Shown piece after piece: positions 1-64,000 of a stretch of DNA of 64,000 nt. Position numbers and translations under genes: made by a program. This DNA comes from Kineosporia succinea (GTDB lineage: Bacteria; Actinomycetota; Actinomycetes; Actinomycetales; Kineosporiaceae): the NCBI RefSeq assembly GCF_030811555.1, contig NZ_JAUSQZ010000001.1, positions 6,445,241 through 6,509,240 on the forward strand. The letters are read 5' to 3'. Within the stretch, counting starts at the first letter, position 1. Every line of letters begins with the position of its first letter. The notes beneath the pieces were generated by a model. The model ran no database searches. It was not told the origin of the DNA and worked only from the letters and a program-made list of their open reading frames with translations.

Positions 1-1
1 C

Positions 2-421
2 GACCAGACCCGCGTGCTCCTGCTGACCAGCGACGACAGCGACACAGTGATCACCGCCGCGCTCGCCCGGGGCGCCAGCGGCTTCCTCAGCCACAACTCC
101 CTCGACGCCGGCGAGCTGCTGCGCGCCGTGCGGGCCGTCGCCGCCGGGGAGGGATTCCTGGCGCCGGTCGCCGCCGCCGTCGCCGTGCGGCAGCTGCGCG
201 ACCGCGCCGAGCGCGAGTCCGCCGCCCGGATCCGCTTCGACCTCACCCGCCGCGAGCGCGAGCTGATGGACCTGCTGGTCAAGGGCATGACGAACGCCGA
301 GATCGCCGGGCACCTGGTGCTGTCGGAGAAGACGGTGAAGAACCACCTCAACCACATGTACGCGAAACTCGGTGTGCGGCACCGCACCGAGGCCGTGGCC
401 CGCTGGCAGGGAGAGGTGTAG
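2..421 (+). CDS. LuxR/NarL-type response regulator, C-terminal part
   Basis: The reading frame is open from the first bases of the window, so the N-terminus lies upstream. What remains is the last third of a receiver domain (a beta strand VLLLTS, then GASGFL) followed by a LuxR-type helix-turn-helix: LTRRERELMDLLVKGMTN, then a NAEIAGHLVLSEKTVKNHL recognition unit. Such proteins are DNA-binding partners of a sensor kinase. The position where most receivers have Lys (GYLLKD-like) reads GFLSHN here, so the conserved switch lysine seems to be replaced; the phospho-acceptor Asp would be outside the window. The gene ends at TAG and is followed by about 120 bases before the next gene. Assignment to the family is firm; the regulon is unknown. 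Confidence 0.9.
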   Translation, partial: DQTRVLLLTSDDSDTVITAALARGASGFLSHNSLDAGELLRAVRAVAAGEGFLAPVAAAVAVRQLRDRAERESAARIRFDLTRRERELMDLLVKGMTNAEIAGHLVLSEKTVKNHLNHMYAKLGVRHRTEAVARWQGEV

Positions 422-541
422 GCCCACAGATCTGGGCCTGCCCCGGGCCGCAACCGGGACCCGCGACCGGCGAGCGCACAGGCCGCGCGCCGACAGACTT
501 CGGGACGTCCGAGCACACCGTCCCGAAAGGATCCGCGAACA

Positions 542-1780
542 GTGAAACGACGCTATACGGTGGCCGGCGGTGTCGTCGGCGCCACGCTCGTGGGGGTGCT
601 GGTCGCGGTGTCCAGCGGTGTTCCCGCGTTCAGCTCCGAGAGGACCTCTGCGGGACACCACGGCCCGCGCCACTCCGCCACGGCCACGCACTCTGCCGCC
701 CCTGAAACGGCAGAGACCTCCCACCCGACCCACACCCCGGGTGACAGCACCGACACCACCGGCAGCACCGACACCACTGACACGGTCGACCCGAAGGCGC
801 CCACGTCCACGGTCAGCGACCCGGCCGACCACGACATGCCCGGCATGGTGAAGGCCCCGGCGTACAACCCGAACCTCGACCCGGGCGAGTCCGACACGGT
901 CTCCCCCGCGGTGAAGGGCATCGCCCCCGAGCACGCGTTCAACCCGGGCCCGAGCGTCTCCACGCACCACGAGTTCCAGGCCAACTGCTACATGAGCCAC
1001 CACGAGGCGGACGACCCGATCGTCTACCCGGGCATGGCCGGCGCCAGCCACATGCACACGTTCATGGGCTCGGACGACACCAACGCCAAGAGCACCACGG
1101 CGTCGCTGAAGGCCGGTGGCACCAGCTGCATCACGCCCGGCGACCGGTCCGGGTACTGGCACCCGTCGATCTACAACGGCGACCAGCTCGTCACCACCCA
1201 GTACAAGCAGACGATCTACTACAAGTCCGGGGTCTCCGACTACCGCACCGTGCGCGCGTTCCCGCAGGGCCTGCGCTACGTCGTGGGCAGCCCGACACAG
1301 ACGAAGGAGGAGTTCGAGAACCACCCGGGCACCGTCGAGGGCTGGGAGTGCGGCGACAGCGCCAACAACTTCGAGATCCCGGACCACTGCCGCGAGGGCA
1401 GCTACCTGAACATCCGCATGCAGGCCCCCAGCTGCTGGGACGGCGTGCACCTGGACTCAGCCGACCACAAGAGCCACATGGCCTACCCGGTCGTCGAGGA
1501 CAACCGCCGCGTCTGCCCCTCCACCCACCCGGTGGCCGTGCCGATGGTCGAGTTCAAGATGGCGTTCAACGTCTCCGGCGACATGTCGAAGGTGCGCCTG
1601 TCCAGCGGCACCGACTGGAGCTGGCACTACGACTTCTTCAACGGCTGGGACGCGCCCACCCTCGCCGCCCTGGTCGAGCACTGCATCAACGGCGGACTGC
1701 AGTGCGACCCGCGCGGTTTCGACCTGTACAAGCCCGACCGCGGGGCCGCGCTCAACGAGAAGTACGAGCTCGCGGGCTGA
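542..1780 (+). CDS. Secreted DUF1996 domain protein
   Basis: A 412-residue exported protein starting at GTG, preceded by a GAAAGGA ribosome-binding site. Residues about 5-32 form a hydrophobic signal segment after a Lys/Arg-rich start. A Thr/Ser/Asp-rich linker follows to about residue 110. The rest matches the DUF1996 pattern: HHEFQANCYMSHH, GASHMHTFMG, a YWHPSIYNG block, and several cysteines that probably form disulfides outside the cell. DUF1996 is shared with fungi and its biochemical role is not established; association with cell-surface or polysaccharide functions is inference. It stands alone as a transcription unit and ends at a strong shared terminator. Confidence 0.85.
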   Translation: MKRRYTVAGGVVGATLVGVLVAVSSGVPAFSSERTSAGHHGPRHSATATHSAAPETAETSHPTHTPGDSTDTTGSTDTTDTVDPKAPTSTVSDPADHDMPGMVKAPAYNPNLDPGESDTVSPAVKGIAPEHAFNPGPSVSTHHEFQANCYMSHHEADDPIVYPGMAGASHMHTFMGSDDTNAKSTTASLKAGGTSCITPGDRSGYWHPSIYNGDQLVTTQYKQTIYYKSGVSDYRTVRAFPQGLRYVVGSPTQTKEEFENHPGTVEGWECGDSANNFEIPDHCREGSYLNIRMQAPSCWDGVHLDSADHKSHMAYPVVEDNRRVCPSTHPVAVPMVEFKMAFNVSGDMSKVRLSSGTDWSWHYDFFNGWDAPTLAALVEHCINGGLQCDPRGFDLYKPDRGAALNEKYELAG

Positions 1781-1791
1781 AATCCCGTGAG

Positions 1792-1824
1792 GAGAACCCC
1801 CGGGGCCGGTCCCCGGGGGTTCTC
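1792..1824. terminator. Bidirectional intrinsic terminator
   Basis: A perfect 14-bp inverted repeat (GAGAACCCCCGGGG / CCCCGGGGGTTCTC) with a 5-base loop lies between the 3' ends of the DUF1996 gene and the convergent GNAT gene. There is no long U-tract, as is usual in high-GC actinomycetes. Confidence 0.85.
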
Positions 1825-1829
1825 GCATC

Positions 1830-2321
1830 TCACAGCTGCAGCGTGAAGTACGCGCTGTTCGGGTCGTGCGTGTAGTCCGCGAACGGCTCCGCCTGCAGGA
1901 ACCCGTACCGTGCGTAGAGACTCCGGGCCGGCTCGAAGAAGTCCTCGCTGCCCGTCTCCAGGCTGATGCGCTTGTACCCGGCCTCGCGCGCCTCGTTCAC
2001 GGCGTGACGCAGCAACTGCCCCGCGATCCCCTGCCGCAACCGCGAGGGCAGCGTGCGCATCGACTTCAGCTCCACGTGGTCGTCGTCCAGACGCTTCAGC
2101 GCGACACAGCCGACCACCTCATCACCGTCACGCGCCGCCCAGAACGTGATCGCCGGCGCCCGCAGCGCCTCCACGTCGAGCGCGTGCACGCTCTCCGGCG
2201 GCGACACCTCCCGCATCTGCGCCACGTGCCCCTCGAGCAGGGCCACCACCTGCGGGTCCGAGAGGTCGTCGAGCGAGATCAGCACACCGGTCACGGCGTT
2301 CATGGTGGCAGACGGGCCCAT
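1830..2321 (-). CDS. GNAT-family N-acetyltransferase (YsnE-like)
   Basis: A 163-residue GNAT enzyme that would transfer an acetyl group from acetyl-CoA to an unknown small molecule or amine. The core acetyl-CoA loop is visible as RTLPSRLRQGIAGQLLRHA, preceded by the VELKSMRT strand. The C-terminal signature KRISLETGS, then FFEPARSLYARYGF and DPNSAYFTLQL, is typical of the YsnE/PA4866-like subgroup. The first in-frame ATG is used; a second ATG six codons later is equally possible because neither has a clear Shine-Dalgarno sequence. It is monocistronic and convergent with the DUF1996 gene. Confidence 0.88.
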   Translation of the reverse strand: MGPSATMNAVTGVLISLDDLSDPQVVALLEGHVAQMREVSPPESVHALDVEALRAPAITFWAARDGDEVVGCVALKRLDDDHVELKSMRTLPSRLRQGIAGQLLRHAVNEAREAGYKRISLETGSEDFFEPARSLYARYGFLQAEPFADYTHDPNSAYFTLQL

Positions 2322-2469
2322 GAAGGACGCGTCGGCACCAGGGGTCGTGTCGCTGACCCCGGGCGTCGGGGCGGCTGTCGAGGGAGTGTGACGTAAGGCG
2401 CAACGGCCTGTTATCGCTCGTCCTGAGCAGGCAGACGGGCAGACGATGGGACTGCCCCCGCAGCCGCGG

Positions 2470-3477
2470 TCAGGCGCCCGTCGCTCCCGACGGTGGCCGG
2501 CACACCAGCAGCTCGGCCCGTCCCAGCACGCGGAGCACTCCGGCCGAGTGAGGCACCACCGTCGTACTCCCGGCGTCGAGCGACACCTCGGCGCCGCCGG
2601 TCGGCATCACCGCGGCCGTCCCCGCCAACACCACCAGCACCGCGAACCCGGGCTCCAGGCGCACCTCCCCGGAGACCGCCACGTGCTCGATCGCGAAGTA
2701 CTCCCCCGCCGCCTCCGGCAGCACCTGGGGCCCGAAGCCGGCCGGGCGCACCAGCAGCGCGATCTCCTCGATCGTGCGGGCCGTGCGCTCCACCGCGCCC
2801 AGCGCCACGTCGAAGCCCAGCCCCAGGTGACCGTCGCGCGCCCCGTCGAGGTCGAAGCCCTTCCACTCCAGCAGGATCGACAGGTCTTCGGGCTCCTGCA
2901 CCTCCACCAGGAAGACCCCCTCGCCGATCGCGTGCAGGACCCCCGGCGGCACGTACACCACGTCGCCCGGGCGCACCTCGATGCGGTGCAGCAGCCCCAG
3001 CAGCGCGTCCGTGTCCTGCGACGCCACCAGCGAGGACAGCTCGGCCGGCCCCACATCGGCTCGCAGCCCCAGGTGCACCACCCCGCCGGACAGGATGTAC
3101 CAGGCCTCCGCCTTGCCGTGCGCCCGCCCGAGGTGCCCGGCCGCGAACGAGACGTGCGGGTGCGCGTGCACCGGCAGCCGCTGCCCCGCGTCCAGGAGCT
3201 TGACCAGCAGCTTCGTGTCCGCCCCGAACGCCTCCAGATGCGCGGGCCCCAGCCACCCGAGCGGGTCGGCCGCCACCGCCGCCGACAGCAGCCTCCCGTC
3301 CGGCAGCGCGCTCAGCCCCAGCGACGCCTCACCGAACAACGTCGTGGTCGAGGCCACCCAGTCTTCCGGTTCCCGCGACGGCACCGGGCCCGCCAGCCCC
3401 CGGAAAGCCACGATCCGCGCCCCGCCCCGGTAGAAGCGCTCCGGCGGGCGTTGCGACGAAAGCTCTACGACGTCCAT
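2470..3477 (-). CDS. Class I mannose-6-phosphate isomerase-like cupin enzyme
   Basis: A 335-residue cupin-fold protein related to zinc-dependent phosphomannose isomerases. The key block is KLLVKLLDAGQRLPVHAHP, with metal-ligand histidines, followed by HGKAEAWYILSGG and, later, RPGDVVYVPPGVLHAIGEG. The expected reaction is interconversion of an aldose-6-phosphate and a ketose-6-phosphate. It is the last gene of the minus-strand sugar operon and overlaps the upstream kinase gene by 13 bases, which implies translational coupling; its ribosome-binding site GAGAGGG lies inside the kinase 3' end. Placed beside a PFK-like kinase and a class II aldolase, it would feed ketose-6-phosphate to the kinase. 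The true substrate need not be mannose-6-phosphate. Confidence 0.82.
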   Translation of the reverse strand: MDVVELSSQRPPERFYRGGARIVAFRGLAGPVPSREPEDWVASTTTLFGEASLGLSALPDGRLLSAAVAADPLGWLGPAHLEAFGADTKLLVKLLDAGQRLPVHAHPHVSFAAGHLGRAHGKAEAWYILSGGVVHLGLRADVGPAELSSLVASQDTDALLGLLHRIEVRPGDVVYVPPGVLHAIGEGVFLVEVQEPEDLSILLEWKGFDLDGARDGHLGLGFDVALGAVERTARTIEEIALLVRPAGFGPQVLPEAAGEYFAIEHVAVSGEVRLEPGFAVLVVLAGTAAVMPTGGAEVSLDAGSTTVVPHSAGVLRVLGRAELLVCRPPSGATGA

Positions 3478-4685
3478 TGTTCTGCCCTCTCCCGCAACAC
3501 CGCCGACAGGAACCCACCCACGAAAGTGTCACCCAGGCCGACCGTGGTGGGAACGTCCACGTCCAGCACCCACCCGGGCCGCGCCCGCACCACCGCCCCC
3601 GACAGCGCCGCCGTCGCCTCCAGCTCCCCCACGAACGACACCGACTCCGCCCGCCTCGGCAACCCGGCCACCGCGTCCATCTGCTCGTCCGTGAACGAAT
3701 CCCCGTGCACGTAGCGGACACTCGCCATCAGCATCCCGGCGTCCAGGGCCTGCCGGTACGAGGGCGCCGAGACCCCGACCGCCGCCGACCAGAACTTCGT
3801 GTGCACCACCAGCACCGGCGCCGGGATCAGCGCGTGCAGCTCCCGCAACGCCGCACACACCTCCGGCGCCGACAGCAGGTCCACCGGGCGCCCCAGGTAG
3901 TGCTGCATCTCGTCTTCGTTCAGGCCGTACACGTCGACCCGCTCCAGCACCGACTCGCGCACCGCCGCCCGGAACTCCGGCTCGTGGAACGCCGCGTCCT
4001 CGTAGTAGACGAACGCCTCCCGCGGCAGTTGCACCAGGTGCTGCCGCAGATCCGCCAGCCGCTCGGCCAGAAGCGCCGCAGACCGCATCGCGTTGAAGCC
4101 ACTGACCAGGAACAGCCGCGACTGCCCCAGCAACGCACCCAGCTCACCGGCGAGCACCAGCTCCTCGTTGGCCGGGTCGTTCACGTAGATCAGCCGGTTC
4201 GCGGACGGCGCCACCACCTCCACGTCGCCCACCCGCACCCGCAGCCCGGCATCGAACTGCGTGATGAGATGCGGGTAGACGCTGTCCTGCGACGAGCTCG
4301 ACACGTAGTCCACCCGGGCCGGCAGCAACCGCCGGAAGTGCTCGTTCAGCGTCACCAGGTGCAGCGTCGAGGCCAGGCCGAGCCGGTCGAGGGTGAACCC
4401 GGCCCGCACCGACGTGCCCCCCAGCGCGATCTCCCGGGGGAACCGCGCCGCGAACTCCTCCAGCACCGCGGCCGAGGCCACGAAGTGCTCACCACCCCGG
4501 CCCTCACGCAGGTAGGTGAGAACCGAGACCACCAGGCCCCGTTCGTCCTCGATCACCGAAGGCCGCAGTGACAGGTCCCCGGCCGTGATGCCGTGGGTGA
4601 CCACGAGCCGTTCCAGGCCCACCGAGGTGAGCCTGACCTCGTAGTCGACACAGCCCCCCAGGCCCAGAACGACTCGTGACGTCAT
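3465..4685 (-). CDS. ADP-dependent phosphofructokinase/glucokinase-family sugar kinase
   Basis: A 406-residue ribokinase-fold sugar kinase. The C-terminal anion-hole and catalytic-base motif reads TVGLGDTFVGGF, and the nucleotide-side block reads VDVYGLNEDEM. These are closer to the ADP-dependent PFK/glucokinase family known best from archaea than to ordinary PfkB, which has GAGD. The substrate-side glycine pair is ALGGTSVRAG near residue 90. Archaeal members are about 450 residues, so this one is somewhat short. It starts one base after the aldolase stop (TGAGATG) and overlaps the isomerase gene, so all three are coupled. The likely reaction is phosphorylation of a ketose-6-phosphate. Use of ADP rather than ATP is inference from family resemblance only. 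Confidence 0.72.
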   Translation of the reverse strand: MTSRVVLGLGGCVDYEVRLTSVGLERLVVTHGITAGDLSLRPSVIEDERGLVVSVLTYLREGRGGEHFVASAAVLEEFAARFPREIALGGTSVRAGFTLDRLGLASTLHLVTLNEHFRRLLPARVDYVSSSSQDSVYPHLITQFDAGLRVRVGDVEVVAPSANRLIYVNDPANEELVLAGELGALLGQSRLFLVSGFNAMRSAALLAERLADLRQHLVQLPREAFVYYEDAAFHEPEFRAAVRESVLERVDVYGLNEDEMQHYLGRPVDLLSAPEVCAALRELHALIPAPVLVVHTKFWSAAVGVSAPSYRQALDAGMLMASVRYVHGDSFTDEQMDAVAGLPRRAESVSFVGELEATAALSGAVVRARPGWVLDVDVPTTVGLGDTFVGGFLSAVLRERAEQWTS

Positions 4686-4686
4686 C

Positions 4687-5553
4687 TCAGTACAGCTTCG
4701 CCTTGCCGGCGGCGTCGAACAGCTCGATCTTGTGCTGCGCGACCTCCTTCAGCGCGTCGATGCACGGCGGCTGGATGCTGTTCGGCTCGCGGAGCCCCTT
4801 CTCCAGCAGCACCTCCCGCATCTTGTTGTGGTACACGACCTTGATGTCGCTGGAGATGTTGATCTTGTTGACGCCCAGCTTCACGGCCTGCGCGATCTCG
4901 TCGTCCGGGTTGCCCGAACCACCGTGCAGCACCAGCGGGATACCGACCGCGGCCTTGATCTTCTTGAGCAGGTCGAGCTTCAGCTCCGGCTTCAGGGTGG
5001 GCGGGTACAGACCGTGGTAGGTGCCGATCGCGACCGCCAGGCTGTCGACGCCCGTCTGCTTCACGAACGTCACCGCCTCCTGCGGATCGGTGTAGAGGAT
5101 CACGTCGGCGCCGGCCTCCGCCTCCGGGTCCTCGTCCATCTTGCCGATCGTGCCCAGCTCGGCCTCCACGGAAATACCGACCGCGTGGGCGATCTCGACC
5201 GTCTTGCGGCTGATCGCGATGTTGTCCTCGAACGACTTCATCGAGCCGTCGATCATCACCGAGGTGAACCCGATGCGCAGCGCCGTGAGCATCTGCGGGA
5301 TGTCCGCACCGTGGTCCCAGTGGATCGCGATCGGCACGCTGGACCTGTGCGCGCGCTCCCGGATCGCCGGGATCAGCTCGTGCCGGATGTGCGAGACCTC
5401 GTCCGGGTGGATCGCGACCAGCAGCGGCGCGTTCGTCTCCTCGGAGATCTCCACGACGCCGTTGAACATCGCCCAGTCACTGATGTTGAACGCCGGCACG
5501 GCGAAGTTGTGCTCGTTCGCGACGTCCAGGATCTTCTTGCCGGTGGTGAGCAT
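4687..5553 (-). CDS. Class II fructose/tagatose-bisphosphate aldolase
   Basis: A 288-residue zinc-dependent class II aldolase of the ketose-bisphosphate family. Signature blocks are IAIHWDHGAD (catalytic Asp and zinc His), VSVEAELG-type AELGTIG, GTYHGLYPP, PLVLHGGSG and NKINISSD. The reaction is reversible cleavage of a ketose-1,6-bisphosphate to dihydroxyacetone phosphate and glyceraldehyde-3-phosphate. The start has a good AAGGAG site. It lies 52 bases downstream of the permease and directly before the sugar kinase, which places it as the last catabolic step of the operon. Sequence alone does not separate fructose from tagatose specificity. Confidence 0.9.
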   Translation of the reverse strand: MLTTGKKILDVANEHNFAVPAFNISDWAMFNGVVEISEETNAPLLVAIHPDEVSHIRHELIPAIRERAHRSSVPIAIHWDHGADIPQMLTALRIGFTSVMIDGSMKSFEDNIAISRKTVEIAHAVGISVEAELGTIGKMDEDPEAEAGADVILYTDPQEAVTFVKQTGVDSLAVAIGTYHGLYPPTLKPELKLDLLKKIKAAVGIPLVLHGGSGNPDDEIAQAVKLGVNKINISSDIKVVYHNKMREVLLEKGLREPNSIQPPCIDALKEVAQHKIELFDAAGKAKLY

Positions 5554-5605
5554 CGGTGCTCTTCTCCTTGGGGGGTTGGGATTTCAGGACTTCGGGATGC
5601 GGCCT

Positions 5606-6481
5606 TCAGGACTTCACGGCACCGGCGGAGAGCCCGCCGATGAAACGCCGCTGGAAGACGAGGAAGAGAACGAGGACCGGGATCGACCCGAGGATGCTCA
5701 TCGCCATCATCTCGTTCCACTCGTACGAGTGCTGGCCCATGAGCAGCTGGATCCCGATCGGCACCGTGCGCATGTCGTCGGTACGGGTCAGGGTGAGCGC
5801 GAAAAGGTACTCGTTCCACGAGATCATGAACGTGTACACCCCCACGGCGATCATGCCCGGCACCGAGATCGGCACCAGCACCCGCCACAGGGCCGTCCAC
5901 CCGGTGGCGCCGTCGACCTTCACCGCCTCGTCCAGCTCACGCGGCAGGGTGTTGAAGTAGGCCGTCATCATGATGATCGCGTAGGGCAACGTGAACACCA
6001 TGTGCGTGATGATCAGCCCGGGATAGGTGTTGTAGAGGCCCAGCGACACCATCAGCCCGAAGTACGGGATGACCAGCGTGATCGGCGGCACCGCCTGCAC
6101 ACTCACGATCACCATGTTCACCAGGCGCTTGCCGGGGAACTCGTACCGGCTGAACGCGTACGCCGCCAGGATCGCCACCAGCAGCGTCAGAGCCGTCACC
6201 GCGAGCGCGACCACGTAGCTGTTGACGAAGAACCGCAGCTTGCCGGGATCGGTGAGAACCGTGGTGTAGGCGTCGAAGTTGAGGTTGCCGCTGATCAGCT
6301 GGGGCGGGGTCTGCATGACCTCGCCGTTGGGTTTGAGGGAGGTCGAGATCATCCAGAGCACGGGGGCGGCCGCGAAGACGGCGCCGATGCTGAGGCCTGT
6401 TATCAGGGCGATCTTCTTGAGGGTGTGCCTGGGTGCGCGGTTCGGGTGGTGGATGGTGGACGTGGTGGTCACGGCGGTCAT
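5606..6481 (-). CDS. Carbohydrate ABC transporter permease, second subunit (MalG type)
   Basis: A 291-residue inner-membrane permease with six predicted hydrophobic segments. The cytoplasmic EAA loop that docks the ATPase reads ELDEAVKVDGATGW. The chosen ATG has a GGGAGAGG ribosome-binding site and starts 5 bases after the stop of the first permease; a longer frame upstream lacks family similarity. It pairs with the neighbouring MalF-type permease and the lipoprotein to form a sugar importer. No ATPase gene is present here, as is usual for actinomycetes that share one MsiK-type ATPase among importers (inference). Confidence 0.93.
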   Translation of the reverse strand: MTAVTTTSTIHHPNRAPRHTLKKIALITGLSIGAVFAAAPVLWMISTSLKPNGEVMQTPPQLISGNLNFDAYTTVLTDPGKLRFFVNSYVVALAVTALTLLVAILAAYAFSRYEFPGKRLVNMVIVSVQAVPPITLVIPYFGLMVSLGLYNTYPGLIITHMVFTLPYAIIMMTAYFNTLPRELDEAVKVDGATGWTALWRVLVPISVPGMIAVGVYTFMISWNEYLFALTLTRTDDMRTVPIGIQLLMGQHSYEWNEMMAMSILGSIPVLVLFLVFQRRFIGGLSAGAVKS

Positions 6482-6486
6482 GCGGC

Positions 6487-7542
6487 TCACCTCTCCCGCT
6501 GCTGGCGCACGTAGAAGAACGCCAGGAGCATCGTCAGGAGCAGCACGATCACCGCGGCCGCGCTGGCCAGGCCGAACTCGTAGCTGCTGAACGCCTGCTT
6601 GTACACGTAGGTGCTGAGCATCTCGGTGCTGTTGAGCGGGCCGCCGCCGGTCGTCATCCAGATCAGGGCGAACTGCTGGCTGGTCCAGATCAGGTCCAGC
6701 ACGGCCATGCTCACGAGGATCGGGCGCAGCTGCGGGACGGTGACGTTCCAGAACTTGGCCCAGGGGCCGGCGCCGTCGACGGCGGCGGCCTCGTACAGGT
6801 CGTTCGGGATGCCCTGCAGACCGGCGAGGATGCTGATCATGAAGAACGGGTAGCCCGACCAGATGTTGATGAAGAGCACGGCCCACAGGGCGGTTCCCGG
6901 ACTGGCGAGCCAGTCGACCTGACCGTCGATCAGGTGGGCCTTGTCGAGCACGTAGTTGACGACGCCGGCCGGGTCGAGCATGAGCCGCCAGAGCACCGCG
7001 ACCACGGCGATCGTGAACAGCCAGGGCAGGATGTAGAGGACCCGGAAGACGCTGCGGGTCACCGGGCCCAGCAGGGGCGAGTTCAGCATCATCGCGAACG
7101 CCAGGCCGAGCACCAGGTGGGCGCCCATGCTGCCGAAGATGAAGATGCCGGTGTTCTTCAGGGCGGTGCGGAAGTTCGGGTCGGTGAGGATCTCGGTGTA
7201 GTTGGCGAAACCGACGAGCACGGGGTTGCGCTCGACGATGACGTTGTCCTTGAACGAGTAGCTGATCACCATGACGATCGGGACGACCATCAGGATGACG
7301 AGCAGGATCATCGTCGGGGTCAGGTAGCCGAACGGGGTCAGGACCCGCCCGGCCCGGCGGCGCGGGCTGAGTCTCTGCGGTGCCGGGGGTGGAACTGCCT
7401 GGGGTGCGGGGGTTCTGGTGAGGGTCACGGTGCTGCTTGCGTTTCTCGAACTGCCGGGGCTTCGTGAGTTGCTTGCGGACGTTCCGGTCGGGTTCTCAGG
7501 GCCCGTGACGGTTGGGCTCGCGGTCGGGTGCGCGGGCTCCAT
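6487..7542 (-). CDS. Carbohydrate ABC transporter permease, first subunit (MalF type)
   Basis: A 351-residue membrane protein. An unusually long polar Pro/Ser/Thr-rich N-terminus (about 65 residues) precedes the first membrane segment LTPTMILLVILMVVPIV. The EAA loop reads DLYEAAAVDGAGPWAKFW, the usual contact with the transport ATPase. The true start could lie downstream of the given one, since the polar tail is not conserved in the family. The gene follows the lipoprotein after a 141-base gap containing a strong hairpin and is followed closely by the second permease. Confidence 0.9.
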   Translation of the reverse strand: MEPAHPTASPTVTGPENPTGTSASNSRSPGSSRNASSTVTLTRTPAPQAVPPPAPQRLSPRRRAGRVLTPFGYLTPTMILLVILMVVPIVMVISYSFKDNVIVERNPVLVGFANYTEILTDPNFRTALKNTGIFIFGSMGAHLVLGLAFAMMLNSPLLGPVTRSVFRVLYILPWLFTIAVVAVLWRLMLDPAGVVNYVLDKAHLIDGQVDWLASPGTALWAVLFINIWSGYPFFMISILAGLQGIPNDLYEAAAVDGAGPWAKFWNVTVPQLRPILVSMAVLDLIWTSQQFALIWMTTGGGPLNSTEMLSTYVYKQAFSSYEFGLASAAAVIVLLLTMLLAFFYVRQQRER

Positions 7543-7562
7543 CGAGCACCTCCTGGGTAGGC

Positions 7563-7636
7563 GGGGGCCGCACCGGGACCGAGCAGGCGCTGGCCTGACT
7601 GCTGGTTCACGGCGCTGGTTTCGCGGTGCGGCCCCC
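7563..7636 (-). promoter_or_regulatory. Intercistronic stem-loop between lipoprotein and permease genes
   Basis: A perfect 13-bp inverted repeat (GGGGGCCGCACCG at 7563-7575, CGGTGCGGCCCCC at 7624-7636) encloses a 48-base loop. The right arm also takes part in a second small hairpin, CCCCC-gacta-GGGGG at 7633-7647, so the two cannot form together. Such structures between binding-protein and permease genes often reduce downstream expression or protect the upstream mRNA; that role is inferred. Confidence 0.6.
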
Positions 7637-7683
7637 CGACTAGGGGGACGGTTCGGGACGGGGGTCCTTCACCGGGAGGGGCC

Positions 7684-8988
7684 TCAGAAGACGGATGCCC
7701 AGTTGTCCTGGGTGTTCTTCAGGGCGTCGTCGACACTGGTCTTGCCGGTGAGGACGGCCTGCAGCTGCTCGTTGAGCACGCGCATCAGGTCTTCGGACTT
7801 GGGCAGGCCGGTGAACTCGTTGGCCGGCGTGCCGTCCTGGTAGATCGAGAAGGCCTCTTCGAACTTCGGGTCGCTGTCACTGAAGTCCGGGGTCGATCCG
7901 GTGTTGCCGGGGAACCCGTTGGCCAGGGTGGAGAGCTCGGAGTTCACGTCCTTGCTCATCAGGAACTCGACGAACTTGAAGGCCTCGGCCTTGTGCTCGG
8001 AGGAGTCGGCGACGCCGATGCCCCAGCTCGCGTACGGGATGCCGCGCTTGCCGGAGTAGCCGTCGGTGGCCGGGATCGCCGCGACCTCGAAGTTCAGGTC
8101 GGGGGCGTTCTCCTTGATCAGGTTGATGTGGGCGAGCGAGTCGATCATCATCCCGATCTGGCCGGTCGTGAACTTCTCGACCTTGTCCTGCTCCTTCATG
8201 GTCAGGTAGCCGGGGGCCACCGCGTCCGCGTCGGTCAGGCCCTTGATCATGTCGATCACGGACTTGACCTCGGGGGTGTTCACGTTCGGCTTGCCGTCGG
8301 CGAGCATGCTGCCGCCGGAGGCCCACAGCCACGACATCACGTCGTTCTGTGCGCCGTTGGGCGCGCTCGTGTCGAGCGGGAGCGCCCAGCCCTTCTTGTT
8401 GTCACCCAGGGCGCTGATCTTCTTGGCCGCCTCCACGAACTCGGTGCGCGTGGCCGGCACGTCGTTCACGCCCGCTTCCTTGAGCAGGTCGGTGTTGACG
8501 AACAACGGGTAGACGAAGTTGACCACCGGGATCATGTAGGTGGCGCCGTCGACCTTGATCTGGCTGGCCAGCTGGCTCTCGTCGTACCCGGCCTGCGACA
8601 TCAGCTCCGACAGGTCGGCGATCGCGCCCTGCTTGGAGAAGTCGTTGACCCAGGCCCCGTCGAGGCCCACCACGTCGGGCAGCGTGCGCGAGGCCGCTCC
8701 CGAGACCAGCTGCTGCTTGGTCGATGCGTACGGGGCGGTCACGAGCTCGACCGTGATCCCCGGGTTGGCCGTCTCGAACTCGTCCACGATCTTGTCGAAC
8801 GCCCCGTCGGGGAGTTCCGCCGCCCACCACTGGGCGAACTCGAGCTTGACGTCGCCGCCACCGCTCGCACCGGCCGAACCGGACCCGGAACCGCACGCGG
8901 CCAGGACACCGATGACGGCTGCCGTGGACACGATCCCGATGAGCCGCCTCGGCCTGACGGCCTTACTGGCACCGCTGACTGCCGACAT
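7684..8988 (-). CDS. Sugar ABC transporter substrate-binding lipoprotein
   Basis: A 434-residue extracellular solute-binding protein (family 1, MalE-like). The signal peptide ends in a lipobox with lipidated Cys at about residue 32 (VLAACGS). The mature part begins LEFAQWW and contains the family pattern FETANPGITVELV. The ATG at 8988 is chosen because it has an AAGGGAG site 6 bases upstream and gives a proper signal peptide; the frame stays open much further upstream but without family similarity. It is the first gene of the operon, transcribed divergently from the DeoR regulator, and supplies substrate to the two permeases. Confidence 0.93.
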   Translation of the reverse strand: MSAVSGASKAVRPRRLIGIVSTAAVIGVLAACGSGSGSAGASGGGDVKLEFAQWWAAELPDGAFDKIVDEFETANPGITVELVTAPYASTKQQLVSGAASRTLPDVVGLDGAWVNDFSKQGAIADLSELMSQAGYDESQLASQIKVDGATYMIPVVNFVYPLFVNTDLLKEAGVNDVPATRTEFVEAAKKISALGDNKKGWALPLDTSAPNGAQNDVMSWLWASGGSMLADGKPNVNTPEVKSVIDMIKGLTDADAVAPGYLTMKEQDKVEKFTTGQIGMMIDSLAHINLIKENAPDLNFEVAAIPATDGYSGKRGIPYASWGIGVADSSEHKAEAFKFVEFLMSKDVNSELSTLANGFPGNTGSTPDFSDSDPKFEEAFSIYQDGTPANEFTGLPKSEDLMRVLNEQLQAVLTGKTSVDDALKNTQDNWASVF

Positions 8989-9066
8989 TCTCAACTCCCT
9001 TGTCGAGATACCGCTCTCTGCTGAGTTCCGCGACAGTAACAAGGAGTGTTGAGGTTCTACAAGGGT

Positions 9067-9079
9067 CTTCTTGCAGAAG
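9067..9079. promoter_or_regulatory. Candidate operator palindrome in the divergent regulatory region
   Basis: CTTCT-tgc-AGAAG lies in the 316-base region between the lipoprotein start (8988) and the DeoR start. The region must hold both divergent promoters; I cannot place -35/-10 boxes with confidence. The palindrome is short, so its role as the DeoR operator is only suggested by position. Confidence 0.3.
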
Positions 9080-9304
9080 TTCGGATCAGAAACGCAGTCA
9101 GTGGCAGAGAACCGCATACATGCGCGCCCGTTACGCGTAGACTGCCGGATTAATGGCCCTGCCATCTTCTGTTCATGCGCGTCGATGGGGCCGAACTGCA
9201 GCGTTTTTGCTCCGCAGATGCAAGGATCTGCTGTTCTAAGCACAACGACGTGCCGAAGAAGCGCATGGTTCGCACGCACCATGCCGCACAGATTGGAACG
9301 GGCC

Positions 9305-10129
9305 GTGACAGCACTGGAACCCGACGAGAGGCAGCGACACCTCCCGGCCGGCCGCAAGGCGCAACTCGCCGCCTACGTGTCCGAGGCCGGGCAGGTCACC
9401 GTCGGCGAGCTCGCCGAGCGCTTCGGCGTCTCCAGCGACACCATCCGCCGTGACCTCGACCAGCTCAGCGGCGACGGCGTCCTGGTGCGCACCTACGGCG
9501 GGGCCGTCAGCCAGTCGACCATGTCGCCCGTCGACAGCACCCTCGACGTGCGGCTGAAACTGCAGCAGGACGAGAAGGACGCGATCGCCGCCCTGGCCGT
9601 CGGCCTGATCGAAGACGGCTTCACCATCATGCTCAACGGCGGCACCACCACGCTGGCCGTGGCCCGCGCGCTGCGCAACCACCGCGACCTGACCGTGGCC
9701 ACCAACAGCCTGCCCATCCCCCCGGCCATCCCCGAAAGCGCGCTGCGGGGCGTCTATCTGGTCGGCGGCGCGGTGCGGCTGCTCACCCAGACCACCGTCG
9801 GGTCGGTCAGCTTCCGCACCGCCGGCGGCAACGAGCTGCAGGTCAGCTGCGACCTGGCGCTCATCGCGGTGGGCGCGGTCTCGGCCGACGCCGGCTACAC
9901 CACGAGCAACCTGGCCGAGGCCGAGATGATGCGCGAGATGTGCGCGCGCTCGGCCCGCGTGGCGATCCTGGCCGACTCCAGCAAGTTCGGGCGGCGGCTG
10001 TTCGCCCAGATCAGCGCCCTGGGCCAGGCCGACTACCTGATCACCGACGCCCCGCCCCCGGCCGACCTGCGCGAGGCACTGGAGGCGGCCGGGGTCGAGA
10101 TCCTGACTCCTCAGAGCCTTTCGAGGTAA
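9305..10129 (+). CDS. DeoR-family transcriptional repressor of the sugar operon
   Basis: A 274-residue regulator. The N-terminal helix-turn-helix is VTVGELAERFGVSSDTIRRD, followed by the DeoR C-terminal sugar-phosphate sensor fold with MLNGGTTTLAVARAL, the phosphate-loop motif. GTG at 9305 is preferred; an ATG at 9281 would add eight residues and has no better ribosome-binding site. It is divergent from the lipoprotein-permease-aldolase operon. DeoR proteins usually repress the adjacent catabolic operon until a phosphorylated sugar intermediate accumulates, which fits the isomerase, kinase and aldolase here. Its 3' end overlaps the convergent TNT gene by 19 bases. Confidence 0.88.
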   Translation: MTALEPDERQRHLPAGRKAQLAAYVSEAGQVTVGELAERFGVSSDTIRRDLDQLSGDGVLVRTYGGAVSQSTMSPVDSTLDVRLKLQQDEKDAIAALAVGLIEDGFTIMLNGGTTTLAVARALRNHRDLTVATNSLPIPPAIPESALRGVYLVGGAVRLLTQTTVGSVSFRTAGGNELQVSCDLALIAVGAVSADAGYTTSNLAEAEMMREMCARSARVAILADSSKFGRRLFAQISALGQADYLITDAPPPADLREALEAAGVEILTPQSLSR

Positions 10130-10896
10130 CCGGCCTCCACCAGCCAGAGCACGTTCAGCTGGGCCGGGGCGCCCGTCACGAAGGCCCCGGCCAGCTGGTA
10201 CTGCCAGCCGTCACCGCGCTGGGCGAACCACGGAGCGATCGGGCCGGCGGCCACGTCGAAGGCCCGCACCACCCGGTAGCGGCGGTAGTTGCAGCCCGGC
10301 GCCGGGGTACCGGCCAGGTTCGACGGCGGGATGGCGCGCTCGGCGTACGGGGTGCCCGCCGGGCTCAGGAAGCCGCCGTACTCGCTGCCGAAGCGATCGA
10401 GTTCACGGCCCACCCGCAGGGTGCGGCGCCAGACGATCGGCGATCCGTCGGGTCGCAGCTCGTACCCGTTCTGCGGCGGGTAGATCCAGCTGTTCGCGGC
10501 GGAGTCGTAGTACTGCGCCAGGAAGGCGGACGCGCTCAGCGAACCGGTGCGGTGGTAGCCCTTCAGCTCGTGGCCGACGCGGCCGGTGTTCGGCAGCGTC
10601 GCCGGGCCCAGGCGGCGGTCACCGTCGGCGAAATCGGCCGAGCAGTCGGCGATCCGGGGCTTGGCGGCGAGGTGTACCGCAGCTGCGGTACGGGCGGAGA
10701 CCGACGTCAGCGTGTGGACGGAGCCCGCGTTCGCCGCGCTCGCCGCGCTCGCCGCGACGGAGGTGACGGCCGGGCGTGCGGTGGCCGCGGTGGCCGTGGC
10801 CGCCGTTCCCGGGCCGGCCCCGAGGACGATCCCGGCCGCGAGCAGCCCGATCGAGGCGTGCCGCAGGCGCGCGAGAAGGCTGTTCGTACGATGCAT
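10111..10896 (-). CDS. Secreted TNT-domain protein (putative NAD+ glycohydrolase toxin)
   Basis: A 261-residue protein with a Sec-type signal sequence (residues about 9-35) after MHRTNSLLARLRH. An Ala/Thr/Val-rich segment follows to about residue 80. From about residue 140 it carries a TNT (tuberculosis necrotizing toxin, DUF4237) domain: GRELDRFGSEYGGFLSPAG, YAERAIPPSNL, YRRYRVVRAFDV, GPIAPWF, GWQYQL and the terminal GYLERL. TNT of mycobacterial CpnT hydrolyses NAD+ and NADP+; the Gln in the QYQL strand corresponds to the essential glutamine region. The start ATG has a GGGGGA site. No recognisable IFT-type immunity gene is adjacent; the upstream same-strand gene encodes an unrelated small membrane protein. 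Toxic activity is inferred from the family. Confidence 0.82.
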   Translation of the reverse strand: MHRTNSLLARLRHASIGLLAAGIVLGAGPGTAATATAATARPAVTSVAASAASAANAGSVHTLTSVSARTAAAVHLAAKPRIADCSADFADGDRRLGPATLPNTGRVGHELKGYHRTGSLSASAFLAQYYDSAANSWIYPPQNGYELRPDGSPIVWRRTLRVGRELDRFGSEYGGFLSPAGTPYAERAIPPSNLAGTPAPGCNYRRYRVVRAFDVAAGPIAPWFAQRGDGWQYQLAGAFVTGAPAQLNVLWLVEAGYLERL

Positions 10897-11044
10897 TTCG
10901 GATCCCCCGACGAAACCGGGCCGGATCTGCTCCGGCCTCCCCCGATGTTCCGCAGGTGACCCTAGCCAGCTAACCGACCGGTATCCCGGAGGCGGACGCG
11001 GAGGAATGATCTTGCGTCCCGGACGGCCTCCCACGCCCCTCAGG

Positions 11045-11473
11045 TCAGGGGCGCCGGAGCGTCAGGGCGGGGGCCGTGCGGCGCAGGGCGGGGGCGGCCA
11101 GGATCAGCAGAGCCAGTTCCGGCAGCAGGGGCAGCAGCATCAGCAGGCTGAGGTGTCCCGGATGCGCGCCGACCACTCCCGCCCCACCCAGAGCGGCATC
11201 GCTCAGCACCGCGCCGTGCTGATGCCCCGTCCCGGCGAACGACGGCGTGACCACCAGCAGATAGCCCACGTGCACCACGACCATGACCACGGCCATCACC
11301 GCCGCCATCACCAGGGCGCGGCGGCACCGCGAGCGCAGCAGGTGCACCGCACAGACCAGGCAGGCGACCGCCATCACCGCGAACCACCACGGCATCGAGC
11401 GCAGGGTGAGCAGATGCAGCAGACCACCGAGAGCCGCGAGTGCGGCGACGGGAAGGGCAGCCGGCTGTCGCAT
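11045..11473 (-). CDS. Small integral membrane protein of unknown function
   Basis: A 142-residue hydrophobic protein with about four membrane segments (LAALGGLLHLLTL, FAVMAVACLVCAVHLL, VMAAVMAVVMVVVHVGYLLV, LSLLMLLPLLPELALLILA) and a His-containing loop between segments three and four. I do not recognise a family. ATG at 11473 is chosen; a TTG nine codons upstream is an alternative. It lies 148 bases upstream of the TNT gene on the same strand, and a CCCCT/AGGGG hairpin overlaps its 3' end, so cotranscription is uncertain. A role in immunity to or export of the TNT protein is possible but unsupported. Confidence 0.6.
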   Translation of the reverse strand: MRQPAALPVAALAALGGLLHLLTLRSMPWWFAVMAVACLVCAVHLLRSRCRRALVMAAVMAVVMVVVHVGYLLVVTPSFAGTGHQHGAVLSDAALGGAGVVGAHPGHLSLLMLLPLLPELALLILAAPALRRTAPALTLRRP

Positions 11474-11625
11474 GGACCCAGCCTGCCAGATTGGATCCAA
11501 TAATTTCCAGAGCGGATCCGCGAGTGGCGTCCGGATCCTGGCGGGCCTGGGTCGGGCCTGGCCCCGGGACAGGAGCCTGGACCTGGACCTTGGCCTGGAC
11601 CTGGGACGGCGGCCCGGGGCGTCGA

Positions 11626-11745
11626 GTGTGGCCCAGGATTTGGAGGGTGCCCCAGGACCTCGGGTGCGGCTCAGGACTTCCGGCGTGACTCAGGATTTCC
11701 GGTGTGGTCTAAGACTTCCGGTGTGGCCCAGGACTTCCGGCGTGA
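11626..11745. repeat. Degenerate tandem repeat, about 19-20 bp, six units
   Basis: Successive copies of a core TCAGGACTTCCGGYGTG (variants CCCAGGACTTCCGG, CTAAGACTTCCGG) occur with a period of 17-20 bases. The last four units are the best conserved. Confidence 0.75.
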
Positions 11746-11991
11746 AAGGCTCGGCAGGCCCCGACGTTCGGAGGTTCAGGGGGCTGGGCGGGCCCACTAC
11801 GTATGCCTGGGTCTCGGTGGACCCGCAGCTTCGGGGGCTCAGGGGCACCCGGCGTTCGGGTGGGGAGCGGGGGCCACCGTGGCGTCCGCTCCCCCGGCGA
11901 TCGAGCGGCCCGGCGGGCCGGCGAGGTGTTCAGCCGGTCGACGCGGTCGGGATCGGTGCCCGGGTGGGGCTCAGATGTGGTGCAAGGTGTT

Positions 11992-12033
11992 GGTGCTCAC
12001 CGGGCGGTGCTCACCGGGCGCTGCTCACCGGGT
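11992..12033. repeat. 14-bp tandem repeat, three units
   Basis: GGTGCTCACCGGGC occurs twice exactly, then as GCTGCTCACCGGGT. It lies just downstream of the 2-TM protein gene end. Confidence 0.85.
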
Positions 12034-12073
12034 CTGTTCAGCCACGTCCGGGGTCGGGGTGCTCGCGCACCGG

Positions 12074-12670
12074 TCAGGCCGGGGCGAGTGTGAGGGGAAC
12101 CTCGGGGGCCGGGGTCTCCTCGGCGGGCGCCAGCAGGGCCGCGCCCTCCTCGCCGGCTCGCAGCACCGTGGCGTACTCGTTCTCGATGGACAGGCCGAAG
12201 CGGGACGTCGCGACCACGGACAGGGGCCGGCGGATCAGCACGCCGATCGACATGACCACCACGCCGAGCACCGCCAGGAGCACGGGGGTGAGCAGGTCGC
12301 CGTCGTCGAGGGTGAGCGCGGAACCGGCGCCCAGGCCGGCCCCGACGACCCCGGACAGGGCGGTGGCGGACTGCACCAGCGAGAGCTTGACGCGCTCGCG
12401 GGCGGCGATCACGCCGAGCGCGTGGTCGGCGTCGCGCTGCAGGTCACCCAGCAGCTCACGGCCGGGCAGGGCGAGTTCACGGCGGAAGCGCAGGCTCACG
12501 ACGTTCGCGGTGGCGGGGTTGCGGCAGCCGTCGGGGTCGAAGGCGTCGAGCACCCAGCCCAGGTGCCGGTACGCGTCGCGGTAGACCCACTCCAGCCGCC
12601 GCGGGGCCCGCACCGTGGCGAACTCGTAGTCGGCGGGGTCGACGACACCGTCGGCGATGGTCTCGGACAT
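12074..12670 (-). CDS. Hypothetical protein with two membrane segments
   Basis: A 198-residue protein of unknown family. The first 110 residues are soluble and basic/acidic mixed (LEWVYRDAYRHLGWVLDAF, then a helical stretch with a HALGVIAARERVKLSLV core). Two hydrophobic segments follow at about 118-138 and 143-165 (LLTPVLLAVLGVVVMSIGVLI), then a cytoplasmic or exposed Glu/Pro/Ala-rich tail. ATG at 12670 is supported by GGGGGAA nine bases upstream. It is divergent from the kinase gene with 458 bases between them. Reading-frame and codon quality are good, but no function can be assigned. Confidence 0.65.
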   Translation of the reverse strand: MSETIADGVVDPADYEFATVRAPRRLEWVYRDAYRHLGWVLDAFDPDGCRNPATANVVSLRFRRELALPGRELLGDLQRDADHALGVIAARERVKLSLVQSATALSGVVGAGLGAGSALTLDDGDLLTPVLLAVLGVVVMSIGVLIRRPLSVVATSRFGLSIENEYATVLRAGEEGAALLAPAEETPAPEVPLTLAPA

Positions 12671-13128
12671 CTGGAAGGTTTCCCCCAAGGTCGTGCCCCG
12701 GACGATCCCTCACCGTCCGGCGACATGCATAAGCGTGCTACCAGTAGTTCTTCAGCACATCCGCCCACGGGAGCATTCCCGGATACGACGGAAGTCGTAC
12801 GTCAGCGCCTGCGACGTCCACCACAGGGTGATACACCGGAGGGCGTTCGTGATACCGGTATGTCCCTTAGGGGATTACCCCCAGTTCGGTGACGAGCGCC
12901 CTGCCGACGCTCCCGCCGCGTCCCCCACCAGCGATGATGTGACCGATCCGCGGCTTTTCCGGGCCCTGGCCCGAAATCGCGCGTCACCCGAGGGTCAGGT
13001 CAGTGATAAACCAACGTCAGGCTTATGTCCGACCTCGGGAATATGCCTGCAGGCGGACAGATCCGACCGCTAGTCTGCCCTTGTCGCCGGAGGCCCGGCA
13101 TCCGCCGAACTCAGGAGAATGACTCGAC
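12671..13128. other. Divergent intergenic region before the kinase gene
   Basis: 458 bases with no convincing gene. It has lower GC than its neighbours in places (GATACACCGGAGGGCGTTCG, TGATAAACCAACG) and a GGGG-atta-CCCCC small hairpin near 12875-12890. It must hold promoters for the 2-TM protein (leftward) and the Ser/Thr kinase (rightward). Confidence 0.5.
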
Positions 13129-14607
13129 GTGTACGACCTCCGGCCCGGGGATCCGGAGCAGATCGGTGATTTCGCCGTCGTCGGCCGTCTCGGCGGTGGC
13201 GGTATGGGCACCGTCTACATGGCCGAGTCCCGCGACGGCACGCGCGTCGCGATCAAGGTGGTGCACGAGTACCTGGCCGCCGATCCCGAGTTCCGGCGCC
13301 GGTTCGCGCACGAGGTCGACTCGGCCGGCAAGATCTCCGGCACCTACACCGCCGAGGTCCTCACCGCCGACACCGAGGCCCGGCTGCCCTGGATGGCCAC
13401 CGAGTTCGTCGAGGGCCGCAACCTGCTCCAGACCGTCGACGCCGACGGCCCGCTGAGCCCCCAGGCCGTGCTGCACCTGGCCGCGGGCGTGGCCGACGCG
13501 CTCACCGAGATCCACCGGGCCGGCGTCATCCACCGCGACCTGAAGCCCTCGAACATCCTGCTCTCGCCGCAGGGCCCGCGCGTCATCGACTTCGGCATCG
13601 CCCGCGCCGCCGAGGCCAGCACCGTCACCAGCACCGGCAAGATCACCGGCTCGGCCGCGTACATGTCGCCGGAGCAGGCCGTGGGCCAGCGGGTCGGCCC
13701 GGCCACCGACATCTTCTCGCTGGGCGCCCTGCTGTACTACGCGGCCACCGGTGAGCCCGCCTTCGGCACCGGCCCGGCCACCGCCATGCTCTACCGCACC
13801 GTGCACGGCGAGGTCGACCTCACGCCGATCCCCTCCGCCCCCCTGCGCGACCTGATCGCGGCCCTGCTCGAGAAGGACCCGGCCGACCGGCCCAACGCCA
13901 AGCACGTCGCGATCGCCGCGCGTACCGGTCAGCCCGTCACCCGCCTGCCCCGCAGCACTCCCCCGGCCGGTGTGCACGCGCCCACCCCGTCCGGTGGCCT
14001 GAGCGCCTACGACCAGCTGATGGACCAGGTGGCCATCGCCACCGCGTCCCGCGGCAACCCGATCATCCAGCCCACGCAGACGCACGACCCGGTGAGCCGC
14101 CGCCGTCAGCCCTCGGCCGTGCAGCTGGCCGTCGGCGCGGCGCTGCTCGTCGTGCTGATCGCCGGGAGCCTGGTGCTGTTCCAGCCCGACAAGCAGCAGA
14201 AGGCCCCCGCGGCCGACGTCTCCAGCTCCGAAGAGCAGCCCAGCTCCGAGGCCACCACCGACGCTCCCGGGGCCGAGAAGGGCACGGTGCGCCAGGCCGG
14301 CACCACCACACCTACGAACGCGCCCACGACCAGCGGGGTGCGTCCCGGCGCGAGCGCCAGCAAGGCCGGCACCAAGCCCTCGGTCAGCGTCACCGTTCCC
14401 ACGAGCCGCACGGTCTCGCCGACCCCGGTGAAGACGTCCGTGTCACCGACACCGCCCAAGCCGTCGGCGAGCGCCCCGGCCAGCCCCGACGACCCCGGCC
14501 CCTCGTCCTCCCCGGAGACGAGCAGCAGCCCCGAGCCGACCGACGACGGCGAGGACCCGGGCGGCGAGGGTGACGGCACCGGAGGCGTCGCGGGATCCGC
14601 CGACTAG
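13129..14607 (+). CDS. Transmembrane serine/threonine protein kinase (PknB-like)
   Basis: A 492-residue eukaryotic-type kinase. Residues about 19-33 form the glycine-rich loop GRLGGGGMGTVY, VAIKVV carries the ATP-binding Lys, HRDLKPSN is the catalytic loop near 140, and DFGIA and GSAAYMSPEQ form the activation segment. A juxtamembrane linker leads to one membrane segment at about 330-348 (LAVGAALLVVLIAGSLVLF). The outer part is a Thr/Pro/Ser-rich tail without a PASTA or other folded sensor domain. The GTG start has AGGAGA upstream. It phosphorylates Ser/Thr on unknown targets; FHA-domain proteins are the classic partners, and the nearby FHA-FtsK ATPase is a candidate (inference). Confidence 0.93.
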   Translation: MYDLRPGDPEQIGDFAVVGRLGGGGMGTVYMAESRDGTRVAIKVVHEYLAADPEFRRRFAHEVDSAGKISGTYTAEVLTADTEARLPWMATEFVEGRNLLQTVDADGPLSPQAVLHLAAGVADALTEIHRAGVIHRDLKPSNILLSPQGPRVIDFGIARAAEASTVTSTGKITGSAAYMSPEQAVGQRVGPATDIFSLGALLYYAATGEPAFGTGPATAMLYRTVHGEVDLTPIPSAPLRDLIAALLEKDPADRPNAKHVAIAARTGQPVTRLPRSTPPAGVHAPTPSGGLSAYDQLMDQVAIATASRGNPIIQPTQTHDPVSRRRQPSAVQLAVGAALLVVLIAGSLVLFQPDKQQKAPAADVSSSEEQPSSEATTDAPGAEKGTVRQAGTTTPTNAPTTSGVRPGASASKAGTKPSVSVTVPTSRTVSPTPVKTSVSPTPPKPSASAPASPDDPGPSSSPETSSSPEPTDDGEDPGGEGDGTGGVAGSAD

Positions 14608-14709
14608 CTCACGGCCCCGGAGGCCATCTGGTTCTCAGGCCTGCCACCGCCCGGACGGCGCTGCCCGGACGCGAGCCCCGCCGTGCGACCAGGACCGACG
14701 ACGCCCGGC

Positions 14710-14772
14710 AGGTCAGACGCGGCGGCGCGCCGGTCAGCCGCGGCGGCGGGCAGGTCAGCCGCGGCGGCGGGC
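14710..14772. repeat. 21-bp tandem repeat covering the trmB stop codon, three units
   Basis: Three copies of a unit close to AGGTCAGCCGCGGCGGCGGGC. The innermost copy includes the trmB stop codon and last codons; the two outer copies, beyond the gene end, each reproduce the TCA (TGA on the gene strand). Confidence 0.85.
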
Positions 14773-15441
14773 CAGGAAGTCCGCCACGCGGTGTCCCTTC
14801 TCCAGGCCCCGGGCCTCGTAGCGGGTCACCGGCCGCCACTGCGGACGGCCCACCGCCCCGCCACCCTCCAGTTCGAACGCCGGCTCGGCCGCGAGCACCT
14901 CGCCCATCTGCTCGGCGTACGGCTCCCAGTCGGTGGCGCAGTGCAGCAGCCCGCCGGGGGCCAGCCGGTCGGCGACGAGCGCCGCGAACCGGGGCGTGAC
15001 CAGGCGGCGCTTGTGGTGCCGGGCCTTCGGCCAGGGGTCCGGGAAGAACACCCGCACCCCGGCCAGGCTCCCCGACGGGATGCGCTCACGCAGGAGCTGC
15101 TCACCGTCGCCGTTGAGCACCCGCACGTTCTCCACCTCGGCCGCGACCAGCGCCACCACGAGCCGGGCCACCCCCGGCGTGTGCACGTCGGCCGCCAGCA
15201 CCCCGGTACCCGGGTCGGCGGCCGCCATGCTCGTCGTGCTGTCACCCGAGCCGAACCCGATCTCCAGCACCACCGGCGTCCCCGCCCCGAACAGCCCCGC
15301 CAGGTCGATCGGCTCGCTCCCGGCCGGCAGCTCGAACCGGTGCAGGTGCGTGGCCATCGCCTCCCGCCGGACCGCGCCCATGCGCCCACGGCGCAGCTTG
15401 TAGGTGGGAACAGCAGGAGCAGGGGTGGGCGTCTCGGTCAC
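14755..15441 (-). CDS. trmB: tRNA (guanine-N7-)-methyltransferase
   Basis: A 228-residue SAM-dependent enzyme that methylates N7 of G46 in the variable loop of tRNAs. The SAM-binding glycine motif is VVLEIGFGSGD, and the family signature is FFPDPWPKARHHKRRLV. The C-terminal tRNA-binding segment TRYEARGLEKGHRVADF is also typical. The GTG start gives a Pro/Thr-rich leader before YKLRRGRM. The length matches the family. It converges with the kinase gene and its 3' end is part of a 21-bp tandem duplication. It is a housekeeping gene and not linked functionally to its neighbours. Confidence 0.96.
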   Translation of the reverse strand: MTETPTPAPAVPTYKLRRGRMGAVRREAMATHLHRFELPAGSEPIDLAGLFGAGTPVVLEIGFGSGDSTTSMAAADPGTGVLAADVHTPGVARLVVALVAAEVENVRVLNGDGEQLLRERIPSGSLAGVRVFFPDPWPKARHHKRRLVTPRFAALVADRLAPGGLLHCATDWEPYAEQMGEVLAAEPAFELEGGGAVGRPQWRPVTRYEARGLEKGHRVADFLARRRG

Positions 15442-15576
15442 CCCCGCATTATCGACGGTCGTCCCGGGCCTCCTGACACCGCGCCCGAGGGGACCGGGCC
15501 CGCCCGGGCGACCACCACGTCCTCAAGCCGCACTGTGCTCTTGACGCACCTCGCCGGACCGGTGCGGAACGAGCCC

Positions 15577-15987
15577 TCAGGAGACCTGCTGCATGCGGAT
15601 CAGGTTGCCGGCCGGGTCGCGGAACGCGGCGTCGCGCACCCCGTAGGGCTGGTCGGTGGGCTCCTGCACGATGTCGGCGTCACCGGCCTGGATCTTCTCG
15701 AACGCACCGTCGAGGTCCTTCGTGGCCAGGTTGATGCTCGCGTAGGTGCCCTTCGCCATCATCTCGGCGATGACGCGCTTCTCCTCGTCGGTGACGTCGG
15801 GCGCGGCCGAGGGCGGGTAGAGCACGATCGCGGTGTCGGCCTGGCCGGCCGGGCCGACGGTGAGCCAGCGCATGCTCTCGTAGCCGACGTCGAGCCGGAC
15901 CTCGAAGCCCAGCAGGTCCCGGTAGAAGGCCAGCGAGGCCTCCGGGTCGAGGTGCGGCAGGAAGCTCTGGTGAATGGTGATGTCCAT
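15577..15987 (-). CDS. VOC (glyoxalase/bleomycin resistance-like) superfamily protein
   Basis: A 136-residue protein of two betaalphabeta-beta-beta modules. It opens with a His-containing strand ITIHQSFLPHLDPEASLAFY, continues with LLGFEVRLDV, and ends with DAAFRDPAGNLIRMQQ, the usual C-terminal half with the acidic metal ligand region. ATG at 15987 is chosen because the longer frame upstream has no family similarity. It is divergent from an AraC-type regulator with only 91 bases between, a common actinobacterial pair in which the regulator controls the VOC gene. The substrate is unknown. Confidence 0.9.
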   Translation of the reverse strand: MDITIHQSFLPHLDPEASLAFYRDLLGFEVRLDVGYESMRWLTVGPAGQADTAIVLYPPSAAPDVTDEEKRVIAEMMAKGTYASINLATKDLDGAFEKIQAGDADIVQEPTDQPYGVRDAAFRDPAGNLIRMQQVS

Positions 15988-16078
15988 GCCCGTCACGCTA
16001 GGGCCCCGGGCCTGACCTGGACTTCTCGATTCGTGACCGGGGCGGCTCTTTCCCCCGAACGGCCAGGGAGCCTGTGCG

Positions 16079-16504
16079 ATGCTGGCGCCTGTGACGTCGC
16101 TGGAGGACCTGGTTCGGCTACGCCGCGCCCGTGACCTGATCGACCGCCGGTACGACGAGCCGCTCGACGTCGCGGCACTGGCCCGGTTCGCGCTGATGTC
16201 GCCCGGGCACTTCTCACGCAGTTTCAAGGCCGCGTTCGGGGAGTCGCCGTACAGCTACCTGATGACGCGCCGGATCGAGCGGGCCATGGCCCTGCTGCGA
16301 CGGGGCGACCTGAGCGTCACCGAGGTGTGTTTCGCGGTCGGGGCGTCGTCGCTGGGCACGTTCAGCACGCGGTTCACCGAGCTGGTGGGCGAGAGCCCCA
16401 GCGCCTACCGGGCACGCGATCACAGCGAGACCGCGGGGGTCGCGCCGTGCGTGGCGCGCATCCACTCGCGGCCGGTGCGGCGCTCGTCCTCCCGGGGTGC
16501 CTGA
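16079..16504 (+). CDS. AraC-family helix-turn-helix regulator, DNA-binding domain only
   Basis: A 141-residue protein made almost entirely of the double helix-turn-helix of AraC/XylS regulators. The first unit is LDVAALARFALMSPGHFSRSFKAAFGESPYSYL, here seen at about residues 27-60; the second is SVTEVCFAVGASSLGTFSTRFTELVGESPSAYR at about 75-108. No ligand-binding domain is present. It is divergent from the VOC gene and probably regulates it; the shared 91-base gap should contain the operator. Confidence 0.92.
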   Translation: MLAPVTSLEDLVRLRRARDLIDRRYDEPLDVAALARFALMSPGHFSRSFKAAFGESPYSYLMTRRIERAMALLRRGDLSVTEVCFAVGASSLGTFSTRFTELVGESPSAYRARDHSETAGVAPCVARIHSRPVRRSSSRGA

Positions 16505-16569
16505 GGACGTCGTGGTCCCCTTCGGCTGATCGGCAAGACTGTCGTACCTCGCGCCTAGGATCACTGCCC

Positions 16570-16962
16570 ATGGACGGAATGTCGTTGCGTGAGCTGGCCC
16601 TGCGGGTCGCGACCGGTCTGCCGGCGGCCGAGCACTGTTTCCCGTTCGGCCCCGAGCACGAGGTGTGCAAGGTCGTGGGCAAGGTGTTCTTCCTGACCGG
16701 TGAGCTGCGGGGCGAGCCGCTGGTCACGCTGAAGTGTGAGCCGGAGTCGAGTCTCGCTCTGCAGGAAGAGTTTCCGGAGATCACCCCCGGCTACCACATG
16801 AACAAGAAGCACTGGATCTCGATGCGCGGTGGCGACGGCCTCGACGAGGGTCTGGTCGACGAACTGGTGCGCACGTCGTACACGCTGGTGGTCGACACAC
16901 TGCCCCGCTCCAAACGCCCCGGGCTGTCGGCCCGGGCGCTCAAGGGCGTCGAACCGGCTTAG
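16570..16962 (+). CDS. MmcQ/YjbR family protein
   Basis: A 130-residue single-domain protein of the YjbR (DUF419) fold. Family landmarks are the early AEHCFPFGPEHEVCKVVGK, then FFLTG, VTLKCEPE, and GYHMNKKHWISM. YjbR has a CyaY-like fold related to DNA-binding double-wing proteins, and its cellular function is undefined. The ATG at 16570 gives the family length; the frame is open further upstream without similarity. It lies 65 bases after the AraC gene and converges closely with the next gene (11-base gap). Confidence 0.88.
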   Translation: MDGMSLRELALRVATGLPAAEHCFPFGPEHEVCKVVGKVFFLTGELRGEPLVTLKCEPESSLALQEEFPEITPGYHMNKKHWISMRGGDGLDEGLVDELVRTSYTLVVDTLPRSKRPGLSARALKGVEPA

Positions 16963-16973
16963 AGCCGCACCGG

Positions 16974-17414
16974 TCACCCGAGTCTCTCTGCCCGTGGCCG
17001 CCTTTCGCACACCGAGCGCACCGGGTCGGGCCGGTTGCGGGTGAGCCACCAGTCTTCCAGCTTGACCTTCAGGAGCAGCACGAACGCCTGCGGGCCCGCC
17101 CGGAGCACCTCGGGGCGCACCACGAATCGCACGGCCCAGCGGCCGGCGGTCTCGGTTTTCGTGGTTTCGGTCTTCGTGGTGCGGGCTTCAGTGGCCCCGG
17201 TCATGGCGGCCCGGGTGGTTGCGGCATGGGTGGTTGCGACATGGATGGTGGAGACCTCGACGAGGGTCTCGACCAGCGGTGGAGCGGCGTCGCGAAGGAC
17301 GAGCGTGACCTGGGTGACGGTCAGCGACCACGACGTGAGGGGGATCCGGCGGCGGGTGTTCAGACGCTCGACGATCTCGGCCGCGGGGAGCGGGAGTTCG
17401 GGCCGGGCGTTCAT
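16974..17414 (-). CDS. Hypothetical protein with a Thr-rich low-complexity insert
   Basis: A 146-residue protein I do not recognise. Residues 1-60 look folded (LPAAEIVERLNTRRRIPLTSW, then VTLVLRDAAPPLVETLVEV). A Thr/Ala repeat with KTETTKTET follows at about residues 64-92. The folded part resumes with RWAVRFVVRPEVL and FVLLLKVKLEDWWLTRN. ATG at 17414 has a GTGAGG site. The Thr-rich insert is encoded by short DNA repeats at 17154-17250 (for example GTGGTTGCG copies). Removing it would join two parts of what may be one beta domain, so the insert may be a recent expansion. Confidence 0.55.
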   Translation of the reverse strand: MNARPELPLPAAEIVERLNTRRRIPLTSWSLTVTQVTLVLRDAAPPLVETLVEVSTIHVATTHAATTRAAMTGATEARTTKTETTKTETAGRWAVRFVVRPEVLRAGPQAFVLLLKVKLEDWWLTRNRPDPVRSVCERRPRAERLG

Positions 17415-17540
17415 GACCTCACGATAGGCCGGGCCGGGCGGCGCGGCCCGGGCCTTTGGACACACCGTCGCCGGATCTCACGGCCCGGCGGTTCCCGATC
17501 GGGCAGATCCGAGGGTGAACCCCGCACCGGGGCGCTCTCG

Positions 17541-17547
17541 TATAGGT
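17541..17547 (+). promoter_or_regulatory. Candidate -10 element for the secretion-locus genes
   Basis: TATAGGT lies 46 bases upstream of the GTG of the small ESX-like gene, in an otherwise GC-rich gap. A CCCCG-cac-CGGGG hairpin at 17520-17532 precedes it. No clear -35 element is visible, so this is weak. Confidence 0.3.
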
Positions 17548-17593
17548 GACGGCTGTACCTGTACGGGTTGGACTCTAGGAAGGGGCCTGGGCG

Positions 17594-17875
17594 GTGGCGG
17601 AAGACATCTTCATCCCCGGCGACGAGCTGGACGCGGCCAGAACGGCCCTGGACAGGATCAAGGAGAACATCGACATCAGCGGCGCCGGCATCGACTTCGA
17701 CCGGGCGCTGGGGCGCGACCTGGCCCGGGCCGCCGGCTCGTTCGAGAGCCGCTGGTCCGACGGCCGGTTCCAGCTGGTGCGCGAGATCGACGGGATGCGC
17801 GACAAGTTCCAGCAGGTGAGCGACGCGTTCGCGCAGACCGACAACGACGCCGCCGCGAGCCTCGTGGCGGAGTGA
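17594..17875 (+). CDS. Small helical ESX/WXG100-like protein
   Basis: A 93-residue acidic protein beginning MAEDIFIPGDELDAARTAL, with two predicted helices separated near residues 52-58 by RWSDGR, a position and composition like the WXG turn. The C-terminal helix ends DAFAQTDNDAAASL, similar to the end of the WXG100 protein at 30116-30409 (AFSQTDEQLGSNL), which suggests the two are related substrates or partners. There is no signal peptide. It is the first of three closely spaced plus-strand genes. Assignment as a type VII secretion partner rests on length, helix-turn-helix shape and location. Confidence 0.65.
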   Translation: MAEDIFIPGDELDAARTALDRIKENIDISGAGIDFDRALGRDLARAAGSFESRWSDGRFQLVREIDGMRDKFQQVSDAFAQTDNDAAASLVAE

Positions 17876-17886
17876 AGGACGAGACC

Positions 17887-18495
17887 ATGCGTGAACGCTT
17901 CCTGCTCAACGTGCCCGAGACCTGGAACACGACCGACCTCACCGGTCAGGACCTGGCGGCGGCCAGGGCGCAGGCGCTCGCCGCAACCCCCGACCCGCGG
18001 GCCAAGGCCCGGATCAACGACTACTTCCGCACCGGCCGCGACCTGCTGCGCTCGGCCCGCAAGCACGGCGCCCTGTTCAGCGCCAGCACCGCCGAGATGT
18101 ACGACGACGGTCTCTTCATGGCCTACGTCATGGTGTTCGCGGTGAACACGCCCGAGGGCCTGGAGTTCACGCTGCCCGTGCTCACCCGCGCGCTGGGCAC
18201 CTCGAACCGGCAGCCCGCCGACCGCGAGGTCACCTCCGTCACCGTGCCCGCCGTCGGGTCCGCCGCCCGGGTCACCGGCACCGAGATCGCCGAGATCACG
18301 GCCGACGTCTCCACGAAGCTGCTGACGATGCACACCATGCTCCCCGTGCCCGGCCGCCCGCAGGAATACCTGATCGTGTCCTGCGCCAGCCCCAACCTGC
18401 CGCTGAAAGACACCGTGTACCAGCTGTTCGGCGCGATCACGGCCACCTTCCGGTTCACCACGCCCGACGGTGAGGAAGTCCTCGCGCCGGCCTGA
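17887..18495 (+). CDS. Conserved-looking 202-aa protein of the secretion locus, unknown function
   Basis: Starts 11 bases after the previous gene with a GAAGGA site. It begins RERFLLNVPETW and has a mixed alpha/beta pattern ending in YLIVSCASPNLPLKDTVYQLFGAI and TATFRF. That final strand-helix-strand resembles MOG1/PsbP-like (LpqN/DUF1795) proteins, but only by eye. It has no signal peptide or membrane segment, so it is probably cytoplasmic. Its position between two secretion-related genes suggests a chaperone or accessory role. No family can be named with confidence. Confidence 0.7.
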   Translation: MRERFLLNVPETWNTTDLTGQDLAAARAQALAATPDPRAKARINDYFRTGRDLLRSARKHGALFSASTAEMYDDGLFMAYVMVFAVNTPEGLEFTLPVLTRALGTSNRQPADREVTSVTVPAVGSAARVTGTEIAEITADVSTKLLTMHTMLPVPGRPQEYLIVSCASPNLPLKDTVYQLFGAITATFRFTTPDGEEVLAPA

Positions 18496-18563
18496 CCGGC
18501 CGCGTCCTCCCGCCGTCCCCGAGTCCCGACCCGCAGTGCGTTCCTGTTCCGAGGAGATCCGAC

Positions 18564-21500
18564 GTGCCCAGACCGAGCAGCGCAGACCTGGCCCTCGTCG
18601 GCATGTCCGACGACCCCACGCCCGGCGACCCGGCCGAGATCGGGCGTCTCGAGGCCCGGTACCGCGACGTCGGTGACCAGGCCTCGGTGGCGCTCGACTT
18701 CGTCAAGGGCGGCGGGGTGCTGGAGACCAAGGGCAAGGGCTCGGCCGTCGACGCCCTGAAGGAGCAGATCGGCCAGCTCGAGGGGTTCCTGCGCAGCACG
18801 GTCGAGAGTTTCGAGCAGGCCGCGAACGCCTACCAGACCTACAGCGGCAAGCTCGGCGAGGCCCAGGGTGAACTGAAGTCCGCGATCGACGACGCGCGCC
18901 CGTTCGCCGGGACCGCCGCGCAGAGCGTCGAGGCGCTGCCACCCGAGGCCACCGAGGAGCAGAAGAGCGCCGCGCGCACCCGGCAGAACTCCATCGACGA
19001 GGCGCAGGGCAAGGTCGAGGCCGCGAAACGGCGGGCCCAGGGCGCCAAGGCCGCCCGGGACACCGCGCGGCAGGCCTGCGAGGCCGAGCTCGACGAGGCC
19101 GAGAGCAAGGCCATCAAGGAACGCAACGTGTTCCAGAAGATCGCCGACTTCTTCGAGGACAACTTCTTCGTCCAGCTCATCCTCGCCGCCATTGTCGGCA
19201 TCATCGCACTCGTCTTCCCCGTCGTCGGGCTCCTGCTCGGCGGCCTCCTGTTCGTGTTCAACCAGGTCGTGGCGATAGGCGACGGCAATTTCAAGCTCGG
19301 CGACTTCCTCACCGGCATCATCGCCCTGGTTCCCGGCGGCGCGCTGCTCGGCCGGTTCGCCGGCACGATCGCGAAACTGCCCGGCCTGAAGCAGATCCTG
19401 AGCTCCGGCGCGGTCAAGGGCATCACCACCTTCCGCACCGGGCTGCAGAACGGAACCATCGGCGGCGCCACACTCAGCAAGGTCGTCGGGCCGGCCGAGG
19501 AGGTCGTGGTCTCGTTCTTGAAGGGCTCGACGCTCGAGGTCGTCGCCAAGGCGGGCAACAAGGAAGACATCACGGCGGCCAACATCCTGGCGCCCTCGGC
19601 CGTGGCCGCGATCGGGACGGTGGGCGCGGGGGCCGCGCTCGGGGCCATCCCGACGAAGGGTCGTCGCGGTGGTGGTAGCGGCGCAGGTGGCGGGGGCGCA
19701 GGTGGCGCAGGGGCCGGCGGCGTGGGTGGCGCCGGTGGCGCTGGTGCCGGTGGCGCTGGTGCCGGTGGCGCTGGTGCCGGGGCAGGCGGAGGTACCGGAA
19801 GCCCGGGCACAGGTGGTCCGGGCACAGGTGGTCCGGGCACAGGTGGTCCGGGCGGTGCTGGTGGCACCGGAGCCGGCCCCACGGGCGGCGCCGGGGCTGG
19901 CGCGCCGGCCACACCGGCGGGCGGTGCCGGAACCGGAGCTCCCAGCACGGCCAACCCCGTCCCCACGGGTGCCGGTGCAGCCGGCGGTGGTACCGGGACC
20001 GGCCCCGGCACCGGCCCAGTGACACCGGCGCCGGCCACCGGTGGTTCCGGAGTCCCGGTGGGCGCTCCCGCAGCGGCCGCCGGAGCCGGCGCCGGTATCG
20101 GTGGCGGTTCGGGTACGAGAGCTGGAGCCGGTTCAGGGGCCGGATCCGGTTCCCCGGCTCCTGCCCCGGCCTCGGCCTCGGCCCCTGCCGGAACGGGGAC
20201 CCCCGCAGGAGCGGGCACCGGTGCCGGAGCCGGTACACCGGCGGGTTCGGGAGCCGGAACCGGAGGCGGCGCAGGCACTCCCACCGCAACCGGGACGGGA
20301 GCCGCACCCGCCGCCGGCGCAGGAACCGGGGCAACGCCCGGTACAGGCGCCGGTACAGGCGCCGGTACAGGTGCCGGAACGGGCGCCGGAACGGGCGCCG
20401 GAACGGGCGCCGGAACGGGCGCCGGAACGGGCGCCGGAACGGGCGCCGGAACGGGCGCCGGAACGAGTGCCGGTGCTGGTGCTGGTGCTGGTGCTGGCGG
20501 TCAAGGCAGCGGCTTCTTCATTCCGGAGAAGGTCAATCGCGGCGAGTTCGACGAGCAGCTGGCGAACAACGTCGGGCAGTTCGCGAGCACGTTCACGAAG
20601 GTGGGCGTATCCATGAACGAGCAGGGCACCTCGTTCGAGGAGGCCCTGAACGGCGAGGCGGCCAACCTGATCCCGGGTCTGGCGGGTGGTCCGGCGGCGA
20701 AGGACCGCACCGTCGGCAACTTCCTCGGTGACGCCCCGAGCGGTGCGGGCCCGAACCAGGGCCAGAACATTCCGTTGTCGACGCTCGGACCGTCGGGCGG
20801 CGGGCCCGGCTCCTCGGCCCCGTCCGGCCCGGTGTCGTCCGGAGCCGGCGCGACGCCGGATCCTGGCCAGGCCTCGACGTCCGCCCCGGCTCCGGCCGCA
20901 CCCCAGCCGTCCAGCTCACCTCAGCCCCCGGTCACGCCGGACCCGGCCACGTCCTCGGCACCGCCCGCGAGCCCGACCGCGCCCGCCCAGCCCCCGGCCT
21001 CGCCACCCTCGGCCGCGCCAGATCCGGCTGCCTCCCCGGCTGCCCCGGCTGCCCCGTCGGGTCCGGCCACACCCGACCCCGCCCCGGCCTCGGCACCACC
21101 CGCGAGCCCCAGCACCCCCGCCCCCGCCACGTCCGCTGCGCCACCGTCGGGTCCGACGACACCCGACCCGGCCCCGTCCTCCACAGCCCCCCAGGGCCCG
21201 GGCGCCCCCGACCCTGCGGCGTCCTCGGCAGCCCCGTCGGGTCCGAGCACACCGGATCCCACCCCCTCGCCCGCGCCGTCGCAGAGCCCGAGCACCCCAG
21301 ACCCGTCAGCAGACCCGGCAGCGTCCGCGGCGCCGCCGTCAGGTCCGGCCACGCCCGATCCCGCGCGGCCGCCCGCTCCGGCGCAGAGTCCCAGCACCCC
21401 GGACCCGGCCTCGTCCTCTCCGTCATCGACGAGTCCTGGCGCACCGGATCCGGCCCAGCCCTCCACGCCGCCTCAAGGCCCGGGCACTCCCGATCCGGCC

Positions 21501-22061
21501 GCCTCCGCATCATCACCGCCGAGCCCGGCCACACCCGCCCCCGCCACACCGTCAACCGCTCCCCCGGCCTCCGATCCGGCTCAACCCGCCGCCGCTGTGC
21601 AGAGTCCGGCCACGCCCACCGGTTCGCCGTCCGGTCCGGGCACGCCCGAACCAGCCACATCGCCCGCGGCTCCATCTGCCACTGCCCCAACGTCATCCCC
21701 GGCTGGGGCGCAGAGCCCGGCTCAGTCGTCCCCGGATGCGGCGGCATCGACGGCCCCGGCGCCCGGTGCAGCGTCGACCGGTGCAGCGTCGACCGGTGCA
21801 GCGTCGACCGGTGCAGCGTCGACCGGTGCAGCGTCGACCGGTGCAGCGTCGACCGGTGCAGCGTCGACCGGTGCAGCGTCGACCGGTGCAGGTCAGGGCC
21901 CGCCGACGGCGGCTCCCGCGCCGACCACGGCCGCGCCACCGGCAACGAGCGGCGCAGCGCCTGCGCAGTCACCGACGGCTCCCGCTCCCACGCCGCCCGC
22001 CTCGCCCGACCCGGCGCAGCCGTCTCAGCCGGCGGGGTCGGGGCAGGTACCGCCGCCCTAG
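18564..22061 (+). CDS. Large repeat-rich membrane protein of the type VII secretion-like locus
   Basis: A 1165-residue protein with a GTG start and GAGGAGA site. Residues 1-185 are helical and coiled-coil-like, resembling the N-terminal helical domains of ESX substrates (IGQLEGFLRSTVESFEQAAN). Two membrane segments lie at about 197-235 (LILAAIVGIIALVFPVVGLL). A less hydrophobic domain runs to about 365. Then come Gly/Ala/Thr repeats (367-647), a conserved-looking 75-residue island (FFIPEKVNRGEFDEQLANN onward, 648-725), and a Pro/Ala/Ser/Asp tail with repeated TPDPA and STGAA motifs to the end. The reading frame is kept through hundreds of repeat codons. A surface-exposed or secreted spacer/adhesin-like role is inference. 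Confidence 0.85.
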   Translation: MPRPSSADLALVGMSDDPTPGDPAEIGRLEARYRDVGDQASVALDFVKGGGVLETKGKGSAVDALKEQIGQLEGFLRSTVESFEQAANAYQTYSGKLGEAQGELKSAIDDARPFAGTAAQSVEALPPEATEEQKSAARTRQNSIDEAQGKVEAAKRRAQGAKAARDTARQACEAELDEAESKAIKERNVFQKIADFFEDNFFVQLILAAIVGIIALVFPVVGLLLGGLLFVFNQVVAIGDGNFKLGDFLTGIIALVPGGALLGRFAGTIAKLPGLKQILSSGAVKGITTFRTGLQNGTIGGATLSKVVGPAEEVVVSFLKGSTLEVVAKAGNKEDITAANILAPSAVAAIGTVGAGAALGAIPTKGRRGGGSGAGGGGAGGAGAGGVGGAGGAGAGGAGAGGAGAGAGGGTGSPGTGGPGTGGPGTGGPGGAGGTGAGPTGGAGAGAPATPAGGAGTGAPSTANPVPTGAGAAGGGTGTGPGTGPVTPAPATGGSGVPVGAPAAAAGAGAGIGGGSGTRAGAGSGAGSGSPAPAPASASAPAGTGTPAGAGTGAGAGTPAGSGAGTGGGAGTPTATGTGAAPAAGAGTGATPGTGAGTGAGTGAGTGAGTGAGTGAGTGAGTGAGTGAGTGAGTSAGAGAGAGAGGQGSGFFIPEKVNRGEFDEQLANNVGQFASTFTKVGVSMNEQGTSFEEALNGEAANLIPGLAGGPAAKDRTVGNFLGDAPSGAGPNQGQNIPLSTLGPSGGGPGSSAPSGPVSSGAGATPDPGQASTSAPAPAAPQPSSSPQPPVTPDPATSSAPPASPTAPAQPPASPPSAAPDPAASPAAPAAPSGPATPDPAPASAPPASPSTPAPATSAAPPSGPTTPDPAPSSTAPQGPGAPDPAASSAAPSGPSTPDPTPSPAPSQSPSTPDPSADPAASAAPPSGPATPDPARPPAPAQSPSTPDPASSSPSSTSPGAPDPAQPSTPPQGPGTPDPAASASSPPSPATPAPATPSTAPPASDPAQPAAAVQSPATPTGSPSGPGTPEPATSPAAPSATAPTSSPAGAQSPAQSSPDAAASTAPAPGAASTGAASTGAASTGAASTGAASTGAASTGAASTGAASTGAGQGPPTAAPAPTTAAPPATSGAAPAQSPTAPAPTPPASPDPAQPSQPAGSGQVPPP
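20341..20472 (+). repeat. 12-bp in-frame tandem repeat, 11 units
   Basis: Units such as GAACGGGCGCCG and GTACAGGCGCCG encode repeated Gly-Ala-Gly-Thr. Six central units (20377-20448) are identical. It lies within the large repeat-rich protein gene. Nearby 18-bp (19734-19785) and 15-bp (19805-19850) arrays are related. Confidence 0.95.
21766..21885 (+). repeat. 15-bp in-frame tandem repeat, 8 identical units
   Basis: GTGCAGCGTCGACCG is repeated eight times without change, encoding Ser-Thr-Gly-Ala-Ala near the C-terminus of the large protein. Perfect identity indicates very recent expansion. Each unit contains a GTCGAC site. Confidence 0.97.
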
Positions 22062-22345
22062 ACGCCCGGCCGAGAACTCGGTCGGATCAGCCGGACACGG
22101 GCCGAGCTCGCACCCGGCCCGCTCGGGAACGAGCCGCCCGGGAGTCGGATCCGCGTGAAGCGAAGCTCGTGCGGCCGTTCACCGACGAGCATGACTCATG
22201 GCGTGAGGCGGGGCCCCGGGCGCACGTTCACCGCGCCGCGACCGCTGAGCACGCCCGGGCCGATCTGAGCGGATCTGAGCCGGGGACGGGTGCGAGTGGA
22301 TGCCTGGGCGCTCGAGGTGACCGCCGCGTCCACCATGGTGGGGTG
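22062..22345. other. Gap between the repeat-rich protein and the HATPase gene
   Basis: 284 bases between convergent genes with no supported gene. It contains small inverted repeats (CCGAG-aact-CGG near 22071) and a direct repeat GATCTGAGC near 22261-22280. Confidence 0.5.
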
Positions 22346-22819
22346 TCAGGCCTCGCGCAGGCGGGCCAGCAGTTTCGCGGGCGGGATGTCGGGGACCTCG
22401 GCCCAGACGGTCTTGACGCTCTCGCGCACGTACCAGCCCGCGGCCGAGGCCAGGGAGACCACGATCGACAGGCCCCGTCCCCCGATCTGCTCGGCGGTGG
22501 GATGACCGACGACGGGCGTGAGGTCCGGGGAGGCGTCGTCGACCCGGATGAGCCAGGAACTCGCGGTGGACGAGAGATGGATGTGGATCGGCTGACGGGC
22601 GTGACGCAGGGCGTTGCCGGCCAGTTCGGTGCAGACGATCTCCATGCGGTGCGTCAGCACGGCGAGGTGCGGCGAACCGGGTGGGACGACGATCGGCGGG
22701 TTGCGCACGCACAGGGAGATGATCGTCTCGCGGGTGCCGGTCAGCTGGTCCAGGCCGGGCAGGGCCCAGGAGCCGCGCTCGTGGCGGAGCACGTCCGGGG
22801 GCGGGTTGCGGGAGAGCAC
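22346..22819 (-). CDS. RsbW-type anti-sigma factor / HATPase_c_2 serine kinase
   Basis: A 157-residue GHKL ATPase-fold protein. The N-box reads ELAGNALRHA near residue 65, and the glycine-rich lid reads EQIGGRGLSIV near 112. Such proteins bind and inhibit a sigma factor or phosphorylate a STAS-domain antagonist. The GTG start has AGGAG upstream. The next minus-strand gene upstream encodes a STAS protein and beyond that a PP2C phosphatase diverges, giving the three parts of a partner-switching circuit. The cognate sigma factor is not adjacent. Confidence 0.9.
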   Translation of the reverse strand: MLSRNPPPDVLRHERGSWALPGLDQLTGTRETIISLCVRNPPIVVPPGSPHLAVLTHRMEIVCTELAGNALRHARQPIHIHLSSTASSWLIRVDDASPDLTPVVGHPTAEQIGGRGLSIVVSLASAAGWYVRESVKTVWAEVPDIPPAKLLARLREA

Positions 22820-22977
22820 GGTTCTTCGACGCTCCTAGCCGATCGTTGCAGCGTCTGGCACGGGCGCTGACGCCCGTCGCACAAGACTGGTCCACGCTGG
22901 TAGGGATCGGCCTCGGTCATCAGCCTAGAGGGGCCGTCTGTGCCCCGCGCGCCGAGGTGGTGGAAATCGCTTGCAGG

Positions 22978-23430
22978 TCAGGGGGTGGCCCGGCCGTCGG
23001 GGCCGAGACGGCCCTCGGCCCAGACGAACAGGGAGGACGCGCCCGCGACGGTGAGGAGCTCCTCGACACCAGGTGCCGGGCCGCACAGCACGACCGACCC
23101 GCCGTGCGCGCGGATCGAGGCGGCGACGCGCACCAGGAACGAGATGCCGACCGAGTCGATCAGGTCGACGTGCCGGACGTCGACCTCGATCGGCATGTCC
23201 TTCTCGATCGCGTAGCCGCCGGCCTCCTCGAGTTCCTGGGCCTGGCTCATGTCGATGCTGCCGCGCAGCAGCACGATGACGGTGCCGTCGTTCTCGTAGA
23301 CGGAGACGTCGCCCTTGGAGGAGCCCGGTTCGGTGCGGGGAGACAGACCCGGCTGACCGGTGCGGGCACCGACCACTCTCAGGTGCCGCTGACCGCGACC
23401 ACCCGTATGGTCGTCCGTGCGCTCAGTCAT
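22978..23430 (-). CDS. STAS-domain anti-sigma factor antagonist
   Basis: A 150-residue protein. About 45 polar, basic N-terminal residues precede a STAS domain: DGTVIVLLRGSIDMSQAQEL, PIEVDVRHVDLIDSVGISFLV with the serine in DSVGISF as the phosphorylation site, then GGSVVLCGP. In RsbV/SpoIIAA-type systems the unphosphorylated form binds the HATPase and frees the sigma factor. ATG at 23430 with AGGACG upstream is preferred to a GTG eight codons earlier. It lies 158 bases upstream of the HATPase gene on the same strand and is divergent from the phosphatase. Confidence 0.9.
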   Translation of the reverse strand: MTERTDDHTGGRGQRHLRVVGARTGQPGLSPRTEPGSSKGDVSVYENDGTVIVLLRGSIDMSQAQELEEAGGYAIEKDMPIEVDVRHVDLIDSVGISFLVRVAASIRAHGGSVVLCGPAPGVEELLTVAGASSLFVWAEGRLGPDGRATP

Positions 23431-23612
23431 GCTGCGTCCTGCCCTGTGGTTCACGAGAGATCGTCCGGAGGACGCGTGCGCGGTCAGCCCTGGTTCTGGA
23501 CCACACCGGTGGCGACACCATACGGAATTCTCCGCTCCCCGGACAGGCGCGGCCCGGCCGGACTCGCATAATGGGTGGGTGCACAGAGGGAGTGGCGACC
23601 TGACGCCCGCTC

Positions 23613-25382
23613 ATGACTGACCCGACGACCCCTCCCGCGGGGCAGGCACTGGCCGACGAGCAGGAGCTCTCGCTCAGCTTCGACCGGTACGCCCAGCTGG
23701 TGCGGGACATCCTGGGGGTGCCCGCCGCGACGGTGTCGCTCGTCGGCGAGCAGACGCAGAGTTTCCTGGGCGCCGCCGGCCTGCCCGAACCGTGGCAGAC
23801 CCAGCGCTGGACGCCTCTGGTTCACTCGATCTGTCTCCTGGTGGTGGACGACTCGGCCCCGGTCGCGATTCCCGACGCCCGCCTCGATCCACGCACCAGT
23901 GCCAGCCCGTCCATCACGGACCTGGAACTCGTCGCCTACCTGGGGGTCCCGCTGGTCGCGGGGACGCAGATCGTGGGGGCCCTGTGCGCGATCGACGGAG
24001 TGCCCCGGCAGTGGGGCGAGCGCGAGATCCACATCCTGACCGGCCTGTCCGCGGCCTGCTCGGCCGAGCTCGTGCTGCGCCACACCCGCGCGCAGGCGCT
24101 CGACCGCCGGCGCGAGGCCGAGACCGCGCGGGCCGTCGCCGAACGTCACGGTCAGGACGCGGAGGTCGCGCGGCACCGCTCCGAGCTGCAGACCGTGGTG
24201 TTCCGGGAGTCCGAGCGCCACTCCCGCCTGCTGCTCGCTCTGTCCGAGACGCTGGCCGCGACCAGCAGCGTGGAGAGCGTGCTGGAGGTGGTGCAGGAGG
24301 CGTCGGCCGGGTACCTGGACGCCGAGACGGCCAGCTTCGTGCTCGACGAGCAGCCCGTGCTGGTGACCGGGCGGGCCCCGGACGACGGACGCAGCCTGTC
24401 CGCGCCGCTGTCGGGGACCCTGCCGGGGCGCCTGGTGCTGACGTGGGCGACCGAGGAGGCGGCCCGGCCGTGGCGCAGCTCGGGTGAGGACGAAGACGGG
24501 CGCGACGGCACCGACGGACGGGACGGCACCGACGGACGGCGCACCCAGGCCCAGGTCGAGGAGACCATCTCGGCGCTGGCCCATTTCGCCTCGATGGCCC
24601 TCGACCGCGCGATCCTCCTGCAGGAGCGCCGCAGTGCCGCCGCGACCCTCCAGCACGCGATGCTCACCCTGCTCCCCCCTCGCCCGGACGCTTCTCTGGC
24701 CGCCCGGTACGTGCCCGCCGCCAGCGCCAACCAGGTCGGCGGGGACTGGTACGACGCGGTGACGGTTCCCTCGCCGACCGGCATCGCCGAGGACGCCGAC
24801 CTGGCCCTGATCATCGGGGACGTCGCCGGTCACGACATCGGCGCGGCCGCCACGATGGGGCAGGTGCGCAGCGTGCTGCGGGGGCTGCTGGTCGACCGGG
24901 GCCTGGACCAGGGCGTGGATCCGGCCGCGATGATCAGCCGGCTGGACACCGCCCTGACCCGGCTCGCGATGCCGACCTGCTCCTCGCTCGTGCTGGCGGT
25001 GCTGCACGCTCCCGACGACGAGGGGCCCGGGCGTCGTCTGACCTGGGCCAACGCCGGGCATCCGGCCCCGTTGCGGATCAGCGCCGACGGCCGTACCCAG
25101 CTGCTCGACGAGCCCACCGGCCTGCTGCTGGGCATCCCGCTGGTGCTGCCCCGGCACACCCACGAGACGCGGCTGGAGCCCGGCGACACCCTGTTGCTGT
25201 ACACCGACGGGCTGATCGAGCGCCCGGGCCGGCGGCTGTCGGCCGGGCAGGCGCAGCTCATGCTCAGTGCTGCCTCCCACCACGGCCTACCGGTGACCGA
25301 GATGCTCGACCGGGTGCTGCAGGACCTGATCTCGGACGACCCGGACGACGACTGCGCGATGCTGGCGATCCGTCTGGGGTGA
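23613..25382 (+). CDS. GAF-domain PP2C (SpoIIE/RsbU-type) phosphatase
   Basis: A 589-residue soluble protein. Residues about 20-155 form a GAF domain (VHSICLLVVDDSAPVAIPDA, VAYLGVPLV, GALCAID). A coiled linker and a second GAF-like segment follow to about 340, interrupted by an acidic GRDGTDGRDGTDGRR repeat. The PP2C_SIG domain fills about 350-589 with metal-binding motifs NQVGGDWYDA, GDVAGHD, NAGHPAP, LLLYTDGLIE and DDDCAML. It would dephosphorylate the STAS antagonist encoded divergently 182 bases away, activating the partner-switch in response to a signal sensed by GAF. The signal is unknown. Confidence 0.93.
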   Translation: MTDPTTPPAGQALADEQELSLSFDRYAQLVRDILGVPAATVSLVGEQTQSFLGAAGLPEPWQTQRWTPLVHSICLLVVDDSAPVAIPDARLDPRTSASPSITDLELVAYLGVPLVAGTQIVGALCAIDGVPRQWGEREIHILTGLSAACSAELVLRHTRAQALDRRREAETARAVAERHGQDAEVARHRSELQTVVFRESERHSRLLLALSETLAATSSVESVLEVVQEASAGYLDAETASFVLDEQPVLVTGRAPDDGRSLSAPLSGTLPGRLVLTWATEEAARPWRSSGEDEDGRDGTDGRDGTDGRRTQAQVEETISALAHFASMALDRAILLQERRSAAATLQHAMLTLLPPRPDASLAARYVPAASANQVGGDWYDAVTVPSPTGIAEDADLALIIGDVAGHDIGAAATMGQVRSVLRGLLVDRGLDQGVDPAAMISRLDTALTRLAMPTCSSLVLAVLHAPDDEGPGRRLTWANAGHPAPLRISADGRTQLLDEPTGLLLGIPLVLPRHTHETRLEPGDTLLLYTDGLIERPGRRLSAGQAQLMLSAASHHGLPVTEMLDRVLQDLISDDPDDDCAMLAIRLG

Positions 25383-25445
25383 GGGCCCGGGTTCTCAGGC
25401 GCACGCCGGTCCCGGCGCACGCCTTGGCGCCGGACCTGGCGACGA

Positions 25446-25475
25446 GGCGCGCCCGGGTTCTCGCCCGGGCGCGCC
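25446..25475. terminator. Bidirectional hairpin terminator
   Basis: Perfect 12-bp arms GGCGCGCCCGGG / CCCGGGCGCGCC with a TTCTCG loop, between the 3' ends of the phosphatase gene and the convergent FtsK-type gene. Confidence 0.85.
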
Positions 25476-25498
25476 TTCGGGTCGCCGGTTCAGGTGCC

Positions 25499-25543
25499 GC
25501 CTGCGCCGGCGTCGCCTGCGCTGGCGTCGCCTGTGCTGGCGTC
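25499..25543. repeat. 15-bp tandem repeat, three units, beside the eccC-like stop codon
   Basis: GCCTGCGCYGGCGTC is repeated three times. It is flanked by near-identical 17-base copies (25481-25497 and 25541-25557); the right one contains the stop codon of the FtsK-type gene and the left one reproduces it outside the gene. Confidence 0.85.
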
Positions 25544-25549
25544 GCCGGA

Positions 25550-28500
25550 TCAGGTGCGGATGGGCACCTGGACCCCCAGGAGGCTGCCGTCACCCAGGTG
25601 CAGCAGACCCCGGCCGGGCTGCGGGGCCTGCCCGATCAGCCCGCGGGAGAGCTTCACGCCGATGACCTCGCCGTCGCTGAGGCTCTGCGGCGACAGGAGC
25701 ATGCCGGTGCGGTTGCGTTTCATCTGCCCGACCCAGCCGGCCAGGCTCAGCGTCAGCGACTCGGAGTTGCCGGCCGCCAGCACACCCCAGCCGTTGCCCT
25801 GGGCTCCCCGCGACAGGGACGCCAGGTCGGGGTCGATCTCGGAGTTCATCACCAGCTCGGCGTCGTCGACCACGATCACCGCGGTCTCCTCGGGGATGTT
25901 GCTCAGCACCTGGCGGAACTGCGCGACCCCGACCTCGGCGTCGGTGATCACCGCGGCCACGCCCGGGCGGCCCGCCAGGTCACGCAACGGCGAGCGCCGC
26001 GGCGCGACGACCACCAGGCCGCTGCCGGCGGCCAGGAGCGACTCCGCGGCGGTGAGCAGCGCGGTGCTGCGGCCGGTGCGGGGCGGGCCGGCGATCACGA
26101 ACGAGGGGACGTCGGACAGGTCGGGGCTCAGGGCGGTGAGGGTGTCGCCGCCCACGGCCAGCAGGGGCCGCATGGAGCCGGGGGTGCTGGGCAGGCGCAG
26201 GGCCTGGTCGTAGGTGATGCGGTCGGGCAGGACGTCGAGACGCAGCGGACGGCGGGTGGCGGGGACGGCGGCCTCGCGTTCGCGCAGCCCGGCGCCCAGG
26301 CGCTGCAGGACCTCGGCCTGGGCGGTGCCGGTGAGGTCGCGGGTCAGGACGGCGATCTGGATCTCGCTGAGGTCGCCGGTGCGCAGGGCGCGGCCGGGGG
26401 CGGGGGCGTCGGGGGCCTGGCGGGTGGGGATGCCGACGCTGGAGTACTCCTGCTTGTCGTTGAGTTTCAGCACGATCTTGTCTTCGGTGGTGCCGGAGTA
26501 GCGGCTGCCGCCCAGGACCTTGTCGCCGGCGAGCACGACGTGGATGCCGACACCCGCGCCGTCGCGCAGCAGGCGCAGCATGCGCTCGAGGTAGCTGCCG
26601 TTGTCGTAGGACAGGAACTCGCGGTCGAAGACCTCGAACCGGTCGACCATGACGACGATGTGCGGCAGGCGCTCGGCCGGGGGCTGGGCGGCGCGCAGTT
26701 CGGTCAGGTCGGCGCTGCCGCGGGCGCCGAGAACGCCCTGCCGGGAGGTGAGCTCGGCGTTGAGGCGGTCGAGGAGGCGGCCCAGGCGCTCGATCTGCTT
26801 GCGGTCGACGACGGCGCCGGTGTGCGGCAGCTCGGCCAGGGCGTTGAGGGCGCCGTTGCCGCAGTCGATGCCGTAGAGGTGCAGGTCGTCGACGCCGTGC
26901 GCGGCCGTCAGGGCGGCGGCGAGGGTGCGCAGGGTCTGGGAGCGGCCGGTGCGCGGGGAGCCGATGACGTGCAGGTGCCCGGTCTGGTCGAGGTCGAACG
27001 TGAGGTCGGTGCGGGCCTGCTGGGCGGGCAGGTCGATGACACCGAACGCGACCGGGGGCAGGGCGGCGGGGCGCTGCCCGGCCGCCGGCGGGTCGGCCGG
27101 GCGGTTCCAGTCGAGCAGGATGGGCAGGGGCGGCAGCCAGGGGCTGGGCTGGCGTTCGATGCCGGCCTCGTGGGCGGCCTTGGCGATGGTCTCGACCAGC
27201 ACGGCGAGGTCGGTGACGGCCTCGACCTGCTCGCCCGTGGCGCTGCGGGGCCGGGCCGGGAGTGGGCCGCCGAGGTCGGGCCAGGTGACGACGCCGGCGC
27301 GGACCGGCGGCGGGGTGTCGGCCCGGACCTGCCCCAGGCCGCTGGGACGGCGCCCGCCGACGCGGGCGGACTGGAACGGCAGCAGCACCGAGGGGCCGAG
27401 CCGGGCGTAGGCGCGCCCCGGGTTGGACGGGGAGATCTCGCCGGAGGCCGGGCTGTCGATGATGTCGCGGCTCTCGGAGCCGTCGGTGGTGCGCAGCGCG
27501 ATGCGCAGGTTGGTGTTGGCCCGGATGTCGGGGGTGACCGCACCGCCGGGCCGCTGCGTGGCCAGCACCAGGTGGATGCCGAGGGAGCGGCCGCGCTGGG
27601 CGATGTTGACCAGGCCGGAGATGAAGTCGGGCAGTTCGCGGGCCATCGAGGCGAACTCGTCGATGACCAGCATCAGGCGCGGTAGCGGGGGCATCGAGAC
27701 CGAGCCGGAGCGGGTGCGCCTGTCGAGGTAGTCGAGGATGTCCTTGGCGCCGTGCTGGGCCAGAAGTGTCTCGCGGCGGCGCAGTTCGGCGCCGAGGGAG
27801 ACCAGGGCGCGCTCGACCAGGTGGGTGTCGAGGTCGGTGACCAGGCCGACGGTGTGCGGCAGGTCGGCGGCCTCGGCGAACGCGCTGCCGCCCTTGTAGT
27901 CGACGAGCACGAAGGTCATCTCGTCGGGGCGGTTGACCACGGCGAGGGTGGCGACCAGGGTCTGCAGCAGCTCGGACTTGCCGGAGCCGGTGGTGCCCGC
28001 GATCAGGGCGTGCGGGCCGTCGCGCACCAGGTCGACGGAGAACGCGCCGTCGTAGCCGGCGCCGAGCGTGGCGGTGGTGCTGCGCCCGCCCAGGTTCCAG
28101 CCCGCCACCAGCGCGCTCGGCGTGGGCGGTTCGAGCCCGAGCAGGTCGAGCAGCCGCACGGCGCCGGGCAGGGTGCTCTCGTCGCTGTCACCGACCCCCC
28201 GGAGCGGGGCCAGGGCCCGGCCGAGGTGCTCGTACCAGCCGCGTTCGGGTGAGTCGGGGCGCACGTCGGTGAGGGCGGCGCCCGGGCCGGTGCGCACGCT
28301 CGACGTCGCGCCGGTCACGACCACGGCCCCGGACTCCTCGGGCAGGAGGCGCTCCTCACGGTCGACGCAGATGACGAAGACGCCCACGGCCGGGCCCTCA
28401 CGCAGCAGCGACACGACGCCGGGCAGGGAGCGGGCGCGGCGGGCCTGCTCGAGCACGACCAGGACGTCGGGGTAGCCACTGACACCGCCACGGACCAGGT

Positions 28501-29920
28501 CGCGGCCCAGGGCGGTGCGGGCGGTGACCATCTGGCCGAGCTCGCCGATGCGCCGGGCCAGGGAGTCGGTGGTGCTGCCCACGAGGGCGTACGCGTCTTC
28601 GCCGGTGGCCTGGGTGTGCGGCAGCCAGCGGGTCCAGCTCCAGGTGCTCTCGCCGTCGGGACCGGCCAGCACGACCAGGCGCAGGTCGGTGGGCCCGTGC
28701 AGCGAGACCGCCTGCGCCGCCAGCCAGGCCGCGAGCGCGCTGCCGCCGGGACCGGCCAGGCCGACGACCCCGGCGCGGCGCACGTCGACGCGCACGGGCA
28801 CCTGGTCGAGCCAGGGCACGGTGGTGCGGCGGTGCTCGTCGAGGGTGGGGTCTTCGACGCTGGTGGCCGAGGGCAGGTCGGTGGTGCCGACGCGCAGGGT
28901 GAGGAAGTCGGGGTCGGCCCAGCGGCGTTCCCACAGTCGCTCGGACGGCTGGGCGGCCATGCGCAGGAGCGAGGCGGGGTCGGGCAGGGACAGGCGCAGG
29001 TTGTGCTGCTCGTCGCGGACCGTGGCGTCGATGTCGTCGGTGAGGCGGGCCTTGCGGGCCTCGTACTCGGCGAGCTGCTCGCGGTACTTGGCCATGGCCT
29101 GCTTGCGGCCGCTGAACTGGGTGAGCAGGGCGCCCAGCGGGGACAGCAGCGCGATGAAGATGAAGATCCAGCGGCCGGTGAGCAGGATCGTGACCAGGGC
29201 GCTGCCGGCCGGCAGGAGCAGGATGGGCAGCAGCGGGATCGGGCGCTTCTCGGGCCTGGTGGGCGGGGCGGGCAGGCGGAACTTCTGCCCGGCCTCGGGC
29301 GGCAGGAACCGGGGCGGGCGGTTGAACTCCAGGCCCAGGCCGTCGTCGGCCGGGGTGAGCGGCGCGGGCACCGGGTGCGCGGAGGAGATCTCGAGCAGGC
29401 TGTCGCCCGCGGCCAGGAGACTGCCCTCGTGCCAGGCGGTCTCGCCGGTGACCGGCTTGCCGTCGAGCTGGGCGGCCTCGGCGCGCAGCAGCACGACCGT
29501 GCCGTCGGCGCGCACGCGCACCTGGGCGGCGAACGCGCCCGTGCCGGCCCCGGCGGGCAGGCGCAGGCGGCAGGCGGGGTCGCTGCCGAGGTCGTAGTCG
29601 CCCGGCGGGAGCCGGAACACGGTGCCGGCGCCGGGCCCGGACACGACGCGCACCTCGGTGCGGCCCTCGGGGGCCGGGCCGGACGGCACCGGGGACCCCA
29701 GGCCCAGGTCGGCGCCGTCACGGATGCCGGCGCGGCGCAGCGAGTCACCCGGTTCCAGGGCACGGTCGCCGGTGAACAGCGGGGGTGAGCCGGCCACTCC
29801 CAGGACGCGGGCCAGCTCGGTGGCGAGGGAGCCCACCGGGGCGGCCGGGTCGGTCTCGACGACGACGGTGGCGGACACGGCGGCGTCCTGCGGATCGCGG
29901 ACGCTGACGTTCAGGCGCAC
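25550..29920 (-). CDS. FHA-FtsK/SpoIIIE type VII secretion ATPase (EccC/EssC-like)
   Basis: A 1456-residue membrane ATPase. Residues 1-80 look ubiquitin-like (LRRAGIRDGADLGLG end). About 90-180 is FHA-like, as in EssC. Two membrane segments lie at about 228-265. Three FtsK-type ATPase domains follow. The first has a full Walker A, GTTGSGKSELLQTL (about 640), and Walker B LMLVIDEFASM (about 752). In the second, GSPRTGRSQTLRTL (about 987), and the third, GPPRTGRSTALLTA (about 1275), Arg replaces the Walker Lys. This motor recognises and exports WXG100-type substrates. The GTG start and FHA front are more EssC-like than the split mycobacterial EccCa/Cb. The WXG100-like gene lies 195 bases upstream on the same strand. 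Confidence 0.93.
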   Translation of the reverse strand: MRLNVSVRDPQDAAVSATVVVETDPAAPVGSLATELARVLGVAGSPPLFTGDRALEPGDSLRRAGIRDGADLGLGSPVPSGPAPEGRTEVRVVSGPGAGTVFRLPPGDYDLGSDPACRLRLPAGAGTGAFAAQVRVRADGTVVLLRAEAAQLDGKPVTGETAWHEGSLLAAGDSLLEISSAHPVPAPLTPADDGLGLEFNRPPRFLPPEAGQKFRLPAPPTRPEKRPIPLLPILLLPAGSALVTILLTGRWIFIFIALLSPLGALLTQFSGRKQAMAKYREQLAEYEARKARLTDDIDATVRDEQHNLRLSLPDPASLLRMAAQPSERLWERRWADPDFLTLRVGTTDLPSATSVEDPTLDEHRRTTVPWLDQVPVRVDVRRAGVVGLAGPGGSALAAWLAAQAVSLHGPTDLRLVVLAGPDGESTWSWTRWLPHTQATGEDAYALVGSTTDSLARRIGELGQMVTARTALGRDLVRGGVSGYPDVLVVLEQARRARSLPGVVSLLREGPAVGVFVICVDREERLLPEESGAVVVTGATSSVRTGPGAALTDVRPDSPERGWYEHLGRALAPLRGVGDSDESTLPGAVRLLDLLGLEPPTPSALVAGWNLGGRSTTATLGAGYDGAFSVDLVRDGPHALIAGTTGSGKSELLQTLVATLAVVNRPDEMTFVLVDYKGGSAFAEAADLPHTVGLVTDLDTHLVERALVSLGAELRRRETLLAQHGAKDILDYLDRRTRSGSVSMPPLPRLMLVIDEFASMARELPDFISGLVNIAQRGRSLGIHLVLATQRPGGAVTPDIRANTNLRIALRTTDGSESRDIIDSPASGEISPSNPGRAYARLGPSVLLPFQSARVGGRRPSGLGQVRADTPPPVRAGVVTWPDLGGPLPARPRSATGEQVEAVTDLAVLVETIAKAAHEAGIERQPSPWLPPLPILLDWNRPADPPAAGQRPAALPPVAFGVIDLPAQQARTDLTFDLDQTGHLHVIGSPRTGRSQTLRTLAAALTAAHGVDDLHLYGIDCGNGALNALAELPHTGAVVDRKQIERLGRLLDRLNAELTSRQGVLGARGSADLTELRAAQPPAERLPHIVVMVDRFEVFDREFLSYDNGSYLERMLRLLRDGAGVGIHVVLAGDKVLGGSRYSGTTEDKIVLKLNDKQEYSSVGIPTRQAPDAPAPGRALRTGDLSEIQIAVLTRDLTGTAQAEVLQRLGAGLREREAAVPATRRPLRLDVLPDRITYDQALRLPSTPGSMRPLLAVGGDTLTALSPDLSDVPSFVIAGPPRTGRSTALLTAAESLLAAGSGLVVVAPRRSPLRDLAGRPGVAAVITDAEVGVAQFRQVLSNIPEETAVIVVDDAELVMNSEIDPDLASLSRGAQGNGWGVLAAGNSESLTLSLAGWVGQMKRNRTGMLLSPQSLSDGEVIGVKLSRGLIGQAPQPGRGLLHLGDGSLLGVQVPIRT

Positions 29921-30115
29921 GGGGGTTCAGCTTTCAGCAGCGGTTCGGACAAGGGGCCGGGCATGGTTCGGGCAGCGGTTCACACGGGGCGACGGGCATC
30001 GGGAGTCCTTTCGGGAGAGCCGGACGCAGACGTTCTCCCGTAGAACACCGGCGAGCCCCCGGAAGGTTGAGGCCTTGCGGGCATCAGTTTCCGGGGGCAC
30101 CGTCGGCCGGGGACG

Positions 30116-30409
30116 TCAGCCCAGGTTGGAGCCGAGCTGCTCGTCGGTCTGGCTGAACGCCTCACCGACCGAGCGCACGTACTGCCCGATGCCCTGAAGG
30201 CCGTTGTTGACCTGCTCGAAGCCCTTGCCGAACTCGTCGAAGAACGGCGAGAACTTCTGCTGCGCGGCCGGGGTCGAGTAACCGTTGGCGAGCAGGCTCT
30301 GGACCTTGCCGCGCACCTCGGTGAGCTTGTCCTGCAGCTGCTGGAAGTCGTTCAGCAGGGCCTGCGACGTGGACGCGGTCTCGTCTGAGTTGATCTTGAA
30401 GTCGGGCAC
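30116..30409 (-). CDS. WXG100-family (ESAT-6-like) protein
   Basis: A 97-residue helical hairpin protein with no signal peptide. Helix one is NDFQQLQDKLTEVRGKVQSL, the turn is NGYSTPAAQ, and helix two is DEFGKGFEQVNNGLQGIGQYV, followed by a tail AFSQTDEQL. The canonical Trp-X-Gly of the turn is absent (Gly-Tyr-Ser instead), but a YxxxE export-like motif is present (YVRSVGE). The GTG start has GGAGAAA upstream. It lies directly upstream of the EccC/EssC-like gene, the expected position for its substrate, and is divergent from the LysM/TM gene. Confidence 0.87.
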   Translation of the reverse strand: MPDFKINSDETASTSQALLNDFQQLQDKLTEVRGKVQSLLANGYSTPAAQQKFSPFFDEFGKGFEQVNNGLQGIGQYVRSVGEAFSQTDEQLGSNLG

Positions 30410-30580
30410 GGCGTTTCTCCTCGTCCGATGGCTTCCGTGTCGGGAGGGATACGACGCGCGGGGTCCGGATGGTTCAGCCCGGTTGCCCGTTCGTACACCC
30501 GCGGACGGTCAGGACGGCAACCGGCCCGCGAACCGCGCCGCCCGTCGAACCCTGGACCGGCCCGTTCCCGTACTCCACGC

Positions 30581-31912
30581 ATGAAGCGCGCAACTCCCGG
30601 CGGCCGGGCGGTCACGGTCCTCCTCGCCCTCCTCCTGACGACCGCCGGGCTGCTGGGCACCCAAGTGACCAACGCGTCCCCGAGCCGGGCCGGTGACACC
30701 GAGAACCTCGTCAAGGTGTTCGTGGTGCCGCCGCTGGACCAGACCGGCGGGCAGGCGGTCGGGCTGGCGGCCGTGGCCGGTGCGGTGCTCGGCGACCAGA
30801 CCCGCGCCGGCGAGATCTTCCAGCTCAACCAGAACCGGCGCCAGCCCGACGGCGGCGCCCTGACCGAGCCGAACCAGGCGCTCACCCCCGGCTGGATCCT
30901 GCGCCTGCCCGGCGACGCCTCCGGCCGGCTCGTGCAGTTCGCCCGCGAGCGGGGCGACGACGCGGTGCAGATGGACAACGGCCAGATCCAGGGCGGCGAC
31001 ACCGGTTTCCCGCCCGCCGCGGTGCTCGCCGCGATCGGCTCGGTGCTGCTGGCCCTGATCACCGCCGCCATCGTGACCCGCCGCCGCCTCGGCGCCTGGC
31101 TGCGGCGCACCCTCGAACGCCTGCGTGAACCCGGCCGCCGCCGCGCGAGACTCGCCGCCCGCCGCGACCTGACCGGGCGCTTCCGTTCCGACACCGAGAC
31201 GGTGCGGCGCGCGTACAGCACCGTCGGCTCGCTCGCCGTGCGCTCGCCCGGCAACCAGGTGCACGCCCTGCGGGTCGACGAGCGCAGCGTCACCGTGTGG
31301 GTCTCCGGCGACACCGCCCCGCCCGAGCTGCCCGGCCCCTGGCGCGGCGTCGACGACTCCCACTGGCGCCTCGACGGCGCTCTCCCCCGGCCGGACCCGC
31401 AGGGCGACGGCACGGCCTGCCTGGTGCGCGCCGGCGGCACCGACGCCGCGAGCGCGGTGTTCGTCGACCTCAGCCGCCTCGACGGCGTCCTGAGCGTGAC
31501 GGGAGACGAGAGCGTCGGCCGCGACGTCGTCCATCATCTGCTCACCGAGGTCGCCGCCGTGCAGCCCGGCACCCCGGTGCAGGTGCTGGGCGGGTACCCG
31601 ATCGCGATCCCGGCCGGGCTGAACCAGGTCTCGTGGACCCCGGGCACCCCGTCCCGCCAGGACCACGACGACGAGTCCCCCGTGCGCGCCACCGCCCTGC
31701 GGCGGCCGGTGCGCGGGATCGTCGTGGTCGCCGGCACCCCTGACCGGGCCACCCTGGACGAGCTGTCCCGGCTGTGCGGTTCGGGCGGCGAGGGGTGGAC
31801 GGGCCTGGTGGCCGGGGACGTGCCGGTCGGCGCGCACTGGCGCTGGCACGCGGTCGAGGACGGCGACGTGGACATCCCGGTGCTGGACGTGCGGGTGACC
31901 GTCCCGGCGTGA
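30581..31912 (+). CDS. LysM-like, membrane-anchored protein of the secretion locus
   Basis: A 443-residue protein. An N-terminal hydrophobic segment (VTVLLALLLTTAGLL) exports residues 30-140, which show a LysM-like pattern: VKVFVVPPLDQTGGQAVGL, LGDQTRAGEIFQLN, GWILRLPG. A second membrane segment lies at about 148-172 (PPAAVLAAIGSVLLALITAAIV), then an Arg-rich stretch and a roughly 250-residue cytoplasmic domain of unknown fold. ATG at 30581 is used because it begins the signal segment. It is divergent from the WXG100 gene (171-base shared promoter region). It could anchor the secretion machine to peptidoglycan, taking the place of EccB-like proteins; that is inference. Confidence 0.78.
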   Translation: MKRATPGGRAVTVLLALLLTTAGLLGTQVTNASPSRAGDTENLVKVFVVPPLDQTGGQAVGLAAVAGAVLGDQTRAGEIFQLNQNRRQPDGGALTEPNQALTPGWILRLPGDASGRLVQFARERGDDAVQMDNGQIQGGDTGFPPAAVLAAIGSVLLALITAAIVTRRRLGAWLRRTLERLREPGRRRARLAARRDLTGRFRSDTETVRRAYSTVGSLAVRSPGNQVHALRVDERSVTVWVSGDTAPPELPGPWRGVDDSHWRLDGALPRPDPQGDGTACLVRAGGTDAASAVFVDLSRLDGVLSVTGDESVGRDVVHHLLTEVAAVQPGTPVQVLGGYPIAIPAGLNQVSWTPGTPSRQDHDDESPVRATALRRPVRGIVVVAGTPDRATLDELSRLCGSGGEGWTGLVAGDVPVGAHWRWHAVEDGDVDIPVLDVRVTVPA

Positions 31913-31970
31913 GGCGGGAACGGGCCGCCCCCGGAAGCCCCCTGGGGACGGGATCCCCGGGCAGAAGCCC

Positions 31971-32519
31971 TCAGGCCGCGTCCGCGACCCGCCGCCGCAG
32001 CACCGAGAGCGCGTAGTGACGGCGTGATTTCACCGTGCCCACCGGGATGCCCAGCGCGAGCGCGGTCTCCTTGGCCGTCAGCCCGTTCAGGCAGGTGGCG
32101 CGGATGACGTCGCGGTGCTCGGGCGTGAGGTGGCGCAGCAGGTCGTCCGTGACCTGCGTGGCGACGACCTGGTCGGCGTGGTCGGGGTGCACACCGCCCG
32201 GCAGGGGCTCGGGCCGGTGCTCGGTGCCGACGCTCTCGTGCCGGGAGCTGGCACTGCGTACCCGGTCGATGGCGAGGTTACGGGCCACGGTCAGCAGCCA
32301 GCCGCGCACCGAGCCCTTCGAGGAGTCGAGCACCCCGGCGTGACGCCAGGCCCGGATGAGCGTCTCCTGGACGATGTCCTCGGCCAGGTAGTGGTCGTTG
32401 ATCAGGGACTCGGTGTAGGCCAGCAGTGCCCGCGCGTGCTCGGCCACCAGCGCGTCGAGCAGTGCGTCGTGCCCGTCAACGGAACCGGCTGTCGGGGATG
32501 CCGTGATCATGGCGGTCAT
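31971..32519 (-). CDS. ECF-family RNA polymerase sigma factor
   Basis: A 182-residue sigma-70 family member. Region 2 is HYLAEDIVQETLIRAWRH with GWLLTVARNLAIDRVR; region 4 is LTPEHRDVIRATCLNGLTAK and ALALGIPVGTVKSRRHYAL, the -35-recognition helix. The closest style is SigK/SigL-like actinobacterial ECF factors. No zinc-binding anti-sigma gene sits beside it; the usual downstream partner is absent, and an AfsR-like gene lies upstream on the same strand. ATG at 32519 is used; a second ATG follows three codons later. Confidence 0.92.
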   Translation of the reverse strand: MTAMITASPTAGSVDGHDALLDALVAEHARALLAYTESLINDHYLAEDIVQETLIRAWRHAGVLDSSKGSVRGWLLTVARNLAIDRVRSASSRHESVGTEHRPEPLPGGVHPDHADQVVATQVTDDLLRHLTPEHRDVIRATCLNGLTAKETALALGIPVGTVKSRRHYALSVLRRRVADAA

Positions 32520-32600
32520 GTCGGGTGACCGTAGGCAGAGCGGCTTCCGTAACTCTGACGGAAGACTGACGTCCTTCTGACGTCGTGCCCGAAAGGGCAG

Positions 32601-35438
32601 TCACGATCGGTCGCGCAGCAGGCCGGGGTTGGACGCGAGCGCCTGCACCTTGACACGGACGAGTTCGGCGTCCGGGTGCCCGAGGTCCTCGAGGATGGCC
32701 AGGGCCTGGTCCCAGGCGGTCACCGCGGCCGAGGGCCGGCCCGCGCCCGCGTGCGAGTCGCCGATGTGAACGAGCGTGTCGGCCTCGAGGTAGCGGTCGG
32801 CGATGTCGCGGTAGATGGCCAGGGCCGTGGCGTACGAGCCGAGGGCCTCGCCGGTGCGGTGCAGGTGGTGCTGGGCGTAGCCGAGGCTGTCCCAGGCGGC
32901 GGCCTCGCCGTTGCGGTTGCCGACGCGGCGGTGCAGCTCGATCGAGGCCTCGCACTCGGTCAGGGCGGTCTCGTACTCGCCGAGCAGGATGTGCGTCCAG
33001 CCGACCTCGTTACGCACCCAGCCCAGGCCGCTCAGGTCGCCGAGATCCCGGTACAGCGCGGAGGCCGTGCGGTACTGCGCGAGCGCGACCCGGTGCTCAC
33101 CGCGTCCGTTCGCCTGGAACGCCAGCTGCCGGTGCGCGTAGGCCTTGCCGGAGAGGTCGCCGAGGCGCTCGAACAGGACCAGCGCCTCGGTCAGGCTGCG
33201 GGTGGCCTCCTGGTCGAGGCCGACCCGCGACTGCGCGAACCCCAGGGCGCGGCTGGCGTGGGCCTGGCCGCTCAGGTCACCGCTGCGCCGGGCCGCCTCC
33301 AGCGCCAGGGTCTGCAGCGCGAGCTGCACCTGCCAGGAGCCGGTGCGATCGAGGTAGTTCTCGATCACCGCCGCGATCTGCCAGGTGTGCCGGGCGCTGC
33401 CGTGGTGCTGGTCCTGGCGGATCACCGCGACCAGGGCTGGTCTCTCGGTCTCGAGCCAGGACGCGGCGGCCCGGTTGGTCTCGAACGTCTCGGGCACGGT
33501 GCCGGGCACCGGGGCGGGCAGGGCCACCCGGTCGCGGGTGGGGGCCAGGGTGCCGGCGGCCGCGTCGGCGCTGTGCAGGTAGTGGTCGAGCAGCCGGGTG
33601 CGGGCCTGCTCGGACTCCTCGCCGGCCTCGGCGGCCAGCTCGGCGGCGTACGCGCGCAGCAGCTCGTGGCAGCCGTAGCGGCCGGGGCGGGTCTCGAAGA
33701 TCAGGCTGGCGCGCAGCAGTTCGCCGAGGATCTGGCGGGTGCGGGGGCGCGGGCGCATCGCCAGGCTGGAGGCGGCGGCCAGCGAGCAGTCGGGCCCGGC
33801 GTGCTGCCCCAGCAGGCGGAACAGGCGCGCGGCCTCGGGTGAGAGCGCGTGGTACGACCAGGAGAAGACCGAGCGGACGTCGGTGGGCGCGGTCTCGCCG
33901 CTGAACCCGTCGAGGCCGCCGATCTCGCGCAGCGCGGAGGCCACGGCCTGCAGCGAGTACGCCGGGTTCACCGCGGCGTGCGCGCAGACCAGGGCCAGGG
34001 TCAGGGGCAGGCGCCCGGTCAGGTCGACGACCTCGGCGGCGGCCCCGGCCTCGAGCGTGGTGCGGTCGGTGCCGAGCCGGGCGGCCAGGAACCGCAGCGC
34101 CTCGGCCCGGGGCAGCGGGTCGAGGGTGACGGGGTGTGCGCCCTCGGTCGCGACCAGGTCGATCAGCTGGTTGCGGCTGGTCACGATCACCAGGCTGCCG
34201 GTGGTGCCGGGCAGCAGGTGCCGCACGTGGTCGCTGTCGCGGGCGTTGTCGAGCAGGATCAGCATCCGGCGCCCGGCCAGGAGGCTGCGGTACAGCGACG
34301 CCTGCGCCTCCAGCCCGGCCGGGATCCGGTGGGTGGGCACGCCGAGCGCGTCGAGGAACGAGCGCAGCGTCTCGGCCGGGCCCATCACCGCGCCGGAGGG
34401 GTGGAAACCGCGCAGGTTGACGTACAGCTGGCCGTCGGGGAAGCGGGCCGCCACCCGGTGCGCCCAGTGCACCGCCAGGGTGGTCTTGCCGACCCCGCCC
34501 ATGCCGCTCATCACCACGACGCGCGGCGCGGTGCCGGTCTCCAGCCCGCCCAGCAGCGACGAGACCACGTCGAGCTCGTGACGGCGGCCGGTGAACGAGG
34601 CCAGGTCGGCGGGCAGCTGGGCCGGGGGCACCACGGCGACCGACTCGTCCGCCGGCCCGGCCGGGACCACCGGGGGAACCGGGATCACCGGCTCCACCTC
34701 CAGCACCTGCTGCCGCGCCGCCTGCAGCTCCGCGCCGGGCACCAGGCCGAGCTCCTCGTCGAGCGTGAAGCGCAGGTCGTCGAACAGGTCCAGCGCCTCG
34801 GCCGAGCGGCCCACCGCGGCCAGCACCAGCATCAGCCGCGCCTGCACGGCCTCGTCGAGCGGATGCCGGGCCGCGGCCTCCCGCAGCCCGGGCAGCAGGT
34901 CGCCCGCCACCCGGTGCCCCGCCGCGAGCGCGTGGTCGGCCGCGCGCCGCACCGCGGCCAGGTACTCGCCCTCGACCGCCACGAACGCCGGGTGCCGGCG
35001 CACCTCCGGGGTCAGGTCGGCCACCACCGGCCCGGCCCACAGCGACAGCGCCTCGACCAGGCACCGGGCCGCGGACGCGGCGTCCCCGGCGGTGTCGGCC
35101 GAGGCCGTCAGCTCCCGGAAACGCCCCAGGTCCAGCGCCCCGGCGGGCACGTCGAGCCGGTAGCCGGCCGCGTCACGGGTGACCCAGCGCGACGGGGCGC
35201 GGGCCGCCAGCGACGGTTCGAGGGTGCGCCGCAACGCTGCGACGTGCCGGTGCACCACGTTGACCGCGGTGCCGGGCGGGTCGTCGGGCCACAGCAGGTC
35301 GACGATCTCGTGCAGGGCCACCGGCTGACCCGCCCGCACGAGCAACAGGGCGAGCACAGCCCGTTGCTTGGGTGGGCCGAGGGGCAGCTCGGACTCACCC
35401 GACCACCCTCGCAACGGACCCAGCACCGTGAAACGCAC
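32601..35438 (-). CDS. AfsR/SARP-family transcriptional regulator
   Basis: A 945-residue multidomain regulator. Residues 1-95 form the OmpR-type winged helix of SARPs (FTVLGPL start, PPKQRAVLALLLVRAG). About 98-245 is the BTAD domain. An NB-ARC/STAND NTPase follows with Walker A SGMGGVGKTTLAVHW near 313 and RMLILLDNARD. From about 690 to the end are TPR repeats. GTG at 35438 is preferred because it begins exactly at the family N-terminus and has AGGATC upstream; an ATG 24 codons earlier gives an unrelated leader. SARPs activate secondary-metabolite or global genes; no biosynthetic cluster is visible in the window. Confidence 0.92.
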   Translation of the reverse strand: MRFTVLGPLRGWSGESELPLGPPKQRAVLALLLVRAGQPVALHEIVDLLWPDDPPGTAVNVVHRHVAALRRTLEPSLAARAPSRWVTRDAAGYRLDVPAGALDLGRFRELTASADTAGDAASAARCLVEALSLWAGPVVADLTPEVRRHPAFVAVEGEYLAAVRRAADHALAAGHRVAGDLLPGLREAAARHPLDEAVQARLMLVLAAVGRSAEALDLFDDLRFTLDEELGLVPGAELQAARQQVLEVEPVIPVPPVVPAGPADESVAVVPPAQLPADLASFTGRRHELDVVSSLLGGLETGTAPRVVVMSGMGGVGKTTLAVHWAHRVAARFPDGQLYVNLRGFHPSGAVMGPAETLRSFLDALGVPTHRIPAGLEAQASLYRSLLAGRRMLILLDNARDSDHVRHLLPGTTGSLVIVTSRNQLIDLVATEGAHPVTLDPLPRAEALRFLAARLGTDRTTLEAGAAAEVVDLTGRLPLTLALVCAHAAVNPAYSLQAVASALREIGGLDGFSGETAPTDVRSVFSWSYHALSPEAARLFRLLGQHAGPDCSLAAASSLAMRPRPRTRQILGELLRASLIFETRPGRYGCHELLRAYAAELAAEAGEESEQARTRLLDHYLHSADAAAGTLAPTRDRVALPAPVPGTVPETFETNRAAASWLETERPALVAVIRQDQHHGSARHTWQIAAVIENYLDRTGSWQVQLALQTLALEAARRSGDLSGQAHASRALGFAQSRVGLDQEATRSLTEALVLFERLGDLSGKAYAHRQLAFQANGRGEHRVALAQYRTASALYRDLGDLSGLGWVRNEVGWTHILLGEYETALTECEASIELHRRVGNRNGEAAAWDSLGYAQHHLHRTGEALGSYATALAIYRDIADRYLEADTLVHIGDSHAGAGRPSAAVTAWDQALAILEDLGHPDAELVRVKVQALASNPGLLRDRS

Positions 35439-35560
35439 AAAGGTGATCCTACGGCGCCCTTCACCCTCCGTCACGGCGCCCGCAGGAGCACACGGCCAGT
35501 TGTATGACATGAGTGACCGACGACTTCACCGCGTAGCGTCCCGGCCCGAAGCTCACCGGC

Positions 35561-37795
35561 ATGGGGATCGGTCTCGTGCGGGCCTACACGATCGGCATCG
35601 CCGTGTTCGTGACCGCGTACTGGCTGAGCCCGCCCGGCGTCACCCGCAACCTCGCGCAGCTGCCGATCGCGCTCATCGCGGTGTCCGCTCTGGTGCTGGC
35701 CGGGGTGCGCGACCGCCCCCGCCGCGCCGCCTGGCTGGCCCTGGCCACCGGCGCCGGCCTGACCTTCGCCGGAGACCTCTCCCAGGCCGTGTACGTCGTG
35801 CGCGGCGGCGACATCCCGTTCCCCTCCCCCGCCGACACCGCCTACCTGTCGGGCGACGTCCTGCTCGCCGTGGGCCTCGGCCTGATGCAGCGCGGGCGTC
35901 CCCGCGACCTGGCCGGGACCCTCGACACGCTCGTCGTCACCGTGGCCGGGGGCCTGGTGGTCTGGCTCGGCCTGGGCGCCGGCTTCAGCGTCCCGGACTC
36001 CCCGGCCGACCTGGTGCGCCTGGCCTACCCGCTCGAGAACATCCTGCTGCTCTCGCTCGCGGTCTGGCTGCTGACCAGCCCGCCCGGGATCGTGGACACC
36101 CCGGTCGCGCGCTGGCTGACCCTGGGAACCACCGGCCTGCTCATCGGCGACACCACGTTCGGCCTGTCCGGCGGCACGCTGACCATGCAGGACCAGCTGT
36201 TCTCGATGCTGTACTTCGTCATGTACCTGGGCTGGACCGGTGCCGGGCTGCGCGCGGCCCGGCACCCGGGCGTGACCGAGCCACCGGGGCCGGCCCGGGC
36301 GCTGTCCCCGGCCCGGCTGCTGTTCCTGTACGCCGCCCTGTTCGTGGTGCCCGGCCTGCTGCTGTGCGACTTCGTCCGGCACGTCGAGTTCGACCACTTT
36401 CCCCTGGCCACCGCCGCGGCTCTGCTGTCGCTGCTGGTCCCGGCCCGGATGTGGTTGTCGATGCACCAGCTGGAGACCTCCACCCGCCAGCGCGACGCCT
36501 ACCGCGAGGACCTGGTGCACCAGGCCGCGCACGACCCCCTGACCGACCTGCCCAACCGCGCGTACCTGATGGAGCTGCTGGCCGCCCAGCTGCAGCGGGC
36601 CCGGCGCAGCGGCAGCGAGGTCGCGGTGCTGTTCGTCGACCTGGACTTCTTCAAGCGCGTCAACGACCAGCTCGGGCACGCTGCCGGCGACGAGGTGCTG
36701 CGCACGGTCACCGAGCGGATGAAGGGCGTGCTGCGCGCCGGGGACGTGATCGGGCGGCAGGGCGGTGACGAGTTCGTGGTGCTCATCGACCCGGTGCCCA
36801 GCCCGTCGGACCTGATGGAGATCGCCGAGCGCCTGGTCACCACCGTCAGCGCGCCGATCATGACGAGCACCGGCAAGGCCGCGGTCGGGGCCAGTGTCGG
36901 CATCGCGCTGGCCCGGGACGGGCAGATCGACCCGGAGAAGCTCCTGCAGGACGCCGACCTGGCCGCCTACCGGGCCAAGAGCAACGGGCGCGGGCGGGCC
37001 GAGATCTTCGACCAGGCGCTGCGCACCGAGCTGGAGGTGCGGGCCAAGCTCGAGGCCGACATCCGGGCCGGGCTGGCCAGCGACGAGTTCGAGCTGCACT
37101 ACCAGCCGGTGATGAGCGTGGCCGACGGCAACCTGCGCTCCTACGAGGCCCTGATCCGCTGGCGGCACCCGCTGCGCGGCATGGTCCCGCCCAACGAGTT
37201 CATCCCGGCCGCCGAGGAGAGCCTGCTGATCTGCGAGGTGGGGCGCTGGGTGCTCACGCACGCCACCCGGCAGCTGGCCGAGTGGACGCGGATGGACCCG
37301 CAGGGACACGGCGACGTCACCGTCGCGGTCAACATCTCGGCCCGGCACCTGGCCTCGCCGTCGTTGGTCGACGAGGTGCGTCAGGCCCTCGAGGAGAGCG
37401 GGCTGCAGCCACGGCGGCTGGTGCTCGAGATCACCGAGACCGTGCTGCTCGACGAGCCCACCGCCGACACGCATCTCAGGGCCCTGCGCGACCTCGGCGT
37501 CACCGTCAGCCTCGACGACTTCGGCACCGGCTACACGAGCATCGGCCAGCTGCAGAAGCTCCAGGTCGACACCCTCAAGATCGACCAGTCGTTCCTGCGC
37601 TCGGACGACCCGGCCACCCAGTCGCTGGTGAAGCTGATGATCACGGCCGCGCACGCGTTCAACCTGGACGTGGTGGCCGAGGGCGTGGAGACGCAGGAAC
37701 AGCTCGACCGGCTCGCGGCGATCGGCTGCGAACTCGCGCAGGGCTACTACCTGGGGCGCCCGAAGTCCGCGCAGGAAACCGAGATCGTGGTCTAG
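35561..37795 (+). CDS. Membrane GGDEF-EAL cyclic-di-GMP enzyme
   Basis: A 744-residue protein. About 290 N-terminal residues contain eight or so membrane segments with no recognised sensor family. A GGDEF domain follows (HDPLTDLPNRAYL, and active-site GRQGGDEFVV near 400), then an EAL domain (YEALIRWRHPL near 528, ITETVLLDE, DDFGTGYTS, KIDQSF, VAEGVET). Both signature motifs and the EAL metal ligands are intact, so synthesis and hydrolysis of c-di-GMP are both possible; which dominates cannot be read from sequence. It is divergent from the SARP gene and overlaps the convergent DUF3500 gene by four bases. Confidence 0.95.
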   Translation: MGIGLVRAYTIGIAVFVTAYWLSPPGVTRNLAQLPIALIAVSALVLAGVRDRPRRAAWLALATGAGLTFAGDLSQAVYVVRGGDIPFPSPADTAYLSGDVLLAVGLGLMQRGRPRDLAGTLDTLVVTVAGGLVVWLGLGAGFSVPDSPADLVRLAYPLENILLLSLAVWLLTSPPGIVDTPVARWLTLGTTGLLIGDTTFGLSGGTLTMQDQLFSMLYFVMYLGWTGAGLRAARHPGVTEPPGPARALSPARLLFLYAALFVVPGLLLCDFVRHVEFDHFPLATAAALLSLLVPARMWLSMHQLETSTRQRDAYREDLVHQAAHDPLTDLPNRAYLMELLAAQLQRARRSGSEVAVLFVDLDFFKRVNDQLGHAAGDEVLRTVTERMKGVLRAGDVIGRQGGDEFVVLIDPVPSPSDLMEIAERLVTTVSAPIMTSTGKAAVGASVGIALARDGQIDPEKLLQDADLAAYRAKSNGRGRAEIFDQALRTELEVRAKLEADIRAGLASDEFELHYQPVMSVADGNLRSYEALIRWRHPLRGMVPPNEFIPAAEESLLICEVGRWVLTHATRQLAEWTRMDPQGHGDVTVAVNISARHLASPSLVDEVRQALEESGLQPRRLVLEITETVLLDEPTADTHLRALRDLGVTVSLDDFGTGYTSIGQLQKLQVDTLKIDQSFLRSDDPATQSLVKLMITAAHAFNLDVVAEGVETQEQLDRLAAIGCELAQGYYLGRPKSAQETEIVV

Positions 37796-38907
37796 TGGTG
37801 CCGGCGCAGGTGCCGGGTCAGGGCGTCGTCGCCGAAGTCGTTGACGGGGTCGCGCCACACACTGTGCACGTGGTTGCCCTCGCGCTGGGTGTTGTCCCAC
37901 TCCGCCACGAAACCCTCTGCCTGCAGGCGGAAGTAGTGCGGGTGCCCGGGGCCGGTGCCGCCCGCCCAGGCGAAATGCACGTCGTCGAGCCGGTTCCCCG
38001 CAAACTTGGCCGCCTCACGCGCGGCCACCCCGGCCGGCACGCGCCCCGTGAACGTCTCCAGCAGATCCCGCAGCAGCGTCTTCTGCCGCACCGACAGCTG
38101 CTCCGCCGCAATCCCTTTGGGGGTGGACGAGTACCGCACCGCCTCCCGGTGCACCGGCCGTGCCCCCGCGCGTTGCTCCGCCACCTCGTGCACCCCCTCG
38201 ACCAGGTCCCGCAGCCGCGGCGCGGAGAACCGCTCACGCCACAGCTCGGGCAGGGGCATGGTGGAGTCGCCGTCACTGATGCGCGGCCGGTTGCCGGTCA
38301 CCAGATCGACGGGCGCGACCGGCGCCAGCACGGCCTGCGCCGCCTGGCCGGGATCCAGCGAGCGCATGAGCTCCCGGGCCAGATCCTCGCTCGCCCCCAG
38401 CGGCCTCAGCATCACCCCACCCAGCAGCGGCGAGGACGCCGGGTCGGCCCCGAGGAAACACGGTGTGCTGGAACGTACTTCGCCCCCGAGCACGAGGTGC
38501 TGCACCGACACGTGGTGCCCACCGAAACGCCAGGCCCAGGGCCCGCCGGGCTCGGGTGCACCGAAGACCCGCACCCAGTAGGCCTGCGGGTCACGGCCCC
38601 GCGGGCGCCCCCAGTCGACCTCCCAGCCGTCGGCCCGGTCGAGCACGTTCTCCAGGCCGATGATGGTGGACGCGGTGGTGTAGCCCGCCTCCGACAGCCC
38701 ACTGGCGAGCAGGCGCATCGCGAGACCCTGCTGCCCGGGCCGCATCTGGTTCAGGGAGAGCCCGCCGTGGTCGGTGGGCGTGTAGAACCAGCGGTGCCGC
38801 TCGTTCTCCGAGGGCCACGGCCAGAGGGCCAGGGCCCGCTGGGTGGCGTTCAGGCTGCCCAGCCAGTCGCGAGCGGCGTCGGTCATGAGGGCGGCGACGT
38901 CGGTCAC
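37792..38907 (-). CDS. DUF3500 family protein
   Basis: A 371-residue soluble protein matching the DUF3500 pattern: RHRWFYTPTDHGGLSLNQM, LASGLSEAGYTTASTI, a WAWRFGGHHVSVQHL block, STPCFLGADPA, FAWAGG, and the C-terminal EWDNTQREGNHVHSVWRDP with NDFGDD. The many conserved His, Trp and Asp residues suggest an enzyme, but no activity is established for the family. There is no signal peptide. The gene ends within the stop region of the convergent GGDEF-EAL gene. ATG at 38907 is the first family-consistent start. Confidence 0.88.
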   Translation of the reverse strand: MTDVAALMTDAARDWLGSLNATQRALALWPWPSENERHRWFYTPTDHGGLSLNQMRPGQQGLAMRLLASGLSEAGYTTASTIIGLENVLDRADGWEVDWGRPRGRDPQAYWVRVFGAPEPGGPWAWRFGGHHVSVQHLVLGGEVRSSTPCFLGADPASSPLLGGVMLRPLGASEDLARELMRSLDPGQAAQAVLAPVAPVDLVTGNRPRISDGDSTMPLPELWRERFSAPRLRDLVEGVHEVAEQRAGARPVHREAVRYSSTPKGIAAEQLSVRQKTLLRDLLETFTGRVPAGVAAREAAKFAGNRLDDVHFAWAGGTGPGHPHYFRLQAEGFVAEWDNTQREGNHVHSVWRDPVNDFGDDALTRHLRRHH

Positions 38908-39074
38908 GGCTCGACACTACGTCCGGTTCGTCACCGTCTCAACCGATGGCGGGTGGTTGTCGGGGGACGGCGTGGTCACCTCCGGGGGGCCGGTCGCGTG
39001 GGGCCGGTCGCGGGGGGCCGGTCGCGTGGGCCGATGGTGGACGTGGTGGTCGGGTGCCATCGTCGGGTGCCATC

Positions 39075-39140
39075 GTCGGGCTGCCGGTCGGGCTGCCGGT
39101 CGGGCTGCCGGTCGGGCTGCCGGTCGGGCTGCCGGTCGGG
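39075..39140. repeat. 12-bp tandem repeat, five and a half units, at the pip 3' end
   Basis: GTCGGGCTGCCG is repeated five times exactly, with a half unit ending three bases before the pip stop codon. The same gap contains GGTCGCGTGGGGCC-type and GTCGGGTGCCATC direct repeats (38990-39074). No gene is present. Confidence 0.93.
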
Positions 39141-39142
39141 TC

Positions 39143-40099
39143 TCAGGACAGGTCGCGGAACGCGTCGAGGGCGTCGATCCAGGCCGCGGTCATGCCGGCA
39201 CCGCCGTGCCCCTCGTCGCCGATGACGACCAGGCGGCTGCCCGGCCAGGCCTGGTGCAGGTCCCAGGCGGTGTCGAGAGGGCTCGAGACGTCGTGGCGGC
39301 CGTGGACGAGCACCCCGGGGATGTGCGCGATGCGGTGCATGTTCTCCAGCACCGGGGTCTCGTCGAGAAAGCTGCCGTTGCCCCAGTAGTGGGTGATGAG
39401 CCGGGTCGAGACCTGCTGCTCCACCGGCGGCTTGAGCGCGTAGTGCGCTCCTGCGTTCGGGGCCAGCGAGACGTGCGTGTCCTCCCAGATGCACCAGGCG
39501 CTCGCGGCCCGCTGCGTCACCACCGGATCGGGATCGGCGAGCAGCCGGGCGTAGGCCACGGACAGGTCACCGGCGCGCTCGGCGGCCGGCACCAGGCTCG
39601 CGAACTGCTCCCACTCACGCGGGAAGATGCGCCGCATGCCGTTGCTGATCCACTCGGTCTCGCGGCGACGGCCCGCGGTGACCGCCGCGAGCACGATGCC
39701 CACGACCCGTTCCGGGTGCGCCTGGGCGTAGGCCAGGGCCAGCGAGGAGCCCCACGAGACCCCGGTGACCACCCAGCGTTCGATGCCCAGGCGCGCGCGC
39801 AGGTCCTCGATGTCACGGATGAGGTGCGCGGTGGTGTTGACCGACAGGTCGACCCCGGCGTGATCGGCGAGCGGGCGGCTGCGACCGCAGCCTCGCTGGT
39901 CGAACAGAACGGCCTGGTAGGCCTGTGGGTCGAACAGCTGCCGGATGCCCGGTTTCGCACCCGAGCCCGGGCCCCCGTGCAGGTACAGCACGGGCCGACC
40001 CTGCGGGTTGCCGCAGGTCTCCCAGTAGATCTCCTGCCCGTCGCCGGGCTCCAGCCAGCCGGACTCGTACGGCTCGATCGCCGGATACCGCTCGCCCAT
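39143..40099 (-). CDS. pip: Proline iminopeptidase
   Basis: A 318-residue alpha/beta hydrolase (peptidase family S33) that removes N-terminal proline from peptides. The oxyanion block is LYLHGGPGSGAKPG, followed by DQRGCGRSRP. The nucleophile elbow GVSWGSSLALAYAQ carries the catalytic Ser, GRHDVSSPL the Asp, and GDEGHGG the His. The family signature WERWVVTG is seen as ERWVVTG. The start ATG overlaps the upstream SRPBCC stop codon by one base (TGATG), so the two are translationally coupled. It is the last gene of a three-gene operon with SRPBCC and VOC genes; no metabolic logic for the grouping is obvious. Confidence 0.95.
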   Translation of the reverse strand: MGERYPAIEPYESGWLEPGDGQEIYWETCGNPQGRPVLYLHGGPGSGAKPGIRQLFDPQAYQAVLFDQRGCGRSRPLADHAGVDLSVNTTAHLIRDIEDLRARLGIERWVVTGVSWGSSLALAYAQAHPERVVGIVLAAVTAGRRRETEWISNGMRRIFPREWEQFASLVPAAERAGDLSVAYARLLADPDPVVTQRAASAWCIWEDTHVSLAPNAGAHYALKPPVEQQVSTRLITHYWGNGSFLDETPVLENMHRIAHIPGVLVHGRHDVSSPLDTAWDLHQAWPGSRLVVIGDEGHGGAGMTAAWIDALDAFRDLS

Positions 40100-40566
40100 C
40101 AGTGCTTCTCGACCGTGCGGGCCAGGATGCCGAGGGTGGCCTTGAGCCCGGCCTCGGGGATGATCGGGAAGTTGACCGCCCCGCGGTAGCGCGGCTCGAT
40201 CCGCGACCAGTCGTAGTAGGAGGTGACCAGGGTCCCCCCTTCGTGCGGACGCAGGACGTATCCGTACAGGTGCTTGATCGGCGGCTGGATCGTGCCCGAG
40301 ATCGTCCACTCGATCGCCGCGTCTTCTTCGTAGCGGGTGATGATGACCGTGACGTCGTACTTGCCCATCGGCAGGTCGCCGAGAGCCTCGCGGTCCATGT
40401 GCACGACGAACGTGTCGCCCACGGCCGTGACCGGCTCGCCCTCGGCCCACTGCAGCATGCCCGAGGAGTCGATGCGCACGTGGCCCTGCGGGTCGGTGAG
40501 CTGCGCGAACACCTCGCCCGGGCTCGCCGCGACCTGACGTGTGACCTCGAACCGCTCGTCCGTCAT
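40099..40566 (-). CDS. SRPBCC (polyketide cyclase/START-like) protein
   Basis: A 155-residue protein with the helix-grip fold pattern. It opens ERFEVTRQVAASPGEVFAQL, has a central beta sheet (YDVTVIITRYEEDAAIEW), and a long C-terminal helix KATLGILARTV. Such proteins bind hydrophobic ligands; the ligand here is unknown. It is second in the operon, nine bases after the VOC gene, and coupled to pip. Confidence 0.87.
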   Translation of the reverse strand: MTDERFEVTRQVAASPGEVFAQLTDPQGHVRIDSSGMLQWAEGEPVTAVGDTFVVHMDREALGDLPMGKYDVTVIITRYEEDAAIEWTISGTIQPPIKHLYGYVLRPHEGGTLVTSYYDWSRIEPRYRGAVNFPIIPEAGLKATLGILARTVEKH

Positions 40567-40575
40567 GTCCGCATC

Positions 40576-40992
40576 CTACTTTTCGCCGCGCGCCGAGATC
40601 TGCTGGATCGCCCAGGTGTTTCCGTCGGGATCGTCGAAGAACGCGAAACCCACGAAGTCGAGGGCCTTTCCGCCCTGCTCGAGCGCCGCCGCGTCGCCGT
40701 TGACGGCCTGCACCTCGCTGATGTCGACGCCCCGCCCGGCCAGCTCGGCGCGGGCGGCGACGATGTCGGCCACCACCAGCTGCACCCCCTTGAGCGTGCC
40801 GGGCGTCATGCCGGTGGAGGCCCCCAGCACGATCGAGCACCCCGACCCGGGCGGCGTGATCTGCACGTAGCGCACGCCGGGGGCAGGGGCCACGTCGTGA
40901 TCGAGCGGCCAGCCGACCCGCTGCGTGTAGAACTCCTTGGCGCGGTCGATGTCGCTCACCGGCAGGGGCACGACCTCGAGGGTGAACTGCAT
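40576..40992 (-). CDS. VOC superfamily (glyoxalase-like) protein
   Basis: A 138-residue protein. It starts with LEVVPLPVSDIDRAKEFYTQ and RVGWPLDHDV, and ends DFVGFAFFDDPDGNTWAIQQ, the paired VOC modules with the C-terminal acidic residue of the metal site. The start has an AAGGAG site. It is the first gene of the VOC-SRPBCC-pip operon and diverges from a truncated GNAT gene. The substrate is unknown. Confidence 0.92.
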   Translation of the reverse strand: MQFTLEVVPLPVSDIDRAKEFYTQRVGWPLDHDVAPAPGVRYVQITPPGSGCSIVLGASTGMTPGTLKGVQLVVADIVAARAELAGRGVDISEVQAVNGDAAALEQGGKALDFVGFAFFDDPDGNTWAIQQISARGEK

Positions 40993-41059
40993 CCGGATCT
41001 CCTTCGTCGTGACGGGTCGTCGATCATGACCGGTGTCGCCCGGAAAACTCATCGCCACC

Positions 41060-41482
41060 ATGGAACCCGTTCTGCGCCGCGCCACGCCCGGGGACACTCC
41101 CGCCCTCGTCGATCTGCACCACCTCGCCCTGCGAGCCGTGGGGGCCGACGCCGCCCCCGGCCCGTGGGACGACGACCTCGACGACGTCCTGGCCCACTAC
41201 GTCGGGACCGGCGGTGAGTTCCTGGTGCTGGACCTGGTCGGCACCGTGGTGGGGATGGGCGCCCGGCGGCGGGTGGACGCCACGACCGGTGAGATCAAAC
41301 GGATGCGGGTGCACCCGTCGCACCAGGGCCACGGACGCCGGACTCAGAAGCCAGTTCTTCCGGAAGACCCTGAACGTGCCCCGTCCCGCAGGCTCCGCCC
41401 AGACCGGGCGGCCCTCCCCCACCCGGGGAGAGGGCCGCGTCCGTTGCCCGGGAACCGTTGTCAGCAGGCCTGGTACACGTAG
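41060..41482 (+). pseudogene. Truncated GNAT-family acetyltransferase
   Basis: From ATG 41060 the product follows a normal GNAT N-terminus (RRATPGDTPALVDLHHLALR) through the core strand GEFLVLDLVGTVVGMG and the acetyl-CoA loop IKRMRVHPSHQGHGRR, ending near 41335. There the similarity stops abruptly. The frame continues as Arg/Pro-rich sequence that is simply the 3' flank and terminator of the neighbouring GH114 gene. The C-terminal half (the remaining strands of the fold) is missing in all three frames, so this is a deletion or rearrangement rather than a frameshift. Function is probably lost. Confidence 0.7.
41408..41438 (-). terminator. Hairpin terminator of the GH114-like gene
   Basis: GCGGCCCTC at 41408-41416 pairs with GAGGGCCGC at 41430-41438, 23 bases beyond the stop codon of the minus-strand gene. 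It lies inside the leftover frame of the truncated GNAT gene. Confidence 0.7.
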
Positions 41483-42336
41483 CCCTTGGTGCCCTTCGGG
41501 GACACGTCGTAGTCGCGCAGCACGACGGACAGCTTGCTGCCGTACTGCTTGCAGGTCTTGGCGTAGGCCTTCTTGGTGTACTCGACGACGATCACGTGGT
41601 TGCCGTAAACCTTGGTGTAGTCGCCGCACTCGTCGTAGCGGCCGCACTCCTCGGTGACGGCGAAGTCCAGGCCGGCGCTCTTGCCCTGCTTGCCGAGCTC
41701 CATGGTGTTCTTCTGGCCGATCGCCAGGCCCGCCGTGTGCGCGCGGGCGGCCAGCAGCTTGCTGTAGGCGACCGCCTGGGCCTTGGTCAGCAGCTTGCCC
41801 GAGCGGCTGTACGAGTCGAGGTTGTCGGGCTCGACGGCCTTGAAGCCCTTGGCCGCGCACCCGTCGAACCACGTGCCCACGATCGCGGTGAGCTGCTTGC
41901 GCTTGGCCGCGGTGGAGGTGTCGAGCATGAGCTCGTCCCAGTCCTCGTCCACCACGTACTTCCCGTTCCTGTCCTTCAGCAGCAGGTTCGGGTGGTTCTT
42001 CTTCCACCAGCCCTCTTCGCCCGGCTGCACCTGGAACCCGTTGACGTAGCAGATGTTGTACGCGCCCTTGACCGGCTTGGCGGTGCGGTCGCGCGTCACG
42101 ATCTTCACGCCCGACGGCGGCGTGTAGGCCCCGCCGAGCTGGTAGTCGACCTTGCCGTTGACCGGGGGCAGCGTGACCTTCTTCGTCGCCGCCGCGCTCA
42201 CGGTGCTCTCGTTCCTGGGGGTGGCGGTCGCTCCCTGGACGCCGACCGCGACGGCGGCCACCGCACCGACGACGGCGACCGCGGCGACCACCGCGGCGAG
42301 AGGCTTCGTGCGCTTCAGTTTTCGGGCAGGGGACAC
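41461..42336 (-). CDS. Secreted GH114-family (endo-alpha-1,4-polygalactosaminidase-like) protein
   Basis: A 291-residue exported protein. GTG at 42336 gives a clean signal segment (ARKLKRTKPLAAVVAAVAVV) and has GGAG upstream; the frame extends further upstream without similarity. The mature part matches glycoside hydrolase family 114 / TM1410-like: YQLGGAYTPPSGVKIVTRDR, NICYVNGFQVQPGE, VVDEDWDELMLDTS, GFKAVEPDNLDSYSRSG, GLAIGQKNTMEL, DFAVTEECGRYDECGDY and the terminal VVLRDYDVSP. Conserved Cys pairs suggest disulfides. The family cleaves galactosamine-containing polysaccharide; the natural substrate here is not known. Confidence 0.88.
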   Translation of the reverse strand: MSPARKLKRTKPLAAVVAAVAVVGAVAAVAVGVQGATATPRNESTVSAAATKKVTLPPVNGKVDYQLGGAYTPPSGVKIVTRDRTAKPVKGAYNICYVNGFQVQPGEEGWWKKNHPNLLLKDRNGKYVVDEDWDELMLDTSTAAKRKQLTAIVGTWFDGCAAKGFKAVEPDNLDSYSRSGKLLTKAQAVAYSKLLAARAHTAGLAIGQKNTMELGKQGKSAGLDFAVTEECGRYDECGDYTKVYGNHVIVVEYTKKAYAKTCKQYGSKLSVVLRDYDVSPKGTKGYVYQAC

Positions 42337-42574
42337 CGAGGCTCCGTACGTGCTCGGCGATCTGCCCCGCCTCGGGCGGCGATGCCCTGGCGACCTGGTG
42401 CCGGACTGGTTACCGGCTGGGCTCGACCGCAATGCCCGTCCACCCTGTCGGACAGCTGTGTCACAGGTCAACCAGGGGGTCATCCCTTCGGGCGATCATG
42501 GTCGGCGGTGGGCGACCGGCCCTCCACCGAGGGTGCTGCATATCCGCTTGAACACGCCGGAACCGCCCTCCACG

Positions 42575-43078
42575 ATGAGCGTCATGACCATCCGTCCCGC
42601 CCGCACCGACGACCTTCCCCGGCTGCGGGACATCGAACGGGCCGCCGGGGAGGCCTTCCGCGGGATCGGGATGGCGCCGGTCGCCGACGACGAGCCCTTC
42701 GGCATCGACGAACTCGAGCGGTACCGGGCGAACGGACGCGCCTGGGTGCACGACGCGCACGGACCGGCGGCCTACCTGCTCATGGACGTGGTGGACGGGG
42801 CCTTCCACATCGAGCAGGTCACCGTTCACCCCGCGGCTGCGCGTCAGGGCGTCGGGCGTGCGCTGATCGAGCACCTGGCCGGCCAGGCCCGGCGGCACGG
42901 CGTCGGCGCGCTGACCCTCACCACCTTCGAGCACGTGCCCTGGAACGCCCCCTACTACGCGCGGCTCGGTTTTCGCCTGATGGAGCAGCCCGGGCCCGAG
43001 CTGCTCCGGGTCCGGGCCCGAGAACGCGAGCACGGCCTCGACCGCTGGCCCCGCGTCGCCATGGTGCGCGACCTCTGA
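42575..43078 (+). CDS. GNAT-family N-acetyltransferase
   Basis: A 167-residue enzyme. It begins MTIRPARTDDLPRLRDIERA, carries IEQVTVHPAAARQGVGRALI as the acetyl-CoA-binding loop, and has the C-terminal NAPYYARLGFRLM strand-helix element. ATG at 42575 is preferred over longer frames, although no strong Shine-Dalgarno sequence is present. It stands alone, divergent from the GH114-like gene across 238 bases. The acceptor substrate is unknown. Confidence 0.9.
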   Translation: MSVMTIRPARTDDLPRLRDIERAAGEAFRGIGMAPVADDEPFGIDELERYRANGRAWVHDAHGPAAYLLMDVVDGAFHIEQVTVHPAAARQGVGRALIEHLAGQARRHGVGALTLTTFEHVPWNAPYYARLGFRLMEQPGPELLRVRAREREHGLDRWPRVAMVRDL

Positions 43079-43305
43079 TCCCGGCCGCCGGTGACCGGTG
43101 CGACGTTCCGGGCGACCCACTGCCTGGACCCGGCTCAGGCCCTTCAGGACCGGTCCGGGGTGCTGTCGCCGGGGCGGCCCTCTGATACCCGGAAGGTATT
43201 CAGTTATGCCCGAACGGAGTTGGACAGGCATGAGCGCAGGTTCCTACGCTCCGTAAGTCCGGTTTTGCCCGTGTCCGGCATGGCCTTCTCGAAGGGGAGA
43301 TCTCC

Positions 43306-44310
43306 ATGACCCGCAAATTCCGTGCTGCCCTCGGCCTGGTCCTGAGCACCGCCCTGCTGGCCGCCGCGACCGGTTGCGGCGGCAACCTCGACAGCGGCTC
43401 GGACGACGGGGCGCAGTTCCCCGGCGGCGACCCGATCACGCTGTACGTCGGGCAGGACCCGGGCGGCAGCACCGACCTGATCGCCCGCGCGCTCGCCGAG
43501 CAGGTCAAGAACGACCTCGGCGTGGCCGTCACCGTGGAGAACAAGCCCGGGGCCAACGGGGCGCTCGCGGCGAAGGAGCTGGCCGGCAAGAAGCCGGACG
43601 GGCACACGCTGATGATCTACCCGGGCTCGCTGGCGTTCATCACCCCGCTCGCGGTGCCCGAGGGCGAGGCCCCGGACATCGCCGACTACGACATCGTCAC
43701 CGGCATCAGCCAGGACGACTACGTGCTGGTCTCGGCGGCCGATTCGGACCTCGAGACCGTCGAGGACCTCGAGAAGCTCAGCCGTTCGGTGAAGTTCGGA
43801 ACCACCGGCGTCGGCACCGGCAGCCAGCTGTCGCAGGAGCTGCTGTTCGCGCAGGCCGGGATCGAGGCGACGGCCGTGCCTTTCGACGGCGGCTCCCCCA
43901 CCCTCACCGCGGTGCTCGGCGGGCAGGTCGACGTCGGCTCCATCCAGCTGGGCGAGGCCGTGGAGCAGATCGAGGCCGGAAAGCTCAACGCCATCGTCAC
44001 CTTCGCCACCGAACGCGTCAGCTACCTGCCGCAGACCCCGACCGCGGTCGAGGCCGGGTACGACGCGCCGGTGCAGCAGTCCCGCGCCATCTTCACCCCC
44101 AAGGGCACCCCGCACGACGTGATCGACACGCTCGCGGGCGCTTTCACGACGGCGTTCGGGTCCGAGCAGTACCGGACGTTCAACGAGGACAACCAGCTCA
44201 CGCCCAACGAGGTGGACGGCGCGACCCTGCGCCGGGAATGGACCGGCAACCTGGAGAAGTACCGCGCGGTGACCGAGGAGCACCAGATCGACCTCGGCGG
44301 CGAGAAGTGA
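43306..44310 (+). CDS. tctC: Tripartite tricarboxylate transporter substrate-binding lipoprotein (TctC/Bug family)
   Basis: A 334-residue extracytoplasmic receptor. The lipobox Cys is at residue 24 (AAATGCGG). The Bug-family pattern is clear: ITLYVGQDPGGSTDLIARAL, VTVENKPGANGALAAKEL, PDGHTLMIY, KFGTTGVGTGSQLSQELL, a GGQVDVGSIQLG segment and LPQTPTAVEAGYD. It would capture a carboxylate and pass it to TctAB. Its stop codon overlaps the tctB start (GTGA), and all three genes form an operon. No two-component regulator accompanies it. Confidence 0.93.
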   Translation: MTRKFRAALGLVLSTALLAAATGCGGNLDSGSDDGAQFPGGDPITLYVGQDPGGSTDLIARALAEQVKNDLGVAVTVENKPGANGALAAKELAGKKPDGHTLMIYPGSLAFITPLAVPEGEAPDIADYDIVTGISQDDYVLVSAADSDLETVEDLEKLSRSVKFGTTGVGTGSQLSQELLFAQAGIEATAVPFDGGSPTLTAVLGGQVDVGSIQLGEAVEQIEAGKLNAIVTFATERVSYLPQTPTAVEAGYDAPVQQSRAIFTPKGTPHDVIDTLAGAFTTAFGSEQYRTFNEDNQLTPNEVDGATLRREWTGNLEKYRAVTEEHQIDLGGEK

Positions 44311-44816
44311 GCACGCCGGAACCGGGCCGGGAGGACGGGGACCGGGCCGGACAGCCGTCCGGGGCCGCCGTCGAGGTCCCCGCCGGGCCGCTCACCCATC
44401 TGGCCGTCGGTCTGGCCGTCACCGCCCTCGGGCTGGCCACGCTGGTCGGGGCGCTGGATCTGGGGGTCGGCAGCGCCGCCCGGCCCGGCTCGGGCATGTG
44501 GCCCCTGCTGATCGGTCTCGCGCTGGCCCTCCTGGGGGTGGCGCTGTCGATCAGGGCCGCGATCACGGACGACGCGGAGCGTTTCACCCGCACGTCGGCC
44601 CTGGTGGTGGCCGGGCTGGCGACGATGCTCGGGTTCGTCGCCGTGATCGGCACCGTCGGGTTCGAGCTGCCCTCCCTGGCGCTGATGGCCCTCTGGCTGC
44701 GGGGGCTCGGGGGCGAGACCTGGCGCAGCACGGCCCTGATCAGCGTGGTCACGGTCGTGGTGCTGTACGCGCTCTTCGTCGGGGCTCTCGCGGTGCCGAT
44801 CCCCCACCTCTTCTGA
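44307..44816 (+). CDS. tctB: Tripartite tricarboxylate transporter small membrane subunit TctB
   Basis: A 169-residue protein with four membrane segments (HLAVGLAVTALGLATLVGAL, MWPLLIGLALALLGVALSI, LVVAGLATMLGFVAVIG, LISVVTVVVLYALFVGALAV) after a polar leader. The sequence RPGSGMWPLLIG after the first segment is typical of TctB. GTG at 44307 shares four bases with the tctC stop. It forms the membrane complex with TctA, whose gene starts 18 bases downstream. Confidence 0.92.
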   Translation: MSTPEPGREDGDRAGQPSGAAVEVPAGPLTHLAVGLAVTALGLATLVGALDLGVGSAARPGSGMWPLLIGLALALLGVALSIRAAITDDAERFTRTSALVVAGLATMLGFVAVIGTVGFELPSLALMALWLRGLGGETWRSTALISVVTVVVLYALFVGALAVPIPHLF

Positions 44817-44834
44817 CCCGAAGGGAGGTCCGTC

Positions 44835-46343
44835 GTGGACCTCGGGCCCGTCATCGACGGTTTCGGCGTGGTGCTGGAACCGGCCAACCTGCTGTACTGC
44901 CTCATCGGTGTCGTCATCGGCATGCTCGTCGGGGTGCTCCCCGGCCTCGGCCCGGCCGCGACCATCGCGATCCTGCTGCCGATCACCTTCGAGATCGAGC
45001 CGGTCGGCGCGATCATCATGCTGGCCGGCATCTTCTACGGCGCCCAGTACGGCGGCACCATCACGTCCGTCCTGCTGAAGCTGCCCGGCGAGGCGTCGTC
45101 GGTCGTGACCGTCTTCGACGGCCACGCCCTGGCCCGGCAGGGCCGCGCCGGCACCGCGCTGGGCATCGCGGCCATCGGCTCGTTCGTCGGCGGCACGGTC
45201 TCGGTGGTCGCGCTGTCGCTGATCGCGCCGCTGGTGGCCGGTTTCGCGCTCGACTTCGGCCCGCCCGAGTACACCGCGCTCGCCCTGCTCGGCATCCTGC
45301 TGGTCTCCACGATCTCCCACGGCGGACGCGTGAAGGCCCTGGTCGCCGCCTGCGTCGGCCTGCTGCTCGCGGTGGTCGGCCGGGACGCGTTCACCGGCAC
45401 CGAGCGTTTCACCTTCGGCAGCCTCGACCTGGCCGACGGCCTGGACTTCGTCCCGATCGCGATGGGCCTGTTCGGGCTCGGCGAGATCCTGCACAGCCTC
45501 GAGCAGCGGCACCAGGCCGTGCACGCGCCGCACGAGGTGCACAACGTCTGGCCCTCGAGGGACGATCTGCGCCGGTCGTCCGGCGCGATCGGCCGCGGCT
45601 CGGTGCTCGGCTTCGCCCTGGGCATCCTGCCCGGCGGCGGTGCGGTGATGGCCTCGCTCGCCGCCTACGCCGTGGAGAAACGCCGCGCCAAGCACCCCGA
45701 ACGCTTCGGCCGGGGCGCGGTCGAGGGGGTGGCCGCTCCCGAGACCGCCAACAACGCCGCCGCCACCTCGTCGTTCATCCCGCTCCTGACCCTCGGCATC
45801 CCCGCGAACGCCACCATGGCCGTCATCTTCGGGGCCCTGCTCGTGCAGGGCGTCAGCCCGGGCCCACAACTGGTCGACGAGAACCCCGAGCTGTTCTGGG
45901 GCGTCATCAATTCCATGTACATCGGCAACGTGCTGCTGCTGGTGATGAGCATCCCGCTGGTCGGGCTGTTCGTGCGGATCCTGCGGGTGCGCCCGGCCGT
46001 GCTCGCCCCGATCACCGTGCTCATCACGCTGATCGGCGCGTACACGGTCAACAACAGCACCTTCGACATCCTGCTCGTGGTCGCGTTCGGCGCCCTGGGC
46101 TACGTGATGAAGAAGCTCGGCTTCGAACCCGGCCCGCTGGTGCTGGCTTTCGTCCTGGGCACCCTGCTCGAGGACTCGCTGCGCCGCTCGCTGCTGCTGT
46201 TCGACGGCGACCCGACCGGATTCCTGACCCGGCCGATCTCCGGCGTGCTGTTCCTGGCGTTCTTCCTGGTCGCCCTGCTCCCGGCCGTGCGCGCGGGCCT
46301 CAGACGCGGCAGCGACGAGAAGGAGCACGAGCCCGTCTCGTGA
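44835..46343 (+). CDS. tctA: Tripartite tricarboxylate transporter large permease TctA
   Basis: A 502-residue protein with about eleven membrane segments, the translocation subunit. Family hallmarks are GMLVGVLPGLGPAATIAILLP near residue 30, GIFYGAQYGGTITSVLLKLP, and the second-half repeat GILPGGGAVMASLAAYAVEK with ETANNAAATSSFIPLLTLGI. The GTG start has AAGGGAGG upstream. It uses an ion gradient to import the carboxylate bound by TctC. It ends just before a strong shared terminator. Confidence 0.95.
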   Translation: MDLGPVIDGFGVVLEPANLLYCLIGVVIGMLVGVLPGLGPAATIAILLPITFEIEPVGAIIMLAGIFYGAQYGGTITSVLLKLPGEASSVVTVFDGHALARQGRAGTALGIAAIGSFVGGTVSVVALSLIAPLVAGFALDFGPPEYTALALLGILLVSTISHGGRVKALVAACVGLLLAVVGRDAFTGTERFTFGSLDLADGLDFVPIAMGLFGLGEILHSLEQRHQAVHAPHEVHNVWPSRDDLRRSSGAIGRGSVLGFALGILPGGGAVMASLAAYAVEKRRAKHPERFGRGAVEGVAAPETANNAAATSSFIPLLTLGIPANATMAVIFGALLVQGVSPGPQLVDENPELFWGVINSMYIGNVLLLVMSIPLVGLFVRILRVRPAVLAPITVLITLIGAYTVNNSTFDILLVVAFGALGYVMKKLGFEPGPLVLAFVLGTLLEDSLRRSLLLFDGDPTGFLTRPISGVLFLAFFLVALLPAVRAGLRRGSDEKEHEPVS

Positions 46344-46346
46344 GCG

Positions 46347-46394
46347 ATGGAGGACGCGCGGTCCGGGAACCACCCGGCCCGCGCGTCCTCCATC
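46347..46394. terminator. Strong bidirectional terminator between tctA and the DUF808 gene
   Basis: A perfect 16-bp inverted repeat (GATGGAGGACGCGCGG / CCGCGCGTCCTCCATC) with a 16-base loop, placed three bases after the tctA stop and seven before the end of the convergent DUF808 gene. Confidence 0.92.
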
Positions 46395-46400
46395 AAGGAA

Positions 46401-47336
46401 TCAGTGGGCGTTCTTACGCGGAATGAAGTGCATGACCAGCACGACGACCGCCCCCACGACGAGCCCGATCACGGCCGAGCACAGCGTGTTCACGAACCAG
46501 CCGAGGAACCCGCCGATCCCGGCGACGTCGTGCGCCCCCTCCTCGAGGTGGTGCACCAACTCGTACGGCGCGTGCCAGCCCAGGTCGTCCACACCGGCCA
46601 GCAGGATGTGCCCGCCGACCCAGAGCATGGCCGCGATCCCGACGGTGCTCAGCACCGTGAAGACCTTCGGCATGGCGCTCACCAGGAACCGGCCGAACGC
46701 CTCGCGCGCGCCCTGGCCCCCCTCGATCATCTTCAGGCCGATGTCGTCGACCTTCACCAGCAGCCCGACCGCACCGTAGACCCCGGCCGTGATCGCGATG
46801 CCGACCAGGATCAGCGTGATCGCCTGCGTCCAGAACGACTCGTCGGTGACCTCGTTCAGCGAGATCACCATGATCTCGGCGGAGAGGATGAAGTCGGTGC
46901 GGATGGCCCCGGCGACCATCGTCTTCTCGGTGTCCGGGCCCGACGCCGCGGCCGGCTCGGTCTTCTTCTCCGCCTGGTGCCCGCCGAAGACCTCGTAGAC
47001 CTTCTCCGCGCCCTCGAACGCCAGGTACAGACCACCGACCATCAGGATCGGCGTCAGCGCCCAGGGCAGGAACAGGTTCAGCAGCAGCACCGCGGGCAGG
47101 ATGAACAGCATCTTGTTGCGCAGCGAGCCGAGCGCGATCTTCCACACGATCGGCAGCTCACGGTCGGGGGTGAACCCGTGCACGTAGCGCGGCGTCACCG
47201 CGGTGTCGTCGATGACGAGCCCGGCCGCCTTCACCCCGGCGCGCCCGGAGGCCGCGGCGACGTCGTCCACGGATGCTGCGGCGAGCTTCGCCAGTACGGC
47301 GATGTCGTCCAGTAGTGCCGCCAGACCGCCAGCCAT
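46401..47336 (-). CDS. DUF808 (YedI-like) membrane protein
   Basis: A 311-residue inner-membrane protein. It begins AGGLAALLDDIAVLAKLAA, then DDTAVTPRYVHGFTPDRELP, followed by a series of membrane segments and a charged loop EKTMVAGAIRTDFILSAEI. These match the DUF808/YedI family, conserved in many bacteria without an assigned function. The ATG start has GAGGGAGTT upstream. It converges with tctA and is probably monocistronic. Confidence 0.93.
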   Translation of the reverse strand: MAGGLAALLDDIAVLAKLAAASVDDVAAASGRAGVKAAGLVIDDTAVTPRYVHGFTPDRELPIVWKIALGSLRNKMLFILPAVLLLNLFLPWALTPILMVGGLYLAFEGAEKVYEVFGGHQAEKKTEPAAASGPDTEKTMVAGAIRTDFILSAEIMVISLNEVTDESFWTQAITLILVGIAITAGVYGAVGLLVKVDDIGLKMIEGGQGAREAFGRFLVSAMPKVFTVLSTVGIAAMLWVGGHILLAGVDDLGWHAPYELVHHLEEGAHDVAGIGGFLGWFVNTLCSAVIGLVVGAVVVLVMHFIPRKNAH

Positions 47337-47465
47337 CGAACTCCCTCATCACAAGTGGTGTCGGGGCACAGGACCCCGATCGTGCGGCACAGCATTCCCT
47401 ATCTCGGCACGCCGATCGGTGCGATTCACCCCGCGACGAACATCACCGCCGCGGGAGGGAACTTT

Positions 47466-48509
47466 TCAGGACGCGGGTGCGGCCGTGGTCCGCCGCACCA
47501 CCAGGGTGGGCGACGTGGTGATGAAAGTCGAGACACGGTCGCGGCGCGCCACCCTGTCCAGCAGCAGCCGGGCGGCGTCGGTACCGATCTGTCTGCCCGC
47601 CTGGTCCACGCTGGTCAGCCCGATCGGGCCGAGTGCGGCGAAACTCGTGTTGTCGTAACCGGCCACCGAGATGTCGTGCGGCACCCGCAGACCGGCCTCG
47701 GCCACCGCCGTCAGCACGCCCATGGCCACGATGTCGGCACCCGCGAAAATGGCCGTGGGCCGGTCAGTTCGCTCGAGCAACTGCTTGGCGCCGAGATACC
47801 CGCCCTCCTCGGTGTACCCGGTCGAGACGAGGTCGGCCTCGAGCCCGTGCGCCCGCATCGCCTCGCCGTAGCCCCGGGTGCGCACCGCGTTCGGCATCGT
47901 CTCGGCCCGGCCCCGTTCGGGCTCGCGCTGGTCGATGTGCGCGATGCGGCGGTGCCCGAGCCCGACCAGGTGATCGACCACCAGCGCGGCGCCGCGGGCG
48001 TCGTCGTCCACCACCGTGTCGTGGTGCGCCGAACGCAGATGACGCCCGATCACCACCGTGGGAATGCCTTTCGCCGTCGCGTCCAGCCGCACCGGGCCGG
48101 CCGCCGGCGCCACGAGCACCAGCCCGTCCATGCCGCGGTCGACGATCGCGTCGGTCAGCCGCAGCTCGGAATCCGTGTCGGTGCGCGGGATCCCGGACCG
48201 GGTGCCGATCAGCACCTGGTAGTCGGTGTCGCGCAGGTGGCTGGTGATGCCGTCGACGATGTCGGGGAAGAAGGGGTTGCGGATGTCGGGCAGGATCACC
48301 GCGATCGTGTACGTCTGCCCGCGCATGCCCCGCGCCGCCGCCCGCGGCCGGTAGCCGAGCTCGGCGATGGCCTGGTTGACGCGCTCACGCATGGCCGGGC
48401 TGACCCCGTAGGCGTTGCGCATCACCTTGGACACGGCCGTCGTGGAGACCTGCGCGTGCGCCGCGACGTCGACGATCGTCACCCGCCGGGTGCCTTCTCC
48501 CGTTTCCAT
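47466..48509 (-). CDS. LacI-family transcriptional regulator of the rhamnoside operon
   Basis: A 347-residue repressor. The N-terminal helix-turn-helix is VTIVDVAAHAQVSTTAVSKV with the hinge helix PRAAARGMRG. The periplasmic-binding-like sensor domain starts TYTIAVILPDIRNPFF and includes HRRIAHIDQRE and ISVAGYDNTSFA. ATG at 48509 has an excellent GAGGAGGCGC site; a longer frame adds eight unlikely residues. It is divergent from the permease-permease-rhamnosidase-lipoprotein operon and should repress it. An AAC-g-GTT palindrome at 48532-48538, 23 bases from its own start, suggests autoregulation. Confidence 0.93.
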   Translation of the reverse strand: METGEGTRRVTIVDVAAHAQVSTTAVSKVMRNAYGVSPAMRERVNQAIAELGYRPRAAARGMRGQTYTIAVILPDIRNPFFPDIVDGITSHLRDTDYQVLIGTRSGIPRTDTDSELRLTDAIVDRGMDGLVLVAPAAGPVRLDATAKGIPTVVIGRHLRSAHHDTVVDDDARGAALVVDHLVGLGHRRIAHIDQREPERGRAETMPNAVRTRGYGEAMRAHGLEADLVSTGYTEEGGYLGAKQLLERTDRPTAIFAGADIVAMGVLTAVAEAGLRVPHDISVAGYDNTSFAALGPIGLTSVDQAGRQIGTDAARLLLDRVARRDRVSTFITTSPTLVVRRTTAAPAS

Positions 48510-48656
48510 GCGCCTCCTCTCTCGAATGGACAACGGTTTACATCACCGTTCGCCGCGTGGTCCAGAGGGCATCAAGGATGGACGCGCCGGCCCGGCACCC
48601 GGGCCACGCTCACCTACCGCTCGCCGCACGGAGAGCGACCTTCCGGACGATCGCCC

Positions 48657-48686
48657 TTGACGGGCAACTCGGCGCAAACCTACGTT
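48657..48686 (+). promoter_or_regulatory. Candidate promoter of the rhamnoside operon
   Basis: TTGACG (48657-48662) and TACGTT (48681-48686) are separated by 18 bases, about 100 bases before the first permease gene. A LacI-type operator palindrome lies 15 bases further on, where transcription would begin. Confidence 0.5.
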
Positions 48687-48701
48687 CGTCCACATCCGCG
48701 T

Positions 48702-48715
48702 GGGAAACGTTACCC
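48702..48715. promoter_or_regulatory. Candidate LacI-family operator 1
   Basis: GGGAAACGTTACCC is a palindrome centred on CG with one mismatched pair. The AACGTT core is typical of LacI-family sites. Its place just downstream of the candidate -10 box fits repression. Confidence 0.55.
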
Positions 48716-48756
48716 ATTCGTCCCCCATCGACACGCGCGCTGACCCGGCATCGGAC

Positions 48757-48768
48757 TGAAACCTTTCA
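48757..48768. promoter_or_regulatory. Candidate LacI-family operator 2
   Basis: TGAAA-cc-TTTCA is a perfect 5+5 palindrome 18 bases before the permease start codon, next to the ribosome-binding site. It resembles LacI/GalR half-sites, so it may be a second site for the adjacent regulator. Confidence 0.4.
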
Positions 48769-48786
48769 GAGAGGAAAGGGCACTCG

Positions 48787-49710
48787 ATGACGATCACCCC
48801 TCTCCGGCGGCCCCGGGCCGCACCCGCCACCCCACCGCGCACGCGCCGCCACCGGGCCGCACCCCCCTGGTGGTTCGCGGCGCCGGCGCTCGTGCTGTTC
48901 GCGTTCGTCGTGCTGATCCCCAGCGCCCGGGGGGTGTACTACGCCTTCACCGACTGGGACGGCCTGTCCCCCGGCTTCTCGTTCGTCGGCCTGGGCAACT
49001 TCGGCGACGTGTTCGACGATCCGGACGCCCGCGCCGCCATCGGCCACACCGTGCTGATCGCGGTCGCCGTCACCGTCGTCCAGAACGGCGTCGGGCTGCT
49101 GCTGGCCCTCGGGGTCAATTCGATCATCAGGTCCCGCAACGTCTTACGCGTTCTCTTCTTCGCCCCGGCGGTGGTCACCCCGATCGTCACCGCGTACCTG
49201 TGGCGCAACCTGCTCGGCCCCGAGGGCGCGGTCAACGCCCTGCTCGGCCCGTTCGGCCTGGACCGGAACTGGCTCGGCGACCCGGACCTGGCCCTGTGGT
49301 CGATCGTGGCCGTGATCGTCTGGCAGTTCGCCGGTTACTCGATGGTGATCTTCGTGGCCGGCCTGCAGTCGATCCCCCGGGAGGTGACCGAGGCCGCGGC
49401 CATCGACGGGGCCGGGCCGGTGCGCCGCTTCTGGTACGTCACCAGACCGCTTCTGGCCCCGGCGATCACGATCAACCTGATGCTGTCGATCATCGGCGGG
49501 ATCAAGCTGTTCGACCAGGTCTGGGCCCTGACCGGTGGCGGCCCGGGCCACGCCACCGACACCCTCTCGACGCTGATCTACAAGGACGCCTTCACCCTCG
49601 GCGAGTTCGGCTACAGCATCGCGCTGGCCGTGGTGCTGACGATCATCGTGGCGGTGGCCTCGGCCGGGCAGTACGCCGTGCTCTCACGGAAGGAGGCAGG
49701 GATCTCGTGA
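48787..49710 (+). CDS. Sugar ABC transporter permease, first subunit (rhamnoside operon)
   Basis: A 307-residue membrane protein. A basic, Pro-rich leader precedes six membrane segments beginning WWFAAPALVLFAFVVLIP. The EAA loop reads EVTEAAAIDGAGPVRRFW. The start has AGGAAAGG upstream. It overlaps the next permease by four bases (GTGA). Together with it, the lipoprotein at the operon end and a shared ATPase encoded elsewhere, it would import rhamnose-containing saccharides. Confidence 0.94.
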   Translation: MTITPLRRPRAAPATPPRTRRHRAAPPWWFAAPALVLFAFVVLIPSARGVYYAFTDWDGLSPGFSFVGLGNFGDVFDDPDARAAIGHTVLIAVAVTVVQNGVGLLLALGVNSIIRSRNVLRVLFFAPAVVTPIVTAYLWRNLLGPEGAVNALLGPFGLDRNWLGDPDLALWSIVAVIVWQFAGYSMVIFVAGLQSIPREVTEAAAIDGAGPVRRFWYVTRPLLAPAITINLMLSIIGGIKLFDQVWALTGGGPGHATDTLSTLIYKDAFTLGEFGYSIALAVVLTIIVAVASAGQYAVLSRKEAGIS

Positions 49711-50528
49711 ACCGTTACCGCAAGCGCACGTTCGCCCTCGAGCTGGCCATGATCGCGGCCGCGGTCGTCATCGCGTTCCCCGTCTACGTGCTCGTGAACC
49801 TGGCGGTCCGCGCTCCCTCCGACACCTCGTCCCCCCTCCGGCCGACGACCGAGCCGACCCTGGCCAACTTCACCGACGCCTGGCGCGACGGCGCCCTGGG
49901 CGGGGCACTGGGCAACAGCCTGCTCGTGACCGGCGTGAGTGTGCTGCTGGTGCTGGCGGTTTCGGCGCTGGCCGCGTACCCGCTGGCCCGGGTGCGCCGC
50001 ACCTGGTCGCGCGGCACGTTCGCCCTGATCATGCTCGGGCTGGTCCTGCCGTTCCAGCTGGCCACCCTGCCGCTCTACCAGACGATGCGCGACCTGGGAC
50101 TGCTCGGCCAGGCCTGGGCCCTGATCCTGTTCTACTCCGGGCTGCAGGTGCCGTTCACGACGTTCCTGTACGTGGGCTTCATCCGGGGCCTGCCCCAGGA
50201 TTTCGAGGACGCGGCACTCATCGACGGCTGCGGGTACTGGCAGGCGTTCCGGCACGTGGTCTTTCCCATGCTGAAGCCGATCACGGTGACCGCGCTGGTG
50301 CTCAACGCGGTGTTCGTCTGGAACGACTTCTTCACCCCGCTGCTGTATCTCAGCGGCAGCGGGCAGCAGACGATGCCCGTGGCCGTGGCCGGTTTCGTGG
50401 GCCAGTACGTGTCCGAGTGGAACCTCATCTTCGCGGCGCTGCTCATCAGCATCGTGCCGATCCTGCTCGTCTACTTCGCACTGCAGCGCAGCATCATCAA
50501 CGGTTTCGCCGGAGGACTCAAGGGATGA
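49707..50528 (+). CDS. Sugar ABC transporter permease, second subunit (rhamnoside operon)
   Basis: A 273-residue membrane protein. It starts at GTG 49707 inside the stop codon of the first permease. It carries six membrane segments and the EAA loop DFEDAALIDGCGYWQAF. Its own stop overlaps the rhamnosidase ATG (ATGA), so permeases and enzyme are translationally coupled. The coupling argues that the transporter takes in the enzyme's substrate or product. Confidence 0.94.
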   Translation: MNRYRKRTFALELAMIAAAVVIAFPVYVLVNLAVRAPSDTSSPLRPTTEPTLANFTDAWRDGALGGALGNSLLVTGVSVLLVLAVSALAAYPLARVRRTWSRGTFALIMLGLVLPFQLATLPLYQTMRDLGLLGQAWALILFYSGLQVPFTTFLYVGFIRGLPQDFEDAALIDGCGYWQAFRHVVFPMLKPITVTALVLNAVFVWNDFFTPLLYLSGSGQQTMPVAVAGFVGQYVSEWNLIFAALLISIVPILLVYFALQRSIINGFAGGLKG

Positions 50529-53395
50529 CACCGTACGGACTCACGACCGAACAGCGCCACGAGCCCCTCGGCCTCGACACCCCGGTTCCCCGGCTGTCCT
50601 GGAAGCTGCGCGGTGACCGGCGGGGTGCGGCCCAGTCGGCCTACCGGATCACGGCGTCCACCGGCGACTCGCCGGTCTGGGACACCGGTGTGTGCCAGTC
50701 GTCCGACACGCTCCTGATCGAGTGGGACGGCCCGGAACTCGTTCCCTCGACGCGGTACTCGTGGCGGGTCGAGGTCTGGGACGAGACCGGTGCCCCGGCC
50801 GGGTCGGCGCAGTCGTGGTTCGAGGCCGGACTGCTGCGGCCGTCCGGGTTCACGGGTCACTGGATCACGCGGGACGCGGTGCACTCACCACCGATGGACC
50901 CGCCCGTCGACCACGACCGCACCGTGGCCACGCACGCGCTGCCGCCGCCGCTGTACCTGCGACGCTCGTTCACCCTCGACCGGGCGCCGGTGCGGGCGCG
51001 GCTCTACGCGACGGCGCACGGGGTGTACCAGCCTCGGCTGAACGGCGCGCGGGTCGGTTCGTCGGAGCTGGCGCCGGGCTGGACGGAGTACCGGAACCGG
51101 TTGCAGTACCAGACCTATGACGTGCTGCCCGGCCTGGTCGTCGGCGAGAACGTGATCGGCGCGGTGGTTGCGGACGGCTGGTGGAGCGGGTACGTCGGTT
51201 TCGACCCGCGCCGTCCGGCGCGGCACTACGGGGACGAGCCGGCGTTCCTGGCGCAGCTGGTGCTGTGGTTCGCGGACGGGTCGCGGCGAGTCGTTGCCTC
51301 GGACTCGTCGTGGCGCGAAGGGCCCGGGGCCGTTCAGTTCTCGGACCTGCTCATGGGTGAGTACGTGGATGCGCGGGCTCACGTTCCCGGCTGGGACGCG
51401 CCCGGGTTCGTGGACGCTGCGGTGGACGAGGCGGCGGACGTCGCGGGCACACCGGGTGGGTGGGGCGGGCGCAGGAGCGGGTTCCGTCCGGTCGCGGTGC
51501 TGACGGATCCGCCGGGTCCGCTGGTGGCGGAGCTCGACGAGCCGGTCCGCGTGGTACGGACGGTGTCGCCACTGTCGCCACTGTCGCCCCTGTCGCCCCT
51601 GTCGCCGCTGTCACCGCTGTCACCGCTGTCACCGGCCACCGGCACGCCCGCTCCCCCGGCCATCGCACCCGCCCCCGCACCCGCTCCCACACCGCCCCCG
51701 GCACCCGCACCGCCCCCGGCTCAACCTGCGGGCGATGGCGGTCCGTCTCCCCGGATGGGTGGGGTGCGTCAGCCGGCCAGAATCGTGGACTTCGGCCAGA
51801 ACCTCGTCGGCCGCGTCCGGCTGACCGTTCACGACGCCGCCCCCGGCACCCGGATCGTGCTGCGGCACGCCGAGATCCTCAGCGACGGCGAGCTCTACAC
51901 CGACAACCTGCGCCGGGCCGAGGCCGTCGACACGTTCGTCGCCGCCGGCGGTGCGACCGAGGTCTTCGAGCCGCTGTTCACGGTCCACGGCTTCCGGTTC
52001 GCCGAGATCAGCGGGTTCGACGGGGTGTTCGAGGCCGAGGCCCGGGTGATCCACAGCGACACCCCCTGGACCGGCAGCTTCGAGTGCTCCGACCCGACCG
52101 TGAACCAGCTCCAGTCGAACATCGCGTGGGGGCAGCGCGGCAACTGGGTGTCCGTGCCCACCGACTGTCCCCAGCGTGACGAGCGGCTGGGCTGGCTCGC
52201 CGACGCCCAGATCTTCGCCCCGACGGCCAGCCGCAACGCGGACGTCTCGGCCTTCTTCGCCCGCTGGCTGCTCGACGTGTTCGACGGCCAGGACGACGAC
52301 GGCGCCTTCCGCGACATCGCGCCGCTCCTGGGCATCGACCGCGAGGGCGCGCCGGCCTGGGGCGACGGCGGCGTGATCATCCCGTGGCACGTCTGGCGCA
52401 CGTACGGCGACCGGCGCACGCTCGAGACGGCGTTCGGGCCGATGCGGGCCTGGGTCGAGCACGTCCACCGGCACAACCCCGACCTGATCTGGCGCCACCG
52501 CGACGGCAACTCGTACGGCGACTGGCTGCAGGTCGACGCGTTCACCCCGCGGGAGGTGCTGGCCACCGCCTACTTCGCGCGGAGCGTCGAGATCACGGCC
52601 GACACCGCGGCGGTGCTCGGGGACGAGGCGAACGAGACCCGGTACCGGCACCTGCACCGGCGCGTCCGCCATGCGTTCGCCGACGCGTTCGTGGGTGCCG
52701 ACGGCACCGTGCACGGCAGGACCCAGACCGGCTACCTGCTGGCCCTCGCGCACGGGCTGCTGCCCGAGCACCTCGTCGAGGCCGCGGTCGGGCACCTGGT
52801 CGCCGACCTGAAGGCCCGCGGCTACCGGCTCACCACGGGCTTCGCCGGGGTGAGCCTGCTGTGCCCGGTGCTCACCGAGCACGGGCACGCCGACGTCGCG
52901 TACGCGCTGCTGCACCAGGACGAGTACCCGTCGTGGGGATACTCGATCCGTCACGGCGCGACCACGATCTGGGAACGCTGGGACGGATGGACCGACCACG
53001 CCGGATTCCAGTCGGCGTCGATGAACTCGTTCAACCACTACAGCCTGGGCAGCATCGGCGACTGGCTGTTCGGGCGGGTCGCGGGGATCGGCCAGACCGC
53101 TGCCTCCACCGCCTATTCCGAGCTCGAGCTGCGGCCCACCCCGGGCGGACGGCTCACCTGGGCACGGGCGAGTCAGGAGACGGCCCGGGGCACGGTCGCG
53201 TGCGGCTGGGCGCTCGAGGGCGGCCGGATCACGGTGGACGTGACGGTCCCGCCCGGGGTGAGCGCGGTCCTGACCGTCCCGACCACCGACCCGGCGAGCG
53301 TCAGGACCGAGGGGACCGACGCGTCCCTGATTCATGAAAGTGGCATCTACAGACTGACATCCGGCACCTACAGCTTCACCGCACTTCTCAGCTGA
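50525..53395 (+). CDS. GH78 alpha-L-rhamnosidase with a low-complexity insert
   Basis: A 956-residue glycosidase that releases terminal alpha-L-rhamnose. The N-terminal fibronectin-like and jelly-roll domains (HEPLGLDTPVPRLSWKLRG, YLRRSFTL, VYQPRLNG, GWTEYRNRLQYQTYDV) span residues 1-340. A Ser-Pro-Leu repeat and Pro/Ala-rich run occupy about 347-414. Then RIVDFGQNLVGRV, and the (alpha/alpha)6 catalytic domain with CPQRDERLGWLADAQ (acid Glu), NSYGDWL and TTIWERWDGW (base Glu). No signal peptide is present, so it acts in the cytoplasm on imported rhamnosides. The insert is not normal for the family and falls just before a conserved strand, so it is probably a surface loop. Confidence 0.94.
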   Translation: MTPYGLTTEQRHEPLGLDTPVPRLSWKLRGDRRGAAQSAYRITASTGDSPVWDTGVCQSSDTLLIEWDGPELVPSTRYSWRVEVWDETGAPAGSAQSWFEAGLLRPSGFTGHWITRDAVHSPPMDPPVDHDRTVATHALPPPLYLRRSFTLDRAPVRARLYATAHGVYQPRLNGARVGSSELAPGWTEYRNRLQYQTYDVLPGLVVGENVIGAVVADGWWSGYVGFDPRRPARHYGDEPAFLAQLVLWFADGSRRVVASDSSWREGPGAVQFSDLLMGEYVDARAHVPGWDAPGFVDAAVDEAADVAGTPGGWGGRRSGFRPVAVLTDPPGPLVAELDEPVRVVRTVSPLSPLSPLSPLSPLSPLSPLSPATGTPAPPAIAPAPAPAPTPPPAPAPPPAQPAGDGGPSPRMGGVRQPARIVDFGQNLVGRVRLTVHDAAPGTRIVLRHAEILSDGELYTDNLRRAEAVDTFVAAGGATEVFEPLFTVHGFRFAEISGFDGVFEAEARVIHSDTPWTGSFECSDPTVNQLQSNIAWGQRGNWVSVPTDCPQRDERLGWLADAQIFAPTASRNADVSAFFARWLLDVFDGQDDDGAFRDIAPLLGIDREGAPAWGDGGVIIPWHVWRTYGDRRTLETAFGPMRAWVEHVHRHNPDLIWRHRDGNSYGDWLQVDAFTPREVLATAYFARSVEITADTAAVLGDEANETRYRHLHRRVRHAFADAFVGADGTVHGRTQTGYLLALAHGLLPEHLVEAAVGHLVADLKARGYRLTTGFAGVSLLCPVLTEHGHADVAYALLHQDEYPSWGYSIRHGATTIWERWDGWTDHAGFQSASMNSFNHYSLGSIGDWLFGRVAGIGQTAASTAYSELELRPTPGGRLTWARASQETARGTVACGWALEGGRITVDVTVPPGVSAVLTVPTTDPASVRTEGTDASLIHESGIYRLTSGTYSFTALLS
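51564..51635 (+). repeat. 9-bp in-frame tandem repeat, 8 units, inside the rhamnosidase gene
   Basis: Variants of TGTCGCCAC/TGTCACCGC are repeated eight times and encode Ser-Pro-Leu. They are followed by a further Pro/Ala-coding GC-rich stretch to about 51765. Confidence 0.95.
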
Positions 53396-53420
53396 CAACG
53401 ACGTCCCGGCGGGAGAAACC

Positions 53421-54680
53421 ATGAAGCACCGAGCACTGATCGCCGTCACCACGAGCGCGTTACTGCTCTCGGCGTGCGCGGGTGGCACCAAGGCCGCGTC
53501 CGACGACGACGCCGGCGGCACGACCCTGAGCGTGGCGAGCGTCGACCAGGGCTCGATCGAGCCGGTGGTGAAGGCGTTCGAGGCGGCGAACCCGGGGGTG
53601 AAGGTCAACCTGACGACGAGCAGCGCGGATCAGTACCAGCAGCAGATCCGTACGCAGCTGGCCTCGGGCACGGCGCCGGACGTGATGAGCGTGTGGCCGG
53701 GCAACGGCAATCCGGGGGCGACCTACGTGCTGGCGAAACCGGGTTACCTGCTCGATCTTTCCGATCAGCCCTGGGCCGGGAAGTACCCGGAGGCGCTGAA
53801 GAAGGTGACGCAGTACGACGGCAGGACGTACAACGCGGTGTACGGGCTGAACGCGATCGGGGCCGTGTACAACGTGGAGGCGCTGGAGAAGTCGGGGCTG
53901 ACGGCGCCGGGGACGTGGTCGCAGGTGCTGCCGTTCTGCGAGGCGGCCGCCGCGAAGGGCACGCCGGCGTACGCGCTGGGGATCCAGGACAACTGGGTGA
54001 CGCAGCTGGTGCTGTACTCGCTGGTGGCGAGCACGCTGTACCCGGACGACCCGGAGTTCGACACGAGGATGGCGGCCGGTCAGGCCACGTTCAGCGGGTC
54101 GGCGTGGGAGGCGGCCCTGCAGAAGTACCAGCAGATGGACGAGGCGGGCTGCTTCCAGAAGAACGGCCTGGGAACCAGTTACGAGGCGTCACAGGCGCTC
54201 GCGGCCAGTGGCAGGACGCTGGGGATCGTGCAGGGCAACTGGGTGGTGGCGCTGCTGAAGGAGAAGAACCCGGACGCGTCGTTCACGTTCAGGCCGCTGC
54301 CGGCGGTCGACTCCGCGGACGACGTGCTGATCCCGGCGGCCGCGGGGGCGGGGTACGGGGTGAACGCGAAGACGGCGAACCGGGAGCTGGCGCTGAAGTT
54401 CATCAGCTTCGTGATGGCGCCGGAGGGGATGAAGACGTTCGTGGAGACACAGGGCGGTCTGCCGGCGCTGCCGGACAGCGGGGCGAAGGTCGACCCGGCG
54501 CTGGAGGAGGTGGCGACGTACATCACCGGTGACCGGACGGTGCCGTTCATGGACCAGCTGTGGCCGAACCCGAAGGTGCAGCAGACGATGCTGAGCGGGC
54601 TGCAGGAGATCTTCAGCGGGCAGAGCACGGGCAAGGAGATGTTCGCGGCGATGGACGCCGACTATGCGGCCGGGGAATAG
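53421..54680 (+). CDS. Sugar ABC transporter substrate-binding lipoprotein (rhamnoside operon)
   Basis: A 419-residue family-1 solute-binding protein. The lipobox Cys is at residue 19 (LLLSACAGG). The mature N-terminus reads TLSVASVDQGSIEPVVKAFE with AANPGVKVNLTT, and the C-terminal lobe has GYGVNAKTANRELALKFISF. A GGCGGGAGAAACC ribosome-binding region precedes ATG. It lies 25 bases after the rhamnosidase, so the binding protein is the last gene of its operon rather than the first. Confidence 0.94.
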   Translation: MKHRALIAVTTSALLLSACAGGTKAASDDDAGGTTLSVASVDQGSIEPVVKAFEAANPGVKVNLTTSSADQYQQQIRTQLASGTAPDVMSVWPGNGNPGATYVLAKPGYLLDLSDQPWAGKYPEALKKVTQYDGRTYNAVYGLNAIGAVYNVEALEKSGLTAPGTWSQVLPFCEAAAAKGTPAYALGIQDNWVTQLVLYSLVASTLYPDDPEFDTRMAAGQATFSGSAWEAALQKYQQMDEAGCFQKNGLGTSYEASQALAASGRTLGIVQGNWVVALLKEKNPDASFTFRPLPAVDSADDVLIPAAAGAGYGVNAKTANRELALKFISFVMAPEGMKTFVETQGGLPALPDSGAKVDPALEEVATYITGDRTVPFMDQLWPNPKVQQTMLSGLQEIFSGQSTGKEMFAAMDADYAAGE

Positions 54681-54810
54681 TTTTCACGACTGCCCGTGAC
54701 CGGGCGATGACCAGTTCCGGAAGATTCCTGTCGGTTTCCTGGGCGATTTGCGCCAGCGGGCGTAAGTGTGACGAAATGTCCCCGCCGCCCACTGAGATCG
54801 AGGGAATTCG

Positions 54811-55407
54811 ATGGCTCCGCAGCACGGTAAGTCGCTCGTCGCACTCCTCGGGGTGACCGGTCTCCTCGGTGTCGGCCTGCTCGCCACGCGGGGGCTCGTC
54901 GACGGCGCGGCGGCCGGTGACGCGAGCGTGGTGGCGGCGGTGATGAGCCCGGTGGCGGCGGATCCGGCGGCGGACGTGGCCGAGGGCACCCCGCAGTGCT
55001 CGCTGCTGACGTTCGCGGAGATCACGTCGGTGACGGGTGGTGAGGTCGGGTACGACCCCGACCCGGACTCGTTCTACGGCGACGTGTGCTGGTGGCGGAT
55101 CTCGGACTCGCAGCAGGTGCCGCCGGGCACGCTGCTGAGCGTGGCGCAGACGCAGGGTGTGCAGGTGAAGGCGTTCACGGCGTACGCCGACCAGGCGGTG
55201 CGCAGCGGTGACGCGACGCGGCTGAGCGGTCTGGGTGAACAGGCGATCGTGAACGAGGACGGCGAGGTCGAGGTGTTCGCCGACGGCAGCTCGTACCGGG
55301 TGGGTTTCACGATCGACGGGTCGCGGCCGCCGGTGGCGCAGCTGCGGGCGATGCAGGAAGACCTGGCGCGGGAGTTCGTGCCCGCGGCGAACGGTTCGGA
55401 CGCGTAG
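54811..55407 (+). CDS. Secreted small protein, DUF3558-like (tentative)
   Basis: A 198-residue protein with an N-terminal membrane/signal segment (LVALLGVTGLLGVGLLATRG) but no lipobox. The mature part has paired cysteines in CSLLTFAEITSVTGGEV and GDVCWWRISD and ends in a beta-rich region. The C-LL-x-E ... C-W arrangement recalls DUF3558 lipoproteins of actinomycetes, but the match is by eye. ATG at 54811 has GAGGGA upstream. It is convergent with the GGDEF-EAL gene, 11 bases apart. Confidence 0.72.
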   Translation: MAPQHGKSLVALLGVTGLLGVGLLATRGLVDGAAAGDASVVAAVMSPVAADPAADVAEGTPQCSLLTFAEITSVTGGEVGYDPDPDSFYGDVCWWRISDSQQVPPGTLLSVAQTQGVQVKAFTAYADQAVRSGDATRLSGLGEQAIVNEDGEVEVFADGSSYRVGFTIDGSRPPVAQLRAMQEDLAREFVPAANGSDA

Positions 55408-55418
55408 GGCTTCTCGCC

Positions 55419-57629
55419 TCAGACGCTCAGCGGTTTCTGCGCGGCCAGCCAGGTGTGCAGGTCGGCGGCGGGCAGGGGCCGGGACATCAGGTAGCCCTGG
55501 ATCAGGTCGCAGTGGTGTTCCTGGAGCCAGGCCAGTTCGGCCTCGGTCTCGACACCCTCGGCGACCACGGAAAGTCCCAGCCGGTGGGCCATCTCGATGG
55601 TGCTGTCGACGATGACGCCGGTGCGCGGGTCGGTGCTGAGGCGGCTGGTGAAGGCGCGGTCGATCTTCAGGGTCGAGACCGGCAGGTCGTGCAGGTAGGC
55701 CATGCTGGAGTAGCCGGTGCCGAAGTCGTCGACGAGCAGCTCGAACCCCTCCTCGCGCACGGCCAGCAGGAAGTCGCCGGCGCGGCCGTGGCTGTCGACG
55801 AGCAGTGACTCGGTGATCTCGATCTTGACGGCGTGCACGGGCAGGGCGTGCTCGTGCAGGCGCTCGAGCAGTTCCTGTTCCAGGAGCCCGTCGAGCAGGT
55901 CGCTGGCCGAGAGGTTGACCGAGACCGCGATGTCGTGGCCCAGTTCCCGCAGGATCGCGGCCTCCTCGAAGGCCAGGTCGAGCACGGTGCGGGTGAGCTG
56001 AGGCATGAGCCCGGCGTGCTCGGCCAGGGGCAGGAACACGTCGGGCGGCACGAAGCCGCGTTCGGCGTCGGTCCAGCGCACCAGCGCCTCGACCGAGCGC
56101 GGCAGGCGGGTGTGGGCGTCGACGATCGGCTGGAACGCGAGGGTGAGCCGGCCGCGGTCGAGGGCCAGGCGCAGGGCCTCGACGGTGGCCAGGCGGTCCC
56201 AGGCGGAGCTGTGCTGGGTGTCGTCGTAGACCTCGAACCCGCTGCGGGCGGTCTTGGCCCGGTACATGGCCATGTCGGCCTCGGCCAGGGCGCGGCCGAC
56301 CTGGGTGCCGGCGGCGATCGCGGTGATGCCCATGCTGGCGCCGACGTGCAGCAGGGTGCCGGTGATCGTGAAGGGTTCCTCCAGGGCCGCGGTCAGGTCG
56401 GCGGCGACCCGGGCGGCCTCGTCGCGACTGGCGCCGGGCAGGTAGATGGCGAACTCGTCGCCGCCCAGGCGGGCGATGACCCCGGTCCCGGGCACCCGGT
56501 CGCTGAACCGGGCGGCGACCTGACGCAGGAGCTCGTCACCGACCTGGTGACCGAGGGCGTCGTTGATCTCCTTGAACCGGTCGAGGTCGATGATCATGAC
56601 GGAGCCGGACTCGGTGCCCTCCTCGAGCAGGTCGTACAGGGCGCGGCGGTTGGGCAGGCCGGTGAGGCTGTCGGTGCGGGCCAGGCGGCGCTGGTCGGAC
56701 AGCGCGACGACCTCGCGCATGGCCAGGGCGGTGCGGACGGCGAGCGCGGTCAGGGAGGCCAGGGCCAGGACGACGGCGAGAGGTGCGCTGGCCAGTGAGC
56801 CGAGGGCCAGGACGGCGACGGGCGGCAGGCCGCTGAGCACGGGGATCAGGAACTCCCGGCCGCGCACCCGGGGCTGCTGGGGCTCGACGGCCGTGGGCCG
56901 CACCGCGGCGAGGGCGATGAAGGCGTCGGCGACCAGGTACGAGGCGTCGTTCCAGCCGCCGTGGTAGAAGGTGCCGTCGACCAGGAGCAGCAGGTACCAG
57001 GTGTCGGCCACGGCGAAGACGAGGAAGCCGGCGGCGAGCATCACCCAGGCCGGCTGCCGCCAGGCGGCGAGCGCGACCATGGCGCCGACCGCGGCCGCGG
57101 CCAGGCCGAGGTCGACGAGCGGGTAGGCGAAGTTGGTGACGATCTCGGCGAGAGTGCCCTGGGTGGCGGCCCGCTCGATGGTCGGGAAGAAGATCAGGGC
57201 GGCGACCGAGGCGACGCCCAGGCCGGCGACCAGGCCGTCCAGCAGGAGGGAGACGCGGCGCCCGAGCCGGGCGCGCACCATCAGCCAGATGCCGATCATC
57301 GACAGCGGGGCCAGGCCGAGCCAGAGCCCGTCGGACAGGCTCGGGTAGGGCGTGTCCGCGCGGGGCTCGTAGACCAGCTGCCACAACAGGGTGCCCAGGG
57401 AGTACGAGCCCAGGCCGGCGGAGAAGAAGGCCCAGGCCAGGCGGTCGCCGGGGACCAGGGCCGCGCGCAGGCCGCAGACCAGGGCGGATCCGGCGAAGAC
57501 GCCCTGCGGGAGCACGACCAGGGCGAAGGAGCCGAGGCTCACGCGCCCGGCCTCGCTGAGCGCGACCAGGACGCAGTAGGCGAGCAGGGTCGCGACGACG
57601 GCAGCACACACCGTGCGCACCGCGCGCAT
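55419..57629 (-). CDS. Second membrane GGDEF-EAL cyclic-di-GMP enzyme
   Basis: A 736-residue protein. Nine or so membrane segments occupy residues 1-300 and show the same overall plan as the GGDEF-EAL protein at 35.6 kb but different sequence. The GGDEF domain carries TDSLTGLPNRRAL and RLGGDEFAIY near 388; the EAL domain carries VEALVRW near 512, KIEITESLLVD, DDFGTGYSS and VAEGVETEAEL. Both catalytic motifs are intact. ATG at 57629 precedes an Arg-rich start and the first membrane helix. Signal and output are unknown. Confidence 0.95.
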   Translation of the reverse strand: MRAVRTVCAAVVATLLAYCVLVALSEAGRVSLGSFALVVLPQGVFAGSALVCGLRAALVPGDRLAWAFFSAGLGSYSLGTLLWQLVYEPRADTPYPSLSDGLWLGLAPLSMIGIWLMVRARLGRRVSLLLDGLVAGLGVASVAALIFFPTIERAATQGTLAEIVTNFAYPLVDLGLAAAAVGAMVALAAWRQPAWVMLAAGFLVFAVADTWYLLLLVDGTFYHGGWNDASYLVADAFIALAAVRPTAVEPQQPRVRGREFLIPVLSGLPPVAVLALGSLASAPLAVVLALASLTALAVRTALAMREVVALSDQRRLARTDSLTGLPNRRALYDLLEEGTESGSVMIIDLDRFKEINDALGHQVGDELLRQVAARFSDRVPGTGVIARLGGDEFAIYLPGASRDEAARVAADLTAALEEPFTITGTLLHVGASMGITAIAAGTQVGRALAEADMAMYRAKTARSGFEVYDDTQHSSAWDRLATVEALRLALDRGRLTLAFQPIVDAHTRLPRSVEALVRWTDAERGFVPPDVFLPLAEHAGLMPQLTRTVLDLAFEEAAILRELGHDIAVSVNLSASDLLDGLLEQELLERLHEHALPVHAVKIEITESLLVDSHGRAGDFLLAVREEGFELLVDDFGTGYSSMAYLHDLPVSTLKIDRAFTSRLSTDPRTGVIVDSTIEMAHRLGLSVVAEGVETEAELAWLQEHHCDLIQGYLMSRPLPAADLHTWLAAQKPLSV

Positions 57630-57739
57630 GGATCCCCCTTCCGCCGCCGTCGCAAGCTATCGGCGGACGGGGGCGGGAACTTGACGTGGACCAGGCCCGG
57701 GGGTGCAGTCCCGGGCCCGGTCCACGGGTTCCGAGGGGT

Positions 57740-59407
57740 TTATCCGAAATCGCTGTAGGCGACGATCGTCTTGCTGGTGAACACGCTCACGGCGTCCTTG
57801 AAGGTGTGCTGGTCGGGGGTGAACACGACCTGGTAGACGCCCTGCGGGAGGGGAGGGAGGTCGACGGTGGCGGAGCGTCCCTTCTCGTCCAGGGTGATGT
57901 CGGTCAGGGGGACGTCGCGGCCGGTGTCGTCGCCGGCGGCGACCGGGTGCAGCCGCCAGTCGCCGCTCAGGCCCACCCCGGTGAAGCGGACCGTGCCGCC
58001 GGCCGTGGGCAGGACGGTGCGGCTCGTCGCGGTGATCGCGGCCGCGTAGCTGACCGGGATCGGCGGGGACGCGACACCGTGGCGCGAGAGCACGATCTGG
58101 GCGACGGATCCGGGCGGGCCGGGTGGGAGGGTGGCCTGCACGGTGGTCTCGCTCAGCCACTTCAGGGGCAGCGGGCGTTCCTCGACGCGGGCGGTCACCT
58201 TGCGCCCGATCATGTCGGCGGTGCTGATGCCCACGTCGGTGGTGCGCAGGACGACCGGCCCGCCGATGCCGAGGATCTCCTTGGTCTGGCTGCGGCCGGG
58301 CACCGGGGTGACGGCCATCAGGCCCTCGCGGGGCAGGCCGTCGTCGGTCTCGCCCATGCCGGTGCGCAGCACGACGCGGTGCGGGCCGGCGGTCAGGGCC
58401 GGCACGACGCACACGACCGCGGTCTGGCGCACCGAGGTGACGCGGCAGGGCACGTCCTCGCCGCCGTCCTCCGGGCGCAGCAGCACCGCGCCGGGGCGGT
58501 TGATGTTGACCGAGCCGAGGTTGCTCCCGTGGATGGTGATCTCGGTGCCGCCCTCGGTGCTGACGCCGCTGCCCGAGAGCCGGGACACCCGCGGCGCCAG
58601 GTAGATCACGTCGAGCTTGGACGCCGGGGACAGCGGCGCGAACGACGAGCCGTCGATCGGGTCGAACTCGACCTTCCAGGTGCCGGGGCGGCCCGGGACG
58701 TCGGCGGGCAGGTTCACGAAGACCTGGCTGTCGCGGGCCACGAACACGCCGCCGCGCACCGCGTTGTCGAGGTCCTCGCGGAACCCGACGAACGGCAGCT
58801 CGAGCGTGTTCTCGCCGTCCGGGGAGGTCAGGCGCCAGTTCTGGGTGCGGGACAGGCCGGTGCCGATGATCGTGCCGGAGCGCTCGCCGTGGGCCGGGTC
58901 GGTCACCCAGGTGGCGTTGGTGACCTTGCCCAGGTACGAGACGGTGACGACGCCGACGACCTGCCCGTCGCGGCGGATCTCGAGCGTGGCGTCGGTGCCG
59001 CCCTCACCGGCCGGCAGCGCCACCTTCATCCGGTTGCTGCTGCTCCAGGTCGGGATGATGTTGCGGAACCCGTTGTGCGTGACGATGAACCGGTTGAGCC
59101 GGAACTCGCTGGCGTTCATCCCCAGCGGGATGCGGCTGTTCAGGGTCAGGGCCGAGTTGCCCACGGCCGGCTGCTCGTTGGACCCGGCGACGGTGAAGGT
59201 GCCGCGCTTGCCGTGGTGCTCGTCCTTCTCGTCGGCCCTCTCACCGGCCTGCCCACCCTCACGGGCCCCGGGAAGCCGGTCGAGCGCGTCCTGCGAGGTG
59301 GCGAAGGAATCCACGAGGTCGGAGGTCAAAGTACGCAACCTTTCGTCACCGTCAGCGGCTTCCCCCGAGGACTTCCCCCGGTAGCCGGTCGAACCACTAC
59401 CGATCAC
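57740..59407 (-). CDS. Large protein with IPT/TIG-like beta-sandwich domains
   Basis: About 555 residues, mostly beta. A charged N-terminus (to about 75, with GGQAGERADEKDEHHGKRG) precedes repeated immunoglobulin-like units. The clearest IPT/TIG match is PRVSRLSGSGVSTEGGTEIT, IHGSNLG, and CRVTSVRQTAVVCVVPAL. A second, similar unit is TVLPTAGGTVRFTGVGLSG. There is no signal peptide or membrane segment from the chosen start, odd for a family that is usually extracellular. GTG at 59407 is uncertain: no clear ribosome-binding site precedes it, and a later TTG near 59326 is possible. No close family is recognised; the KAP-type NTPase gene lies upstream on the same strand, 68 bases away. Confidence 0.7.
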   Translation of the reverse strand: MIGSGSTGYRGKSSGEAADGDERLRTLTSDLVDSFATSQDALDRLPGAREGGQAGERADEKDEHHGKRGTFTVAGSNEQPAVGNSALTLNSRIPLGMNASEFRLNRFIVTHNGFRNIIPTWSSSNRMKVALPAGEGGTDATLEIRRDGQVVGVVTVSYLGKVTNATWVTDPAHGERSGTIIGTGLSRTQNWRLTSPDGENTLELPFVGFREDLDNAVRGGVFVARDSQVFVNLPADVPGRPGTWKVEFDPIDGSSFAPLSPASKLDVIYLAPRVSRLSGSGVSTEGGTEITIHGSNLGSVNINRPGAVLLRPEDGGEDVPCRVTSVRQTAVVCVVPALTAGPHRVVLRTGMGETDDGLPREGLMAVTPVPGRSQTKEILGIGGPVVLRTTDVGISTADMIGRKVTARVEERPLPLKWLSETTVQATLPPGPPGSVAQIVLSRHGVASPPIPVSYAAAITATSRTVLPTAGGTVRFTGVGLSGDWRLHPVAAGDDTGRDVPLTDITLDEKGRSATVDLPPLPQGVYQVVFTPDQHTFKDAVSVFTSKTIVAYSDFG

Positions 59408-59418
59408 CAATAGTGATC
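59402..59418. promoter_or_regulatory. Palindrome at the TIG-like gene start
   Basis: GATCAC-caata-GTGATC is a perfect 6+6 inverted repeat overlapping the proposed start codon, in a short AT-richer stretch between two minus-strand genes. It could be an operator or a hairpin masking translation start. Confidence 0.4.
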
Positions 59419-59474
59419 ATCGAGTGCATTTCCGTGAACGGCTGGACGAGTGAAGTGCTGAGGCAAAACAGAGC

Positions 59475-62400
59475 TCAGGCAGAGGTTTCGGCGCCCGGGC
59501 GGGTGAAAACAGGCCCCTCGGATGGGCCGAACGTGAACCGGGCGATGTGCGGGCCCCAGATCCGGAAGGCGGCGAGCTCGACCGGCCCGGGCACCTGGCG
59601 GGCCGCGCGCACCAGGTCGGCCCAGTCCCGGCAGGCCCCGGCGTCGAGCCCCGCGGCCACGTCGTTGACCCACGTGCCGTCGACCCGCCGGGGCTCGAGC
59701 CCGGCCAGGGTCTCCTCCCAGCTCTCGGGTCCGGGCGCGCGCCGGCAGATCCCGCCCCGTCGCTGCGGTCCGGGCGGTGCGAACAGCAGGGCGTGCAGGT
59801 GCTCCGGGGCCGCCGACAGCAGGCCCAGCAGGACGGCGACCGCCCGGAACTGCCCGGGCTCGCCCGGCCCACCGATGAAACTGGAGGCCGGGCTGAGGTC
59901 CTGGGTGGAGCGCAGCATCCGGTACAGGTTGTGCAGGCGCTTGATCTCCCGCGGCTGCCGCACCAGAGGCGCCTGGGCCGAGAGCACCTCGCGTTCCTCC
60001 ACGCCCAGTGGCTCCGGATCCACCCGCTCGCGCCGGCGCACCCGCGACGCCGCCGACCCGGCCTGCACCAACGGCCCCGCCCCCTCGTCCGCGAGGGGCG
60101 CCGGGTCCTCGCCCGCCTCCACCGTGACCGCCCCCGGCACCGCGGACGGCCCGGACAGGTGCTCGATCATCGCCCGGAACCCCTCCGGCGCCACCGCCGG
60201 CAGCACGAACGGAATGTTGAAGATCTTCTTCAGGTAGTCGTCCGGCGCCTGGTCCCCCAGCAGCGCCCGGTGCCCGGTGCGCAACGACCGCACCAGCCAC
60301 TGCGGGTCCACACCCAGCACCACCACGAACAGGTCCAGCGCCAGCAGAAGATGCACGGCCTCCAGCACCGCGACCACCTGCGCCGGGGCACACCGGTCGA
60401 GATCGTCGATGTAGAGCACGATCCGGTCGATCGGCCGCTCCTGCCCACCGTGCTCCTGCGGCCAGGCGCTCATCAGCCCGGACAGTTTCTCCAGGTCCCG
60501 CCGGATCACCGAGATCAGCCCCAGGCTGCCGCGGTAGTCGTCGCTGCCGGCCCGCTCGGCCAGGAACGCGTACAGGCGACGCCCGGGCGACAGCTCCTCG
60601 AGCTCACGCCGCAGCTCCCCCGCTCGGGCCAGTTCCTCGTCGTACTGCGCGCGCAGCGCCCGCTCGCGGGCCTGCGCCGCGTGGATCCCGGCCAGCGCCT
60701 CCTCGATCCGTTCCTGGGTGACCGGATCCCGGGCCTCGTCGAACTGCCGCACCACCCGGGTCACCCGGGCCATCGCCGCCCGCGCCCCCGCCAGCCACCG
60801 CACCACGGTGGCGGCCCCCGCCAGCAGTCCGGCCAGGCCCACGAACCGGCTCCACTCCTGCACCGCCCCGGCGCTCACCAGGCCCACGAGAAGCACGACG
60901 GCGGACGCGGTGAGCACGGCTCCCAGCGCCCAGCCCCTCCGTCCCTGGAGGGTCCGGTACAGAGTGATCGCGCCCGACACCGTGCCGCGCAGCTGCTCGG
61001 CCACGACCTGCACCTGCTCGCCCTGGTCCTGCACGCCCAGCCGCTTCCAGTCCCCCGCCAGCTCCGCGTCGGTGGCCCGGACCAGCGCCTCCAGCAGGCC
61101 GCGGCGGACGCCCCGGAGCCGGTCCAGTTCCTCGAGCAGTTCCCGGGTCCGCCGGGCCGCGGCCTCCTGGGCCCGTGTCAGCTCCCCGGTGCGCTCGCCG
61201 CTGGAGTCGAGCTCGCGCCGCAGGACCCGGGTCAGCTCCTCCTGCCGGGCGCGCTCGCGGCCGTCGATGTCGGCGAGCCGACGGAAGATCTCGTCCCCCA
61301 GGCTGGCCCAGAGGTTGGTGTCGGCGTAGGTCCAGGCGTTGAAACCGATCTGCACGACGTTCGGCAGGTAGGTGCCGCCGAGAGCGGAGCGGTCGTCGAT
61401 CTGGCGCCGCAGCAACCCCATGAACGTGCTCTTGCCCGAGCCCCACGGACCGAACAGCCCCACCGACAGCGGGGTCGGCGTCTTACGGTCGGCGATCAGG
61501 GTCGCAAGCATCTCGGCGTACACGCCGCGGCCGAGATGGTCCTGCGACAGCGGGATCCCGACACGCGGGTCGACCAGGTCGGAGCTGAAGCCGCCGGCCA
61601 GGACGCGTGCGCGACCCGGCGGTTCCGGATCGTCCGACCGGTGTCCCAGGGTGTCGTTGAGCCAGAGCCGCCAGTCCCCGGCCGAGCGCTGCCGGGACGC
61701 CAGACTCAGGGCCTCGGCCAGGCAGTCGGTCAGGTCCGCCGCGGACAGGCCCAGGGCGCCGGGCACGTCGTCACCCAGGGGCGGGGAGAGAAGCACCATC
61801 AGGAGGTGCCGTCGGTGCACCTGGTCACTGACCCCCTCGGCGACGGCCAGGCGCTCGGCGGTGACGAGGAGTTCAGCGGTCCGGTAGGGGGCCTCGGCCC
61901 CCTCCCTCTGAGCCAGCCTGCCCAGCCGCCGCAGACCGTCCGCGACATCGGGCATCCGGTGGCGGACCAGGCTCGCCAGAACCACGTCGAACCCGTCCGC
62001 ACCGGCGGGCTCCCGTTCCAGGAACACCCTGAGGATCCGCAGAGGCCCAGCCACTCCCGTGGCCCGCCGCGCCTCTTCCAGCAACGAGCGAGCCCCGGGC
62101 GACAGTTGTACCTCCCGCCGTTGCTCGGGCTCGCCCCAGGCGTCGCGGACCATCTGTTCCTCGATGCCGGACCGCATCACCAGCACGACCCGCTCCGGTA
62201 TCTCCGCCTGCTCGGCGGCCGCCCGCAGAGCCGGCACCAGGCTCGCGGCCGGCTCCACGGGCAGGCCGGCGAGGGCCTCCCAGTCCACCGGGACCGCGAT
62301 GGAGCGGCACCCGGCCGTGCCGGCCACGCGCAGCACCTCCCGCACCGCCGGGACCACGTTCTCCAGCGCCCGGTCCCCGCCCCGCTCGCCCGGATCCCGC

Positions 62401-62723
62401 AGCGTCACGAAGTAGATGTACGGGCTGCTCGCCGCCGGCCCGCCCGCCATCGCGGCGGGCCGCAGCACCCGGACCCGCCCGAACGACTGGTCCCACGAGG
62501 CGTTCGGGAAGACACTCCGCAGCCGGCGGCCGAAGTCACCGGGCCGTCCGTCCCGCAGCGGCACCACGTAGGCGTCCACCCGGACCCCGGCGGATCCCGG
62601 GCCGACCGCGACCTGGAACAGCGTGTCCCCGACCGTGCCCAGCACCTGCGCACGTACCCCACCCTCGCCCACCGCGATCCCCCGCTCCCGCAGCCCCTTC
62701 ACCCGGGTCATGGCCCCCGTCAT
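59475..62723 (-). CDS. KAP-family P-loop NTPase with a novel N-terminal region
   Basis: A 1082-residue STAND/KAP-type ATPase. Walker A is LFGPWGSGKSTFMGLLRRQI near residue 424, with FNAWTYADTNLWASLGDEIF after it; Walker B is IDRIVLYIDDLDRC near 768. As in other KAP proteins, a long coiled-coil insert with two membrane segments (about 595-620 and 628-648) lies between them, so the protein is membrane-attached with a cytoplasmic ATPase. The first 400 residues show no known domain; SPGARSLLEEARRATG looks helical, ClpN-like at best. ATG at 62723 is tentative. KAP proteins include the phage-exclusion protein PifA, so a defence role is possible but unproven. Confidence 0.88.
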   Translation of the reverse strand: MTGAMTRVKGLRERGIAVGEGGVRAQVLGTVGDTLFQVAVGPGSAGVRVDAYVVPLRDGRPGDFGRRLRSVFPNASWDQSFGRVRVLRPAAMAGGPAASSPYIYFVTLRDPGERGGDRALENVVPAVREVLRVAGTAGCRSIAVPVDWEALAGLPVEPAASLVPALRAAAEQAEIPERVVLVMRSGIEEQMVRDAWGEPEQRREVQLSPGARSLLEEARRATGVAGPLRILRVFLEREPAGADGFDVVLASLVRHRMPDVADGLRRLGRLAQREGAEAPYRTAELLVTAERLAVAEGVSDQVHRRHLLMVLLSPPLGDDVPGALGLSAADLTDCLAEALSLASRQRSAGDWRLWLNDTLGHRSDDPEPPGRARVLAGGFSSDLVDPRVGIPLSQDHLGRGVYAEMLATLIADRKTPTPLSVGLFGPWGSGKSTFMGLLRRQIDDRSALGGTYLPNVVQIGFNAWTYADTNLWASLGDEIFRRLADIDGRERARQEELTRVLRRELDSSGERTGELTRAQEAAARRTRELLEELDRLRGVRRGLLEALVRATDAELAGDWKRLGVQDQGEQVQVVAEQLRGTVSGAITLYRTLQGRRGWALGAVLTASAVVLLVGLVSAGAVQEWSRFVGLAGLLAGAATVVRWLAGARAAMARVTRVVRQFDEARDPVTQERIEEALAGIHAAQARERALRAQYDEELARAGELRRELEELSPGRRLYAFLAERAGSDDYRGSLGLISVIRRDLEKLSGLMSAWPQEHGGQERPIDRIVLYIDDLDRCAPAQVVAVLEAVHLLLALDLFVVVLGVDPQWLVRSLRTGHRALLGDQAPDDYLKKIFNIPFVLPAVAPEGFRAMIEHLSGPSAVPGAVTVEAGEDPAPLADEGAGPLVQAGSAASRVRRRERVDPEPLGVEEREVLSAQAPLVRQPREIKRLHNLYRMLRSTQDLSPASSFIGGPGEPGQFRAVAVLLGLLSAAPEHLHALLFAPPGPQRRGGICRRAPGPESWEETLAGLEPRRVDGTWVNDVAAGLDAGACRDWADLVRAARQVPGPVELAAFRIWGPHIARFTFGPSEGPVFTRPGAETSA

Positions 62724-62913
62724 GACCCAACCGCACCCCCGCATTGTCACGGTTCCCGGCGCCCCCGGACGCCAGATCTCCCAACCTGCCCTTGGGAGTC
62801 CCCAAACCCCCACTTGGCCAGCACGAACGTGAGCCGGGCACCACCTGGCCCCGACGCGTCCCCACGCTCTACCGTTCGCCTCACGGCACCGCCGAACGCA
62901 CGGTTCCCCGCAA

Positions 62914-62932
62914 ACTAGAGCTTGTTAATCTA
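62914..62932. promoter_or_regulatory. Candidate operator upstream of the FAD protein
   Basis: CTAGA and TCTAG half-sites are separated by nine bases in an AT-rich island 41 bases before the FAD-protein start. The local base composition is unlike the flanks, as expected for a promoter. Confidence 0.4.
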
Positions 62933-62972
62933 GAAACTCAGCTTTGACGCACCAGGCAACGAGGAGCAGGAC

Positions 62973-64000
62973 ATGCCGGCCGACCGGGCAGCACGACCGA
63001 CCATCCTGATCGCGGGCGGAGGCGTGGCGGGCACCCTCGTCACCCTGCACCTCGCGCGCCTGGCCGCGCGCCGCTCCACCGGCATCGACATCGTCGTGCT
63101 CGAGCCCAACGACCTCCTCGGACGCGGCGTCGCCTTCGGCACCCCCGAGGACAAGCACCTGCTCAACGTCCCCGCCAGCGGCATGAGCGCCCTGCCCGAG
63201 GAACCCGGGCACTTCGTGGCCTGGCGCGCCGCCGACGACCCGGACAGGCCCACCCACCCCTACGACTTCACCGGCCGCCGCGAGTTCTCCCGCTACGTGC
63301 GCCAGCTGCTCACCGAGTCGCTGCAGGCCGCGGGCGACCTGGTGAACCTGCGGCACGTGCAGCAGCAGGCCGTCACCGTGCGGCGCTCCGGCGCCGGTGC
63401 TCTCGTCACCACGGCCGGCGGCCGCCGCTTCCGCGCCGACGCCGTCGTCGTCGCCACCGGCCTGCCCGCCGCCGGCTGGGACTGGGCCCCGGGCGCCCTC
63501 CGGGACTCGCCGTTCTTCGTCCCCGACCCCTGGGCGCCCGGCGCCCTCGACGTCATCCGCCGCGACCGCACCGGCCCCGAGGCCGTGCTCATGGTCGGCG
63601 CCGGCCTGACCATGGTCGACGTCGCGCTCTCGCTCAGCGAGGGCGACGAGCGCCGCGTGCTGCACGCCGTCTCCCGCAGCGGACGCCTCCCCCGCACCCA
63701 CGCCCGCGGCCCGAAACTGCCCACGATCCCCGACGTCTCGGACTGGGGCGTCTCCGTCGAGGAGCTGCGGGGGCGCGTCCAGAAGCACTTCACCGACGTG
63801 GTCCGCGCGACCGGCGACTGGCGTCCCGCCCTCGACGGCCTGCGGGTGCAGGTGCAGAACCTGTGGGGCCGGATGAGCGACGAGGACCGGCTGACGTTCG
63901 TCCGTGAGTACTCCGGGTACTGGAACGTGCTGCGTCACCGCATGCCCGTGCCCAGCGCCGACAAGCTCAACGCGCTGCGCGCGGCGGGCAGGCTGCACCT
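62973..64000 (+). CDS. FAD/NAD(P)-binding protein (YdhS-like), N-terminal part
   Basis: The gene runs off the window; 342 residues are present. The ADP-binding Rossmann motif is ILIAGGGVAGTLVTLHLAR, with IDIVVLEP as the second strand. The family pattern LGRGVAFGTPEDKHLLNVPA, then GMSALPEEPGHFVAW and FTGRREFSRYVRQLL, is that of COG4529/YdhS-type FAD-NAD(P)-binding proteins. A second dinucleotide-binding motif, VLMVGAGLTMVDVALSL, lies near residue 210. The ATG has GAGGAGCAGG upstream. The reaction is unknown; it is expected to be a flavin-dependent oxidoreductase or hydroxylase. Confidence 0.9.
   Translation, partial: MPADRAARPTILIAGGGVAGTLVTLHLARLAARRSTGIDIVVLEPNDLLGRGVAFGTPEDKHLLNVPASGMSALPEEPGHFVAWRAADDPDRPTHPYDFTGRREFSRYVRQLLTESLQAAGDLVNLRHVQQQAVTVRRSGAGALVTTAGGRRFRADAVVVATGLPAAGWDWAPGALRDSPFFVPDPWAPGALDVIRRDRTGPEAVLMVGAGLTMVDVALSLSEGDERRVLHAVSRSGRLPRTHARGPKLPTIPDVSDWGVSVEELRGRVQKHFTDVVRATGDWRPALDGLRVQVQNLWGRMSDEDRLTFVREYSGYWNVLRHRMPVPSADKLNALRAAGRLH

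Follow-up and report, generated by a model that had tools for sequence, protein, structure and literature searches.

A putative mobile type VII secretion-like locus of Kineosporia succinea with its own ATPase lineage and a predicted Mog1/PsbP-fold chaperone

Computational analysis of a 64,000-nucleotide stretch of the Kineosporia succinea genome (the window) revealed a six-gene set encoding a small Esx-like protein, a protein of about 202 aa which we have designated p202, an EssC-like ATPase, a WXG100 protein, a LysM/two-TM protein and a putative substrate bearing membrane segments (Table 1). Taken as a whole, the evidence leans towards a mobile, T7SS-like system of actinomycetes that has an ATPase lineage and accessory set of its own, in which p202 would act as the substrate chaperone.

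Table 1. Features of the locus, with positions in the window
Feature	Position	Strand	Basis or remark
Second Esx-like small protein, 93 aa	17594..17875	+	C-terminal FxxxD; W-x-D-G turn
p202 (~202 aa), predicted Mog1/PsbP-fold chaperone/adaptor	17887..18495	+	
Putative T7SS-signal-type substrate, 1165 aa	18564..22061	+	PF21725 matches of orthologues; segment and tail composition
HATPase-like/STAS/SpoIIE cluster	22346-25382		Unrelated to the set
EssC/EccC-like ATPase, 1456 aa	25550..29920	-	Profile scores, alignment, tree
WXG100 protein, 97 aa	30116..30409	-	PF06013, 49.3 bits (cut-off 27.3); C-terminal FxxxD
LysM/two-TM protein	30581..31912	+	N-terminal TM, LysM-like domain, second TM, cytoplasmic domain
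ECF sigma factor, frequent neighbour	31971..32519	-	Likely regulator; 11/16 EssC-carrying named stretches
BTAD-NB-ARC-TPR regulator, frequent neighbour	32601..35510	-	Likely regulator; BTAD match in 11/16 EssC-carrying named stretches

The ATPase, the WXG100 protein and the second Esx-like protein had been recognised in a sequence-only reading of the window and all three were found where it had placed them. With a membrane FtsK/SpoIIIE-type EccC/EssC ATPase and a WXG100 protein, the locus is a T7SS in the broad sense. Scanning of ten locus frames gave no match to EccB, EccD, EccE or MycP, in agreement with that reading, nor to EssA, EssB or EsaA. The gene set was found again in Kineosporia, Streptomyces, Actinoplanes and Planotetraspora, and was also complete on the Streptomyces plasmid NZ_CP108260.1, where four of the six genes were annotated as hypothetical protein. 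As the set recurs in distant actinomycetes the locus is more than a chance arrangement, and the objection that relatives might not conserve it, which the reading had raised against itself, fell away. The named loci numbered 19, of which 16 had a full EssC and three were decayed (L082, L084 and L088).

The similarity of the C-termini of the two small proteins, also remarked on earlier, was real and conserved: F-x-x-x-D lay near the end in 17/17 WXG100 rows and 16/16 second-Esx rows of the printed alignments (window included), and W-x-D-G was kept in 16/16 aligned second-Esx rows. The second Esx-like protein scored below threshold against WXG100 profiles (PF06013, 14.3 bits; TIGR03930, E 0.0045); orthologues of it were present in 17 of the 19 named loci, one orthologue being weak.

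The ATPase scored 525.7 bits against TIGR03928 (EssC), 388.9 bits against TIGR03924 (EccCa) and 297.7 bits against TIGR03925 (EccCb), in each case below the cut-off (778.4, 509.15 and 346.55 bits respectively); for comparison, the canonical EccC of the same genome scored 975.2 (TIGR03924) and 867.5 (TIGR03925). In a tree built without the published T7SSa-j ATPase sequences it formed an EssC clade of its own. It comprised a degenerate FHA domain, two TM segments, one intact P-loop (K648) and two P-loops with a K to R change, and an N-terminal stretch of about 80 residues may be ubiquitin-like. The first P-loop lysine was kept in 16/16 aligned ATPases and the K to R changes in domains 2 and 3 were common to all 16. 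On visual inspection, the aligned ATPases had other residues at the Arg and SxxH positions, which we take to be the FHA phosphothreonine motif.

The 1165-aa protein had been counted among the unusual partners of the machine. The PF21725 (T7SS_signal) matches of its orthologues instead identify it as a predicted member of a T7SS substrate family and not a machine part. Its helical N-terminus was followed by hydrophobic segments near residues 203-266 and 341-359 and by an A/G/P-rich, 805-residue low-complexity tail. The window's own protein did not match PF21725; the orthologues in L072, L074, L083 and L086 passed the cut-off of 27 bits, those in L075 (26.3 bits), L080 (23.3 bits) and L085 (24.7 bits) fell under it, and that in L079 gave no match. 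No recognised toxin domain was present in the window's protein or in four of the five Streptomyces orthologues scanned, and one orthologue carried a C-terminal RNAse_A_bac (RNase-A-type toxin) domain.

p202, which had been described as of unknown fold, was modelled with a Mog1/PsbP fold, and the model matched solved members of this fold well above unrelated rows. The best structural match was SciW, which serves as a chaperone in type VI secretion by wrapping the transmembrane segments of effectors. As the lead of SciW over DcrB and PsbP was only about 1 Z and its Foldseek alignment was poor (E 1e-3, TM-score 0.37/0.49, 10 A), the predicted match is read at the superfamily level. Among 15 p202 members there was no Pfam match to Mog1/PsbP-superfamily, Eag/DUF1795 or EspG families, with filters that drop most weak matches; the only Pfam match was DUF2171 (best E 0.24, in two members). 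An alternative GTG start at 17872 would make p202 overlap the preceding esx stop.

A p202 family member was found beside 32 of 64 T7SS-signal proteins with a TM segment, compared to 2 of 73 without one; in the other 32 TM-bearing loci there was no p202 in the fetched region. The association held on collapsing at 50% identity, with p202 in 15/22 TM-bearing against 0/18 TM-lacking clusters; single linkage at 35% identity left 13 clusters and a p of 0.1. In the second batch, for frames of at least 300 aa, p202 accompanied 10/24 TM-bearing and 1/12 TM-lacking proteins (p 0.059); many other frames of this batch were shorter than 200 aa. At a TM threshold of 2.0, p202 was present in 3/45 TM-lacking loci of the first batch. 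The association follows phylogeny in part, because the p202 label needs only five changes on the substrate tree.

TM segments were called with a Kyte-Doolittle scan at thresholds of 1.5, 1.6, 1.7, 1.8 and 2.0 (first batch) and 1.7 and 2.0 (second batch). The PF21725 match list was read from the top for a first batch of 80 regions, with 18 rows above the last row passed over by hand. Two of these were second pieces of frames already included, and the other 16 entered the second batch of 60 regions, which took in nearly all later PF21725 rows; the rows left out appear to be those two second pieces (G101) and G335:C5. Loci with a stop inside the match were dropped before counting (L190 in the first batch, L254 and L293 in the second). 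A first-batch region with two adjacent G194 matches was scored by the first of them, and the second was scored as L256. Not all loci were independent: L211 and L253 (G113) overlapped and had one p202 gene in common, and L251/L295 and L288/L299 overlapped. Three first-batch loci (L207, L211 and L226) and seven second-batch loci (L111, L253, L262, L267, L268, L272 and L290) were already known from the p202 search, and some p202 sequences from such loci are part of the p202 profile. L248 and L290 belonged to the window's own genome, and L272, one of the two TM-lacking loci with p202, was cut by a contig end.

These counts are consistent with p202 being a chaperone for membrane-inserting T7SS substrates. 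It might instead be a general Esx/substrate targeting factor, similar to EspG or EsaE, that binds the helical shaft and not the membrane segments: p202 adjoined an EssC in 24 of 31 regions outside the named loci, several of them with no detected substrate of the 1165-aa family (none close by in L098-L102), and, according to PMC10765036, the tip of this shaft is where globular chaperones bind in T7SSa and are predicted to do so in T7SSb. We consider this role rather unlikely, however, given the near absence of p202 beside TM-lacking T7SS-signal proteins, its predicted Eag/DcrB/PsbP fold and the lack of an EspG match under the Pfam filters described. The LysM/two-TM protein may be a machine part or a wall sensor. 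It lies in a frame of 30428-31912 (+), in which homologues favour the ATG at 30581, giving 443 aa; the structure model gave some support to the LysM-like domain seen in the sequence-only reading, but none of 14 homologues matched Pfam LysM. The proposal that it replaces the usual membrane/wall components is not clearly supported: the protein co-occurred strictly with a full EssC (16/16 named carriers, 0/3 decayed loci), but some of its relatives are LysM proteins encoded in long frames which also match the locus's BTAD regulator, and a sensor role is therefore possible too. Such a wall-tethered sensor would control expression via the neighbouring BTAD protein and ECF sigma factor, leaving export to EssC with further, so far undetected partners, a tentative reading to which we give somewhat less than an even chance. 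LysM-type matches occurred in called genes of 1215 and 1267 aa that also matched BTAD, beside EssC/p202 (L114 and L115), and in 108/345 class genomes compared to 35/345 for p202; among the matches listed, the frames were mostly 900-1800 aa. Both regulators recur beside EssC (Table 1), the BTAD match lying far from the LysM gene in two stretches (L085 and L087). However, at L031, elsewhere in the same genome, a TM protein with no LysM or BTAD part lies between an Esx pair and EssC, and the C-terminal part of this TM protein was weakly collinear with the cytoplasmic domain of the LysM protein (single-sequence hhalign E 0.024, probability 2); sigma factor and BTAD genes persist in L082 and L084, where a full EssC and the LysM protein are missing, and the plasmid set had no sigma factor or BTAD match.

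The same genome encodes a canonical ESX at 4.03 Mb. It has an EccC and WXG100-type proteins of its own, as well as EccB and EccD, which were found nowhere else in the genome. A complete ESX elsewhere that used the proteins of the locus had been named as evidence against a separate system; the ESX exists, but nothing shows that it uses them. The locus could be a satellite whose Esx proteins and substrate leave via EccB/C/D from 4.03 Mb, and EccB was present in 13/16 carrier genomes, but the distant ATPase of the locus makes this very improbable, as do Streptomyces sp. CB01373 and Planotetraspora thailandica, drafts which carry the set and gave no EccB or EccD match in contigs of at least 3 kb. 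On account of these two carriers the set is probably independent of the canonical ESX. Together with the conserved gene set and the separate EssC clade, they bear out the suggestion of a distinct actinobacterial type VII variant. It is also improbable that the locus has lost its function or taken on another one, as a decayed export set retained for regulation or to display the A/G/P-rich protein on the cell surface. The three decayed copies, the long low-complexity tail without a toxin domain and the loss of the P-loop lysine from ATPase domains 2 and 3 would fit decay, but the ATPase is an open frame with 72-75% identity to full-length relatives in other genera, and both its first P-loop lysine and its K to R changes are shared by all the aligned ATPases.

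The locus resembles T7SSb (EssC/YukB, Bacillota) in its FHA-bearing ATPase, best scored by TIGR03928, its WXG100 protein and substrates with a helical N-terminus and variable tail. It differs in that its ATPase fell under the EssC cut-off and EssB/YukC (PF10140) was absent genome-wide (Bacillus subtilis control positive); the T7SSb parts named in the available portions of the literature include no LysM/two-TM protein or Mog1/PsbP-fold p202. T7SSa/ESX systems are likewise actinobacterial, with an EccC-related ATPase and a pair of Esx-like proteins, whereas the locus lacked EccB, EccD, EccE and MycP matches among its frames, its ATPase fell under both EccC cut-offs and the canonical ESX is separate. 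T7SSd is also a non-ESX T7SS of Actinomycetota with an FHA domain on the ATPase, and includes the kinase TsdD, TsdH, the Ig-like TsdI, a conserved FHA phosphothreonine motif and no ubiquitin-like protein (Garrett, Higginson and Palmer 2024, PMC11217815). The FHA motif of the locus is degenerate and, judged by description only, no gene resembling TsdH or TsdI was recognised; a kinase is encoded at 13129-14607, and both named Kineosporia loci have orthologues of it. p202 resembles the Eag (DUF1795) chaperones SciW and EagT6 in predicted fold and in gene context, with a toxin-like protein that bears a TM segment, and is sometimes of RHS type, often encoded next to it. It differs in showing about 9% identity to SciW over the aligned part, with its N-terminal helices outside the match, in having no Pfam match and in its association with type VII and not type VI secretion. 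Eag chaperones form a domain-swapped dimer that wraps effector TMDs (PMC12881460).

In the mobile system that we favour, the EssC-like ATPase would be the membrane motor, and the WXG100 and second Esx-like proteins, both with the type VII export signal at their C-terminal end in its FxxxD form, would be export partners. Members of the 1165-aa family would be the substrate, their hydrophobic segments following the helical T7SS-signal N-terminus and preceding the variable tail; these segments could insert into a target membrane. p202 would hold them in the cytosol before export and help to deliver the substrate to the ATPase, like Eag chaperones in type VI secretion, and the LysM/two-TM protein may tie the system to the cell wall.

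To our knowledge, how T7SSs pass TM-bearing substrates through the producer's membrane without sticking is an open question. We put at about even the chance that both parts of a broader proposal are true, namely that type VII secretion in actinomycetes relies on a dedicated Mog1/PsbP-fold chaperone family to shield the TM segments of membrane-inserting substrates in the manner of Eag chaperones, and that the locus is a self-contained, plasmid-borne T7SS outside T7SSa-j. The fold of the p202 family can be tested and its genetic association is clear, which opens the way to a direct experiment on TM-substrate export. If true, one chaperone fold would link two unrelated toxin-delivery machines, and actinomycetes would gain a further, mobile T7SS type, the partners of which are mostly annotated as hypothetical.

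The six-gene set (a second Esx-like protein, p202, an EssC-like ATPase, a WXG100 protein, a LysM/two-TM protein and a substrate) lies in a single-contig genome of 8.07 Mb, of which the window covers bases 6,445,241-6,509,240. A GTG start of the p202 gene, if used, would overlap the stop of the 93-aa Esx gene. The genes between the substrate and the ATPase are unrelated to the set and are likely an anti-sigma partner-switching cluster; no HATPase-like, STAS or SpoIIE genes were called at the corresponding position of L070, the locus of K. mesophila. The TNT-domain protein (PF14021, E 1.2e-31) has a hydrophobic N-terminal stretch and lies outside the conserved set.

Features of the locus and its surroundings
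Feature	Coordinates	Strand	Placement
TNT-domain protein	10111-11034	-	~6.5 kb from the Esx gene
93-aa Esx-like gene		+	first of three in order
~202-aa gene (p202)		+	second of three
1165-aa gene (substrate)		+	third of three
HATPase-like, STAS, GAF-SpoIIE genes	22346-25382		between substrate and ATPase
EssC-like ATPase gene		-	beyond the HATPase-like/STAS/SpoIIE cluster
WXG100 gene		-	beyond the same cluster
LysM/two-TM gene		+	after the WXG100 gene
ECF sigma gene		-	after the LysM/two-TM gene
BTAD-NB-ARC gene		-	after the LysM/two-TM gene

A search for relatives with five p202 sequences gave 19 loci, from Kineosporia (2), Planotetraspora (1), Actinoplanes (3) and Streptomyces (13). The set recurs across these four genera, which bears out the conserved gene neighbourhood on which the sequence-only reading of a distinct secretion variant depended. 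The second Esx was present in 17 of the 19 loci (the match in L084 was weak) and the substrate family in 14, with an additional partial match in L088. Sixteen loci encoded a full EssC, with a remnant in L082 and none in L084 and L088, and the same 16 encoded WXG100. The LysM protein was found in 14 loci within the fetched stretches; L071 and L080, which have a full EssC and no LysM gene in the fetched stretch, each had a strong LysM match elsewhere in the genome, that of L080 being just beyond the fetched stretch, provided that it is on the same contig. The genomes of L082, L084 and L088 contained no full-length LysM orthologue, the L088 genome having a 23-residue match only. These three loci, from Streptomyces and Actinoplanes, are decayed copies without full EssC, WXG100 or the LysM gene that keep p202, and two of them keep the sigma and BTAD genes.

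Because the LysM protein is present or absent together with full EssC, unlike sigma and BTAD, we lean slightly towards it being part of the secretion machine rather than a wall sensor. Its structure model is confident for a small domain (~residues 41-120), which has LysM-type matches, and poor for the cytoplasmic domain, where the P-loop-type matches are weak. In two other genomes, LysM relatives beside EssC/p202 occupy long frames with a further match to the BTAD profile of the locus; a weakly matching TM protein beside another EssC of the window's own genome is a possible relative without LysM. Near p202 in two genomes (L105 and L110), matches to the LysM part adjoin genes that by eye resemble a Tad pilus cluster.

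LysM-protein matches of at least 60% identity occurred in 4/6 genomes of the genus sample, counting the window's own, and matches of >500 bits in only 2/345 class genomes (even draw), one being the window's own. This scattered distribution is consistent with plasmid carriage. By tblastn, p202 was found on 11 plasmid records (Streptomyces 10, Embleya 1) and the LysM protein on nine Streptomyces records, with at least 80% of its length covered in five. The one mobilizable linear plasmid examined at the locus had the complete set with neither a sigma nor a BTAD gene; the six genes are annotated as an FtsK/SpoIIIE protein, a WXG100 target and four hypothetical proteins.

The window ATPase and the genome's three other EssC-like ATPases all scored under the curated cut-offs of EssC and both EccC halves; the canonical EccC, encoded at 4.03 Mb, was far over the EccC cut-offs. 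The nearest solved chain was 4nh0 (E 1e-75), followed by YukB and EccC5. In all 16 aligned ATPases, including that of the window, lysine is retained in the first P-loop and replaced by arginine in the second and third. The FHA domain, judged by eye on this alignment, lacks the usual phosphothreonine-binding residues. In a quick tree of 44 ATPases, the window sequence grouped with those of Kineosporia, Actinoplanes, Planotetraspora and Streptomyces in a clade of 18 rows (SH-aLRT 100; one record counted as two rows), and long branches leave its deeper position unsure.

The genome had one EccB and one EccD match, both at 4.03 Mb adjoining the canonical EccC, along with one WXG100 protein over cut-off and one under; EssB was absent. 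The set probably does not depend on this canonical ESX, as two draft carriers showed neither EccB nor EccD; the LysM protein may replace the usual membrane components or may be a sensor. EccB was found in 13/16 carrier genomes, with no match in the drafts of Streptomyces sp. CB01373, S. albiflavescens and Planotetraspora thailandica; EccD had no match in CB01373 and P. thailandica and was present in S. albiflavescens (absence from a draft is not proof).

Three further EssC-like loci were observed in this genome. L031 (G000:C1:7682001-7702000) has a pair of Esx-like genes, a TM protein with a possible resemblance to the cytoplasmic domain of the LysM protein, and a 1372-aa T7SS-signal-type protein with TM; that stretch had no p202 match. 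In L032 (G000:C1:7217001-7237000), kinase-like, small helical, p202-like and WXG100 genes are accompanied by a 1490-aa RHS protein that carries TM segments, and a 143-aa gene follows. The ATPase of L033 (G000:C1:1220001-1240000; 7796-12064) was missed by simple gene calling because of the lower GC and atypical codon use of its stretch, which was possibly acquired.

The 1165-aa protein had no Pfam match, and its tail is 805 residues of mainly A, G, P, S and T. Fourteen substrate orthologues were found and eight scanned; seven matched T7SS_signal (PF21725) at E<1e-4, four of them over cut-off. The Streptomyces flaveolus orthologue ends in RNAse_A_bac (E 8.6e-19), and two Actinoplanes and the K. 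babensis orthologues have, by eye, a ParB-like tail. With these matches and differing tails, the family resembles a delivery platform on which the tail can be swapped.

From the 47 p202 matches listed for the class genomes, 31 regions were fetched; 24 encoded an EssC-type ATPase and the remaining seven a T7SS-signal/RHS-type protein within 1.2 kb. The idea that p202 is a chaperone for the TM segments of the substrate was tested in reverse, by starting from PF21725 matches and scoring p202 beside each. Across the first 79 loci that could be scored, the first profile placed p202 beside 11/39 TM-bearing vs 0/40 TM-lacking proteins, and the iterated profile, which converged at 22 loci, beside 22/39 vs 0/40 (Fisher 2.6e-9). 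Collapsing these loci at 50% identity left 15/22 vs 0/18 clusters with p202, and at 40%, 11/16 vs 0/12. With profile and threshold fixed, 58 further loci gave 10/25 vs 2/33 (p 0.0025); with a minimum frame length of 300 aa the counts were 10/24 vs 1/12 (p 0.059), and with a stricter TM threshold as well, 10/19 vs 1/17 (p 0.0034). The two TM-lacking exceptions were L272, truncated by a contig end, and L263, a 415-residue frame with no called segment. The p202 label is clustered on the substrate tree (5 changes), some scored regions overlap, and 32/64 TM-bearing proteins have no p202 nearby; the association is therefore strong, yet not wholly independent of ancestry.

Garrett et al. 2024 (PMC11217815) described types T7SSa-j, in a main text where the words "LysM" and "Streptomyces" are absent. 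As described there, the sole non-ESX type in Actinomycetota is T7SSd, whose different partners set it apart from this locus. Among the papers listed from an open-access collection that leaves out most subscription articles and every bioRxiv preprint, none described, by its title or the start of its abstract, either the gene set or a type VII secretion chaperone with the Mog1/PsbP fold. Such a chaperone, if confirmed, would be new to type VII secretion.
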